DNA from: Polytrichum commune
Taxonomy: Eukaryota > Streptophyta > Polytrichopsida > Polytrichales > Polytrichaceae
Direction: 5' to 3'
Length of the DNA: 64,000 bases
Assembly: GCA_950295325.1 (NCBI GenBank)
Contig: OX485806.1
Span: 13,082,001 to 13,146,000, forward strand
Both the position numbers and the translations under genes were made by a program. Numbering within the stretch: the stretch's first letter is position 1; every line of letters starts with the position of its first letter. Shown piece after piece: positions 1-64,000 of this stretch. A model generated the notes under the pieces. That model did not search any database, was not told where the DNA came from, and saw only the letters and a program-made list of their open reading frames with translations.

Positions 1-415
1 TTCCATTTTGATACAAAATTAGTTGACTCTTTCCCCAATCGTGCTTGGCACGTGCTTGCTTAAGCCATGGTCGTCCAAGTAGCATTGAGTAACAATTCTC
101 TTGATTTTCCATCTTCATTACCGTTACGGTGACCTTAAAGGTCAAACCTCCAATTGTGATTTTCAAATTTTTGATAATTCCAAGTGGCGTAACCTTCCTT
201 TGATCCGCCATTTTGATCGTAAATGGTGCCACTTCAAGTTGTTTCTCTATTCCCAATTTGTCCATCAAAGTGTCCGTAATGATGTTCACTCCCGATCCTC
301 CATCTAGTAATACGTTGGATATTCGTCGATTCTTAGTCCATACCGCTATCATCGGCATCTCTTCATCAAAGTCTTTTGTGGCTACGAGATATGTTTGAGG
401 GACTTCCCTCTCATC
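1..415 (-). CDS. retrotransposon aspartic protease (retropepsin), partial
   Basis: The minus-strand frame directly after the gag stop codon stays open to the window edge. It contains the retropepsin active-site block LLDGGSGVNII at about plus 278-310 and the downstream flap/C-terminal signature MLLGRPWL near plus 66-89. In Ty3/gypsy elements this enzyme cleaves the Gag-Pol polyprotein inside the virus-like particle. It shares the reading frame of gag: the UGA at 416-418 is followed in frame by DEREVPQ and then the protease. Expression would therefore need stop readthrough, or the UGA is a mutation in this copy. The C-terminal end and everything downstream lie outside the window. Confidence 0.85.
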
Positions 416-3109
416 TCACCCGTTCGTGTAAATTGCTTCCATTACTTTTCTTTTGCAATAAGGGGCTATCTCCAAAAGTTGCCCTATCGTTATATTTGCT
501 TGAGTTGAATCTAGTACTTTTCGAATAATTTGTCCTACCCTTGATCGGGGTTCTTCTTCCGTCGCTTTTCTCCTAGACGACGTCCGGTACTCCGTTGCAA
601 GATCTTCTGGCTCTAAAAGATCTTCACCCGCTTCCCGTTGTATCTTCTTAATCGTATTCGTTACTTGGCGGTGTATCTCCCGCTTCTTCTTCCATTCCGA
701 GTCCTCCGGTGCATCCCGCACCTCCTGTGACTCATTTTCCTTTCGCCTCATCATGGGCTCATTCTCATTTTCACTAAGCTCTTCGCTTTCTTCATCGTGA
801 ATCTCCCGATTCTTCTTCCGTTCTAAGTCCTCCGGTGCATCCCGCACCTCCTGTGACTTAAGTTCCTTTCGCCTTCTCCTTGGCGTCTTCGCGTTACCGG
901 TTTCTCCATGGTGAATCTCCCGATTCTTCTTCCATGTTAAGTCATCCGGTGCATCCCGCACCTCCTGTGACATTTGCTCATCTTCACTATCATCATCCAT
1001 AACCTTTATGGTGTTCTCACCATCTTCATCATCACTATTCTCCGAGTCTTCGCTCTTTCTATCATCTCCATTATCTTCATCTTCCGATTTACTCTCTTCC
1101 TTAGAGTTTTCTTTCGCCGCTCTTTGGGCTCTCGTCATCACACACACACTTGGTGTCACTACATTTGCCGCCACCGTGGGCTTCTTCGCGTAATCATTCG
1201 CTTCTTCTTGGTGTTTCCTAAACAATGAGCATTCCGGTTTTCTATGACCCTGTTGATGACAATAATAGCACTCGTCGGCGTTGCCTTCCCGTCGCGGTAG
1301 GCCAGTGTACCCGATTCTCGGCGCGGCTTTTTGGCCATTGTTGTCCATCACATTCCTGGGGTACTCCAATCTCCCGTGATTAATAGGTCCTCTAGGGCCG
1401 CCTGTAAAGGGGTATGCTTCTTCCCTTAGGTAGTATTGGCTTCGGTAGGGGTATGTCGCTTCCCTCCGGTAATTGTCGTACGGGTACCGATCTCCTCTTT
1501 GGTATTCCTGCCCGTAATAGGGGTATTCATCATCCCTTTGCTTATCTCTCCCTTGATAGGGGTATCTCATATCTCGCCGATTCTCCCCGAACCGCGGTCT
1601 CTCTTCATCTCTAAATCTCGGAGGCTCGGCTCCCGCCCTTCTCCGGTTGTTGTTTAATTGTGGTTGTACTTGATTCACTCCAAATCTCCTTTCTCGCCTT
1701 CTTCCATCATAAACACATTCATTTGTATTGTGTGTAGTGCTATTGCAATTCGAGCAACTCTTTAATTGGCACTCGTTCGGATAATGGCCTTCGTTGTGGC
1801 ATCTCCGGCAAGTGACTCCCGTCCTGAACTTCCGAGTGCCGATGGCTAGTTCCTCTATTTCTTGTTTAAGAGCCTTTAAATCATCCTTAGTAACATCGGC
1901 TTTCTTAGCCTTTCCCTTTTTCTTCCTTCTTCTATCATCATCGGAATCACTACTTGAATCTCCACTTGATTCGTCTTCCTTCATCCTTTCTTTCTTAGTC
2001 TTGCTCATCTCAATCTTCCGTGCCGAAGCTAATGCTTCCTCCAAAGTATCACTTGGTAAAATGTTCACATATTTTTCGTATTCTTTCCTTAGTCCATTTA
2101 TGAACCAAGTTTTTCTAATTTGTTCTCCCGGTGCGGGTTGAATCTTTGCGGCCGCTACCATTACTCGTTCATAAAATTCTTCCACCGATTCATCTTTCTT
2201 TTGCTTTACATGTGACAAGTTGTTGATGATCTCCCCTTCCGATTTGGTTGATCGGAATCGTTGGATAAAAGTCGTCTTTAAATCGTTCCAATTCACAAAG
2301 TGATTCGCGGGAAATTGAGTGTACCATTCTAGTGCCTTCTTTTTAAGAGTCACCGGAAACAATCTTAGTTTCTCCGCATCGGTTCCTTCTTGATTGGCAT
2401 GACATATATCGACATACTCTTGTATGTAAGTGTCCGGATCTTCTTTTCCTTTGTATGTAGGAAGAGGTATTTTCCCTCTTCTAGGCGGGGGTGGCGCTCC
2501 TCCCGACATGGCTATAGTTCCACTTCCTCTTCCTCCTCCGGAACTTCCAATATTCGTCCCTAATGACGTTGTTCCGGATCTTGTTGTGCTATTAATCGGT
2601 ACTCTATAGTCAAATCTTTGTTCACTAGCCCTTACTTGTTGCAAAAATTCTTCAAATGTTTGGTTGACTTGTCTTGATGTTGGTTCCTCACTTTGAGTTG
2701 TTGTTGAATTTTCGTTCTCTACTATGCTTTCTTGTGTGTCTTCATCAAAATTAATATTCCGGGGTATTCCTTCTCTAGTGTTCGTTTCGAATGTTCCTAA
2801 TGGAGTGACGGTGTCTCCTTGCTCTTCTCTATTTATGTTTTCGTATTCATAGGGTGATGGTCGGTCTAGGTTATCGTTTGTTAGTGATGGGGATGGTGAT
2901 CTAGATACATCAAGACCTTCGGCTCTTTGTCTTGCCCGTCTCTCGTATCGTTCCACTCTCTCTCTTCTTTGCCTCTCGGCTCTTCCTTCCTCGCTATTGG
3001 GGTTTACTCCATGTTGCATACGGTTAATGTGCTTACGTTCGGCCTCGGCCTCTCTCCTAGATGGCAGCGAACGACTTCGCTCCCTAGTGTCTTCCTCTTC
3101 GTCGTACAT
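416..3109 (-). CDS. gag: Gag polyprotein of the Tat-like Ty3/gypsy element
   Basis: This is an 897-residue open frame; I use the ATG at 3109 rather than the upstream GTG. An Arg/Glu-rich N-terminus and a Ser/Gly-rich linker precede a Retrotrans_gag capsid-type region at about residues 245-350 (landmarks ALEWYTQFP and FIQRFRS). Three CCHC zinc knuckles follow. Two are close together near 434-468 (CRRCHNEGHYPNEC and CSNCNSTTHNTNEC) and a third is isolated near 614-628 (CYYCHQQGHRKPEC). Between them is an Arg/Tyr-rich stretch with repeated YPY/RYPY units. The C-terminal third is acidic and contains a phrase SQEVRDAP repeated three times about 40 residues apart (near 712, 752 and 793). Gag packages the element RNA. 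The frame is intact, so this element may be fairly young. Confidence 0.9.
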   Translation of the reverse strand: MYDEEEDTRERSRSLPSRREAEAERKHINRMQHGVNPNSEEGRAERQRRERVERYERRARQRAEGLDVSRSPSPSLTNDNLDRPSPYEYENINREEQGDTVTPLGTFETNTREGIPRNINFDEDTQESIVENENSTTTQSEEPTSRQVNQTFEEFLQQVRASEQRFDYRVPINSTTRSGTTSLGTNIGSSGGGRGSGTIAMSGGAPPPPRRGKIPLPTYKGKEDPDTYIQEYVDICHANQEGTDAEKLRLFPVTLKKKALEWYTQFPANHFVNWNDLKTTFIQRFRSTKSEGEIINNLSHVKQKKDESVEEFYERVMVAAAKIQPAPGEQIRKTWFINGLRKEYEKYVNILPSDTLEEALASARKIEMSKTKKERMKEDESSGDSSSDSDDDRRRKKKGKAKKADVTKDDLKALKQEIEELAIGTRKFRTGVTCRRCHNEGHYPNECQLKSCSNCNSTTHNTNECVYDGRRRERRFGVNQVQPQLNNNRRRAGAEPPRFRDEERPRFGENRRDMRYPYQGRDKQRDDEYPYYGQEYQRGDRYPYDNYRREATYPYRSQYYLREEAYPFTGGPRGPINHGRLEYPRNVMDNNGQKAAPRIGYTGLPRREGNADECYYCHQQGHRKPECSLFRKHQEEANDYAKKPTVAANVVTPSVCVMTRAQRAAKENSKEESKSEDEDNGDDRKSEDSENSDDEDGENTIKVMDDDSEDEQMSQEVRDAPDDLTWKKNREIHHGETGNAKTPRRRRKELKSQEVRDAPEDLERKKNREIHDEESEELSENENEPMMRRKENESQEVRDAPEDSEWKKKREIHRQVTNTIKKIQREAGEDLLEPEDLATEYRTSSRRKATEEEPRSRVGQIIRKVLDSTQANITIGQLLEIAPYCKRKVMEAIYTNG

Positions 3110-3370
3110 TAACACTACTTAGCATGATCTTAGACCACCCTAGTTGGCCCTCCCGGCTTCAACTATGTGCATTCTATATTCACCCTTTCGCTAGTACGGT
3201 TCTTAGGACACACTATTCTTCTTGACTCAATTAGTTTTCTCTTCCTCTTCGTTGTACATTAACACTACTTAGCATGATCTTAGACCACCCTAGTTGGCCC
3301 TCCCGGCTTCAACTATGTGCATTCTATATTCATCCTTTCGCTAGTACGACTCTTAGGACAAACTATCTCT
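3091..3370. repeat. 150-bp tandem duplication at the start of gag
   Basis: The block beginning CTTCCTCTTCGTCGTACATT at 3091 recurs at 3241 with few changes, and the similarity runs through the following hundred bases (AGCATGATCTTAGACCACC in both). The period is exactly 150 bp. The duplicated part includes the gag start codon. The upstream copy of that ATG opens a frame that stops after about ten codons. Confidence 0.85.
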
Positions 3371-4029
3371 TAATCTAATTTTCTCTTCCTCCCCAATGGA
3401 TTCTTAAAATTCCACTCGTTTAACTTTATCAACCCTCGCTCACTATTTTCCAATTTCTCTAGTCCGTTGTAAAGTTTTATAATCACCCTTTCGAAGTACA
3501 AGTTGTATAATAATCCCTCTTGCGGGTAGTGGTACCCTCTATGACTTGTGGCGCCTTTTGCCCACCTTCCGATTCCAATTCTCCCGTGATTCCACACTTT
3601 TGAGAATATCTTTGCTTGTAGTTCTTCCGGTAGTTCGTAGATTCTCCTCTCGAACTCTGATCGATAAGTAAATCCGATTTGTTTCTTGATAAAGTTCTTG
3701 GTTGCTTTTGTCTTATAAACTTTGTGCATGTTCCACATCAAATCATGGAACCTCTTTACTCCTTCATATTGAGTTAGTACCTTTTCGTCCCAACTAAACT
3801 TCGGGTACTCCCAAGGCCAATGACTCACAATTCCTTTAGTGTCAATGTCTTCTATAGTATCATCAATCACGTATACTCCTTTCACGTTTAATCTTTCAAT
3901 TTTTCTCAAAATCGCTCTTTCAACATGTGAGGCTTCAAGTGGTCCGATTAAATGCTTCTCTTCGGATCCTTCTTCTAATCTTTCTCGTAAATTATCGCGG
4001 CAATGGATATTCTCAAACCAAGGAATCAT
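3370..4029 (-). CDS. pre-gag ORF with a WPWE module (third of three overlapping ORFs)
   Basis: This ATG-initiated frame of 219 residues overlaps the preceding ORF by 17 bases in the +1 frame. I do not recognise a database family. From about residue 69 it carries the same module as the ORF before it: SHWPWEYP, then FTYRSEFERRIYELPEELQAK, then IFSKVWNHG, then an aromatic-rich tail with YNLYFERV. The N-terminal 65 residues are charged and look like a linker or coiled coil. Its position between the PBS and gag matches the extra ORF1 of Ogre/Tat retrotransposons, whose function is unknown. A homologous but very diverged pair of modules occurs at 43.7-44.4 kb. Confidence 0.7.
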   Translation of the reverse strand: MIPWFENIHCRDNLRERLEEGSEEKHLIGPLEASHVERAILRKIERLNVKGVYVIDDTIEDIDTKGIVSHWPWEYPKFSWDEKVLTQYEGVKRFHDLMWNMHKVYKTKATKNFIKKQIGFTYRSEFERRIYELPEELQAKIFSKVWNHGRIGIGRWAKGATSHRGYHYPQEGLLYNLYFERVIIKLYNGLEKLENSERGLIKLNEWNFKNPLGRKRKLD

Positions 4030-4459
4030 TGATTGTAGCCGGTACCATTACTTGTGTGTAGTATAGGTCGTAAAAGAACCCTTCTAGATTATAATGGTAC
4101 CCACTTTGTTTTGTTGTTCCCGGCATGCATTCCCACAACGTATCCTTGCCTTTGTTCCACACTTTTGAAAATATGATGGCTTGTAATTCTTCGGGTAAGT
4201 CTTTGATTCGTTTCTCAAACTCCGATCGGTATGTGAAACTAATCCGTCCTTCTTCAAAACTTCTCCACGCTTGATCGATGTATACTCGGTTCATACATAC
4301 CATTAAGTCACGAAATCGTTTGGTGCTAATCCATTCTTCCGCTTTGTTAGATTCCTTGATGTAATCGGGACATTCCCACGGCCAACTTGATATTAGTTCC
4401 TTTTGGTCGTTCACTATCTTCTCCTTTGATTTATCGTTCCAATTTTGTTTGTTGTTCAT
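4013..4459 (-). CDS. pre-gag ORF with a WPWE module (second of three)
   Basis: This is a 148-residue frame from the ATG at 4459. It overlaps the first ORF by 29 bases and the third by 17. It contains SSWPWECPDYI near residue 24, then FRDLMVCMNRVYI, FTYRSEFEKRIKDLPEELQA and IFSKVWNKG. This is clearly the paralogous module of the next ORF; the block FTYRSEFE-RI--LPEELQA-IFSKVWN is nearly identical. Each of the three ORFs is in the +1 frame relative to the one before it. That could mean coupled reinitiation, frameshifting, or simple decay of a single two-module protein. Confidence 0.65.
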   Translation of the reverse strand: MNNKQNWNDKSKEKIVNDQKELISSWPWECPDYIKESNKAEEWISTKRFRDLMVCMNRVYIDQAWRSFEEGRISFTYRSEFEKRIKDLPEELQAIIFSKVWNKGKDTLWECMPGTTKQSGYHYNLEGFFYDLYYTQVMVPATINDSLV

Positions 4460-4643
4460 TGGAACTTTCTCCCGTTGTGTGCCACAATTTGTAAAGTAAG
4501 GACTCCTCAATCTCCACTTGATAGAATTTCTCTTGAGTTTCGATCTCCTTGAGTATCACTTCGCAAAAAGTGATGAAGTTTAATTCATTCAACGTATCAC
4601 GTATCTCCCGGTCGTCTTCCGTATGTCTCTTCTCATTTGACAT
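4431..4643 (-). CDS. pre-gag ORF, first of three, unrecognised
   Basis: This is a 70-residue ATG-initiated frame just inside the PBS. It is charged, with a predicted helical stretch around FITFCEVILKEIETQEKFYQ. It lacks the WPWE block and resembles no domain I know. Its 3' end overlaps the ATG of the next ORF by 29 bases. It may be the N-terminus of one longer protein broken by frameshifts. Confidence 0.5.
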   Translation of the reverse strand: MSNEKRHTEDDREIRDTLNELNFITFCEVILKEIETQEKFYQVEIEESLLYKLWHTTGESSNEQQTKLER

Positions 4644-4857
4644 TCTTACTAGTAAGGCGCATTATCTCCGAATCGTAATAAGTTCCAATTGGTAGATATG
4701 ACGTTGCGGTTATCCGCTCTTCTTGGCGTAATTCTCCACGTGCTTAGTTAACGCATTCGCCAAGAACCTCCGCTTTCGTCCTTTTCACACTTAAAACACC
4801 GAGACACATTAAATCGCCCTTTCACATTTAAATTACCGAAACACATTAATGGCAAGA

Positions 4858-4876
4858 ATCCCCAGCATGGTCGCCA
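4858..4876 (-). other. primer-binding site of the Tat-like element
   Basis: On the minus strand the LTR end (...GTGCATCA) is followed by TTT and then TGGCGACCATGCTGGGGAT. The TGG start complements a tRNA CCA end. TGGCGAC..TGCTGGGGA is a form I associate with Tat/Ogre-type plant elements. The second element at 44.6 kb has the same three-base TTT spacer. Confidence 0.8.
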
Positions 4877-5417
4877 AAATGATGCACCCCGTGGGTCGTT
4901 CCCTTGCAATTTAGCTCAAGAAGACTCACGGTGAGACATCACGTAAATTTATATTCGCTTGAGAACTACCGTGCCTCATTAATATGTTCGGTCTCTAATT
5001 AATAATCCCTCTCTTCTCCTTATGATATGAATATAATTATTGGAGTGAACACAATCTCATTATCTTAATTCTTAATCTCAATGTAAGGCATCATTGATAA
5101 TAAGAACCATTAGATTTAAAGAAAGCTTCAAGAGGTGTAACAATATCCTTGATAATAATATAGTATTCAATAAATTGTATGAATCCTTAATGTTAGTAGT
5201 TCATAAACATTAATTACACAAATGATAATAATCTTATAATGATGAAGAAGATCTAATATTTTTGAGTCTTCCTTTTTAAACTCAAGTGTTACTACTTATA
5301 ATATTGTAACTTGATATGTATGCATATAGTAGTTATAATTTCATGAACATATCATTGATTGTTTTGCAATGTCACGTTTAACATTCAAAGTGTTTTAAGG
5401 ACAAGAATAATTATAAC

Positions 5418-5440
5418 TCTCTTGAGGTTTATTCAAGAGA
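5418..5440. other. hairpin in the LTR
   Basis: Arms TCTCTTGA and TCAAGAGA surround a 7-base loop. This is one of at least three similar stem-loops in this LTR. Confidence 0.6.
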
Positions 5441-5548
5441 AAGAACTCCTCTTTGATTTTTAATGGCATCCAACAACTCACAAAGTATCTTAAGAGAAGA
5501 AACATTTTTACTACAAAGTGTTTCTTGATGACGAGAAGATAAACCTAT

Positions 5549-5573
5549 CTCTCTTGAGTTTTGCTCAAGAGAG
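5549..5573. other. hairpin in the LTR, 10-bp perfect arms
   Basis: Arms CTCTCTTGAG and CTCAAGAGAG enclose the loop TTTTG. A third related stem (CTTTTGAG/CTCAAAAG, 6-base loop) lies at 6094-6115. All fall downstream of the TATA box in transcript sense, so they would be in the leader or R-U5 RNA. Confidence 0.65.
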
Positions 5574-6354
5574 AGAGAGATCTTCTCTTGAATAGATAAT
5601 TTTTCAAATTGTAATGACATCCAACAACTCACAAAGAATATTAAAGTAAGAAGCTTCAATAACAATTGTAGTAAGTAGATTATCTTATATCAATATTACT
5701 TCATTCATATGTATTCAAACTTTGCTATGAATTAATGTCTTCATCATTCTTGTTAATCATAAGTTCAACAATCAATATGTAGTATAATATGTATAATACT
5801 TATAAGTCAATTATGTAGTTTTCAATAATAAGCTCCTCCTCTTTTGAAGGAGTTGCAATCGTTAAGTTATTTTGCTTAAATCATAACATGCATATAATTC
5901 TTCAATCATTCAATCATTCAATCACATGTATATTTATAATTCCCTTTTGAGGAGATCAATGATAAGTTCCGCTTTGAGAGATAATCTTGTTTCCTTCACT
6001 CAAGTTGACAATCGCTTTCTCAATTCAATCTCTCTCAAAGTCCCATTGATTCTCCAATTTGTCTTGAGCGCTTTGTTCTCACCCTCACACTATCTTTTGA
6101 GTTCTTTCTCAAAAGAGTCTACTCAATCTACTCTACTCTCGGTTGCTCAATCACTTAAACTACAAAGTACCATTGACGACTCGTAGTTCAAATTGAGAGA
6201 GGTAGAAAGATCACACACATTTGTAGAAAAGATAAGTGTATTGCAAAAGTTCCTCAAGAGGAGAGTTACAAAAGCTTCAAGTGATTCTTGACACTCAAAT
6301 TTAAGATAACTTCGTTGTGTAGAAAATGAGGTATAGGTCTCCTAAATCGCTTCC

Positions 6355-6363
6355 CTTATATAG
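6355..6363 (-). promoter_or_regulatory. LTR TATA box
   Basis: CTATATAAG on the minus strand lies inside the LTR with about 450 bp of sequence upstream (U3). It is oriented toward gag, and transcription would be expected to start about 25-35 bases further left. Confidence 0.5.
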
Positions 6364-6816
6364 TCTTTTCTTCCTATCCAAAATCTATACTAAGAGTGGT
6401 TATTAACTTCCACTTCCTAGATACTAACTATCTTTGATATGTGTAGATAATATCTATCCTAAACGGTTACAACCGTTTTGTCATCTTAATGTTCATAATT
6501 TCAAGATTTCCCTAACTCCTTGTTGTGGCTATATTCTAAACTCTTTTTGGAGATCAACCAAATCTTCATGTTGATTGATTAATGATCATGCTAGTAGAAT
6601 GTACCATATTCCTATATATTCCGTCATAATGCCTCTTATCATAATCGTTGATCCTCAATATCCTTCTTCATAGTTGTTTTAACAAAATCCTATATATGTT
6701 CTAAATACCCGGAATATATATATATATATATCCTTTTGTAATCCTTTTGTCCATAAAGCCTATTTCCATTATCTCATAATCTTTTATCACAAAATCCTAA
6801 TTCCTATGTGCTACAT

Positions 6817-7341
6817 AATTAGGTTTTAAAATAGTCTGTAATCCTAAACTCCTCCTTATGCCCCGGGCAGTCCCTAAACCCGTAGCGGACAGAGCCTGTA
6901 ACCGCGCGTAAGAGCCCTAAGCATGTGCCTAGCCCTAAACCCGTGGCCGAGGGTCGGGGTTGAGGTCGAGGGTCGCTCCTTCCTCTGCAGCTGTCCTCGA
7001 ATGCCTTCAGCTGCCTTCCTCTGCAGCTGTCCTCGAAATGCCTTCAGCTGCCTTCTTCGTTGCTCCTTCCTCTGCAGCTTTCCCTGCTCGCTTGCTAACC
7101 TGATTTGAGGCTACTCACAGATTTGTTTCTCCTTTAATCTGCTTTCTTAGCATAGTACCTTTATGTTTGTTCCATTGCTAACCCGATTTGAGGCTACTCA
7201 CAAATTTGTTCTCCTTTAATCTGTTTTCTTAGCATAGTTCCATTATGCTTGTTTAAAAACTGCTACCCTTGCTTTGCTTCCATTGGCCTCAGATGTGTAA
7301 CCAATTCAAGTGGTTACTCTTTGTAATGTTAATACTTAACA
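6817..7341. repeat. short tandem duplications between the LTR and the satellite; no gene
   Basis: No coding sequence is supported here. A Ser/Ala-coding-looking stretch consists of repeats of CCTTCCTCTGCAGCTGTCCTCG at about 6976-7075. An 80-bp block (GATTTGAGGCTACTCACA...) occurs twice, near 7101 and 7180. Confidence 0.6.
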
Positions 7342-9616
7342 GTGAGGTTAGATATGTGGGTTACAAGTGCAATCTGATATGAGGTTAGTTTGGACTTGTG
7401 GGTATAAGGGTGATCGAATGTAAGCTTAGAAAATTTTGAAATTCCAGGGCCAAATTGAGTGTCTCGGTCCCGAGACACAATTTCTGGTATTCAAACTGTA
7501 AACCCTACAATGATATTTGATATGGAAATCTAGATTTATTTGGTATAAGGGTACTATGATTTGACACCAAACATGTGTGTTTGAAGTGCAATCTAATGTT
7601 AGGTCTAGATATGCAAGTATTAAGGTCAAACTGATGTGAGGTTAGATATGTGGGTTACAAGTGCAATCTGATATGAGGTTAGTTTGGACTTGTGGGTATA
7701 AGGGTGATCTGATGTAAGCTTAGAAAATTTTGAAATACCAGGGCCGAGTTTGAGTGTCTCGGTCCCGAGACACATTTTCTGGTATTCAAACTGTAAACCC
7801 TACAATGATATTTGATATGGAAATCTAGATTTATTTGGTATAAGGGTACTATGATTTGACACCAAACATGTGTGTTTGAAGTGCAATCTAATGTTAGGTC
7901 TAGATATGCAAGTATTAAGGTCAAACTGATGTGAGGTTAGATATGTGGGTTACAAGTGCAATCTGATACGAGGTTAGTTTGGACTTGTGGGTATAAGGGT
8001 GATCTGATGTAAGCTTAGAAAATTTTGAAATTCCAGGGCCGAGTTTGAGTGTCTCGGTCCCGAGACACAATTTTTGGTATTCAAACTGTAAACCCTACAA
8101 TGATATTTGATATGGAAATCTAGATTTATTTGGTATAAGGGTACTATGATTTGACACCAAACATGTGTGTTTGAAGTGCAATCTAATGTTAGGTTTAGAT
8201 ATGCAAGTATTAAGGTCAAACTGATGTGAGGTTAGATATGTGGGTTACAAGTGCAATCTGATATGAGGTTAGTTTGGACTTGTGGGTATAAGGGTGATCT
8301 GATGTAAGCTTAGAAAATTTTGAAATACCAGGGCCGAGTTTGAGTGTTACGGTCCCGAGACACAATTTTTGGTATTCAAACTGTAAACCCTACAATGATA
8401 TTTGATATGGAAATCTAGATTTATTTGGTATAAGGGTACTATGATTTGACACCAAACATGTGTGTTTCAAGTGTAATCTAATGTTAGGTCTAGATATGCA
8501 AGTATTAAGGTCAAACTGATGTGAGGTTAGATATGTGGGTTACAAGTGCAATCTGATACGAGGTTAGTTTGGACTTGTGGGTATACGGGTAATGTGATTT
8601 AATTTTTGAAAATTTTGAAATTCCATGGCCGAGTTTGAGTGTCTCGGTGCCGAGACACAATTTTTGGTATTCAAACTGTAAACCCTACAATGATATTTGA
8701 TATGGAAATCTAGATTTATTTGGTATAAGGGTACTATGATTTGACACCAAACATGTGTGTTTGAAGTGCAATCTAATGTTAGGTCTAGATATGCAAGTAT
8801 TAAGGTCAAACTGATGTGAGGTTAGATATGTGGGTTACAAGTGCAATCTGATATGAGGTTAGTTTGGACTTGTGGGTATAAGGGTGATCTGATGTAAGCT
8901 TAGAAAATTTTGAAATACCAGGGCCGAGTTTGAGTGTCTCGGTCCCGAGACACATTTTCTGGTATTCAAACTGTAAACCCTACAATGATATTTGATATGG
9001 AAATCTAGATTTATTTGGTATAAGGGTACTGTGATTTGACACCAAACATGTGTGTTTGAAGTGCAATCTAATGTTAGGTTTAGATATGCAAGTATTAAGG
9101 TCAAACTGATGTGAGGTTAGATATGTGGGTTACAAGTGCAATCTGATATGAGGTTAGTTTGGACTTGTGGGTATAAGGGTGATCTCATGTAAGCTTAGAA
9201 AATTTTGAAATTCCAGGGCCGAGTTTCAGTGTTACGGTCCCGAGATACAATTTTTGGTATTCAAATTGTAAACCCTACAATGATATTTGATATGGAAATC
9301 TAGATTTATTTGCTATAAGGGTACTATGATTTGACACCAAACATGTGTGTTTGAAGTGCAATCTAATGTTAGGTCTAGATATGCAAGTATTAAGGTCAAA
9401 CTGATGTGAGGTTAGATATGTGGGTTACAAGTGCAATCTGATACGAGGTTAGTTTGGACTTGTGGGTATAAGGGTGATCTGATGTAAGCTTAGAAAATTT
9501 TGAAATTCCAGGGCCGAGTTTGAGTGTCTCGGTCCCGAGACACAATTTTTGGTATTCAAACTGTATACCCTACAATGATATTTGATATGGAAATCTAGAT
9601 TTATTTGGTATAAGGG
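7342..9616. repeat. 295-bp satellite array, left block (about 7.7 monomers)
   Basis: Near-identical monomers recur every 295 bp. Each contains a palindrome of the form GTGTCTCGGTCCCGAGACAC (9-bp arms, 2-bp spacer). This block is the more diverged one: spacers TC or TG occur, and two monomers (near 8344 and 9229) have a broken arm, TTACGG. Inside the monomer, 37-41-bp subrepeats beginning GGTTAG and containing AATCTGAT are visible, so the satellite grew from a shorter unit. The 81-residue minus-strand frames in each monomer are a by-product of the repetition and not genes. The array is interrupted after 9616 by a solo LTR. Confidence 0.95.
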
Positions 9617-9802
9617 TGTGAGCCCAAAAGGGTGCCCACATTTAGTCTTAGACCCTTGAAACGTTAGTTGATGCACTTTGAAGTAGCATGTTACTTCACA
9701 AAAATATAAAAAGAGTGAAATGTTAGTCTTAGAAGTACCATGTTGTAAGAGGCTAGGATGTGAGTTGTTATTGTGTTTTTACCTTCGGAAGGATTTGAGT
9801 GA

Positions 9803-10756
9803 ATGAGGATAGGTAAGGAGAACTTGGATTGAGTAGTTAGTGAGTAGGCTAGTACAAATGGATGGAGACAACCAAAGTGACTCAAGAGGCAAGTGCATTC
9901 GAATTGGGATGAATGGAGGATCACATGGAGCGCACAAGTGGACCACCTCATCATGGCCACTTAATGGGGAAGGCCCAAGGAAGAATGCAAGGTGGAGGAT
10001 AAGCAAATTCTCAAAGCACCAATCAAATCACGAGTTAAGCATCGTGGTTTGAATTAAGTGGTGAGCGACGATTTGGGAAAGTAAGGGGAGAAAGTTATGG
10101 CGGCGGAAAGCGAAGGAGGCTAAGTTTGGGTTGAAGCATCCCAAGTTTGGTAAAGTGTGGTAGGTAGAAAGCCAAGGCTAGTTAAATGTTCGAATTATGA
10201 TCCTTGTTGATCATTTGAGGGAGGAAGGCTTAGAAGATAGGATTGGCGCCTACTAAGTAGGAGGAAATTTCAAGGGCTTATCGTGAGTTAGAAGGAGAAC
10301 TTGGATTGAGTAGTTAGTGAGTAGGCTAGTACAAATGGATGGAGACAACCAAAGTGACTCAAGAGGCAAGTGCATTCGAATTGGGATGAATGGAGGATCA
10401 CATGGAGCGCACAAGTGGACCACCTCATCATGGCCACTTAATGGGGAAGGCCCAAGGAAGAATGCAAGGTGGAGGATAAGCAAATTCTCAAAGCACCAAT
10501 CAAATCACGAGTTAAGCATCGTGGTTTGAATTAAGTGGTGAGCGACGATTTGGAAAAGTAAGGGGAGAAAGTTATGGCGGCGGAAAGCGAAGGAGGCTAA
10601 GTTTGGGTTGAAGCATCCCAAGTTTGGTAAAGTGTGGTAGGTAGAAAGCCAAGGCTAGTTAAATGTTCGAATTAGGATCCTTGTTGATCATTTGAGGGAG
10701 GGAGGCTTAGAAGATAGGATTGGCGCCTACTAAGTAGGAGGAAATCTCAAGGGCTT
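9803..10756. repeat. 477-bp tandem duplication inside the solo LTR
   Basis: The segment starting AAGGAGAACTTGGATTGAG near 9806 is repeated from near 10283 with very high identity, both ending around GGGCTTATCGTGAG. The two 70-residue frames MSRLVQMDGDNQ... are copies of each other for this reason and are not evidence of a gene. The related LTR at 57.7 kb has only one partial copy. Confidence 0.85.
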
Positions 10757-11317
10757 ATCGTGAGCCTTGAGGGTGCTCACCCCCTCAAGCTTACTATATA
10801 ATCCCTCATTCTTCCCTCACTCATCCTCTCTTTCCTTTGTGCTCCAAGGCACCCCACGAGTTATAAGTGTGGGTGTGGGAAGCCATATTGGAGCACATGT
10901 GTGTGCTTAGTTTTTAGTTTGAGAGCCAAGGTTTGTTAGCCTTGAAGAGGGCTTGACCTCTTGGTAGAATTAGTGTTGACGTGAAGGATTTTAAAGTTAA
11001 TTCATGATTCCAATTTGTGGTACTTAAAGTTCATGTTTTGAATACACGTGGTTGCAAGTTCCATGTTTAAGAGTTGAGCACTTGATGTTGTGATGAGTGC
11101 AAAAATATACTTGTGTGGATTAGTTAGTCTTAGTGAAGTTAGGAAATTCTCTCTCCCCCTCTCCTCTCTAGGATTTTAGGATTTTAGGATTAGAGAAGAA
11201 TTGTGTGATTAGAAAGGGGTTGTTAGTAGAATTAGGGAAATTAGGTAGGAAGATTAGTTAAGGGCTTGAATAATTAGTGAGGTAGTTGGGGATTACAACT
11301 ACAAAGTTGTGGGTTCA

Positions 11318-11410
11318 TGAAGGAGCTGGGTTTATGAAGGAGCTGGGTTTGTTTAGTTAGAAAGTAAAGAGCTGGGTTTATGAAGGAGCTGGGTTTATGA
11401 AGGAGCTAGT
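11318..11410. repeat. short tandem repeat GAGCTGGGTTTATGAAG
   Basis: About five to six imperfect copies of a 17-18-bp unit lie near the 3' end of the solo LTR. Confidence 0.8.
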
Positions 11411-11546
11411 TAAATCCAAGACCACTTGAAGGGTGAACCTTGCACTATGGACTCATCCAAGTCCAAATCCAATACCGCGGAGGAATGTGAGCCCAAACCC
11501 ACTACTCGGACTACGGACGCTTAAGGGTGGGGGGTTTGGCCTCACA

Positions 11547-14500
11547 AAGGGTACTATGATTTGACACCAAACATGTGTGTTTGAAGTGCAATCTAATGTT
11601 AGGTCTAGATATGCAAGTATTAAGGTCAAACTGATGTGAGGTTAGATATGTGGGTTACAAGTGCAATCTGATATGAGGTTAGTTTGGACTTGTGGGTATA
11701 AGGGTGATCTGATGTAAGCTTAGAAAATTTTGAAATTCCAGGGCCGAGTTTGAGTGTCTCGGTCCCGAGACACAATTTTTGGTATTCAAACTGTAAACCC
11801 TACAATGATATTTGATATGGAAATCTAGATTTATTTGGTATAAGGGTACTATGATTTGACACCAAACATGTGTGTTTGAAGTGCAATCTAATGTTAGGTC
11901 TAGATATGCAAGTATTAAGGTCAAACTGATGTGAGGTTAGATATGTGGGTTACAAGTGCAATCTGATACGAGGTTAGTTTGGACTTGTGGGTATAAGGGT
12001 GATCTGATGTAAGCTTAGAAAATTTTGAAATTCCAGGGCCGAGTTTGAGTGTCTCGGCCCCGAGACACATTTTCTGGTATTCAAACTGTAAACCCTACAA
12101 TGATATTTGATATGGAAATCTAGATTTATTTGGTATAAGGGTACTATGATTTGACACCAAACATGTGTGTTTAAAGTGCAATCTAATGTTAGGTCTAGAT
12201 ATGCAAGTATTAAGGTCAAACTGATGTGAGGTTAGATATGTGGGTTACAAGTGCAATCTGATACGAGGTTAGTTTGGACTTGTGGGTATAAGGGTGATCT
12301 GATGTAAGCTTAGAAAATTTTGAAATTCCAGGGCCGAGTTTGAGTGTCTCGGCCCCGAGACACATTTTCTGGTATTCAAACTGTAAACCCTACAATGATA
12401 TTTGATATGGAAATCTAGATTTATTTGGTATAAGGGTACTCTGATTTGACACCAAACATGTGTGTTTAAAGTGTAATCTAATGTTAGGTCTAGATATGCA
12501 AGTATTAAGGTCAAACTGATGTGAGGTTAGATATGTGGGTTACAAGTGCAATCTGATACGAGGTTAGTTTGGACTTGTGGGTATAAGGGTGATCTGATGT
12601 AAGCTTAGAAAATTTTGAAATTCCAGGGCCGAGTTTGAGTGTCTCGGCCCCGAGACACATTTTCTGGTATTCAAACTGTAAACCCTACAATGATATTTGA
12701 TATGGAAATCTAGATTTATTTGGTATAAGGGTACTATGATTTGACACCAAACATGTGTGTTTAAAGTGCAATCTAATGTTAGGTCTAGATATGCAAGTAT
12801 TAAGGTCAAACTGATGTGAGGTTAGATATGTGGGTTACAAGTGCAATCTGATACGAGGTTAGTTTGGACTTGTGGGTATAAGGGTGATCTGATGTAAGCT
12901 TAGAAAATTTTGAAATTCCAGGGCCGAGTTTGAGTGTCTCGGCCCCGAGACACATTTTCTGGTATTCAAACTGTAAACCCTACAATGATATTTGATATGG
13001 AAATCTAGATTTATTTGGTATAAGGGTACTCTGATTTGACACCAAACATGTGTGTTTAAAGTGTAATCTAATGTTAGGTCTAGATATGCAAGTATTAAGG
13101 TCAAACTGATGTGAGGTTAGATATGTGGGTTACAAGTGCAATCTGATACGAGGTTAGTTTGGACTTGTGGGTATAAGGGTGATCTGATGTAAGCTTAGAA
13201 AATTTTGAAATTCCAGGGCCGAGTTTGAGTGTCTCGGCCCCGAGACACATTTTCTGGTATTCAAACTGTAAACCCTACAATGATATTTGATATGGAAATC
13301 TAGATTTATTTGGTATAAGGGTACTATGATTTGACACCAAACATGTGTGTTTAAAGTGCAATCTAATGTTAGGTCTAGATATGCAAGTATTAAGGTCAAA
13401 CTGATGTGAGGTTAGATATGTGGGTTACAAGTGCAATCTGATACGAGGTTAGTTTGGACTTGTGGGTATAAGGGTGATCTGATGTAAGCTTAGAAAATTT
13501 TGAAATTCCAGGGCCGAGTTTGAGTGTCTCGGCCCCGAGACACATTTTCTGGTATTCAAACTGTAAACCCTACAATGATATTTGATATGGAAATCTAGAT
13601 TTATTTGGTATAAGGGTACTATGATTTGACACCAAACATGTGTGTTTAAAGTGCAATCTAATGTTAGGTCTAGATATGCAAGTATTAAGGTCAAACTGAT
13701 GTGAGGTTAGATATGTGGGTTACAAGTGCAATCTGATACGAGGTTAGTTTGGACTTGTGGGTATAAGGGTGATCTGATGTAAGCTTAGAAAATTTTGAAA
13801 TTCCAGGGCCGAGTTTGAGTGTCTCGGCCCCGAGACACATTTTCTGGTATTCAAACTGTAAACCCTACAATGATATTTGATATGGAAATCTAGATTTATT
13901 TGGTATAAGGGTACTCTGATTTGACACCAAACATGTGTGTTTAAAGTGTAATCTAATGTTAGGTCTAGATATGCAAGTATTAAGGTCAAACTGATGTGAG
14001 GTTAGATATGTGGGTTACAAGTGCAATCTGATACGAGGTTAGTTTGGACTTGTGGGTATAAGGGTGATCTGATGTAAGCTTAGAAAATTTTGAAATTCCA
14101 GGGCCGAGTTTGAGTGTCTCGGCCCCGAGACACATTTTCTGGTATTCAAACTGTAAACCCTACAATGATATTTGATATGGAAATCTAGATTTATTTGGTA
14201 TAAGGGTACTATGATTTGACACCAAACATGTGTGTTTAAAGTGCAATCTAATGTTAGGTCTAGATATGCAAGTATTAAGGTCAAACTGATGTGAGGTTAG
14301 ATATGTGGGTTACAAGTGCAATCTGATACGAGGTTAGTTTGGACTTGTGGGTATAAGGGTGATCTGATGTAAGCTTAGAAAATTTTGAAATTCCAGGGCC
14401 GAGTTTGAGTGTCTCGGCCCCGAGACACATTTTCTGGTATTCAAACTGTAAACCCTACAATGATATTTGATATGGAAATCTAGATTTATTTGGTATAAGG

Positions 14501-17500
14501 GTACTATGATTTGACACCAAACATGTGTGTTTAAAGTGCAATCTAATGTTAGGTCTAGATATGCAAGTATTAAGGTCAAACTGATGTGAGGTTAGATATG
14601 TGGGTTACAAGTGCAATCTGATACGAGGTTAGTTTGGACTTGTGGGTATAAGGGTGATCTGATGTAAGCTTAGAAAATTTTGAAATTCCAGGGCCGAGTT
14701 TGAGTGTCTCGGCCCGAGACACATTTTCTGGTATTCAAACTGTAAACCCTACAATGATATTTGATATGGAAATCTAGATTTATTTGGTATAAGGGTACTA
14801 TGATTTGACACCAAACATGTGTGTTTAAAGTGCAATCTAATGTTAGGTCTAGATATGCAAGTATTAAGGTCAAACTGATGTGAGGTTAGATATGTGGGTT
14901 ACAAGTGCAATCTGATACGAGGTTAGTTTGGACTTGTGGGTATAAGGGTGATCTGATGTAAGCTTAGAAAATTTTGAAATTCCAGGGCCGAGTTTGTGTG
15001 TCTCGGCCCCGAGACACATTTTCTGGTATTCAAACTGTAAACCCTACAATGATATTTGATATGGAAATCTAGATTTATTTGGTATAAGGGTACTATGATT
15101 TGACACCAAACATGTGTGTTTAAAGTGCAATCTAATGTTAGGTCTAGATATGCAAGTATTAAGGTCAAACTGATGTGAGGTTAGATATGTGGGTTACAAG
15201 TGCAATCTGATACGAGGTTAGTTTGGACTTGTGGGTATAAGGGTGATCTGATGTAAGCTTAGAAAATTTTGAAATTCCAGGGCCGAGTTTGAGTGTCTCG
15301 GCCCCGAGACACATTTTCTGGTATTCAAACTGTAAACCCTACAGTGATATTTGATATGGAAATCTAGATTTATTTGGTATAAGGGTACTCTGATTTGACA
15401 CCAAACATGTGTGTTTAAAGTGTAATCTAATGTTAGGTCTAGATATGCAAGTATTAAGGTCAAACTGATGTGAGGTTAGATATGTGGGTTACAAGTGCAA
15501 TCTGATACGAGGTTAGTTTGGACTTGTGGGTATAAGGGTGATCTGATGTAAGCTTAGAAAATTTTGAAATTCCAGGGCCGAGTTTGAGTGTCTCGGCCCC
15601 GAGACACATTTTCTGGTATTCAAACTGTAAACCCTACAATGATATTTGATATGGAAATCTAGATTTATTTGGTATAAGGGTACTATGATTTGACACCAAA
15701 CATGTGTGTTTAAAGTGCAATCTAATGTTAGGTCTAGATATGCAAGTATTAAGGTCAAACTGATGTGAGGTTAGATATGTGGGTTACAAGTGCAATCTGA
15801 TACGAGGTTAGTTTGGACTTGTGGGTATAAGGGTGATCTGATGTAAGCTTAGAAAATTTTGAAATTCCAGGGCCGAGTTTGAGTGTCTCGGCCCCGAGAC
15901 ACATTTTCTGGTATTCAAACTGTAAACCCTACAGTGATATTTGATATGGAAATCTAGATTTATTTGGTATAAGGGTACTCTGATTTGACACCAAACATGT
16001 GTGTTTAAAGTGTAATCTAATGTTAGGTCTAGATATGCAAGTATTAAGGTCAAACTGATGTGAGGTTAGATATGTGGGTTACAAGTGCAATCTGATACGA
16101 GGTTAGTTTGGACTTGTGGGTATAAGGGTGATCTGATGTAAGCTTAGAAAATTTTGAAATTCCAGGGCCGAGTTTGAGTGTCTCGGCCCCGAGACACATT
16201 TTCTGGTATTCAAACTGTAAACCCTACAATGATATTTGATATGGAAATCTAGATTTATTTGGTATAAGGGTACTATGATTTGACACCAAACATGTGTGTT
16301 TAAAGTGCAATCTAATGTTAGGTCTAGATATGCAAGTATTAAGGTCAAACTGATGTGAGGTTAGATATGTGGGTTACAAGTGCAATCTGATACGAGGTTA
16401 GTTTGGACTTGTGGGTATAAGGGTGATCTGATGTAAGCTTAGAAAATTTTGAAATTCCAGGGCCGAGTTTGAGTGGCTCGGCCCCGAGACACATTTTCTG
16501 GTATTCAAACTGTAAACCCTACAATGATATTTGATATGGAAATCTAGATTTATTTGGTATAAGGGTACTATGATTTGACACCAAACATGTGTGTTTAAAG
16601 TGCAATCTAATGTTAGGTCTAGATATGCAAGTATTAAGGTCAAACTGATGTGAGGTTAGATATGTGGGTTACAAGTGCAATCTGATACGAGGTTAGTTTG
16701 GACTTGTGGGTATAAGGGTGATCTGATGTAAGCTTAGAAAATTTTGAAATTCCAGGGCCGAGTTTGAGTGTCTCGGCCCCGAGACACATTTTCTGGTATT
16801 CAAACTGTAAACCCTACAGTGATATTTGATATGGAAATCTAGATTTATTTGGTATAAGGGTACTATGATTTGACACCAAACATGTGTGTTTAAAGTGCAA
16901 TCTAATGTTAGGTCTAGATATGCAAGTATTAAGGTCAAACTGATGTGAGGTTAGATATGTGGGTTACAAGTGCAATCTGATACGAGGTTAGTTTGGACTT
17001 GTGGGTATAAGGGTGATCTGATGTAAGCTTAGAAAATTTTGAAATTCCAGGGCCGAGTTTGAGTGTCTCGGCCCCGAGACACATTTTCTGGTATTCAAAC
17101 TGTAAACCCTACAGTGATATTTGATATGGAAATCTAGATTTATTTGGTATAAGGGTACTCTGATTTGACACCAAACATGTGTGTTTAAAGTGCAATCTAA
17201 TGTTAGGTCTAGATATGCAAGTATTAAGGTCAAACTGATGTGAGGTTAGATATGTGGGTTACAAGTGCAATCTGATACGAGGTTAGTTTGGACTTGTGGG
17301 TATAAGGGTGATCTGATGTAAGCTTAGAAAATTTTGAAATTCCAGGGCCGAGTTTGAGTGTCTCGGCCCCGAGACACATTTTCTGGTATTCAAACTGTAA
17401 ACCCTACAATGATATTTGATATGGAAATCTAGATTTATTTGGTATAAGGGTACTATGATTTGACACCAAACATGTGTGTTTAAAGTGTAATCTAATGTTA

Positions 17501-17975
17501 GGTCTAGATATGCAAGTATTAAGGTCAAACTGATGTGAGGTTAGATATGTGGGTTACAAGTGCAATCTGATACGAGGTTAGTTTGGACTTGTGGGTATAC
17601 GAGTAATGTGATTTAATTTTTGAAATTTTTGAAATTCCATGGCCGAGTTTGAGTGTCTCGGTGCCGAGACACAATTTTTGGTATTCAAACTGTAAACCCT
17701 ACAATGATATTTGATATGGAAATCTAGATTTATTTGGTATAAGGGTACTATGATTTGACACCAAACATGTGTGTTTGAAGTGCAATCTAATGTTAGGTCT
17801 AGATATGCAAGTATTAAGGTCAAACTGATGTGAGGTTAGATATGTGGGTTACAAGTGCAATCTGATACGAGGTTAGTTTGGACTTGTGGGTGTAAGGGTG
17901 ATCTGATGTAAGCTTAGAAAATTTTGAAATTCAGGGCCGAGTTTGAGTGTCTCAGTCCCGAGACACATTTTCTGG
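11547..17975. repeat. 295-bp satellite array, right block (about 22 monomers) with subfamily structure
   Basis: The array resumes in register after the solo LTR. The first and last monomers carry TTTGAAGTG and dyad spacers TC or TG, as in the left block. The central monomers (about 11.97-17.58 kb) carry TTTAAAGTG and spacer CC, and are much more uniform. Two linked variants alternate in the centre: type A (GTACTATG with AAAGTGCAATC) and type B (GTACTCTG with AAAGTGTAATC). The order is A B A B A A B A A A A B A B A A A followed by two mixed monomers. One monomer (near 14.7 kb) lost one base in the dyad spacer, and one (near 16.47 kb) has GTGGCTCGG in the left arm. The uniform centre points to recent expansion. 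Confidence 0.95.
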
Positions 17976-18478
17976 TTTTCAAAGTCTACTACCTACAATC
18001 ATAGTAGATATTGATATCTAGATATGCTTGTTATAAGTGTACTATGATATTATGTTAGAAATGTTTGTTAGAAGTGTAATCTGATCTAAGGTTTGATATC
18101 TGTAAGGATAGGTAGGTTTGAAATTGAATTTTAGAGTTGATTTCCAGTTTGTCGGTCCCGAGAGACTATTTGAGACTATCAAATTCTTCCAGCTCACTAT
18201 GACTTTAGGGGCTATAAGTGTAATCTGATATAAGTGTAACCTGATATGAGTGTAATCTTATATAAGTGTAATTTTATATATTGTAAATTTGCAATGTGAG
18301 CTAAGAGGGTGATCCGATGTAAGGATGAGTATTTCATGAGTTGAATATTTGTGCCTAGTACTAGTGTCTCGGTGCCGAGACATGTCTTTTGATGGTCAAA
18401 CAATACCACATACACTTATAACTGATGGCAACTGAGCTCATGTTCTCTCCTTGATTAACTAGTACATATATTTTGCAG
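17976..18478. repeat. degenerate satellite edge leading into the methyltransferase gene
   Basis: Past about 17975 the 295-bp pattern dissolves into 30-40-bp units (TATAAGTGTAATCTGATATGAG and similar). One more diverged dyad, GTGTCTCGGTGCCGAGACAT, occurs at about 18362-18381. A T-rich tract and TTTTGCAG at 18471-18478 form a good 3' splice site, so this region is probably the end of an intron in the 5' untranslated region of the next gene. Confidence 0.65.
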
Positions 18479-21400
18479 GTAGAGAACAACGCAATGGAGG
18501 ATGTTCCTGCTCTTTCTCTGTTTTCTCTAGACTATTCTGAAGAGGGTTAGGATGAGGATGAAGAGGGGCTTGGAGATAGAGATCCATATGAAGGGGATGA
18601 AGATGATATCAGGACCCGACAGAAACTTAATTCTGTTGCCACGATTTCTCGACTGAGAGTCCAACCCCTGAGTTTCTCAAGGTTCCCTATTCCCTTGTGC
18701 AGAATGTTGGCCATGCCTATGGTGAGGCCAACTCTCCCAAGTGATCTTGCTAAATTGGAGCAGGAGTTTGTGCATGGGTATAGAGAGGGTGCCTCGGTAT
18801 TTTATGTGACAATAACAAATGAAGAAGGGAAAACAAATGAGGTTACTGAGGCTGATAAGGCATCGTGGGGTCCTATTTGGAGTGCCAAAAATGAACAATT
18901 CAACTCCTTTCTTCTGTCCGTTCCAGAGTTAGCCGGTTTTACGAATTTGATGTTCTTTGTTTGTGACGGGAACCATAGGCGGCATGCTTGGTTGAACCAT
19001 ATTAAACGACTTCACAAAACAGAAGAGTCCTGGCATTTTTTGGTGGATAGCATCCTCCTTGACACCAAGGGAAAAATTGGTATTGTTATGCAAGTTATGC
19101 ATAATATCAACAAGTAAGTTTTCTAAGTCCATTTTTTGAGGTTTTCATCTATGTACATATATTATGTTGTTCTTGTCTTTAATATATGATTGTTACTTGT
19201 AGACATACGGAAGACTCTCACGTGAAGACAAACACAGTTCACACTCTATTTAGGGTGCAGAAGTATGGACTTATGCCGCTCGAACAGTACCAAAATATTT
19301 TGACTCCCTCTGACATTAAAAGGTGCAAGAAATCTCAAACTTCAAAGAAGACATGGTATTCATTAAATCTACATGTATTCACGAGCTTCATCTTCCAGGT
19401 ATGATGTGATGTTGATGCTTGATGATGTGATTACTCTTATATCTAATCCCTTTCAACATTTGGTACTTATAATTGATGTTTGAATGTTTTTGTTTCTTTA
19501 TGTGCTTTCATAACACCTTTTTGTCGCAGTTGTTTGATTACAAACTAACTATGGTAATCCCTTTCCAGCACGAACTGGCACTTGCTGCAGATGAGGGCGT
19601 TCGTCAACTTCTTGAGCAAACGGATGGAGAGGTGTCTGCTGCTGAAAAAGCAGCCGCCATGAAGGTCGCTGCTTCAAAGAGAGCTGAGACACTTCATAAG
19701 AAAATGTCAAAACTAGTTTGTGTTGCAAACCCAGATTTGACAGATGGATGGCTTCGGGAGGTATGTCCACTACTTTAAAACCCATTCTACATTTTTCAAG
19801 TAATTCATTAATCTCCATGATCTTAATATATTGCTCTATGGGTCACAGATTGCGCGTCACTATACTCTTAACTCAATTGCACCCGAGCTCAACTTAGAGA
19901 AATTGCAGTTGATCGCTACTGCAAAAGCATCACCCGCTTGTAAAATCAAATGGTTGGAATATTTCAATTCCTCTTCATCAACACGTGAGGCTCACAAACT
20001 GCCAACCAAGCCCACCAATGAGGACAAATTGCAGGCATTCCTAGCCAAGGCATGTTTTTGGGAAGGAGTGAGTACATAATCCCCTATGTACCCTTTAGTT
20101 CGGTGTTACTTGATTTGATCCCTTACATTAATTGGTCTTTCTCTTGGTTTCACGGTTATTTCAATATATGAATCGATGTTGCTCAAATTCTTGTTCATAT
20201 TCACTCTCTGTATATACAGATATCCGATCAGGCTTCCATTATATTTGAAGACACTTTGCGCCAAGACAGACTTGCTATCAACTTTGCACTACCCAGCGAG
20301 CCCTTGACCTTGGTTGCATATATCGAGGACTGTAGAATGAAATTATGGGACAACGCGTTTCCCACATTCTTCCGAGGGCAGGAGGCCTTTAACAAAACTC
20401 ACGAATTTGAGGGATTTAACGGGACAGACTTGATTGTCCGAAGAGTTATCTTTCGGTGAGTTCTCTCCTTTCATACTACAGTTCTATATGTGTGTTATAA
20501 GTGTACTCTCATATGATGTTAGTATGCACTTTGAGGTATTAGGGTAATCTGATATGAGGTTAGAAATTTGTGTTATATGTGAAATCTGGTGTGTGCTCTA
20601 CATTTGGTTGTATTAAGGGTTATATGTGAAATCTGATATGAGGTTATATATGGTTGATATAAGTTTAATCTCATATAAGGTTAGTTAGCAATGTTTGATA
20701 TCTACAGGTACTTCTTATAAGTGTACTCTGATATGAGGCTAGATATGTGTGTTATAAGTGCATTCTGATGTGATTTCTAGATATGCTTGTATTAAGGTCA
20801 ATCCGATATGAGGTTAGATTTGGGTGTTATAAGTTTAATATGATGTGAGGGTAATCTGATATAAGCTTAGTTAGTGATATCTGATATACGCTTAGTTAGT
20901 GACATTAGTTAGGGCCTAGTTTCATATAAGCCTAGAAATCTCTGAAATTCTAGGGCCTGGTTTGAGTGTCTCGGTCCCGAGACACATTTTCTGGTCTTCA
21001 AACTCTAAACCCTACAATGATATTTGATATTGAAATCTAGATTTACTTGGTATAAGGGTACTCTGATATGAGGGTAGAGATGTGTGTTTGCAGTGAAATA
21101 TGATGTGATGTCTAGATATTCAAGTAGTAAGGTCAAACTGATGTGAGGTTAGATATGTGGGTTACAAGTGCAATCTGATATGAGGTTAGTTTGCAATTGT
21201 GGGTATAAGGGTAATCTGATTTAAGCTTAGACATTTCTGATTTTCCAGGGCCGAGTTTGAGTCTCTCGGTCCCGAGACACATTTTCTGGTATTCAAACTC
21301 TACTACCTATAATCATAGTAGATATGTGTGTTATAAGTGCATTCTGATGTGATTTCTAGATATGCTTGTATTAAGGTCAATCCGATATGAGGTTAGATTT

Positions 21401-24400
21401 GTGTGTTATAAGTGTAATATGATGTGAGGGTAATCTGATATAAGCTTAGTTAGTGATATATGATATAAGTTTAGTTAGTGACATCTGATATAAGCTTAGT
21501 TAGGGTAGTCTGGTTTAAGCTTGGTTAGTGCAATCTGAGATTAGCTTAGGTAATGAAATCTGATACAATCTTAGTTAGGGGAGTATGATATAACCTTAGT
21601 TAGGGTAACCTGATATAAGCTTAGTTAGGGTCTAGTTTCATATAAGCCTAGAAATCTCTGAAATTCCAGGGCCTAGTTTGAGTGTCTCGGTCCCGAGACA
21701 CATTTTCTGGTATTCAAACTCTACTACCTACAAACATGGTTGCTATTGATATCTACCTATACTTGGTATAAGTGTACTCTGATATGAGGCTAGATATGTG
21801 TGTTATAAGTGCATTCTGATGTGATTTCTAGATATGCTTGTATTAAGGTCAATCCGATATGAGGTTAGATTTGTGTGTTATAAGTGGAATATGATGCGAG
21901 GGTAATCTGATATAAGCTTAGTTAGTGTTATATGATATAAGCTTAGTTAGTGACATCTGATTTGGCATAGTGTTTTGGTTTTTAATATGGCAGCTATGTC
22001 AATTGCAAGGTATTTAATGATGAGCTGTGTCTTTCCCGCAGGTATTTCAAGTACGAGCTCCTTGCAAAAGGAACAATAACAAAAGAAGATCTCCCTATAT
22101 TCCTCTCAGCATGGCTTGACAGGTCTAACTCCACGTGCATGTTCTCAGCAAATCAACAGCGTACATGGTCAACCTCACATCTCACTGGAGGTGGTTGGTA
22201 CCTTGACTGTGCTCCTAGTTTCACTCCTTCCTTTGAAACTGAACTTAGGAAGTCAAGGGAGGCAGTTGGAGAATCTGGTGTTGAGATGATTGACTTACAG
22301 GGCATAGAAGACGAGCATGAGAGGGCAAAGGCCCTATCCCGACGTCTAGAAGAGGATAGGAAGAAGGCGCTTAGAGTAAAGGAAGCAGAGGAGAAAGCCG
22401 CACAGAAAGAGATGGAAAAACTTCAAAAATCATTGGAGAAGACTACCATGAAGGGGAAAAAGAAGATGAACCCCCATTCTGAGCTAGAAGGTAAGAGTCC
22501 CGTTGCTCCAAGTCCAACCTATGAATCTGGTTCTCATGCTCCAACATTTTCTAGAGGAACAAAACGCGATTCCTCCTATGAGCAGTTGAGTCAAATTCCT
22601 ATTTTGACATCGGGGGAGGAGCTCAATATCCATATTCAAGAACTCATTCTCAACGCCTCAATGGAGGACGTTCTTGGCGGTGACACGGAGGAATTCACCC
22701 CTTCCTACAACGAGTTGAAAAGATTCATGCTCAAGGTACTGCTCTTCCTTAATTTTGTCATAACATGTTTGCATTTAAATTTATGCATTTCAATGTGGTC
22801 CACATTGAACATTCAGTAGGTACTACTTTTCATATTTCAGTAATCGGCCATAATTTTTTTCGGGACCGAATCATGGATCTGACGAGTAAGGCTGGTAGGG
22901 TATAGTTTATGCGGGACCCAAACACCATGTGGAGTGCGAGCTGAGCCCTCAATGGACTCGGCAATTTGTTTTGTGCTTGCAATCGGCCATTTGTTTTGTT
23001 GTACCATTTTGTTTGTGGAAATTAGGAGTTGAAATATGAATGGTGAGGTGTCATGTTAATTTTTGAATTTTTTTAGTCGGAACACTGTTTAAGTGAAATC
23101 CCCGCCCTCTCTGAATTCTACCTTCTCTGAAATATGATGTGAGGTCTAGATATGCAAGTATTAAGGTCAAACTGATGTGAGGTTAGATATGTGGGTTACA
23201 AGTGCAATCTGATATGAGGTTAGTTTGCAATTTTGGGTATTGGGGTAATATGAGGCAAGTTTAGAAATTTCTGATTTTCCAGGGCCGAGTTTGAGTGTCT
23301 CGGTCCCGAGACACATTTTCTGGTATTCAAACTGTAAACCCTACAATGATATTTGATATTCAAATCTAGATTTACTTGGTATAAGGGTACTCTGATATGA
23401 GACTACACATGTGTGTTTGAAGTGAAAATTGATGTGAGGTCTAGATATGCTAGTATTAAGGTCAAACTGATGTGAGGTTAGATATGTGGGTTACAAGTGC
23501 AATCTGATGTGAGGTCTAGATATGCTAGTATTAAGGTCAAACTGATGTGAGGTTAGTTTGCAATTGTGGGTATAAGGGTAATCTGATTTAAGCTTAGACA
23601 TTTCTGATTTTCCAGGGCCGAGTTTGAGTGTCTCGGTCCCGAGACACATTTTTTGGTATTCAAACTCTACTACCTACAATCATAGTAGATATTGATATCT
23701 AGATATGCTTGTTATAAGTGTACTCTGATATGATGTTAGAAATGTTTGTTAGAAGTGTAATATGATCTAAGGTTAGATATATGTGTTGTAAGGTCTATCT
23801 AAACTGGGGTTGAATATGGGTGATATTACTGTAATCTGATGGGAGATAAGATATCTGGGCTATATCTGTTATCTGATATCGGGTTAGATATGTGTGTGAT
23901 ATGAGGTTAGATATGTGTGTTATAAGTACAATCTGATGTGAGGTTATATTCGCATGTTATAAGGTCAATCTGATATGAGGTTGAATATGGGTGTCATAAA
24001 GGTACTTTGATCTGTGGTTAGATATGTGGGTAACAAGTGTAACCTGATAAGAGGTTAGATTTGTGTATTATATAAGGTTAGTAATGAGTATAGATATGTT
24101 TGATATAAGGGCTAGTACTAGGCAATGTACAAAGCAAGGAGGATTATTTTAACACCAAACCTGGTTGTCCTTTGATTGTGCAGCACTCAAAAGACAAAAC
24201 CCGGCACTACAAGGGTTCTCCGGATGACCATCCCTGTTTGGACTTGATTCTTGCAGATATACCGGAAGGTCTTCCTGTTCCTGGCATATCAAACCCACCG
24301 TCGTCCATTCCTGCTTGGAATCAAGAATCGAAAGAGTGGTTACAACCACTCTTTGACTTTGCCGACGAACATCTGCACGACGACGGGGCAATTATTTTGT

Positions 24401-25666
24401 TTCACCCTTTTCGCATGAGTACGAAGTCCAATATTCTTGGATATTGCAAATCGTATGGTTTTGCAATTCGGAAAGAGTGGTGGGGAATGAACCGCCTTCA
24501 TCTTACATCTCCAATAAATCCAGCATCAACTGTAAGATAAAGCTTAAGTCTTCTTTCTGATCACCGCATTCAGTTTCAATTTCATCCTTGAGGTAGTTCT
24601 GAGTGTAGACCCACCTAACTATTATACTCACGCAGTTCTGTTGTTCACTTTGTAAAGTAATATTGATCTTTATGTCTGGTACATTATAGACCATGAGGTT
24701 CGGTATTTCATTGGCGGTCAGGAGCGTGCCGGGGTCACCTGCATCGAAGTTTTCATTTCACCATGTCCCTGAATTGGATCCTTATGGGGTGGATGTTGCA
24801 CGGGATGATATTCTCCAGAACTTGGTCTCTCGTGAGGACCAGCTAACTAATGGATCCACACCATGGCGAGGGCCTCGTGAAAAGTCCGTGCTTCTAATGC
24901 AAATGCTAATTGAAGCATGTAGCTCCCCATGGGATATTATTCTAGACTGCACGGCAGCGACCGGTATGTCTTTGTAATCTTGCATTTCAGTTGGTTAATT
25001 GTTAATATTGTTTTGTTCTACAAAATTCATAGTGGTTTTTGTACTAAGTTTTTCCAACTTCTTTATTTGCAGGATCTTCCATTCATGCATGCCGCAATGT
25101 GCACCGTCACATTGCGGCATTAGAGGCTGATGTAGATATTTTTGAGGCCGTACTTGCTCCATTGATTATCTCTAGAGCAGCCTCTGAAGTCACTCTTGAA
25201 GACCGTGTCACCAGTGTAGAGGATCCTGAGGGTGAAGATATTCCCGTTGAGAGGATTGTGAAGAGATCTCGGTTTACTAAGTGAGTATGGTCCACAAATT
25301 CTCTTACCAGTGTTATGTTTTTTGCTGTCATTTCTTCTAAAGTTGAGTTATGAACATGGTACCATTGGCATTTGCAGATGCGATAAATTGAGCTATCCTA
25401 TTCACCGGCCTTTTTTTTGTGACCCTAAATTCTATCCCAGCCCTCCAAAGTCTTGGCAACTTCCTACATATGCAAATGTTATTGCTAATCAACTAGCTGG
25501 AGGTTCTTATCAGATTTTTACATCTAAATATCATCCGGGAAGAGTTTTAGAGTTTTTGGATATAGAAGCTTTAGAATTAGATGGTCAGGCCTCCTCTGAT
25601 GCATATATTAGTGATTCTAGAATGTCTTCATCATCACGTGATCACAGTGATTCGGATCTGATGTAA
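18479..25666 (+). CDS. ParB/Srx-like domain fused to a beta-class DNA methyltransferase-like domain (copy 1, ten coding exons)
   Basis: The exons I deduce are 18479-19113, 19203-19398, 19569-19760, 19849-20067, 20220-20455, 22042-22735, 24184-24531, 24690-24963, 25073-25280 and 25378-25666. All have GT-AG borders, phases agree throughout, and copies 2 and 3 share most borders. From the ATG at 18494 the frame would be 1091 residues but meets a TAG at 18548. From the ATG at 18704 it is 1021 residues and fully open. Using the latter numbering, a ParB/Srx-type DGNHR motif is at 88-92. A Lys/Glu-rich coiled coil is at about 505-565. Motif IV appears as ADIPEG near 673, followed by HDDGAIILFHP near 714-724. 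A motif X-like REKSVLLMQMLIEA begins near 828 and motif I LDCTAATG near 852. This permuted order is that of beta-class N4C/N6A methyltransferases. ParB-methyltransferase fusions are common in phages and bacteria. Activity is uncertain because DPPY is replaced by DIPE. Confidence 0.75.
18548..18550 (+). other. in-frame TAG near the N-terminus of copy 1
   Basis: From the ATG at 18494 the nineteenth codon is TAG, within an acidic stretch (SEEG-stop-DEDEEG). Everything after it is open for over a thousand codons. Because homology to copy 3 begins upstream of the next ATG, this looks like a recent nonsense mutation, or a site bypassed by use of the ATG at 18704. Confidence 0.8.
18704..19113 (+). 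other. ParB/Srx-like domain exon of copy 1
   Basis: This region reads MLAMPMVRPTL, then a hydrophobic beta-like stretch ASVFYVTI, then MFFVCDGNHRRHAW followed by WHFLVDSILL. In ParB N-terminal and sulfiredoxin-like folds a phosphate/nucleotide-binding signature of type DGNHR/DGHHR precedes a helix and a short beta strand, as here. Copies 2 and 3 read WDGNHRIQAW and DENHRLQAW at the same place. Upstream residues (RFPIPLCR.LAMP) also match copy 3, so the true protein N-terminus lies before 18704. Confidence 0.6.
20456..22041. repeat. intron 5 of copy 1, filled with relatives of the 295-bp satellite
   Basis: The intron holds 35-45-bp units (TTATAAGTGTACTCTGATATG and similar) and three dyads: 20966-20985 (perfect), 21261-21280 (one mismatch) and 21682-21701 (perfect). 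They are less regular and more diverged from each other than the upstream array, which suggests that the array arose from this older repeat. Confidence 0.85.
22736..24183. repeat. intron 6 of copy 1, second set of satellite relatives
   Basis: Dyads GTGTCTCGGTCCCGAGACAC are perfect at 23295-23314 and 23628-23647, each followed by ACATTTT.TGGTATTCAAACT as in the array. The first 350 bp of the intron are unique-looking. The acceptor is TTTGATTGTGCAG just before 24184. Confidence 0.85.
24184..25280 (+). other. methyltransferase-like region of copy 1 (exons 7-9)
   Basis: Exon 7 carries LDLILADIPEGLPVPGIS, the motif IV position, then WLQPLFDFADEHLHDDGAII and LFHP, which match the helix and strand after motif IV in beta-class enzymes. 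Exon 8 carries PREKSVLLMQMLIEA and WDIILDCTAATG, split by an intron. Exon 9 continues SSIHACRNVHRHIAALEAD. This corresponds to the usual KP-EL---LI---S--GD-VLDPFAGSGTT--A---GR--IG-E layout. Copy 3 reads ADLTAGTG at motif I, closer to the canonical form. Confidence 0.7.
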
Positions 25667-27131
25667 TAGCTTCATGTGAATGTCTGTGTACTATCTAATA
25701 TACCGGTTTTTCTTCCGTTGGTTTTTCAGTTTGTGCACTCATTCCTCATGAAATTCATTGTATTTGTATTACTTTCGGAATTTATGGGATTGCTTATATA
25801 AAATTGCAGATTTAGGTTAACTTTTGACTTCGTGTTTTCTGATATTGTTCACTTAATTCCATAATCGACCTATTAGTTCATACCCTTCTCTTTGAAATTT
25901 AAGGGTTTCCACTATTCTTCTATTATCGTTTTCATATACTTTTTCAATGCTTGCTTACGATTTTAGGCGAATGTTGGGTTGAATAATTCACCATCAACCT
26001 CACCATTAATGTCACCTCATGAAATTTGGCATTCAAGTGTCTTGACTAATATCTCGGCATTAGTATGTTCCACAATGATATGAAGTGCACACCTATATTA
26101 CACAATGGTCTACAAGTTCACTAAAGTGTACACCAACGACACTTGACATTGGTATGCTCAAGAATATCTTCCCCTTGCATACTTCAACGCGGTCTAACAA
26201 ACTTTTAGTACATATAGATCCATCTCTAGTTAATTCTACTAGAATAATTCAAGGTCTTTGATCTTGATTAAGGTGTTAATTGGGTTTAGACCAATCATTC
26301 ACATGTTCTACATGATAATTAGTTTCTCTGCTCTCCCCTTTAGTAGGTGTCAGGAAACTTTAATCCCAATCAAGGATCAAACATTATGGCAATACTATGA
26401 GTTGAAGGTGACAAAAAGTTTATTGTTTAATATCGCTTAGGTTTTTAATTATTAAGACATAATTTACTTTAGACTCATGATCATAGATATACTCCAAATG
26501 AGGTTAGAATATGCAATTTTAATGTCAAAAACTTCCAAGTTCACATAGAATTGTGGTCATTGGATTGGATCATAATTTTCCCATTTGGCTAGCGACTGAG
26601 AACCAAGAAAATTTTTATTTCATGTTTCAAAATTGAAGTTGAGATGCAAAGGTTATAATAAGTCAAAGTGAAGAATTTAATTTTTTTAAATGATGACTCG
26701 AGACCTCCTAGTTATGTTGAGTGTTAAACCAAGAAGGCTTGTGCTTAAAATATGGACATCATCCTAGGTTTTATGTTCAACACAATTGCTCTTCTTAAAT
26801 AACCACCTATATTTGAGTGGTATATAGTAAGGTGTTGTTGTTAGAGGAACATGTTGTAAACACTTCCAACATTTTCAATTTCTTTAATATTTTCTTTAAG
26901 TTTCTTTCAACATTTTAAGTTTATGCTCATATATATATATACACACACATACAAACGGATGGGTCTTCATGGGCATTACGTGTGAGGCCTGCAGCATTGG
27001 GGTTTGGAGATTCCCTCACCACAATAGATGGAATCTTACTTGCTAAATTGCTAGAGGTTGTCATGAAATTGTCGTGGTCAGGTAATATCCTGAACCTCCA
27101 AGAAGGTGCAAGCAAATACTATATAGGTTCC
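25667..27131. other. 3' flank of copy 1; no gene seen
   Basis: AT-rich sequence with no supported coding region. The copy 1 3' UTR and polyadenylation site are probably within the first few hundred bases. A short TATATA/CACACA tract lies near 26930-26950. Confidence 0.5.
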
Positions 27132-27307
27132 TCCACCACGGTTATAGGTTCTTTTTGTCAATAAATTTGTCAATAAATATTTCAAAAGTTAGCTCTACAC
27201 CACGGCCATAGGGCATGTTTCACCTGACAAAATTTCAATATTCTAGAAAACTTACCGCTCACCGCTCACCGCACACCGCTCACCGCTCGCAAAATAGCTT
27301 TTCCCCC
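27132..27307 (+). repeat. heptamer repeat module (CCACGGTTATAG ... GCTCACC repeats ... TAGCTTTTCCCCC)
   Basis: The module starts with CCACGGTTATAGG, which is repeated as CCACGGCCATAGG at 27201. It has a heptamer tract of type CCGCTCA at about 27253-27290 and ends AATAGCTTTTCCCCC. Sequence homologous to the methyltransferase genes begins immediately after it (copy 2). Similar modules occur at 29405-29582, 61435-61551 and, inverted, 47710-47925. Confidence 0.7.
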
Positions 27308-29296
27308 GAAGAGATCATTTCCACTTGGAGTCAACATTGGGTGACAGTGAACAACGAATTTGAGGCCATACTAGCCGCCGATCCAGTTCTCCAAGTCTTT
27401 TGTGGGAAGATGTTCCATGTTTGGGATGGCAACCACCGCATCCAAGCTTGGATGCCAATTATCAACAATGACCACCTGGATGACATTTATTGGCATTATA
27501 CGGTTGAGAATATTATTCTCGTTGTGAATGGGGATGTTGTATCCATGCTCACTGCCTTATACGAGGTCAACTGGTATGTTCTCATTGCAATCACAGGCTC
27601 TCTTGATTCCATCTCATTTTTTTCATGGTACCTCATCTCTAATTCCATCTTGATTTTCTGCCACCCAGGAGAAATGAAAATTCACATGTGGTTGCAAACC
27701 TTGTGCATCGGCTCTACCGCACTCAAAGTCTTGCCAAACAACCAGTGGAGTTCTTCAAGTCCTTGGTGTCTCAAGATGAAGTTCGAGTTGCGGAGACAAA
27801 ACAAAAGAATCCTAAACCAAGACTTGGTTCACCCTTACAACTGCATCGCTCACCTCCATACTCTACCAAGTTCAATTATTTTGATAGTCTTCCTATGGTT
27901 TCATTCCCACTTTTCTCTTCCTCCATATTTATATGTTACACGCATTACTAATATCCTTATTCTTTGCTTTTCAAATGTGTCAGCAAGAAATTGGAGTGGT
28001 TGCAGCATCTGCAGAGCGGAAATTTTATGATCGATATCCAAACCCTGAGGACTGGACATCTCAACGCGTTGATGACATCGTTGGCAAGGCGGTTACACGT
28101 GCCAAGGTGCATTTCAAAAGTGAGTTGAAGAAGATCTTACCAATTGCTGATCCTCAGAACACTCCTGCTTTTCTTGCTGAAGTAAAGACTCATTATGAGT
28201 GTCATGATGACGGTGTTGAGATGAAGTTAGAGAAGTTGTGGATGTTGGATGTGTCTGCCATGGATCCTTCCATGAAGGTACTTTGGCTTGAGCGTTGGAA
28301 TCAGCCTACAAGCCTTCGGGTGCAACTGAAATTCCCCAAGCAAGGTTTCAACGATGACGCCTTTTACACTTGACTGAATAAGGCAACATGGTGGGCTCAA
28401 GTATGTGATTCTCCACCTGCCCTCTTTGTTGAGTTCTCAAAAATTGTTGTTGAACTTTCATCTTCATTGCTAGTCCATTGCAAATTTGTTGTCTTCTGTG
28501 TTCATAACTCCTCTGTCTTGCTATGCAGTTGGCAGTGGAAGCACAAAAACTTCTCGATAGTGTCCTGCGTGATCAAAAGGCCACCATCAACTACCAACCT
28601 GATGGCCGGGATCCAATTCCCACCATTTTTTATTATATTGAGCAAATTCGCATTTCATTATGGGACACGGCATTCTTCCGCGAATTCGCAGTGGAGAAAG
28701 GAGTGAACAAGAACAACACTATCGACAAGTAGTACTTGTTCAAGCCAGCATTACACCGTATCCTGTACCGGTACTTCAAATATTCGCGCAGCCCGTGCAT
28801 GTAATCGCCACATTCTGGCTTTAGAGAGCGACTCTATGCTATTTTCTGAAGTCCTTGAACCCCTGGCAGTTCCACCTCCAAATGCTTCGACTTTCTCTAC
28901 TCCGGGCGACCTGATTGATGATGACGAGTCCATTCCAGATGCCCCTTTGCACGATATATGTGAGTAAGTCCACGCCTTCGTTGGTTGACATTGTTTTCTA
29001 TTTATCTCTTAATTGTAATCCATCCTTTGTCCATCTCTAAATCTTGCTCTGAACATGGCAGTTTGACAAATCCAAGGAGACCGCTACGAACTTCACCTTC
29101 AACTTGGTACTTTCCGTCGCCGTCCCCAAGTCCTCGTGGCTTACCTGTATATGCTAAAGCCATGGCCTTGGCGTATGCCCATGGTAGCTCTGGAAATTCG
29201 ACATCCTTCTTCATTCCTAAGAATCATGTTGACCCTCGAGTTCTATGCTACTTTGATTTAGAAGCAGTGTCGAGCTCTCTATGTAGCGGTGATTGA
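27308..29296 (+). pseudogene. ParB-methyltransferase copy 2, 5'-truncated and core-deleted
   Basis: Homology starts abruptly at EEIISTWSQHW, 50 residues before the ParB motif HVWDGNHRIQAW. Exons by homology are 27308-27573, 27669-about 27870, 27984-28400, 28529-28963 and 29062-29296. A TGA at 28371-28373 replaces a Trp conserved as Trp in copy 3, and a TAG at 28730-28732 stands where copy 3 has Gln. After RYFK (about 28770) the sequence jumps to ARACNRHILALESD, which belongs to exon 9. A deletion has therefore removed the coiled coil, motif IV, motif X and motif I. The intron present before RYFK in copies 1 and 3 is missing here. The C-terminal exon (RGLPVYAKAMALAY ... YFDLEAVSS) is intact. 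Confidence 0.8.
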
Positions 29297-29404
29297 AGTA
29301 ATGGCGACCTTCTTGATCATACAAAGTATCTTGAGCTCCCAGGAATTGTCACGGATATAGGCCCCTGTAATAAAAATTGTGTTCTACAATTTTCAAGTTT
29401 TCAG

Positions 29405-29582
29405 TGAAAACCGCGGTCATAGAGCTCAAAAGTTTTCAAATTCTTGCTCTATTCCTGATTATAGGGCTTTATTTTCAATAAAAAAATATCTAAAAACTGT
29501 AGAAGTTATCGCTCACCGCTCAACGCTCACCGCTCACCGCTCAACGCTCACTGCTCACTGCTCACAGAATAGCATTCCTCCC
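29405..29582 (+). repeat. heptamer repeat module downstream of copy 2
   Basis: The module begins CCGCGGTCATAG. A GCTCACC/GCTCAAC heptamer tract runs from about 29512 to 29570 and ends AGAATAGCATTCCTCCC. It has the same order and orientation as the module upstream of copy 2, so copy 2 is bracketed by direct copies. Confidence 0.7.
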
Positions 29583-29779
29583 ACATGGAGTCCATAAGCC
29601 ATAACCTTATGGAGGCTAAGATAACTAATGAGGAAGCCTTGGCCAAAGCTAAGGCCTCGAGAAGAATATCCTTAAGGGCGTGTGTAGCCAAGGCCAAGGG
29701 TTGGACCCTTGAAAAGGCCAACACTCTGCCCATTCATGAGGATAACATTAATAAAATGACATGACTTTAAGTAATGTGG

Positions 29780-29897
29780 GTGCCCAATGAGATGGAAGTT
29801 ACGTTTTACGCTACCCCAAGTTCTATGGGGCGCATGTGATTCTCAAAACTATCACCCGGATTAGGACGCTTAAGGGTGGTAGGTTTGGCCTCACAGA
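29780..29897 (+). mobile_element. 3' fragment of the TGTGAGCCC..CTCACA LTR family
   Basis: The stretch GGACGCTTAAGGGTGGTAGG followed by TTTGGCCTCACA matches the last 40 bases of the solo LTR ending at 11546. The 5' part of the LTR is missing or too diverged to see. Confidence 0.7.
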
Positions 29898-30254
29898 CTC
29901 CGATGCTGGACTTCCCACAATAGCAGCAGAGTCGCCCACATGTGCCGCCTCTACCACGGGCTTTGCAACAACATGTGCAGTTGGGGCAGATGCGGAGTCT
30001 TTGCTCCGATCACATCCAAGTGCAGAGCTCGGGAGCGGAATGGTTGTGGCGTCAACCTCCAAGGGCTGTGCATTGGTCTGGTTGCGGGACGATGCATAAT
30101 ACATCAATGTGTTCTGGCGATGCACTTGCTTCACCCTCCCTCTCTCCGCTTTTGCGCTAAGCGCACTTGCCCGGTGTGCTTCGGTGCACAATTTTTTTCT
30201 TGGGTGCGAAGAGGCATTACTTCCCGAAATTGGATTCTGTGCAGGGCCGTCCAT
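29898..30254 (-). other. possible coding fragment, unrecognised, cut by the LTR fragment
   Basis: An open minus-strand frame starts at an ATG near 30254 (MDGPAQNPISGSN) and runs for 119 codons into the LTR fragment. It is Ala/Ser-rich with HVVAKPVVEAAHVGD. No domain is recognised. It might be a gag-like N-terminus or chance; GC content is higher here than around it. Confidence 0.25.
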
Positions 30255-31966
30255 GATGACGCAATCCACCTCCCTCGTCCAATGCGTGACGCGATCCACC
30301 TCCCTTGGCCAACACGATCCACCTCCCTCGGCCAATGCGCACCTCACCCTGCCCCGATCGCACAGGTCCAGGAGTAGATCTCCCCGATCGCACCCTCCCT
30401 CGGCCAATGCGCACCTTCCCACTCACCGATCGCACATGAACTCACATGAACCCACATATCATAAACCCACAACCAACCCACAAATTGTTAGGCCCACGGG
30501 ATGCGAGGAAACCCATAATTGATGCAAGTAAACCCAGTTGATGCAGGTGAACCCACAACCACAATGCGCACCTCCCCAATTGATCCAGTAAACCCTAAAC
30601 CACCCCACAGATTGTTAGGCCCACATGGTGACCTTAAACCCTGAATTGATGCAAGTAAACCCAATTGATGCAAGTAAATCCACAACCACAATGCGCAAAC
30701 CCACAAATGAACAAGAAACCATCTAAGCATATAGAGCATTGGTTGTGCATCACACAATTCAGAGTCGACCTTATATATTGAACCTACACAACAAGCAGCA
30801 ATGTCCATTGCAAAGCAACCCAAAACCCACACAATTGCAACAATTCAATTCACAAACACTGATTGTTCACGAAATTGTTGCAAGGTTTCAATATGATGTG
30901 ATGTGCAAGGGGTGAGGCATTGAAGCAATTGCAGTTGGCGACTCGCAATCAATCTGTGGGAAGTAAATGGCGAGGATAGAGAGCAATGAAAGAGGAAGAA
31001 GGCAAGGAATGGAGAGCGACGGAGGGCGATGAACGCGGAGGATGTTGGTGAGCCTTAAACCCTACAATAATGGTAAGGGGCGAGGAAGCTGAGGAGAGGG
31101 GATGGAAGGTGGCAAGACGGAGATGTTTTCGTGGTGGGAGGCGGCGAAGAACTTGTAAATCAAATCGGATTTGGTGGGTGGCAGCTGGCTAGCATGATTG
31201 CTAGTCATGTTGGGATATGGCCTTATGAGATCTTATGATGGATGGAATTCGGCGATTTAGGCCTCATTCCCTCCCAATTATTAACACATAGGTGTCACCC
31301 ACCTCATTAGTTTATCATTTTCTGGCTAAATTTCGCCTAAAAAAAAAAGGCTGGTCTCGGATATTGTGTTTTCCTTCACTCATTACCATGCTCATTTGAC
31401 CCTGCTTTTACTGGTTTAGTTCTCAATGGCCCAGTTGGTGGATTGTAACCACAACTGCCATTTCCTCGTTGATCACTTTTGCTCCTCTTTAAAATTTACA
31501 TTCAAGCCTCTTTACTACCTTCAAAATTATTGTACCCATAGGGCTGATGCTCTAGAATTATGCCAATGACATTACCCCTTGGGTATCCTGATGCATCATA
31601 AACCGGGTATTCGTTTTGTCTATCGGATAATTATCATTGGAAAAACCTAACTTCAAAGGGCTAGAAATCACATAATGAATAGGGTTGGAAAAAATATATT
31701 TGGTGGAAATTGTCCCGATCCCTATCATCTATCTAAGAGTTTAACAAATAACATCCTGATTTCATGTCCTTGTGTGCTACACCACTTGCAAAACTCATGG
31801 TTCACCTTATATAGAACTTCGTCTTCCCATGAATCCTTCAAAGGTTGAAATCTTGCATGTGTTTATGTGGCCACCTCGGTGATTGCAATCATTATTATAG
31901 TTGTTTTTAATTCCTACATTTACCGTAGTTGATTCACTTCTACCATAGGTTGGTAGAAGGTTAGAT
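30255..31966. other. no gene; direct repeats at 30470-30710
   Basis: A block of about 120 bp (TTGTTAGGCCCAC ... TTGATGCAAGTAAACCCA ... CACAACCACAATGCGCA) occurs twice, near 30483 and 30613. A short run of CGATCCACCTCCCTCGGCCAA units lies at 30290-30340. The rest shows no supported features. Confidence 0.5.
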
Positions 31967-32275
31967 ATGCCGGATCCAAGCTTAGTTTGTGGAAACGACC
32001 CTCAGAAGTTGGCCAATTGGGCCGAAAACGTGAGATGGTAGGTAATGTTCAGAGCATATTTGCAAGCCTTGAACATAAATCTTAGGGTAGTATACATTGA
32101 GGAGCATTCTAGGGATGGAGGACTAGCTTGGGAGAATTTTTTGCAAGGCTTGGACGTAACTAGCAGCAAATTAGTTAATGGAGCAAGGAAGGAGTGTGGA
32201 AAACCATTAACATTAGCCAATTCTCTTAGCCGAGCAGTGTGGGCACAATATAACAACTTCGAGTGGTTACTTACT
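31967..32275 (+). pseudogene. unrecognised exon-like frame with one in-frame TAG
   Basis: From the ATG at 31967 the frame reads MPDPSLVCGNDPQKLANWAE, meets TAG at 32039-32041, and continues for 78 codons through FRAYLQALNINLRVVYIEE and KECGKPLTLANSLSRAVWAQ to a consensus donor ACT|GTAAGT after 32275. The composition looks like real protein, but I do not recognise the family. The stop suggests a broken exon of a gene or transposon. Confidence 0.35.
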
Positions 32276-33112
32276 GTAAGTGAAGCCTTAACCGGGATGT
32301 GCGACTGGACACATGTAACTGGGGTCATGTTGTGCCACGTGTGTTCTAGGCCCCACAATCCTACTACACTGTTTTTTTTCTTTTCTTCTTCTTCTTTTAA
32401 TTCCACGTGGGTTGAAATTTAGTGTGGCCCACATCAATTCTATGGTACTTGCCTTGGTTAAGATGAGTTGATTTTAGAGGGCTTGCATTGCGTTGGAAAT
32501 TATAATAATAAAAATACTGTGGGTAGGTGGGAATTAGTGTGGTCCCCAGTAAATAGACAAAACAGGGTGTGGCCTCCTCACTCCTATAAGCACATGCAAG
32601 CAGACGAGACGTGAGGGGGACAGCCTGCCGGGGAGGTCGAGCGTAGGTGGAAACAGGTCCCCGTCATACCCGGCATATCCTAGGCAAGGCATGGTGTCTA
32701 GTTATAGGTAGGCAGGCAGGCAGGGTCATCATCGAGCGAGGTCCAGACCCTGATCCTGGTCCCGCCCGTCGCCTTGCGTACAGGCATGTGGACTGTGGAC
32801 TGTGGAGTTGGGCGAAAAGCCTAGAGTAGTGCGTGCCTAGGGAGGGCTGCGGAGACAATGATGGAGAATTGAGATGAGGAGTCAGGGCTCATAAAAGAAG
32901 GAAGCTGCAATCCCCGACGGGCCCCGCCGCCCCTTTCTCCATTTGCCCGCCTTGGTACAGAGAAGTTACTATACATAGCCCCTGGTTTCCATTTCCGGCC
33001 ACCGGTACATTTCCCTTTGGGTATGGCTGCGGCCATCGTGCGGGCAGCGCTTAGGCCTTTCGTACTGCCGGTGGCCCCTACTTCCATCCCGGCCCCGCTC
33101 GCTGGCAGTACC
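32276..33112. other. GC-rich non-coding stretch
   Basis: No coding region is supported. The sequence becomes CpG-rich from about 32600, which fits a promoter region of the candidate gene that follows. Confidence 0.3.
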
Positions 33113-33120
33113 GATATATA
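33113..33120 (+). promoter_or_regulatory. candidate TATA box
   Basis: GATATATA lies about 110 bp before an ATG that opens a signal-peptide-like sequence, within a locally GC-rich region. Confidence 0.35.
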
Positions 33121-33223
33121 TGCTGCTCGCGCTTGCCTCCTCCGCATTCATCATCCGACCTCTCTGCCATCATCATTACTTACACTGCCCATCTTAACTC
33201 TCCACTCCGCCACCGCTCATCAC

Positions 33224-33439
33224 ATGCTCACTCAACACAGCCCCCTGCTGCTGCTGCTCCTCCTCCTCCTTCCTGTTGCTGTTTGTGCTCGCCATGTCGA
33301 TTCCTCGCTCGCCGTCCCGCTCAAATGTGGCCGGCAGCTTTTCGCATGCGATAACTGGTCTTGCACTTGTGGAGATGAGGCTGAGTCGTTTCAAGTTCCA
33401 ATTTCTCTGCCTGATGCTATGCGATGCGATGCGAGGTGA
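33224..33439 (+). CDS. possible small secreted Cys-rich peptide or first exon
   Basis: The 71-residue frame starts MLTQHSP followed by nine leucines and PVAVCA, an obvious candidate signal peptide with a cleavage site near Ala23. The mature part has a Cys cluster (KCGRQLFACDNWSCTCGDE). It ends in a run of GATGC microsatellite (33417-33463), so the end may be artificial or lie after an unseen splice donor. I cannot assign a family. The CTG repeat coding for leucine could also give a false signal peptide by chance. Confidence 0.3.
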   Translation: MLTQHSPLLLLLLLLLPVAVCARHVDSSLAVPLKCGRQLFACDNWSCTCGDEAESFQVPISLPDAMRCDAR

Positions 33440-36400
33440 TGTCATGCGATGTGATGCGAGTGAGGTTCATTGGTCTCGTCTTCTGCGTACTTCTATCGGC
33501 GTCGGATTGTGAGCGAGAGCCCTGCCGCTCTGGCAGGGTTCGATCATGGTCTTATGAGCGGGCGCCTGTGCTGCTTTTGTCTGTTAGTTGTTTTGACCGG
33601 TGCAGGCTCGTTTGGATCTGCTGCTACTGAAACCTTTTTGCGCGCCTTTTTCCCCTCCTTCTGCAGTACTCTGCAGCAGCTTCAAACTGCAGCGATTCTT
33701 GCGGTTTAACCTTTATTTGTGCTGACACTCTCCTAAATGTATTTGGTGTCTGTTCTGATTGATCCTTTCCACCTCCAGATTCTTCTGACGTCCACCTGAT
33801 TATTAGGATTCCCCTGTCATCTTGGGAGCCTTCCTCGTGAGCTTCCTGCAGAGAAAGTGACACTTCTATGAATGAAAAGTTGTCTTCACTGAATTTTATT
33901 GAATTTCACGGCTGGTTCAAGGCAGAGGCAGACCTTGGCGATCAAGGAGTGGTGCGATCCATCGCTGTAGTCACCTCAATCCAGTAGACGTTCTGTGGTC
34001 GCGAACAACGGGCTGTGCTCAGAATTGTTAATGGATCTTCTACCTAAGTGTCGCTTAAATACGTCTGTCATACTGATCGATACTAGTAATTATGTATTGG
34101 ATAAAGCAGAGCTTGTTATTTGTCTTGCGGCCCCTTGCTGAGTGTATTCGCTGCACTAAGCTTTGGAAGTGATTAATTATTTCGAGTCAATGTTAACTAT
34201 CTGGACTTAGGAAACACTAGGAGTTTGACCGGTTTGCCCAAAATCCTCCCTGGACATTGTCTGGATGTTTGTTTGTCCTATACTTGTGTTATGGGCACAG
34301 TGTGTTCTAGCTACTCGAGAATTGAAGGTAGGGAATTCATCAAATCCGTACTTGGGAGCATGTTGATTCTTCAGAGATTCAAGTTGGAACGCTTGCCTTG
34401 CTCGTGAATGCTAATTTTTCCTTGGTCGTGGTAGATGAAGATCGCTTATCGACGGAAAGAAAGTATCACTACAGTACTTTCACTCGGGTGTAAATCCATC
34501 TCCAGACAATGTTTGACGTTCGCAGGTCTGATTTGTACATATCGATTTACAAAGATGTGTAGTTGATTGAAAGAGCCCTGATCAGCAACCACGTCACCTT
34601 TCTATTTTGTTTCCTAGGGTTTCACACCGTGTCTCGAGAGTAGAGTCAGTCATACTTTTATCAGTTCGAACCACGATGCGAGTAAACATTCTTGTTTCAT
34701 GGCCTTAGTACTTAGGATTGGTAAGGTAACATTCACCTTATGGTCGACAGCATAGGAGTCGACGGTCCTACTGCAATTTGAATGCTCGAGGTGCTTCTAA
34801 ATGACTTTGCGCTTTGGAAGTACCACTGTAGACACATAATGTCAATGGAGAAAGGACTAGTAATAACTATTCTATTTGATTGCAATATTTTGATGTGCTT
34901 CAATTGATTGCGTTTTTCAACATTAAAACACTGGACAAGGGCGAGACCTGCACTTGGGGCTGCATCCGGCCCTATCGATAGCTGGTCTTTTGGTCGGCTC
35001 TCTCAAGAGGGCTACCATCGGTCAGTTTTAACCACGTGACGAAAGAGTTGTCGGTTTGGGAAGTGTGAAATGATATATTGTTTGAACGTAGTCGGAATTT
35101 GCTGTGACTGGCGAGTAAGATCACATTCGAGGTGTACTTGGTTTACTCTGTTGTTTAGCTTTAGCTTTCCCTTGAGTTCGGCACATCAATGTCTGCACAT
35201 TTCTGCATGATCAACCGAAGTTGCCAGGTCGACGAAAGTTTATTTGGAAGGAATCTTATGCGCTGAAGATGGCTGCGGATTTACTTTTGTTCCAAGAGTT
35301 CTTGAGTTCCGGCCCTGTATCTGATGTTGCATGGAGTCTATGTCTGGATAAACCTCAGTTTCCGAGTATTTTCTCACGAGAAGACTGCAATGAGGAGGAA
35401 ATCCGGGCATGGATTTCATGCATGCCAGGTGAGGGTCGAGACCCGTGAACTACCGGATCAATTTTGTTGTACAGGTGCTGCTACACTTACATCGTCGATG
35501 TCATACTTCCGAATTCTACTTGGGAATAGACCACGGTGCTGGCGGACTGCGATTATCTTGACAGAATCAGGTGTGATTGAGCTTCCACTACTGACGACAT
35601 CCTTATGTTCCCTTTTGCCTAGTGAAGTTGGGCCTTCTATCCTGCATGGTTTTAGTTTAGAAAAAATTTGCAGTCTGTTGTGAAGTTCCATCATTGAAGA
35701 GATTTGATTTGTATGACGTGATTCGATTTGTGATTGGGATCACATTTGCAAGTTACTCACTTCTGAACCTAGGTGAATAAGGTAGAAGATACATTACACT
35801 AGCCTAAACAGGTGCTTAGAACCATCAGACAGTGTTTGCTGTCGTGGCCCTGTTCCAATTCATATTTTGATATACAGCGGTCCGGTCCACCATACGGTGA
35901 GGGTCGTAAGCCACGGGAAGAATTGAACAATTGAGCTGGCCTAATGTAGTCTACATATAAGAGAATCTTCCAATTGTCAGACTTCTGCAAAAGGTCTTGT
36001 GTCCACATCCGGTGATCCTTTCTTTCCTGATTTGGACACGGGACCTTGAGCGAGGGGTAGACTCCACCTCTTTGAGATGGGGCCCGCCTGTCCCTGACTG
36101 TTTGTACTCCCGGGCCCGGGACCTTGCTGCACACTTTAGTTTATTGAACCCATCCACATTAGTAAGCGGTTCTAGATCTTGTTTTTGATATCCTTGTTGT
36201 ACGTGTCTTGTAGTTTGTGTCTACTTTTTCCCGACTCTTTTCAGTACAATCCTCGCTATCGTGGTTCATTGAACTTTTGTTCAGTTTGTATGTGTTAGCT
36301 GAGACTGAGTAAACTGGAAATCATCGCCATTTGACTGAAGCCTCACACAGTTCATACAGTTTACATACTCATCCGGTAAGAACTCAATTATGACTGTAAT

Positions 36401-39343
36401 TAGGATTGCATAATTGCTGGACCCAAAGATACGTTTGAGAAAACCGTAATGTCTTTGGAGTAGACATGCGTGACATTGTGTCACTCTCATGCATACGTTG
36501 AATCCGCAGTCAGATTACAGCAATCCTCTTGTGAGAAAAAGGCTTTGCATTGGAGGATTGGACTTACATTTGCAGAATTTATCAATCCGACGGTAAAGTA
36601 TGTGCTCAATATGCGAGGCTTGCAGTACCAGGAGTATCATGATGAAAGACTGAGGAATATGACATGTGAGATTGTAGACTAATATATGACCAGTATGGGG
36701 GATATGCATTGTAAATGATGAGAGGGTGCCCTCCATTCACCGTCCTGTTAACCCCATGATTGATGCGCAATTCTGCACAGTATCACATCCAAAAGCTAAG
36801 TTGGAGAATGCAGGAGTTCTGTATGAGTTCGACATGCATGTAACTGTCACCTTACATTTGATGAGTACTTAATCCATCTACTGCAGTCTTCTCATGACTT
36901 TGGATTGGTAATGTACTAATTATAACCTTCAAGTACATTCTACCATTGAAAATTGAGTTCCCTTTCAATTTTCATTTTGAGGGGTATGTAAGAACTGCAA
37001 ACATACAGCAGGTAGCTAGTTTGTAGTTAGTTAGTAATCTCTGTCTCGAGTCTCCAACCCCTTCCTCTTGGGCCCGGCCCTGGATTTTGCATGGTGTGCT
37101 AGTTGTACCTTTTTCTTGAATTTCCAATTATTGGAATACCTGTTTTTTGTATATATATATATATGAGATGTTCTTAAAGACAGATTATTGGTAAGGTTGT
37201 TTTCCAATACTTGTTAACCCCCAGGGAGTAGTGGACTCTTTATACCATGTATGAATAAGTGTGAGTATAGAAAGGGATATAATTTGACGTATTAGCAGAC
37301 ATAGTATTATTTTTTAATAGTGTGTACAATTAAAGAGTTTATTGAGAATAATAAAGTATATGGAGATGCACAAAAGGGGCTCCTTAAGGTTAGACCAATA
37401 GTTGATAATAGATGTACTAGTTTTGTCCAATTTACCTTACTTCATCCAATGTCATGTGTTTTAGGATCAGATTATTCTGTATTATCTCCTATGGATGAAA
37501 AAATGTTTTAATTTTGGCTTTCTTATTGGAAAGTGGAAGTGGAGATAAATATGTATGTGTGAATATATGTGTATGAAAAACTTATTTTTTCATGATTTGT
37601 ATTTTGTATATGTAGTGGAGGCATCTATCCACAGGTGCTTCACTAGAAAATGTTAGAAATAGGGTGGGACTTAATATAGGGTGCTCTTTAATTGAAAAAA
37701 TATTAAATGTAATGTAGCATCATTTTTATTCACATATTGCATTAGAAATATTATATGGTACCCTGTCATGTCATGTATTTTTGTATAGAATTATATATAG
37801 GGCATTGTGTTTAGGATGGTACAAAACTTGTAGAGAGTCACAAGGTCTTTCCACTCACAACCTCCACTTCTGAGCATTTAGTAGTGTTCTTGTAGTTTTT
37901 TTTTTGGTATTGTTTAACACTGTTCTTGTAGTTTCATTCTTCTTCACCATATTGTATCCCTGTCATTATTTGGTGTCTCAAACCATTGTCAACATTGTAT
38001 TCCACCCTTTATCAACATATTTAGAAACATGAGGCAATTCATTTCTTATTTTAAGGGTTGCCTTACAATACTAAGCATGTTGATAAAGGGTGCCTCAAAA
38101 CACCACATATATGGGGATTTAAACAACATGGAGGAGGCAATTTTCATAGGTTTAAGTTTAAATGTATAAATTCAAGTTCAAACTACTAAGGGGTACAAGA
38201 TAATGAGAGCAAAGTAGAAGTAGGACAAAATTTAGGGTATACATTTCTCATACATAGAGGGTGCTATTTCATAGTCACCTACGCACATCATTTAGGATTC
38301 CAATAGAGTCCACCCCCAAGTGTTGGTTGTTGTAGCTCAATAATTCAAGAGGTTTTGCAAATGCCAAGTAGAGGTGTGCATTAAGTTTTTGTTGTTCACC
38401 ATGTTGTATCCTTGTCATTGATTGGTGTTTCAATCCTTGTCATTATTGTATTCCACCTTTATCGATAGATGGGAAGTGCTACCATGTGAGTGGTGAACTT
38501 TTTTGATAACATGTTCACTTCTATTCTATAACCATGGTATTTAAGCATAAATAATGACATTTTCAATACATAATAAATTATTGGGGTTGATGATTACCTA
38601 AATCTATTTTTAAACATAACAATTACAAGCTTGGCATGAGGGGATGAAAATCAAATCAAATGTTGTTCATAGATTCAACTTCCGCTTCCTTAAACATATG
38701 CAAGCACATATCAAGTATTGAGCATGCTCTATAAAGAATTTAAGATTGCAATAAGGGTTAAAAAGCAAATTTTTGTAGGCTTTGAACAAAGAAAGCAAAA
38801 CAAACTTGGGCATAGATGATCTTACAGGATTAAATTGCTTACACAAATAAATGTACATTGATCCAACAATCCAATTTATTCAAATCCAACTATACCCAAT
38901 CCAATCATATCAAATCCACTCAAGTCTCAAACAATATATAGTGGATGGCATTGTCAACCAAGTTAATGTTACTAAACTAGTTTAGCGTACATCAATATTA
39001 TAAACACTCATCCACATCATCATCTACATAAGGGTTAATAGCAATTCGACCTAATGTACAGTGAGGAATCCGCAACGTTGATTCTGCTATCATCCAAGCA
39101 AACCTCTTCACAAACCTTTGGATTGTGAGAACTCATGCTTTTTCCTTTCTTTTTGCAAAATAAAACTACAAAGCTTAGTGTCCAACCACACATTTTAAAG
39201 CTTTAGAGGTCAAATTGACACAATGCAAGGACAAACTATTATCTTATTTATTCAATAGGTTTTTTCTTGCAACCTTTCTGACAAGTTCTTCATCGGATTC
39301 AATAGATTATATTGTATGATGACCTTAGTTTTCTTTAAATTAC
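33440..39343. other. no recognised gene
   Basis: Short frames only. A 76-codon frame at 35221-35448 (KMAADLLLFQEFLSSG and so on) is plausible as an exon but has no recognisable family. A TA tract lies at 37152-37165. A block containing TTGTATCC.TGTCATT.(A/T)TTGGTGT.TCAA occurs twice, near 37951 and 38405. From 36.7 kb the sequence is AT-rich and looks like old intergenic repeats. Confidence 0.4.
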
Positions 39344-40947
39344 CAACGTGTAGAAGTGTAAGTATATAGAACAACAAATCTAGGAGTTGCCAAAGACTCA
39401 ATGAGGATTTGCATCGATTTAGAGTCCTTCTCCCTTTCACCTCTCCATGTCACTTTTTCATTTATCAATTGCAGGCTTGCCAATGTCAAATTAAACTACA
39501 CATCCAAAGCCTCCACGTCAACCTCAGACATTGCCCCCTTCTTTTGGAAAACAAACTTGGATTTGGGAATGGAGTGGAGGAACAAACATGATGTAAGAAT
39601 GACTAGTCTAAAAGACACTACTTGGCATTTAGTCTTAGATAATATTATCATAATAAAAATTGACAATTATTGAAAAGGAAGAATTGATAGAAGGAAAATA
39701 ACAGAGGGTCTCATACTTCCAAAGGTGCATCTGGTGGAGAACACCTCGGGGAGTTCACTGCGATAATATTAGAAAACAACGTGCGGGAAAATATAGGGTA
39801 ATTTATATTCATAAAAGGAAAAACTTAGAATTTTCTTAGAAGTAATATAGGTGAGTATGTATGATAAAATTTGTATTATAAATAATATAGGCTTGATACA
39901 AATAACGCATATTTTTAAAATATTTGTAAAAATATACCGTAGGATTTAAGGATCCTAGGTTTTTTTTGAAATAGGGTGTCCTTTGTGTTAAGAGGCGGGA
40001 AGATTTTGGATGAAAAACTACGTCGATTCAGTTAAAAAAATGGCATGAAAGAATGATGAGGGCGGATGATGGATTAGGATTTAGGAAAAATTGGGGGAGA
40101 ACGTTGCTGGAGGATTAGGTTTTGAGAGTTTTTTTCACCGTTCTGAGAGGTGGGATTTGCGGTTCAATGTTGGCGAGAGTTTTTTCTTCGACGTTGTTGA
40201 CTTTCTGAGAGGTGGGGTTTGCAGGCGGCTTGTGCATGTCATTCTCTCTCTCTGCTTTGAGTGGAGGTCAAATCTTCATAACGACCACACAACTTGATTG
40301 AGGAACATGGGCTGATTTTGTTGTTTGAAACTGTTTATGAACACTCTTAATGTAAAACCTTGCTGTGCCTTGGATTTTGGTGACTTAGTACTTTGAATGC
40401 TCTTAAACCCTTTGGAGCAAAATCAAATAATTATAATGAACATACCTAGCTTAAAATTAGAGCTTCATCAAATTTAAAAGTAATTATAGGGTCATTTAAA
40501 AAACAAGAAATTATATAATTATATAATAATACGGTACAAAAATTTAAGGATGGATAATTAAATACCCCTTGAATAAATACCCTTGTCACGCATGTGTATA
40601 CATATATACATGTCTAGTGAACTCCCCGAGGAGAACACAATGGCAACTCGTTGAAACCCCACCAATCTTTCTACAACGACAAACCATAAGAGGCTCGGAA
40701 GTTCCTTACATTGTCCCTAACATCTTTGTTCTTATGGACAAACAAAAACAAATGGCAATCTCCAATGAGATATGCAAAGGCCAATTCAAACAATGCCTCC
40801 ATCCTCTTGTTTTGGTGGTCATTCCAAAAAGGGACTGCATTGGGAGGAGAAAAAATACCAAACACAAGTAGGTTTTTTGGCAAATCAACACATATAAACT
40901 CAAACCACCAAAGCTCAATAAACCTTCATCTTCCGTCCACTCCCCAC
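39344..40947 (-). pseudogene. ParB-methyltransferase copy 4, minus strand, only exons 7 and 8 visible
   Basis: Exon 7 runs from 40947 (acceptor TTGCTAG, first codons VGSG as in copy 3) to 39717 and is interrupted by a DNA transposon at 39745-40630. It reads FICVDLPKNLLVFGIFSPP, WNDHQNKRMEALFELAFAYL, LFLFVHKNK and then KDWWGFNELPL. These match ADIPEGLPVPGISNPP, LFDFADEHL, ILFHP and KEWWGMNRLHL of copy 1. Exon 8 runs from 39633 to 39344 and reads SIPKSKF, then EVDVEALDV, a TAG, then VTWRGEREKDSKSMQILIES, matching copy 1 PWRGPREKSVLLMQMLIEA. The motif I position is degenerate (VVLYTYTSTR). A further stop follows YGLSL and there is a frameshift early in exon 7. I found no convincing exons 1-6, 9 or 10. 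Confidence 0.75.
39745..40630. mobile_element. 886-bp non-autonomous TIR DNA transposon with 8-bp TSD
   Basis: Perfect 15-bp terminal inverted repeats CTCGGGGAGTTCACT (39745-39759) and AGTGAACTCCCCGAG (40616-40630) are flanked by direct repeats GAGAACAC at 39737-39744 and 40631-40638. Removing the element and one TSD restores the exon 7 reading frame of copy 4 (LPLCSPPDAPLE). There is no transposase inside. The 8-bp TSD is typical of hAT-type elements, but the TIR sequence is not diagnostic. Confidence 0.9.
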
Positions 40948-43698
40948 CTAGCAATAATGACATAAATTCAACAATTAATTTCAATCACACAACATGTGGC
41001 AACAAAGGTTTTATATTCTTGAATTGAAAATATTGGCCAATAAAATTATTAAGTTTTTCACAAATATGATTTTTTTCAATATAAGTGAGTTCTTATCCAC
41101 ACCATTATCCATCATTGTAGCTATGGAAGTCTTTCCAATGATATTGAATAAACTGGCCCACTCTTATCTTCATCAATTTTAAAGCCACGTAAATGTTACT
41201 ATTTCATGTAGGTATGGCAACTATTACTTCATCCTAAGAATCGTTTATGTCCATATTATGCAGAGATGATTCTATTGCATTCTTCTTGAATTCCTCTTCC
41301 TTAGCTAAGTAAAAAATAACAAAAGCAATCAATAAACCAAATACAAGACCTCAAAGTGGGATAACCCATATATTCATTTGATTTATGGTGAAAATATAAA
41401 GTTTTAAAGATGTATCAGTCTATATTACAGAGAGTCTGCTGGATTCATCTTGGCTAAATTTGCTAATCACATATTTTTTTCAAATAGATATTTTTAATAT
41501 ATTTCCATGGTTATTTAGAACGTTTGATTTGAATAAGAAATGAATTAGATACGAATTTCTAAAGACGATATACATAGTCTAAGACTTCCTGGATTACTGT
41601 TGTATTACAAAGAATTTGCTGGATTCATATTGGCTTAACCTGCTGATATTATATTTTTCCTAATTAGATCTTGTTAATAGCTTTCCAATGGTGTAAGGAA
41701 AGCCCAAATACAAGTGGTAATGAATTTACTATGAATTGTTGAAGTTGGATAGGTGGGTTGGATAGATCGATTGAATTGACCTCGCACTTCCAACCCGATT
41801 AACTTTTTCATTTCTTATCCGATTAAAGTGATTTTTAGATCGTTGGAAAAATAATTACGCGTACTAAGTAAATATATTTTCTTAGGCCTAAATTACACTG
41901 CAAAAAAAAAACAATTTATATTTTAATTGTTAACTAATGTACGCTTTAAAATCAAACTAGTCACAAGGAAGGAGGCAAGGTCAACGTCCGGGAAGTGGAG
42001 CAAGGAAGGAGGTAGCAGCTTGGCCTACATCGAGTCCAATCCACCGAGGAGAACTGAGCTAAATTAACTAACCCTAGCCTTCCATTTAGGGTTGGAGGGA
42101 ACGCGGCTAAGGTATGCATCTCCAAACCCTCTCACCTATTTTGTAAGGTGAAGTGGCTTGACCACTTAACCACCAAGGGAATATCCAACTTCATTGTTCT
42201 CGGGCCCTTGGTATGTTTTGTGGTAGTAGCTTTATTTATCAGTAAATTTCGTATGTGGTAAGTCGGATTAATTACCGACACGATCACTCTGAATGTTGTT
42301 GGTGGAAAGGTGGAATTGATGATCCGCGAATCCATTATTATGTTGTTGGCCCCATAGATTGGGAGTAATAGCCCCAACCTATGAAGATTATGCAACAGGT
42401 TGAACCTACAGGTTGTCCGTCACCCTAGTCCCATTAAGTTGCATTTCGTGATCTATCTAGTATAAGCATATTTAACAATTAAAAACATATAAAACAAATC
42501 GTAAATCCTTGTTGGCAAGAGACCCAAATCGATAACTTAACTCGGTAAGGTGACACCACCCTTCGGACCGTTGAAGTCCGAAGGGTTTGAGATGTCACTC
42601 GACCTTCAAAGGACCTCCACGAGGCTTTAGAAGATTCTGAGGTAAGGGGTGTACCAACCAGGTAAAGGGTGATGCCTAATATATGAATGTAGTAAGGTAG
42701 GATGTGCAAACGAAATTAACTAATTACGAAGGAATTTGTGTAAAAGGTGGGACTTAGGCTAAGTTCCCTCCGCTTAGGAAATTAAATATAACTAAGTAAA
42801 GAAGTAGGAGGAATTGAATGGTCCATCAAATCGTCGTTATTCCATTCATTAAGCTAGGGTGGTATGAGTCACATCCGGTTGGTGTGTATCAGAACCATCC
42901 CAATTTATAAGTTAGGATTATCTTGGTTCCAAGACTGGCGCGTCTGCGCTTAGAATATGTTGTAGGTTAAGGTTAGAACTAGATATGAAATTGATTAGTG
43001 GAGTTTAGAGCCACAATAGTTAAACGAAGGTCCAACCTCCGGAGGTACTACAACGCATATTTAATTTCCCTCAAAAATCTAAGTACTCACATTATACACC
43101 TATTATCCGGGTTCGGCTTGGGCACTTGCAAGTGCAGGCCACCTTCACCGAAGGGCTTGTGTGATATTTTTAGGCTCCTTCGGAAGTGGGTGCCCCAAAA
43201 TTACCACATAATGGATCGTCTTTCCAACTGTAGGTTGTATCCCAAACATTATCCCATTTCAGTTTGAGTCTAGGAATGAGGATGCCATGCCACTTGGTCA
43301 CAATTGACCTAGGTGGTGGATTTGTCAAAAGAATGGGATATTCCCCAATGGTAGAGATGTAGCTTAAGAATTGTTCCCATGTTTCACATTTGATTTGAAG
43401 ATGATTAATAACTAAAATGTCTTTTCTCCCCCCCCCTTGTCAATAGTGTAGACCAATGTAGATCACCTAACTCTAATGGTGTTAAATTCCTTAGGATAGT
43501 CCATACCTACAATATGAGTGTTAGCTAAGACTTGAAAACACTTGAGTATAGGGGGAGGGAATGGATCCCAAAAGCACTCATCAATGATTGGTCTTAAAAA
43601 CATGCCACTTTAGAATATGACCACCAAGTGAGCGTCTTGAAAACTAGTTTCAAAACAGCCTACCCAATTCCCAATTGGGGCTTGAATATTGTTTTGTT
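40948..43698. other. no gene seen
   Basis: AT-rich sequence. Upstream exons of copy 4 would be expected here on the minus strand but are not recognisable. The gag of the second Tat-like element would also be expected left of 43.7 kb, and no long frame is present. Confidence 0.4.
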
Positions 43699-43977
43699 TC
43701 ATGAGCGTGGATAACCATGGTTAATAATAATTTCATTAAAGCCCTCACCTTTTTTCCAGATCTTCTCGAAAATCTTTTCTTGGAGATGATGGGGTAATTT
43801 AAGGAAATTGACTCGGAATCCTTTTGGGTAAATTGGGTGGTTCGGTCCTATATGGATACCGACTCCCCAAAAGGAGGCCTTATAAAAACGGTATAATGCG
43901 GCAAACAAATGTGGCCCTTGGTACAACCAACTGTCAGAACTTACAACCTCTGGTGGGGTAAATTCCCAAGGCCACAT
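43699..43977 (-). CDS. pre-gag ORF with WPWE module, second Tat-like element (second ORF)
   Basis: This 92-residue frame starts MWPWEFTPPE and has the module end FRVNFLKLPHHLQEKIFEKIWKKG. This matches FERRIYELPEELQAKIFSKVWNHG of the ORF at 3370-4029. Its ATG lies 44 bases inside the end of the preceding ORF, in the +1 frame, the same relative frame as in the first element. The function is unknown and the frame ends soon after the module, so this copy may be truncated. Confidence 0.6.
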   Translation of the reverse strand: MWPWEFTPPEVVSSDSWLYQGPHLFAALYRFYKASFWGVGIHIGPNHPIYPKGFRVNFLKLPHHLQEKIFEKIWKKGEGFNEIIINHGYPRS

Positions 43978-44425
43978 TATCGATCCTCTTTAATGCCTCG
44001 TTAGTATCCTCAATAAGTTGTTGACCTTGAGGCGCTAACAAGACGTGCTCTAGGTATTGGCTCAACATGTAATCTTTTTCAATAAAATTACTAAAATCTC
44101 GAATTTCTTTGACAAAGGTGTACACCGTTTTGTTCTGCCACACCTTGGTAACAACAATTTGCTGGAAATCCAAGGGCAGTGTTTTAATCCGAGCCTCTAA
44201 TGGAGTTCTAGCAAACACTGTATGGATTAAAAACCTTTCCCTAGGAAACCAACACCATTTGTGAAGGTTAGTTTCCCTTGGTTTTCGACATATATAAGAG
44301 GGGTAAACTTTTAAACTCGATAACTTGGTGACTGGTTGTGCCTGGTCACTTAATTCCACAACGAGGGAAAAAATAACAATTGAGCACTGCCATGAATTTT
44401 CAAGGTTTAGTTCCCAGGGCCACAT
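43934..44425 (-). CDS. pre-gag ORF with WPWE module, second Tat-like element (first ORF)
   Basis: This 163-residue frame starts MWPWELNLENSW and contains TPLEARIKTLPLDFQQIVVTKVW, the same R-I--LP-E-Q-I--KVW core as the other modules. It continues to YLEHVLLAPQGQQLIEDTNEA. It lies directly inside the PBS at 44631-44649. The module is shared with the first element at low identity, so it is an old, conserved part of this retrotransposon lineage and not a chance frame. Confidence 0.6.
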   Translation of the reverse strand: MWPWELNLENSWQCSIVIFSLVVELSDQAQPVTKLSSLKVYPSYICRKPRETNLHKWCWFPRERFLIHTVFARTPLEARIKTLPLDFQQIVVTKVWQNKTVYTFVKEIRDFSNFIEKDYMLSQYLEHVLLAPQGQQLIEDTNEALKRIDNVALGIYPTRGCKF

Positions 44426-44630
44426 TAATTATGACTTGCAAATAATTACTAAGGTGATATCTTGTCATTAGTTTAATCGAGTTATAAATGAATTGTAGAA
44501 ATAGTCGAAGACTTATTTCACAATTGTTGAACTTGACTTCTTCATTCACCAGATATGTCTTAGTTTAGTTTACAATTGAATTTGTGATTTCTATCAATAC
44601 CTAATCTTCTAGATCTTGACGACCGTAGCC

Positions 44631-44649
44631 TTCCCCGGCAGTGGCGCCA
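44631..44649 (-). other. primer-binding site complementary to tRNA-Asp, second Tat-like element
   Basis: On the minus strand TGGCGCCACTGCCGGGGAA closely matches the complement of the plant tRNA-Asp 3' end, the usual primer of Athila/Tat elements (TGGCGCC..TGCCGGGGA). A TTT spacer separates it from an LTR ending CATCTACA at 44653. Confidence 0.85.
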
Positions 44650-44652
44650 AAA

Positions 44653-45772
44653 TGTAGATGGGATTTTTGCTTGGGTTCAAGTTTATATAAAATACCCCAA
44701 GGAAGACTGAATGAGTGTCAGATTGTTAATCTAGATGTCACTTTTAGGTTAATTGATAGTTCCTAGTTGTTAATGTAGGTGATTTACGCACACAACTCAG
44801 GGAAAACCTAACTTTTAGAGTTGTTTTAGGGTTAAATTATGATGTTTTGTGGCTTAGGGGCTCTCAGGTCCGTACATGCATTTGCTCAGTCTCTCCCTCA
44901 CATCCATTGTCCAGTAGTGACCATGTGTTTAGATATTTTTGGGATTTTTATGAGGCAGGGAGTCACAGCTCAACAATAGTCTTTTTGAGTATCCAGTAAC
45001 CACAATTCATCAAAGCCAAGGGCGCTTTGATTATTTCCATAATCTCTCCTTAATTAATTTGTGCCTTTAGTGGATCAAGAAATATGGTAGTAACAACTCC
45101 TAAGAGTTGTTGTCCCTCCTTAATTAAATATGAGTTTTAATTTGGCAGTATAATCAATGGACCGCACCCCAAGCTAAGTTGGTGGTACCGGAACCATCAT
45201 ATTTTAATCATATTTTAATGCCATTAATTCATATATTTATTCCATAATATTTCCTTTACTTAGATTTAGAATTCACTTCTAAATAATTCTTAAGTTCTAA
45301 TATTCTTTGTTTTTTAACACATACCTTATTACTTTTCGCAGCTTGCGAAATTGTTTTAAAACACTTTCACAGTGTTGTACAATTTAGCACTGAATTTATG
45401 TATACTTATTGCAATGCTAGATGCCCATTGTAGTGTTTAAATGATACAAAAATTTACTTCTTAAATATATTTGCAAAAAATTGTGCTTACCTGCTGTTAT
45501 GTTGTTTGCAAATTTTGTGTTCCAGGTTCCAAGTTCCAGGGAGATGAGCTGTGGTTGACAGCTGATGTAGACAAGTGTACTTGTCTCAGCTCTTCTTCCA
45601 ACGGTCTTTATGGTTGCACTGCTTGGTCTTCCCAAGAGTTATGGGATAACCTTCCGGCTTCCAAGCTTCCTCTTCGTTTCGGCGCCGAAGACTTAGCTCC
45701 TCCGCTTTGTGGATGAATCTGAAGCTTCAAAAGCTTGACCGGATCAATGCGCAGTTGCTAATCTCCACTACA
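44653..45772 (-). mobile_element. LTR of the second Tat-like element (right end uncertain)
   Basis: The boundary next to the PBS is clear (TGTAGATGGG on the plus strand). The other end is a guess at CCACTACA near 45772, whose complement TGTAGTGG resembles TGTAGATG. It contains a short plus-strand frame at 45471-45716 with many Cys and Trp residues, which I do not recognise and consider unproven. Confidence 0.4.
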
Positions 45773-47225
45773 TATTTGTCTTCTCTTGCCTTGCAAAAGC
45801 AATCCTATCTTTTTTTCATCATGCTTGAGAAGAGGAATTCTTTCGTTTCGTCGAAGTTGCGATTCCAAAGGTCGACTTGCAATCACGCTTAATGTCGTGG
45901 GAACAAAAACATCAAATTCTCTCAAGGTAAGCAATCGACAATAGCTCCCCGACACGAAGCATCACATTCTTGCATTCTTCCTCGTCGCTCTCACAATTTG
46001 ATGAAGAACTAGGCACCATAGCTAAGATGGGCATGAACCCGCATGCGAACATAAATTCTAACCTTGTGCACTCTCTCGTGCATTAAATTGATGTTGTATA
46101 TCTTTCTTAACAATTGACTTTGGATTTTCATCGCCGCATCGAAGATTCGCAAACCGGTTGGACTTGCAAACACTAGGAAGTCAACCGATTATGCCCAAAA
46201 ATCTCCCCGATCACAATTGCAAACTTAACACTATTCAACTTCAACATTGCATTATGTGGGACCACATATTATTCCCGTTTCTATTCTGGGATATTCTCAC
46301 TGTAGACATGAAAAATTCATCTGCAGCATGTGCACTGCTATTAATAGTAACAGATCAGCTGATAGGTGCTGAGTAATGTAATGAACCTTTATAGAAAAAT
46401 GTTAGAAACTTGCACGCAAAACAAAGAAGGGCTTCACACCCAATTCACAAGAGCTTTGAAGAATGTAATAATAATAATTTTTATTTCAACAAAAGTATAA
46501 CATTCGCTCTCTTCACGAGAGGAATTTATTGTATCTCGCTCGAAAACCCAAAACTCGATAATGCTCTCTCATTCGCTCAAAAAAACTCCCACTTGATAAT
46601 GCTCCCCTCTCTCCTTCGTCTCTCTCCTTTTTCCCCTCGAGTAGGTTCGGTAGTTACCCGTCAAATCCCTACCGAATGGATGTGTCTTCCCAAGACTAGG
46701 TTTTCAAGGGTTTTAGTCATTTGACACATGTCCAAATTTTGCTCACTAACTTTAGGTCATTAGCCTAATTTTTGCTTTTTAATTTGGCTAACCTACTTTT
46801 TGAGTTTTAGTGATTAGGTCTAGCATTTCTTTACTAATGCTCTAACCAAAGTAAGTTTTGGCACTAATTTGAACCAAAATTAAGTAACTAGGCTGCTTTG
46901 GCCAAAAAAATCAACTACAATAAGGAAGTTGTCAACATCCCGAACCAAGCCTAAACATCAAGTGATAGCCCAAAAATCGTGTCTAGAAGTTTGGACAGTT
47001 CACCTTCTTGAGCCCATGACCACAGAAAAGTATCTAGCCATGCTAGTTTGGCTCTCACGGTGCTATGCTAGTAGGTGTTGATTTCCTCCAATTGATATTG
47101 AGGCTAAAAGCTCAACTAATTTGTTGAGTGATCTAAGTATATTCCTCACTACATCCTACTCTCCCTCAATTATGAATGAGGTGTCATCCGCTTATTGTGC
47201 AATGCTCTATTGATAATGTGGCTTG
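45773..47225. other. no gene seen
   Basis: Only short frames. From 46.7 to 46.95 kb the text is rich in CTAACTTTAGGTCATTAG-like words and probably derives from a repeat. Confidence 0.4.
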
Positions 47226-47300
47226 GTGTCAACCCTAAACCCCCACCCCCATGTGTTAGCCACAAACCCCCACCCTTAGGCGTCGTAATCCAGGTGAGGG
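47226..47300 (-). mobile_element. two closely spaced LTR 3' ends of the TGTGAGCCC family
   Basis: On the minus strand GACGCCTAAGGGTGGGGGTT followed by TGTGGCTAACA matches the LTR terminus GACGCTTAAGGGTGGGGGG...CTCACA seen at 11546. A second similar terminus (GGGTGGGGGTTTAGGGTTGACA) lies 28 bp further on. These are fragments only. Confidence 0.5.
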
Positions 47301-47709
47301 GTCATGACTAACATCGCTTAACTGATCACACTTAATGCTTGGGATGTGAACTTGTCATGTGCACAATTTGATTTCATACTCCATGTTTTACTTTCAAAGA
47401 ACTGCATTTACAAGCATTGAGAAATGTTTTTATCCTCGCACATGTTGCTCTCACTCCATCCCTAGGCACTCCACACACTACCTCCTCCTAACACATCTAA
47501 TCCCTTAATCTAACTCTAATTAAATCAACAACCGAGCTCCACACCCCCACCTAATTGTGAATTCTGCCCAAAGTAAAACCACCGTTCGGTCCTCTCGGCA
47601 GCTGAGGTGCACAGTTCCCTGGGACGAGCCCTGATCATTGCCCAGCACCCAGCTGTTGGACTCACCAGTTCGGCCTTGAGCCTATTCCTTCCGCCATGGC
47701 TGCTGGTTG

Positions 47710-47925
47710 CCCCTGAGGGAAGCTAACACATGAGCAATGAGCCGTGAAAAGTGAGCGGTGAGCGGTAACACATGAGCAATGAGCAGTAACATGTGAGCAA
47801 TGATACCAAATTTAGTAATTGGGCACGGTTTTAGGTAATATTTTCTAAAATTGGCACTCATATTTTTGGAATATAAAGTACTCGCATTCGGATTGAAGAA
47901 GAATGAAGGCAACTTATAACCATGG
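47710..47925 (-). repeat. heptamer repeat module, minus strand
   Basis: In reverse complement it begins CCATGGTTATAAG, contains ACCGCTCACCGCTCAC together with GCTCATTGCTCAT variants, and ends GTTAGCTTCCCTCAGGGG. It has the same order of parts as the modules next to copies 1-3. Confidence 0.6.
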
Positions 47926-48024
47926 ATACTTAGTCCATTGTTGGTTTTTATTATAGAAATCCACACTAATACATGTCACTTATTCAAATTCTCAAACATG
48001 CAGTCAAATACAACACTTGAAATA

Positions 48025-51000
48025 TTACTCACATTCTACAACACCTGCAAGTTCAAGTAATCGCATGACCTCGTTGTAAGAGTACGTTGGAGCATGAATG
48101 AACTTGTCACTATCATAATCCACTTTGCACAAAAATCTAAACACGTAATAAAGATGTTTGCAATACACCCATTTCCCTTTCTTTCCCAATGACTGACATG
48201 ACATTTTGGTGAAGTCAAGGCATGTGCAATGCGGCATATCGCCAATTGTGACACGATATGTGATGTCCTCCTTGGAGACGATGTTGATTAGCACTCCAAA
48301 TCCTGGATATGGAATGGCAGTTATTCCAACCACATAATATCCGTCCATAAGCCCGGCGCTCTCCCATTTGTTTTTATGATCTACTGTTGGTGCTGCTAGA
48401 TTGTGGCACACTGACTTGCCAAACCTGGAAGTTGGGTGGGCATCCGGATTTAGTGGCACATGAAAATCCATCTGAGGGATTGGGAGCATCGCAATTGTTG
48501 AAAGCCTACGGCGAGGAGAGAGAGCCTCCCTCTGCTGCAATTGGAACCCAACATCTTCGAGTGCCAATACTTCTTGCCTTGAGAGATTGGTATCTATCTT
48601 CACAGGCCATATGCTAAGAACTACAGGCCAATCTAACACATACTTCTTCTTGTTCCCACTTACACAACGTTTGATGTCATCAAGGCAAAACCAAAACTCG
48701 TACTCCACATTGTTGGTGGAGCGGTATTCCTTCTTCAATCCTTTGTACGTGGGAGTTGGTGTGCCATGTTTGCCAGTTCCGACTTTGGCATTGCACAAAG
48801 TTCCTGTATTGGCTTGCATTGCCCAACATCTTTTGGTAGAGTTGGCTGGCAATCGTGCAATATGCCAATGGGAAGAAGAAACAATCAGTCTCTAACACTG
48901 ATGTGGTATGTGCCACACCATGCTCTGTAGAAACCAAAGATTCTTCTATGATTGCCCTTCTAACCCTAGTGTTAGGGCGAGGAATGGAGTAGTTCACTTT
49001 ATCGGGTCGGTGTGAGTCACAATGTGCACCCGGTGGCAGATCAAGCTTTCGTTTGGTGGATCCAAACAACTCAGACCCCTCCAAAGCACAATCCCTAGTA
49101 TTGAGATCTTGCAACCCTGGATAGGACTTCATGGCATCTGCCAATAGTTTCGGATCTCCGCACCTGGCAGCAGCTTTCAATTTCAAGGACACAGAATCAA
49201 GCCCTTTACCAGTAGAACCACCTCTCAACCATGATCTGTAATTTGCAATTTGCATGAATGCACGGATCAAATCGTCCACTGTTGCTTCATACAGACAAGT
49301 CATCTTGTTTCCAGACTGCTGGAGCCATTTGTTGTGTATTGTTTCTGCAAGATTACACGGTGGCATTTCTGCACGTTCATCCATTGTCATATCCTGCAAA
49401 AATATTACACAAATTAGAATAGATGGTATATGTAAATATATATCATGGATTTCTAAAAAGTAAAATAACATCTGAAATACATAGTAATGAAGCACTTACA
49501 AGAATCATGTGACCACCCCATTGCCTATAACGAAAGTGCCAAAACCCCAACCACTCGGACAAGCCGAGAATGCCTTCTTCTGTGGCAGCTCCGGATGACA
49601 ACCACCATGAACGAATGACATGATATTTAATTTCAGCTTCATCAATTGTTTTCGCGTCTTTATAATCTTTGCGTAGTTGTTTGTGCTGAAACTGCAAAGA
49701 TGTCTTTATATACTTCTGCGTCACCTTATCCAAACTTTGTGACCAATGAAAAAGACAAGTACGCTCACGACCCACCATTGGCAAACTTCCAATTAGCATG
49801 AGCATTATTTGCCATGAAACCTTTGAAATTTACTTTTGATACTTCATTCTCCGACATGACGGAGTTTAAGTTTTCCCAAAAGAGCGTTTGAGCTACGCCA
49901 TCTTCAGCTTACATATCACAACACGCAATGGTCAACACCTTACAGTACTTGCTATCATACACATGACACGCAAGGGTGGTCCAGCCCTTCAGACGTTTGA
50001 CGTGATCAAACATTATCCATGAATTCTCCATATCTCCCCCCACTTGCATACGTTTCACAAGATCCATACCACTTCCGGGAAGATCTACTGACATTTTGAA
50101 GACAAATACTTTGTCCTTAGATTGTCCCGGGAATCTACTATCATGGACATACTTGAAGCCTGAATGATCTTTGAGTGCCATGATACTATCCATTGTGCCC
50201 ATTCCACTACGAACAAAGCGCTTTGAGCCCGATACAAAGTTACGACAATTTGGAGAGGCAAGAGTACTGAATTTATCCATGATGACCTCTAATGACGAAC
50301 CTGCTAGGTGATGTCCTTCACCATTTGATGGAGATTTTAGGAGGTAGTCTGCTAGGAATTTTTTGCTCGCTGCCATAACTATTGCAGAGTTTTTGGCACT
50401 CGGTGTTTTCATGACCTCACTAGCAACGCATTGGTAAGCCATGTCAAGTGACTCACAACATGTACCATTTGATACAGGGTGTTCATGAACACCTAGATGT
50501 ATACAAGCTCTTGACATCCCTGGAGATGTGGAGTGAACATATATTATGCGAGCATGACACAACACAATACACGTTGGTATTGAACAACATACCTTACATT
50601 CCAATCTTGATTTTTCTGGGGCAACATCTCCCACAGAAAATGGGATAGGAGTCGATCCAATCCATTCGGTGTAATTGTAAACACCTCCATTGCGATACAA
50701 ATAATCATAGTATGTATTTGTGCACTGTAAATGACCGGCACATAAAGAACGTCTGAAAGAAAATCCAAAATCGTTTTGGATATTTGTTGTTTTGGTTGTG
50801 CACCAAGGATGTCCGTCGCACATCTTATCCATGCCATCCATGGAACGCCCATACGTACTAGAAACATCCACAGCTATTGGAGGCAAAATAAATATAACAT
50901 CACCATCAAAAGATGGTGGCAAGTACTTGACATTACGTACATCTATAGTGTCAAAATCAATTGCAGTAAGATCGGATTTAGACCTTTTCCTAGACTTTGT

Positions 51001-51600
51001 CATTTTTAATGCATCGACAATATTAAAACCTGAAGAAGATGAAGAAGGATGAAGAGGTGGACGTTGAGACGAAACACCATGGCGAATCAATTTCATGTAC
51101 GACGAATTGTGAGGGGTTTTATCAACATCCACAGAGACCAAAACCAGTTTGGAAGGCTTAGTCTTATCAGAAAAAGGTGATGTATCAGAAATATTAACAA
51201 CAGGACAAACCTCTTCATCTGAATCCAACAACACAAGTACATCATCGTCACTTGGTTCTATCTTGACAGTAGCCATACTAGGCACATTGACAGTAGATGC
51301 GCCAAACTCATTTGTCAACAAAGCAGTGGATGCTTGCATCTGAGAATTAGTAAGCCCTATAACTCTAAATGATTTTGGACCTAAAATCCAAAAGTATCCA
51401 TCTTGACACATGCTCTTCGGAATCAAAATTGTCTCCAAAATATCGTCGTTCGTGGAATACATCTCTTGCTCCACGTACATAGATCCTATCCGGAGATTGA
51501 ACCTCAAACTAAGCAATTCTTCTGAGACCTTCACATGATGATCATCCTCAAGAGGCAAAGTGAAGGGCACAAATGATCTAGATGCTTTAATGGTAGCCAT
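48025..51600 (-). pseudogene. MULE-type transposase-like gene with SWIM zinc finger, broken
   Basis: From the ATG at 51600 a 563-codon frame runs to a TAA at 49909-49911. It contains a Cys-rich segment (CKVCCSIPTCIVLCHA ... GVHEHPVSNGTC) and the transposase-like WTTLACHVYDSKYCKVLTIA followed by CCDM. The same frame continues past the TAA (EDGVAQTLFWENLNSVM), so the stop probably replaces Gln. After NNAHANWK the frame shifts (likely a small deletion) to VGRERTCLFHWSQSLDK. An intron is deduced at 49394-49499 (GTAAGT...TTTGCAG). The next exon starts DMTMDERAEMPPCNLAETIH. Another frameshift near 48870 leads to the last part, with a SWIM finger (CTCLDF ... YCKHLYY) and a stop at 48025. MULE/FAR1-like proteins with SWIM fingers are transposases or derived DNA-binding proteins. 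Confidence 0.65.
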
Positions 51601-52557
51601 TTTGAAGTAAGGGTATTGGAAAATGAGAGACATTGGAATGTGCAAATGAAAGATAATTTGTACTGGCAATATTGGGCCTTCGCAAGAAACCCTAAATAAG
51701 AACAATAAAAAAATGAAGAAACCCTAATATCTAAGAACAATGAAGGCGATCCATAACATTAAGGAGCAATGCTAAGAGGGTATCCTTTGAGTACCCGCAA
51801 ATTTACCTCAGCAAGAAGGGACAAGTTTGCAAAACAAAGGTGAATGAATGGATAATTAATCAAATATAGAAGCTTCAAAAAGGTATCAAAGAGGTTTCCA
51901 ATGCGGGTGTCGGGAGACTTTTCCAAAAAGTGCAACTACCTTTTTGACCTAACCAACTTTCCCGTTGCTTTACAGCTATTTAAATTTATTAAGATCGTAA
52001 TTTAGCCTAGATTAGAACCTTTATCACCACTTGGCATTAGTTTTGTCCTAGAAACCGACATAATTAATACTAAGCATTGAAAGTAACTACCCAAATAGAT
52101 CTAAAATAGCCTAAGTAAAACTCAAACTTAGTGTTACTTTTGCTCTTGAAAGACCATCAAACCGGCACGCGCCGGTTTGATGCTCTTTTAAGAAGGTCAA
52201 TTCGGGCTTCCTACTTAATATTATGTCACATTCAAATGATAAAATAGATTACAATAAGCGAGTTTCCGCGTCGAAAAAAAATAACAAGAAAAATATACGG
52301 TATCAGTATATTTCAAAATAAATATTCTAATCAATAGAATAGAACCACGCGTTAATAAGATTCAATATATATATGTAGGAGTATGCACCAAGCTTTGTAT
52401 GAGTGTTTTAGAAAGTGAGTTGTATAGCGGTTAGCATTTATTATCACAGATGCAAGAGGTAGATCATTATGAGACTAGTACATAATTGAGTGGAAGAAGG
52501 AAGAGACGAAAATGATTGTACTTCACAACAAAGAGAATTCGAGAACGAGCAAACAGT
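51601..52557. other. no gene seen
   Basis: AT-rich upstream region of the MULE-like gene. There is no clear TIR, so I cannot say whether the gene sits in a transposon or is a domesticated copy. Confidence 0.35.
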
Positions 52558-52827
52558 ATGAGGAAAAAATCTAACATTGTAATGCAGAATTATATAGATG
52601 ATTTAGCAGAAATACAAAAGAGTATAGATTTGAATGATTTGGACGAAGAAAGTGAAGAGGCAAGAGAAGAGGTTGATGGGGATGTATACAATAATACTGC
52701 GAATAAGATTGGAGTCCACGATGATGGTGAAGAGGAAGAAAATGAGCAAATCAAGATATATGAAGAAGATGACAACAACTCCATGCACGGAAACGAAGAA
52801 GATGAAGATGGAGACAAAATTTATTGC
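52558..52827 (+). other. acidic open frame ending in a splice-donor consensus, unrecognised
   Basis: From the ATG at 52558 the frame gives a very acidic sequence (DEESEEAREEVDGD, HDDGEEEENEQ, GNEEDEDGDKIYC) and reaches TGC|GTAAGT at 52827. Purine-rich DNA can make such frames by chance. It lies upstream of copy 3, on the same strand, beyond the second satellite. A link as a 5' exon is possible but not shown. Confidence 0.25.
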
Positions 52828-52842
52828 GTAAGTATCTTTTGA

Positions 52843-53325
52843 GCATCTCATAGAAAATAACACATATTTGACATAACACAAATGCTATTGGAGTTGCAAT
52901 TTGATGAGAGTAATAGTCAACCAGATGGTAGAGCAAGCGTATTAGTTTGTTGAAAGTAGATGATTTTATTAAAAAGTTATTAAGAAGGATCTACGCACAC
53001 TTGCATAGGAAAACCTTCTATATATCCAACCTATATAATTTCCTGCCTAACCACTAGCTCATTAGGGGATAGCACCAGTCAATGCAACCAACCGGATTCG
53101 AACCCTGGTTAGTGCAGACCGAAACATCAGTCTCTTTAGACTACTCGCATCCACATGTGGATGTCTTAAATCCTTTTGCACACAGTTATATTCAATTCAC
53201 GAAGGTATATGATCGCTTCTAGCTAGTCTACTACAAGCAACGACAAATACGTTTAAGAGTCCAAAAGGTATTAACAGGATTGCAAATTTCATACCCCTTT
53301 CCTGGTATATGAAAGTAGAAACACG
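52843..53325. other. no gene; isolated B-box-like motif
   Basis: GGTTCGAATCC on the minus strand at about 53092-53102 is a perfect RNA polymerase III B box. No tRNA cloverleaf or correctly placed A box accompanies it, so a SINE relic is the most I would suggest. Confidence 0.35.
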
Positions 53326-53329
53326 TATG

Positions 53330-54530
53330 AGGACCGGATAGGGTATTGGTGGTACCGCCAATACCCTATCAGGTATGAGAGTCGAAATATGTAGGAGGGC
53401 CCCCAGGGTATTGGCAGTACCGCCACAACCCCCCGTCCATAATAGTGGATACACGTATGAAAGCCCCAGGGGTATTGGCGGTACCCGCCACTATCATTTT
53501 GGGTATGAGAGGGGAAATACGAAGGAGGTCCCGAAGGGTATTGGCGGTGCCGCCAATACCCCCCGGGTATTAAAATGAAAACATGTATAACGGCCCCAGG
53601 GGTATTGGTGGTGCCCCCAACCACCCCCCCCCCCCCCCCCGGCCACCGTGGGTATGGAAATAGATATGCGTATGTGGTCTCACGGGTATTGGTGGCACCG
53701 CGAATACCCACCGGGCATGAAAGAAGAAATATGCTAGAGGTGTAACGGGTATTGGCGGCACCGCCAATACCCCTTCGGGTATGAAGGAAAAAATGCGTAT
53801 GTGGTCTAAGGGGTATTGGCAGCACCACCAATACCCCTTCGGGTATGAAGGAGGAAATATGTATGTGGTCTAAGGGGTATTGGTGGCACCGCCAATACCC
53901 CCTCGGGTATAAATGAGGAAATACGTATGGGGGTCTAATGGGTATTGGCGGCACCGCCAATACCCCCTCGGGTACAAATGAGGAAATATGTATGGGATCT
54001 AATGGGTATTGGCGGCACCGCCAATACCCCCTCGGGTACAAATGAGGAAATATGTATGGGATCTAATGGGTATTGGCGGCACCACCAATACCCCCTCGGC
54101 TATAAAGGAGGAAATACGTATGGGGTCTAATGGGTATTGGCGGTGCCGCTATACCCCCTCGGGTATAAAGGAGGAAATACGTACGGGGTCTAATGGGTAT
54201 TGGCGGCACCGCCAATACCCCCTCGGGTATAAAGGAAGAAATACGTATGTGTTCTAAGGGGTATTGGCGGCACCGCCAATACCCCCTCGGATATAAAGGA
54301 AGAAATACGTATGTGGTCTAAGGGGTATTGGAGGCACCGCCAATACCCCCTCGGGTATGAAAGCACGTACAAGGGCTTGGGGATATTGGCGATGCCGCCA
54401 ATACCCCTCAAGATATGGGAGACGTTATGCATTCGAAAATACCAAGGGCATTGGCGGTACCGCTAATATCCCTAAGGCCTAAAGTTGCGATGTTTATGAA
54501 GATATTGGCGGTGCCGCCGATATCATCCGG
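53330..54530. repeat. 62-66-bp tandem array; each unit carries a 26-bp perfect dyad (about 19 units)
   Basis: Each unit has a palindrome with arms GGGTATTGGCGG and CCGCCAATACCC around a 2-bp spacer (CA, TA or TG). This is followed by a link such as CTCGGGTATAAAGGAGGAAA and TACGTATGGGGTCTAA. Nineteen consecutive units start near 53339, 53405, 53470, 53537, 53600, 53684, 53749, 53812, 53876, 53940, 54004, 54068, 54131, 54194, 54258, 54322, 54383, 54447 and 54502. The edge units are most diverged and the 53.75-54.3 kb core is most uniform. The long Gly/Thr/Pro-rich frames on both strands are by-products of the repetition. Confidence 0.95.
53624..53640. repeat. poly-C tract
   Basis: A run of about seventeen C bases replaces part of the right arm and linker of the fifth unit. 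Confidence 0.9.
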
Positions 54531-55709
54531 GTAGGAAACTGAAAGTATTTTTGGGTAAGCACTGTCCTCATCCAAATGTAAATATTCATCCAATAAGATT
54601 CATTTGTTTAAAAATTCTGATAGACAAGGTAGGAAACCCTACGTTCAGTTCTTTTTCGGTTGCTGAACATTGAGAAGAGTGGCAAGCCGTGGGGTAGTAG
54701 CGAGGTGGTGGAAGAAGATATTAGGTGTCGCGGGTTGTCGTAAGGTTGGATGTAACAAAGTATGAGGTGATTATCTTCATTTGTGTATGTATGTATTGTG
54801 TATTCTGAAAATGCATATAAAAAGTCATTTTCAAGCTTAACAACGTGTGTTTGTAATCTGTACAAGTATATGTTGTTATAATCTGTATAGACAAATGAGT
54901 TTGTATTTGAGGGTATTGGCGGTGCCGCCAATACCCCTTTAAGAACCAAATATTGAAGGATTGAATGCTTTGATAGCATAATGAAGAACCAATTTTACTG
55001 TGTATCAACAGTTTGAGGATATTGGCGGCACAGCCAGTATACCAAAGACTGTGTGTATGTGTATGTTGGTGTGAATATGAGTGTATAAATGTGTGTGTTT
55101 TTGTGTGTGTGTTTTTGTGTTTGGGTTTGTGTTTGTGTTTGTATTTGTGTGTGTTTGTATTTGTGTTGTATGTGTGTTTGTGTTTGTGTGTGTGTGTGTG
55201 TGTTTTTTTTTTTAAAGTCTGAAAGTGGTAGATTTGGGTTTTAAGAGGTGAATTTTTAAAATTATAAAAAAACCTTAGATTACGTTGAAAAACAATAAGT
55301 GTATACATTTAGATCATCTCAGTAGACACGATTTTTTGTGGAATTTAAAACTTGAATTTGCATTTTTAGGAATTTTCCAAAGTGTACTGCTTTTGTGGGG
55401 TTGAAGATTTGTAATCTAATGTACCCCCTCGGTACATTCTAGAATTTGTTTTATGCAGTGTTTCTTTCAACTAGGCAACTTTGAAGGTCCTTAAAAATTG
55501 AAGATTATGATGATTTTTTTTAAAATAAGTAAGATTAGATTCATTTTATTTGGCTCTACTACTTGTTCATATAATGTTTTTTCATATGAGTTCATTTTTT
55601 ATATTTAAAAATTTGTTGAAGTTCTACATAAGAAGTTGTTTGTTGTTTTGAATTTAGTTGAAGTGATCAACAATTTGTGTTTTGACAAGTTTCTTCATCT
55701 TTGTTGCAG
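54531..55709. repeat. spacer with two isolated dyads and a TG-rich tract, 5' of copy 3
   Basis: Single dyads of the preceding array recur at about 54910-54936 (perfect) and 55017-55043 (imperfect). A (TG/TTTG)-rich simple repeat spans about 55055-55215, then AT-rich sequence runs to a 3' splice site TTTGTTGCAG ending at 55709. As for copy 1, the coding exon begins directly after this acceptor, so the region is probably the end of a 5' UTR intron. Confidence 0.7.
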
Positions 55710-57727
55710 ATGGAGACAAACGATACTTCAAAGCATTTGGCTTCTGATAACAAGCCAAATTGTTGATTTGTGTGAAGTCACTTCTTCTCATGTGAAAGCA
55801 AATGCTATTTTGAGTGATCATTCGTTTGATTCTAACTCAGTAATTAAGAATCTGCAATTTCAACCTACTTCAAAATCAAGATTTTTCATTCCGTTATGTC
55901 ATTTTTTTTCAATGCCTTTGGTTCGACCAACCTTGATGTCAGATGTTCTCAAGTTGGAACAGGGATTTATTCATGGGTATAGATCCGGAAGTGCCGTGTT
56001 TTATATCTCAGTTGTAAACAATGAAATGGAAACTGAAGATGTGACCTTTGAATTGATAAATTCTTGGAATACACACTGGAAAAATGCAAGTGCAAAATTC
56101 GATGAGTTTCTAAAAGAAGACGAGGTTCTCAACAAATTTGTGGGCAACATGTTTTGGGTGTGAGATGAGAATCATCGTTTGCAAGCATGGAGGTCAGTTA
56201 TCGATAAGCATCATTTTGGAGAGGCAACTTGGCACATTTCAGTGGATTCTATTTTGTTGAATCCATCCCCTGATGTTGCGGTGCTGCTCATGACAATGCA
56301 CGATCTCAACATGTATGTTTTTACCATGTATTTTGTTTTTTCATTTCTCAAGTTTTTAGTTTGTTTCTTATTTGTTTTTTATATTTTTTATTGAATTCGT
56401 TTTGGTTGTTTCAGTCATGTTGAACATTCTCATGTGAAGACCAACCTTGTGCATCAACTGTATCGTGTGCAAGCTATCGGAAATTTATTCATTGAAAACT
56501 TCAAAAATTTATTGACACCTGACCAATACAAAAAATGCATCACAAAGACAATTGCAACGTGGTACTCGCTTACACGGGATCTCTTCTTAGATTATTTATA
56601 TAATGTAAGTTTCATACCACTCTTCGCACTCTTCGTTATTTTCATTAGTTTTCTCGTTTTAATCGTATTTCTATGTTTAACTGATTGTGTTATTTGTTCA
56701 GCGTGATATTGTTGATGCAGAAGATTTGGCCAAGAAAAAATATTTTGAGGTCAATCAAAAGCATGAGAGGTATGTCGAAGGAGTTACTGAATTTATGAAT
56801 GCAGCAATGGATGCCAAACGTGTCAAACTAGACTCTAGTCTTGTAAAGCATTTACCTATTGCGGATCCCAGTTTGGGACATGGTTTCTTGACTCAAATCA
56901 AATGGCATTATGATTTGTGTTATGAAGAACCTCAAATGAATCAAGAAAAGCTTAGCATCTTGTGACATCGAAAGTAGGTGCCGCGCAGAAGGTTAAATTA
57001 TTGGAGTTGTGGAATTCAACTCGTGCATTTCGTATGTCTTTGAAATTTCCAAAGATACCTAATTCCGATAAGGCTTTTGATTTATGGTTATACAAAGCAA
57101 CATTTTGGAGTCTGGTAATAATATCTTGTTGAAGTCTGTTTTTATCTAAATAATTGTAAGTATTATTTTCATATTATATGTATTCCATACTTTTGTTCTC
57201 ACTTGTTTTTTCTTTTTCTTTCAATAGTTGGCTAAAGAAGCTCTTGGTCTTTATGAATCCACAATTTTTGAATTAAACATCATCATCAAGATCGCTCCTG
57301 AAACAGTGGAACCTTTGCCACTTTTTGCTGATTATGTTAAATCTTGGAGGGTTACTTGTCGGAAAACGGCATTTTTCAAATTGTTCAAATCGAATGACGG
57401 CATTATGAAAAACGAGACTTTTGATAAGCAGTCTGGAGGACTTCAAGCCATGAGACGGGTTGTTTACAAGTATTTGTGATATTTGTCTTGACTGTATTTT
57501 ATGTTTGGCATTCTTTATTTTTTTTCCAATTTTTGTAACTCTTTTGACTTGAATCTAATTTTTTAATTTACACAGATACTTTAAGCGTGTGTTGCTGCTT
57601 GCCAATGCTTTGGATAAGCTCCCAACATTTTTGGACAGTTTTAAGGATGTTCAATCGGAGAATTCGATGTTCACTTCTGAAATATGCAAGGATTGGAATG
57701 AGGTCCATTGGTATGAATGCGGATGGT

Positions 57728-58995
57728 TGTGAGCCCAAAATTGATGCCCACATTGGTTGTTAACACTTGTAAAACATTACAAGTGGTGTTTTGGTGATTT
57801 ATGATTATTCACAAAAATATAAAAAGAATGAAACTTGAAGAAAACTTAGTTTGAAGCATTAGGCTTTTGTGGAGTGGATTTAAGTAGGAGAAGGACAAAC
57901 GTTGGTAAAGTGTGGTAGGTAGAAAGCCAAGGTTAGTTAAATGTTTGAATTAAGATCCTTGTTGATCATTTGAGGGAGGACGACTTAGGAAATAGGATAA
58001 GAACCTACAAAGTAGGAGGAAATCTCGAGGGCTTATCGTGAGCCTTGAGGGTGCTCACCCCCTCAAACTCACTATATAACCCCTCATTCTTCCCTCACTC
58101 ATCCTCTCTTTCCTTTGTGCTTTTTGGCACTCCACGTGTTATAAGTGTGGGTGCGTGAGAAGCAAGATAGGAGCACGTGTGTGTGCATGGATGTAAGGTT
58201 AGGAGCCAAGGCTAGTTGGCCTTGAAGAGGGCTTGACCTCTTGTTAGTAATAGTTGGGCGTGAATGATTTAAAGTTCAATTTATGGCTTTGTTTGAATAC
58301 TTGGATTTACATTGATTAGCCTTATACTTATGCGGATGTGCAAAGTTTCTTATTGGAGCATTTAGTTTTGTTGGACTTCATATGAATTTTTGAGAGCCAA
58401 AAAACCGAGACTATGTCCAAACTTCCAAAAACTAGTGAGAAAGTGTAGATTCAAAGGGAACAGCGTAGAATTGCGACCATATACTTTGTGGTAGTAAAAA
58501 TATTATTACATATTCATGTAGAGGACTTCATTACCTATCCATGGATACCAAGAACTCATTTTTTGGACTTCATATGAATTTTTGAGAGCCAAAAAACCGA
58601 GACTATGTCCAAACTTCCAAAAACTAGTGAGAAAGTGTAGATTCAAAGAGAACAGCGTAGAATTGTGACCATATACTTTGTGGCAGTAGAAATATTATTG
58701 CATATTCATGTAGAGGACTTCATTACCTATCCATGGATACCAAGAACTCATTTTTTGGACTTCATATGAATTTTTGAGAGCCAAAAAACCGAGACTATGT
58801 CCAAACTTCCAAACTTCCAAACTTCGAGATTAAGGAGTGTAAGAAGACATAGTATAGACTTGGCTAAGTTGCGTATATTCCAATGATAGATTGGAATCAT
58901 ACATTGTGTTACAAAGAGAGAAATCTCTACATGTCATTATAAACTTCTCCATTCAGGCTAGGACGAAATTAAAGGGTGGAGGCTTTTTGGTGACA
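57728..58995 (+). mobile_element. solo LTR inside exon 5 of copy 3, TSD ATGGT
   Basis: It starts TGTGAGCCC and ends TTGGTGACA, with direct repeats ATGGT at 57723-57727 and 58996-59000. Removing the LTR and one repeat restores the reading frame ECGW-YLDCPKS, which matches GGGWYLDCAPS of copy 1. It is 1268 bp and a member of the same family as the solo LTR at 9617-11546, sharing for example AGTAGGAGGAAATCTC and GGGCTTATCGTGAGCC. A TATA-like CACTATATAACC lies near 58069-58080. Confidence 0.95.
58371..58830. repeat. 190-194-bp direct repeats inside the solo LTR (three copies, last one short)
   Basis: TTGGACTTCATATGAATTTT begins at 58371, 58565 and 58755, followed each time by GAGAGCCAAAAAACCGAGAC. 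The sister LTR at 9.6 kb lacks this repeat and instead has a 477-bp duplication elsewhere. Confidence 0.9.
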
Positions 58996-60954
58996 ATGGT
59001 ATTTGGATTGTCCTAAGAGTAAAACCCCACATTCCGAATTGAAATTGCGTAATCATCTTGAGCCAGCATTTGTTCCACCTACAGTGGAGAAAGATTTCCC
59101 ACGTAGTGCACCCATTGAAGGCAAGAGGAAGAATAGTGATCAAGTGCCCGAATAATCCAAAGACAATGGTCCAATGAATGATGAACCTTCTGGCAAGAAG
59201 CTTAAGGTTTCTAAACCTTCAACTTCATCAAGTACCAACCCTGGTTTTTCTACAATTTTGGAGCCTTTTACTTCTTTGAGAATCAAGACTAAAGTTTCTC
59301 AAACTACACAACGTAGTTATGACAATGACTCATTTGAGCTCATTTTGAATGATTCTTTTTTGAATATATTGAATGTCAAAGAAAAGACCGACTCTTGGCC
59401 TCAATCTTTTCATAACATCAATGCATTTCTTCCTAAGGTATTTTTCTTCCCGATTTTTATAAACTTTATGTTAAATAAAAAATCCAATTTTGTTTTGCAT
59501 TTTGTGGCTCGATAATATACTAAATTCTATTGATTGTATTTATGTTGTTCAGGTTGGTGCAAATCACACATTCTACTATCAAGGTGTTCCAAAGGCAACA
59601 CCAGCAGTTGATTTGGTTATTGCAGATATTCCGGAGGGGCTCCCTGTGCCTGGAATTTCAACACCTTCGTCTTCCATACCTTCTTGGAATGCAAAATCTG
59701 ATAAATTTCTTCTTGTTTTTTTTTCATTTTGCATGCAATATCTTCACGACGATGGTGTTTTGTTGATATTTCATCCTGAAAATCCAAAGTGGACGAAAGA
59801 ATTGTCTACATATTTTTTCAATTATAATTTCAAGGTTGGTCATGGACCTTGGACTTGTGTGAACCCACTTCGTTTAGCCAATCCTCGCAATCCAAACAAA
59901 ACGGTTAGTTTCACATCTCTTTTCATCATAATTTATTCTTTTCAATAAATTTTGTTGTTTCTGAACATTATAGTTTGATTAGTTTGTTATTTTACTTATG
60001 TTACATTTGTTGTGCAGACCATCAAGTTCACTGCTATCTTGCTTGTACACTCTTTCAGTGATACTACTCGATTGAAACGCATGCCTTTGCATTTGCAAAT
60101 GAATATTGACAAAGATCTTTCGAAGAATGGTATGAGTCTGGATGATGATGTTTTATACAACTTCACGGATGCTAGTTCTCAACTAATGAGAGATGATGGT
60201 ATCACACCTTAGAGAGGCCCGCGAGAAAAACATCCATTGTTTTTCCAATGTTTGATTGATGCTTTCTCAAAACCCGAAGGCATTGTTGCAGACCTCACTG
60301 CTGGCACATGTATACAACATTTTCTTTTTGCTTTGAAATTATTTTATTACGTCTTTTTTACAAACTAACATGTTCTCATTTATTTATGTTTTGATAATTG
60401 TTTCTTATATCGTTGATAGGACCTTCCATACATGCTTGCCGCGCTTTGAAGCGTCACCTCTTGGCGTTGGAAGGTGATAAAGATGTTTTTGATTCCGTCT
60501 TGAAGCCTTTAAATCTACAATTCCCTTTGCCTATTGGCAAAGATATCAATTTGGAAGACTCGGATGATTCTCCAATTGTTAATCGTGAGGCCGTCAATTT
60601 ATTTTGTGAGTAAGTTTTGTTTGTTTATCTTGTTGAAAACCTTCATATGGTTGATTGTGTAATTTTTACTTGCATGATATTGTATGTGCATTTAGTTGGA
60701 TTATTATGAATACTAACACATTTATGTTGTCATGTGCTAGCAATGTGATACCTCAATGTCGCTAACATTGGCGACCTTTTTTTGAAGATCCAAATTTTGT
60801 AGCAAGTCCATCACCTCCACGAAGCCTCCCTATCTATGCCGAGACCATGGCTTCCGTTCTTGCTGCTCAATCATCCCCTTCCTCTACCCATAGCAAATCT
60901 AAACGGTATGATCGTCGGGTTTTGGAGTTCATAGATTTAGAGGCCGAATCATAA

Positions 60955-61434
60955 TCAACCTCCATCACTTTAACTTATACTAATAATTATTATTTTTTGG
61001 CACGTGTTCAACTCTCATATTTACACTTGGTATCAATACTTTGAAATACATTAACTTATGATATACCTTGAAGGACTTACATATGTTTTGTGTCCAACTC
61101 TATCTTTTTTGCACTCTCTATATTTATGTTGTATAATGACCAATTATAAAATTTAGTATCATTGCACCATGTTTTGTTTTATTGTTCAATATGTTCATAT
61201 TATGAATGTTAATGATCATCATTATCATGAGCATCATTCACTTCAACTTTGTCCATTCCATTGTCATACGGCATGCAATATAACTATGAAAATTTGTATA
61301 TGATAAATATATATATGCCCCTAGTCATGTACATATTGGTCTTTTTCGTTACTCACTACTCACAATCTAGCATTTATGTTGTTTGTCCTTCCCAATCTTC
61401 TTATTATTGAACCCTAAAAATTTATTTCTTTAAG
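60955..61434. other. 3' flank of copy 3, no gene
   Basis: AT-rich sequence between the copy 3 stop codon and the heptamer module. Nothing else is recognised. Confidence 0.5.
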
Positions 61435-61551
61435 CCACGGTTATAGGATACGAGGGGACCTATTACCAAATATTTTGTTTTCTTCACTGCTCACAAATTA
61501 CTGCTCATCACTCACTGCTCACTGCTCACCGCTCACAAGATAGCACTCCCC
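61435..61551 (+). repeat. heptamer repeat module downstream of copy 3
   Basis: It starts CCACGGTTATAGG, has a CTGCTCA/CCGCTCA heptamer tract at about 61489-61537 and ends AAGATAGCACTCCCC. It has the same order and strand as the modules after copies 1 and 2. Confidence 0.7.
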
Positions 61552-64000
61552 GGCTGCCCCTCAGACCCATAAGTCACCAGCAAAGCCAAAGCTTGGCCTA
61601 AGGCAGTCAACCTCGCCTCTCCGGAGTGCTCCCAAACCATGCTGCTGGGGATGCGGCTTCCGTACTCACCCTCCCTCTGACTGCATTGCTTCAGATTGCC
61701 GAGAGCAGCGTGCGAAGTGCCTCAGCTGGATCCTTTCCACTTGAGTCTGAATCCCCGCAGTCATCCCTTCATCCAACCAACCTTGGTCGTGCCTGAATGA
61801 CAACTGAATCCAAAAAGTAGTTGATTTCTCTCCTCACTGGAAGCGTGACAGATTCCTTGTCGATCTGCCGCCTTACACTAATCCTTGATTAGCCCTTGCC
61901 CTCGGGTTTCGAGCTGGCTCCCTCCTTCGACACGAACCTGGGGTCATTCTGAATCCCCTGTTTCTCCCTTGGCGTCCATGTGCACTTCTGAATTGGGTAT
62001 AATCTGCACCCCCCTGGCGAGTACCAAAGTGGGCTCACCGATAGCTCCTAGCACAGACTATCTACACCGCCCTAGGGGCGGAGCATTCCTCCTTCGCCTC
62101 GCACTTGCGGCAGCTACCGTCTTCGGAGTCGCAACAACGCACTCTCCTTATCCCTGGCTTCTCTCTCGTCCGCCCAGGGTCTCCTGATCTTCCAACATTC
62201 CGCTTTCCGTGCCTCCCCCATCCCAGGAGATTGCCTCATTTGTATCAACCCCCAGCCGTAAGCTCTCATCCAAACCCCATCGCCCTCCAGCTCGCACCCG
62301 AGCCTCTGTGTCTATAGAAAAAAACCACACACGCACACCAGAGAGGCCGCCTCCAACTGCCCAACAGTCCCGATCCCGAGCTCCTGAAAATTCTAGGGGT
62401 ACAGGCCCCCCTCTCCTAAAACAAACACTGACCATGCCTAATCTAGCATAATTAACCCAGCTCATTGAAGTCTAAGGTCTAAATCCCAAACTACATCCGC
62501 TACTCCTAATTTAATCCCTTTCCCTTCCCTATCTTATAAAGAGCTAACATTCTAGCATAAAGTTCAAACCACAATTCAACTCAAGGTTCCACTCTTTTTA
62601 TGTTTTGACTAATCCCTAAAAGATCCAATCCTAAGGTTTTTTATGAGTTTCAAGAATTAACAACGAATGTGGGCTCAATCTTGGGCTCACACCATGCGTC
62701 GTAGTCCGGGTGGGAGTCCAAGGCTCACATGTACTTAATCCCCTCTGCTTTACCCTCAAAGTCAAGCACCCACTGCTCCATAGTGTAAATAATAAAACCA
62801 CAATTATTTATTCAATAACACAAGGTGACAAGTATTTAGAAATACTCCTCTCCTTAATCATCATGCCTCACATGATCACCCACTAACCTATCACTTAAAA
62901 GCCCCCATCCACCATCATGTGGGGATTAACCCTACTCCTATCTATCCACATTGCTTGTGCATTTGGCTAATCCCTTCCTACTTCACAATCCAGCCACTAC
63001 TTGGTCTTTTTCTCATTACTTTCCACACCCACTACTTGTTGGCTCCTAAATGAGGCATTGCTGCCATCCCAGTCCCTTAAGCCTTGATAATCCCATGTTC
63101 CGTTTGGCCACCTCCTATTGTTTCAGAGCTGCTCCCACAGACCCGAGAGTGCCACATGGCCTCCCTTCTGGGCCAGGAACCCATTCAGGTTCTCTCCCTT
63201 CGGAGAGAGTTGACTCTCCTCGCCTCTGCTGCATGACTGGCCACATTCTTATGCACCGGCTAGGATTCCCTCAACCTCGGATGAGGTTCAGAAGTATTTC
63301 TACAGCCGACAATGCCGAATTCAGCTTGAGCGTTCTTCCGGCAAGGCTTTAGATCTAGTACTTGAAATGCCAACATCGCCCAACGCCCTTGCCTCTCACA
63401 CACATTAGCCTGATCTAGCATTAGCTTTTCCTTTGCCGCTTCCTTGTGAAATCTCAATTTCAACCAGCTGCAAGATTATCCCATCCGCTTGCAACTAGCA
63501 CCCAGGTGCAATCAAACAAGTGTTCCTCCGTTCGGTGACCTCGTGAATCAGATTCTGTAATGTTGGGCACAGCCCACTGACTCCTGCACTCCAGCTTCCT
63601 TGCACAATCCGCACGGCAATGCAATGTGTTGGTCGACCCTTTTAGTGGTTGTCACTGCCGCCACTTCCCCTCCCCCGTTGGACTGATCTCTTTTTGCGGT
63701 GAGCCTCGGAGGCCAACTGCCTAGCAGCAAGCGTTGCAACCTCTTTCGTCATTGTGCTTAGCTTCTTAGCCTGGTTCAGCTGGCATCCTTGCCGCAATCC
63801 GTAACACTCACTCACTCCCCTTGGAAGAGGAGCTTCCCCCCTCAGCCTCTGCAGCGCACATTTTCGAGAGAGTCGGTTATTCTTCCCCAACGCTCTCTGG
63901 ACCCCTCCCGAGCCTCAGCCCTTTCCGGAGTGTGATCCATTCGGAGGGCAACCCCCAAAACTAACAGCAGAATTAGCTTAAAATGGCCAATAACACCAGC
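61552..64000. other. GC-richer region without a recognised gene; LTR-family termini near 62.7 kb
   Basis: At 62664-62687 the minus strand reads TGTGAGCCCAAGATTGAGCC followed by CACATT, matching the LTR start at 57728. Directly upstream on that strand (62692-62726) CACCCGGACTACGACGC matches the LTR 3' region CTCGGACTACGGACGC of the 9.6-kb copy. One LTR end therefore abuts another LTR start, on the minus strand. The remaining frames look like chance products of GC-rich sequence. Confidence 0.45.

Follow-up and report, generated by a model that had tools for sequence, protein, structure and literature searches.

A methyltransferase-fold gene in a moss, very probably the accessory gene of a Mutator-type DNA transposon

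The window analysed here, a stretch of 64,000 nucleotides of the Polytrichum commune genome, holds a gene with many exons (copy A), which an initial annotation had read as a plant gene joining a ParB/Srx-like domain to a beta-class DNA methyltransferase and possibly forming an active modification system. What kind of gene is this, and what could its protein do? We conclude that it very probably belongs, as the second and accessory gene, to a Mutator-type DNA transposon with two genes, which is present in high copy number in the moss genome.

Exon structure and protein domains

Splicing of copy A at GT..AG introns with compatible phases joins ten exons into a frame that is open for 1,072 codons, beginning at 18551 and closed by the TAA at 25664-25666; the earlier count was 1,021.

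18480..19113, forward strand: exon 1, with an ATG at 18494 and the DGNHR box at 18965-18979; main frame open from 18551; exon also present in c1, c2 and c3
18548..18550, forward strand: in-frame TAG in exon 1 (codon 19)
19203..19398, forward strand: exon 2, recurring in copies
19569..19760, forward strand: exon 3, starting at 19530 if an alternative acceptor is used
19849..20067, forward strand: exon 4, recurring in copies
20220..20455, forward strand: exon 5, recurring in copies
22042..22735, forward strand: exon 6, charged linker
24184..24531, forward strand: exon 7, methyltransferase domain with DIPEGLPVPG at the motif IV position
24690..24963, forward strand: exon 8, with the motif X position (REKSVLLMQMLIEA) and the first part of motif I (DCTAATG); Pfam PF01555
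25073..25280, forward strand: exon 9, covering the last part of motif I and the region of motif II; Pfam PF01555 and PDB 5hek
25378..25666, forward strand: exon 10 and stop codon

The acceptor TTTTGCAG is followed by the ATG at 18494, whose frame runs into the TAG at 18548-18550; a near-identical metagenomic protein (P0122, 97% to copy A) is open across this point. In three other copies of the genome (c1, c2 and c3) all ten exons can be aligned without frameshift and with AG/GT at the junctions, the exception being c2, where 1.7 kb is inserted as exon 10 begins, and because all ten recur in this way they are not a chance chain. The recurrence of exons and splice sites in independent copies confirms the ten-exon gene as first proposed. 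Copy c1 is open over all 1,091 codons, c3 has a single stop at codon 200, and in a fourth copy (c5) the match begins only inside exon 6. The motifs DGNHR, DIPEG, REK..LLMQMLIEA, DCTAATG and NVHRHIAALEAD were likewise found where they had been placed.

The ParB/Srx reading of the N-terminal part is tentative and is based on its motif. The DGNHR box, of a DGxHR type that we take to be a ParB/Srx motif, is nearly invariant (N in 120 and D, G, H and R each in 119 of the 120 relatives listed among 176 found) and is altered in copy D, a further copy described below. No ParB model in Pfam or NCBIfam matched any of 62 members at E values up to 10. Other profile matches were scattered (MSL3_chromo-like, 0.0024, one member; DUF1015, 0.11, three; HTH_metalloreg, 0.016, eight), a PHROG search gave three unnamed PHROGs at 0.02-0.4, and the best PDB match was eL24 (0.11). 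The predicted model of this part was too poor in quality for fold comparison, and tblastn against phages and plasmids, as well as a search of genome contigs, found no relative of it.

The C-terminal part in all likelihood adopts a permuted beta-class amino-methyltransferase fold, as judged from partial predicted models whose nearest structures are MboIIA, HpyAVI and PvuII; absence of a family from the fold-search lists does not exclude that family. The permuted motif order IV..X..I is present, and the domain, when cut out, matched Pfam PF01555 at 27.1 bits (cut-off 26.7) over model positions 163-216 only, compared with 22.9 bits within the whole protein. Thirteen phage methylase records aligned over 84-94% of the domain at 21-25% identity. 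The permuted beta-class domain of the initial annotation is thus borne out by PF01555, the phage methylases and the predicted fold. Domain alignments found relatives where a homology search with the whole 1,072-aa model gave no match. Scans of viral contigs with the queries A1 and A2 found no relative, and a scan with P0001 found three phage methylases, matched over 55-81 residues. The protein resembles phage and bacterial beta-class methylases (MboIIA, M1.HpyAVI, CcrM, the phage CR3 methylase) in motif order and fold but differs from them in its altered catalytic motif, an N-terminal extension of about 700 residues, its introns and its transposon context.

The catalytic tetrapeptide reads D[ILMQ]PE and not (D/N/S)PP(Y/F/W). 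Among the 120 relatives listed of 176 found, 81 cover motif IV: Asp is present in 80 and the second Pro in 75, the first Pro is replaced by I, L, M or Q in all of them, and the aromatic position carries Glu in 76 and Y, F or W in none. Motif I, sought as FxGxG, usually takes the form Dx[TSN]A[AG][TV]G, its Asp being present in 51 of 52 listed relatives and its Gly in 46 of 50. The sequence suggests that the fold probably lacks canonical activity and is a DNA- or SAM-binding module rather than a canonical methylase, and the altered tetrapeptide makes the active modification system proposed earlier less likely.

An alternative explanation is that the protein, despite its unusual motif IV, works as an amino-methyltransferase on DNA (or RNA) and that the element uses it to place 4mC or 6mA on its own DNA. 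Domain order, fold and the SAM-motif region are those of beta-class enzymes, the Asp of motif IV and the Asp and Gly of motif I are kept, and phage enzymes with DVPY indicate that the first Pro can vary. We nevertheless consider this unlikely, given the Glu that stands in place of the aromatic residue and, in rotifer N4CMT, the loss of 4mC when SPPY was changed to APPA (PMC8885841). N4CMT of bdelloid rotifers is a host gene with SPPY and a chromodomain (PMC8885841), whereas the moss protein is encoded by a transposon gene and has D[ILMQ]PE and a DGNHR domain.

Copies, element ends and the transposase-like gene

An exon-level search of the 408-Mb moss genome gave at least 189 matches, with 140 of 2,211 candidates scored. 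The element has multiplied to at least some hundred copies; an intron-rich multicopy family had been predicted correctly, here in a moss, and "multicopy" understates its size. Over exons 7-10, 7 of 30 loci are broken even under a lenient rule. Two other origins were dropped: an ordinary host gene family, as the copies have a common sharp right end, and retroposition, as introns are kept in the copies. Besides copy A, the window contains three further copies, all of them broken.

27254..27305: right terminal repeat of element A, a heptamer run plus GCTCGCAAAATAGCTTTTCCC; homology with c1, c2, c3 and c5 stops here
27308..29296, forward strand: copy B, 5'-truncated and broken; its coding homology begins at the border with element A
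29510..29582: right terminal repeat of copy B
39349..40904, reverse strand: copy C, fragments of the methyltransferase domain containing stops
47717..61551: element D, with both terminal repeats, transposase-like gene, array and methyltransferase-fold gene
47717..47803: left terminal inverted repeat of element D
48025..51723, reverse strand: transposase-like gene of element D, with DDE-like core, CLFHW, CNLAE and SWIM-like CxC..CxH
55709..60953, forward strand: copy D, the methyltransferase-fold gene of element D; domain 43% identical to that of A; the copy carries an insertion as well as in-frame stops
61484..61551: right terminal inverted repeat of element D

Since the coding homology of copy B begins at its edge, element A probably sits inside copy B. 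Both family ends were found in two copies, and in both the 9-bp target duplication is perfect: TATTACCGG flanks the 20,603-bp element of c3 and CTTGATTTT the 33,321-bp element of c1, the left end of c1 lying within about 10 bp of the position predicted from c3. For element D the duplication matches at 8 of 9 positions, but 3 nt off the right end. Terminal inverted repeats measure about 41 bp in c3, 32 bp in c1 and about 66 bp (imperfect) in D, and heptamer runs are common to the ends of A, B and D. At the empty site of c3 a reverse-transcriptase-like frame is rejoined, with one frame change downstream. For copy A, no mirror image of the right end was found in the window and no left end was seen within 30 kb to the left; some 13-14 kb beyond the left edge of the window are its putative 5' exons. 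Inverted ends and 9-bp duplications thus place the gene in a DNA transposon and not among ordinary plant genes, contrary to the initial annotation.

A transposase-like gene is present in c1, c2 (interrupted and truncated), c3 and element D; no transposase core was found in c5, nor for copy A within 30 kb left of the window. As copies were chosen by their methyltransferase-fold gene, this linkage is one-way, and transposase genes that lack such a partner are uncounted. The two genes are divergent, the transposase-like gene being read toward the left end and the methyltransferase-fold gene toward the right. The transposase-like protein conserves FDHVKR, FMAxNAxxNW, CLFHW, CNLAE and SWIM-like cysteines (SWIM, 0.25), and no Pfam transposase model matched it; membership in the Mutator group therefore rests on the 9-bp duplications, the inverted ends and DDE-like and SWIM-like motif patterns that we presume to be MULE-type. 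These features are those of plant Mutator-like elements, from which the moss element differs in a transposase without a Pfam domain and in heptamer-based ends. To our knowledge, no second gene of this kind has been found in Mutator-like elements.

Palindrome arrays and the possible role of the protein

Tandem arrays lie between the two genes and in introns of the methyltransferase-fold gene, with a palindrome of 18-26 bp in nearly every unit.

7342..9617: element A, part 1 of its 295-bp tandem array; palindrome GTGTCTCGGnnCCGAGACAC in 8 places, 6 perfect
11547..18048: element A, part 2 of its 295-bp tandem array; 22 units, with palindrome GTGTCTCGGnnCCGAGACAC in 21 places, 19 of them perfect
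20697..21946: intron 5 of copy A, diverged units of the array whose palindromes are conserved
23128..24061: intron 6 of copy A, diverged units of the array whose palindromes are conserved
53308..54936: element D, 64-bp tandem array with further repeats close by; palindrome GGGTATTGGCGGnnCCGCCAATACCC in 16 places

Overall, the palindrome of element A occurs at 36 places in it and the palindrome of element D at 16, compared with 0.01 and 0.00 expected from shuffles, which ignore tandem repetition. In the diverged units in and near gene A, 15-18 of 18 positions of the palindrome arms are identical, whereas identity in the flanks is 0.66-0.89. Another copy, whose exon 7 is about 77% identical to that of A, carries 222-bp units both ahead of exon 1 and in the intron that precedes exon 7; in blastn their best matches to the 295-bp units of A are the palindrome (E 0.005-0.06), the remainder reaching E 0.21 or worse. 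The arrays of these two subfamilies thus have the palindrome and little else in common, and the more distant element D has another palindrome. In L049, the other examined stretch of the 77% class, the palindrome was not seen as an array.

These observations suggest an accessory protein, built of a DGNHR-box N-terminal domain, a long linker and the permuted fold, that would bind the palindromes in the arrays of its own element; binding may then govern expression, silencing or transposition of the element, in the manner of VANC in VANDAL elements. Because Glu stands where the catalytic aromatic residue would be, the methyltransferase fold would probably serve as a module that binds DNA or SAM. 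We put forward the explanation as a whole, an accessory gene of a Mutator-type element encoding a candidate self-regulating or anti-silencing factor, as one close to evenly balanced; binding of the protein to its own palindromes, argued by analogy, is a tentative proposal. In Arabidopsis VANDAL elements, VANC motifs lie in tandem repeats of introns and upstream regions (PMC5735166). The likeness consists in a transposon with transposase and accessory genes and in a short motif that has accumulated in intron and upstream tandem repeats and varies among related elements (PMC5735166). The moss accessory protein differs in having a methyltransferase fold, and its motif in being an 18-26 bp palindrome. 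The two systems are likened by arrangement.

The palindromes could instead be transposase sites or hairpins. A self-recognition of plasmid or phage type, in which the DGNHR-containing, repurposed methyltransferase-fold protein would load on parS-like palindrome arrays lying between the two genes and within introns, and would thereby shield or mark the element as a whole, with protein and palindrome changing together between families, appears improbable. ParB/parS partition systems likewise combine a DGxHR box with palindrome arrays on the same mobile DNA; this is an analogy only, for the moss protein has no ParB profile match, and no HTH or partition role is attributed to it.

In other Mutator elements, a part in transposition at the ends has been proposed for the second gene. 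A direct role of the moss protein in transposition, for example as a second subunit on the heptamer-rich ends, would suit the heptamer runs common to A, B and D and the presence of the gene together with the transposase-like gene in c1, c2, c3 and D; we regard it as rather unlikely, the palindromes being internal and intronic and not terminal. That the methyltransferase-fold gene is passive cargo, captured once, amplified by hitch-hiking and without function for the element, would fit the many broken copies (A, B, C and D in the window and the 7 of 30 loci) but is very unlikely, in view of the exon order and DIPEG motif kept between families at just 43% identity, the DGNHR box in nearly all listed relatives, and a depletion of nonsynonymous variants (114 of 176 one-step variant codons against an expected fraction of 0.733, p = 0.008, a weak signal from variants that are not independent).

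If the self-regulating accessory protein is real, transposons that encode a sequence-specific regulator of their own would extend to plants outside Arabidopsis, and the regulator here would be based on a methyltransferase fold otherwise of bacterial or phage type. Two diverged element families each supply both the protein and a candidate target site, which allows a direct test of whether an anti-silencing factor and its motif evolve together. In eukaryotes, an "N6_N4_Mtase" annotation can stand for a transposon gene whose active site is altered, a point relevant to claims of 4mC or 6mA in bryophytes.

Limits of the transposon and its second gene

The methyltransferase-fold gene belongs to a transposon, the limits of which were set by comparing the window gene (copy A, in element A) with copies found elsewhere in the genome (c1, c2, c3 and c5). 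The homology of element A with c1, c3 and c5 ends on the right at window 27304-27306, and c2, once extended, has the same right edge. The right ends of copy A and of two broken gene copies in the window, B and D, are alike, with a CCGCTCA-type heptamer run followed by similar terminal bases. The c3 element is complete (20,603 bp; C3:55199781-55220383), has inverted ends and is flanked on either side by TATTACCGG; when its flanks are rejoined, a reverse-transcriptase-like frame spans the junction, with one frame change downstream. The c1 element covers 33,321 bp (C1:44303622-44336942) and is flanked on either side by CTTGATTTT, its left end having been found about 10 bp or less from the position predicted from c3. 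The left end of c2, a copy on C2, was not found in 10 kb more searched.

Element D (window 47717 to 61551), which carries copy D, has imperfect inverted ends, and its flanks, TGCCCCTGA and TGCCCCTCA (the right one beginning 3 nt past the element end), look like an old duplication. Element A was probably inserted in copy B, because the coding homology of B starts at 27308; the 5' half of copy B was not found. Putative 5' exons of element A lie between about -13,900 and -13,160, left of the window, and neither its left end nor a transposase core was found leftward to -30,000.

Further coding features of the window
416-3118, minus strand: gag of a Ty3-type retrotransposon (PF03732, 1.4e-12; Ty3_capsid, 1.5e-7)
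3370-4555 and 43934-44428, both minus strand: open reading frames of a repeated protein, with similar stretches near '..LPEELQ.IIFSKVWN..' (by eye) and no Pfam match
48025-51723, minus strand: transposase-like gene of element D, immediately left of copy D

Upstream, past the tandem array, c2 and c3 share 4.3 kb that hold an opposite-strand gene, 39-64% identical piecewise to the gene at window 48025-51723. This transposase-like gene is also present in c1; c2 has it in an interrupted form with a truncated left part. Copies were selected via the methyltransferase-fold gene, so that the survey covered transposase genes linked to that gene. A Pfam search gave no recognised domain (SWIM at 0.25). 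Between c3 and element D, the motifs FDHVKR, FMAxNAxxNW, RTCLFHW and CNLAE and a CxC..CxH block are kept, a set which we take to be the Mutator-type transposase pattern, and the 9-bp target duplications point the same way. The transposase of element D is probably dead, because it has N at the second acidic position (FMANNAHANW, at about 49789-50200 on the minus strand, vs FMADNAQTNW in c3) and an in-frame stop within the core.

Gene integrity, selection and the N-terminal domain

The spliced ten-exon gene proposed by the initial annotation was confirmed, as its exons align without a frameshift in c1, c2 and c3. Copy A has GT..AG introns and, once spliced, gives 1,072 codons starting at 18551; an ATG lies at 18494, and its frame is closed by a TAG at 18548-18550. 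All 1,091 codons of c1, counted from the ATG, are open, while c3 has a single stop (codon 200), c2 has a 1.7-kb insertion where exon 10 starts, and the match of c5 to copy A begins only inside exon 6. A 1.7-kb repeat at window 4880-6580 is 93% identical to the c2 insertion.

The window is C4:13082001-13146000. In the genome (408 Mb, 64 contigs; C1-C7 of 42-78 Mb each, together about 406 Mb), one exon-level protein search returned at least 189 matches to the methyltransferase-fold gene. Exons 7-10 were compared at 30 loci, one of them the window copy; they are open in 23, with up to two gapped codons tolerated, and gap-free in 19. All seven canonical splice dinucleotides are present in 14 of the 23 open loci. 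Pooled pN/pS was 0.47 (30 loci) and 0.46 (open loci), the neutral expectation being 0.81 under the spectrum of substitutions seen in the 3' region (55 differences). Among one-step variant codons, 114 of 176 were nonsynonymous vs 0.733 expected (one-sided p = 0.008, in a test that assumes independence of variants that are only partly independent). Pairwise dN/dS over complete coding sequences ranged from 0.29 to 0.77; the set comprised c1, c2, c3, the window copy and part of c5.

The N-terminal profile matched 408 database proteins at E up to 1, with DGNHR almost invariant among the best 120; copy D has DENHR instead, after a stop. The DGNHR motif behind the earlier ParB/Srx assignment stands. 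Profile searches, including 62 members, gave no match to ParB, Srx or DUF262 models, and a ParB/Srx-like domain is plausible as a reading of the motif only. The matches that did appear were weak and scattered (MSL3_chromo-like, 0.0024, 1/62; DUF1015, 0.11, 3/62; HTH_metalloreg, 0.016, 8/62); PHROGs gave three unnamed matches (0.02-0.4), and the predicted structure was too poor for use. In a separate search (best 120 of 176), the relatives assigned to an organism are two Ceratodon purpureus (moss) proteins, suggesting a moss source for the window. Motif IV reads DVPY, not DPPY, in three phage methylase records.

Palindromes in tandem arrays

Element A contains GTGTCTCGGnnCCGAGACAC, with at most 3 mismatches, at 36 places (shuffles predict 0.01) and element D a different palindrome, GGGTATTGGCGGnnCCGCCAATACCC, at 16 places (0.00 expected), counts that alone are little proof, as any motif is multiplied by tandem repetition, which is absent from the shuffle model. 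In element A, the 295-bp units form two arrays, 7.7 and 22 units long, which hold 8 and 21 places, 6 and 19 of them perfect; two others adjoin exon 1 and five lie in introns 5 and 6, these seven having arms identical at 15-18 of 18 positions and flanks at 0.66-0.89. In element D, the palindrome lies within or near 64-bp units between the two genes. On C7, a copy (L050; about 77% identical to A in exon 7 and 88% in exon 1) carries AGACTGTCTCGGGACCGAGACAGTCT in 222-bp units, which lie upstream of exon 1 and also before exon 7. When the 222-bp and 295-bp units were compared by blastn, the palindrome matched at E 0.005-0.06 and all else at 0.21 or worse. The palindrome is kept across units that otherwise differ, which is a stronger point than the counts. 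No such array was seen in L049, a second stretch of this class.

Two further repeats were observed. The reverse complement of L050 contains, at 62-4255, a second copy (29-49% identical) with a B-type terminal repeat; it ends at the start of the 222-bp array and is another element, nested or adjoining. Between the two 295-bp arrays, at 9815-10764, lies a 477-bp unit in two copies 99% identical, with relatives inside copy D (57902-58285).

Possible role of the encoded protein

Methyltransferases borne by transposons are known in other element classes, e.g. DIRS elements; no report of a ParB-methyltransferase gene in plants or transposons was found among the matches listed in the open-access literature. 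In rival readings, the protein would be a working methylase whose motif is unusual, or a transposition subunit, or the gene would be passive cargo. The lay-out of the moss element is similar to that of VANDAL. Passages of one report describe VANC, carried by Arabidopsis VANDAL elements, as binding a short motif amassed in tandem repeats that lie in introns and upstream, as causing loss of DNA methylation, and as having a target that differs between related elements (PMC5735166). By analogy, we infer that the DGNHR/methyltransferase-fold protein would bind the palindromes of its own element and, once bound, would control that element.
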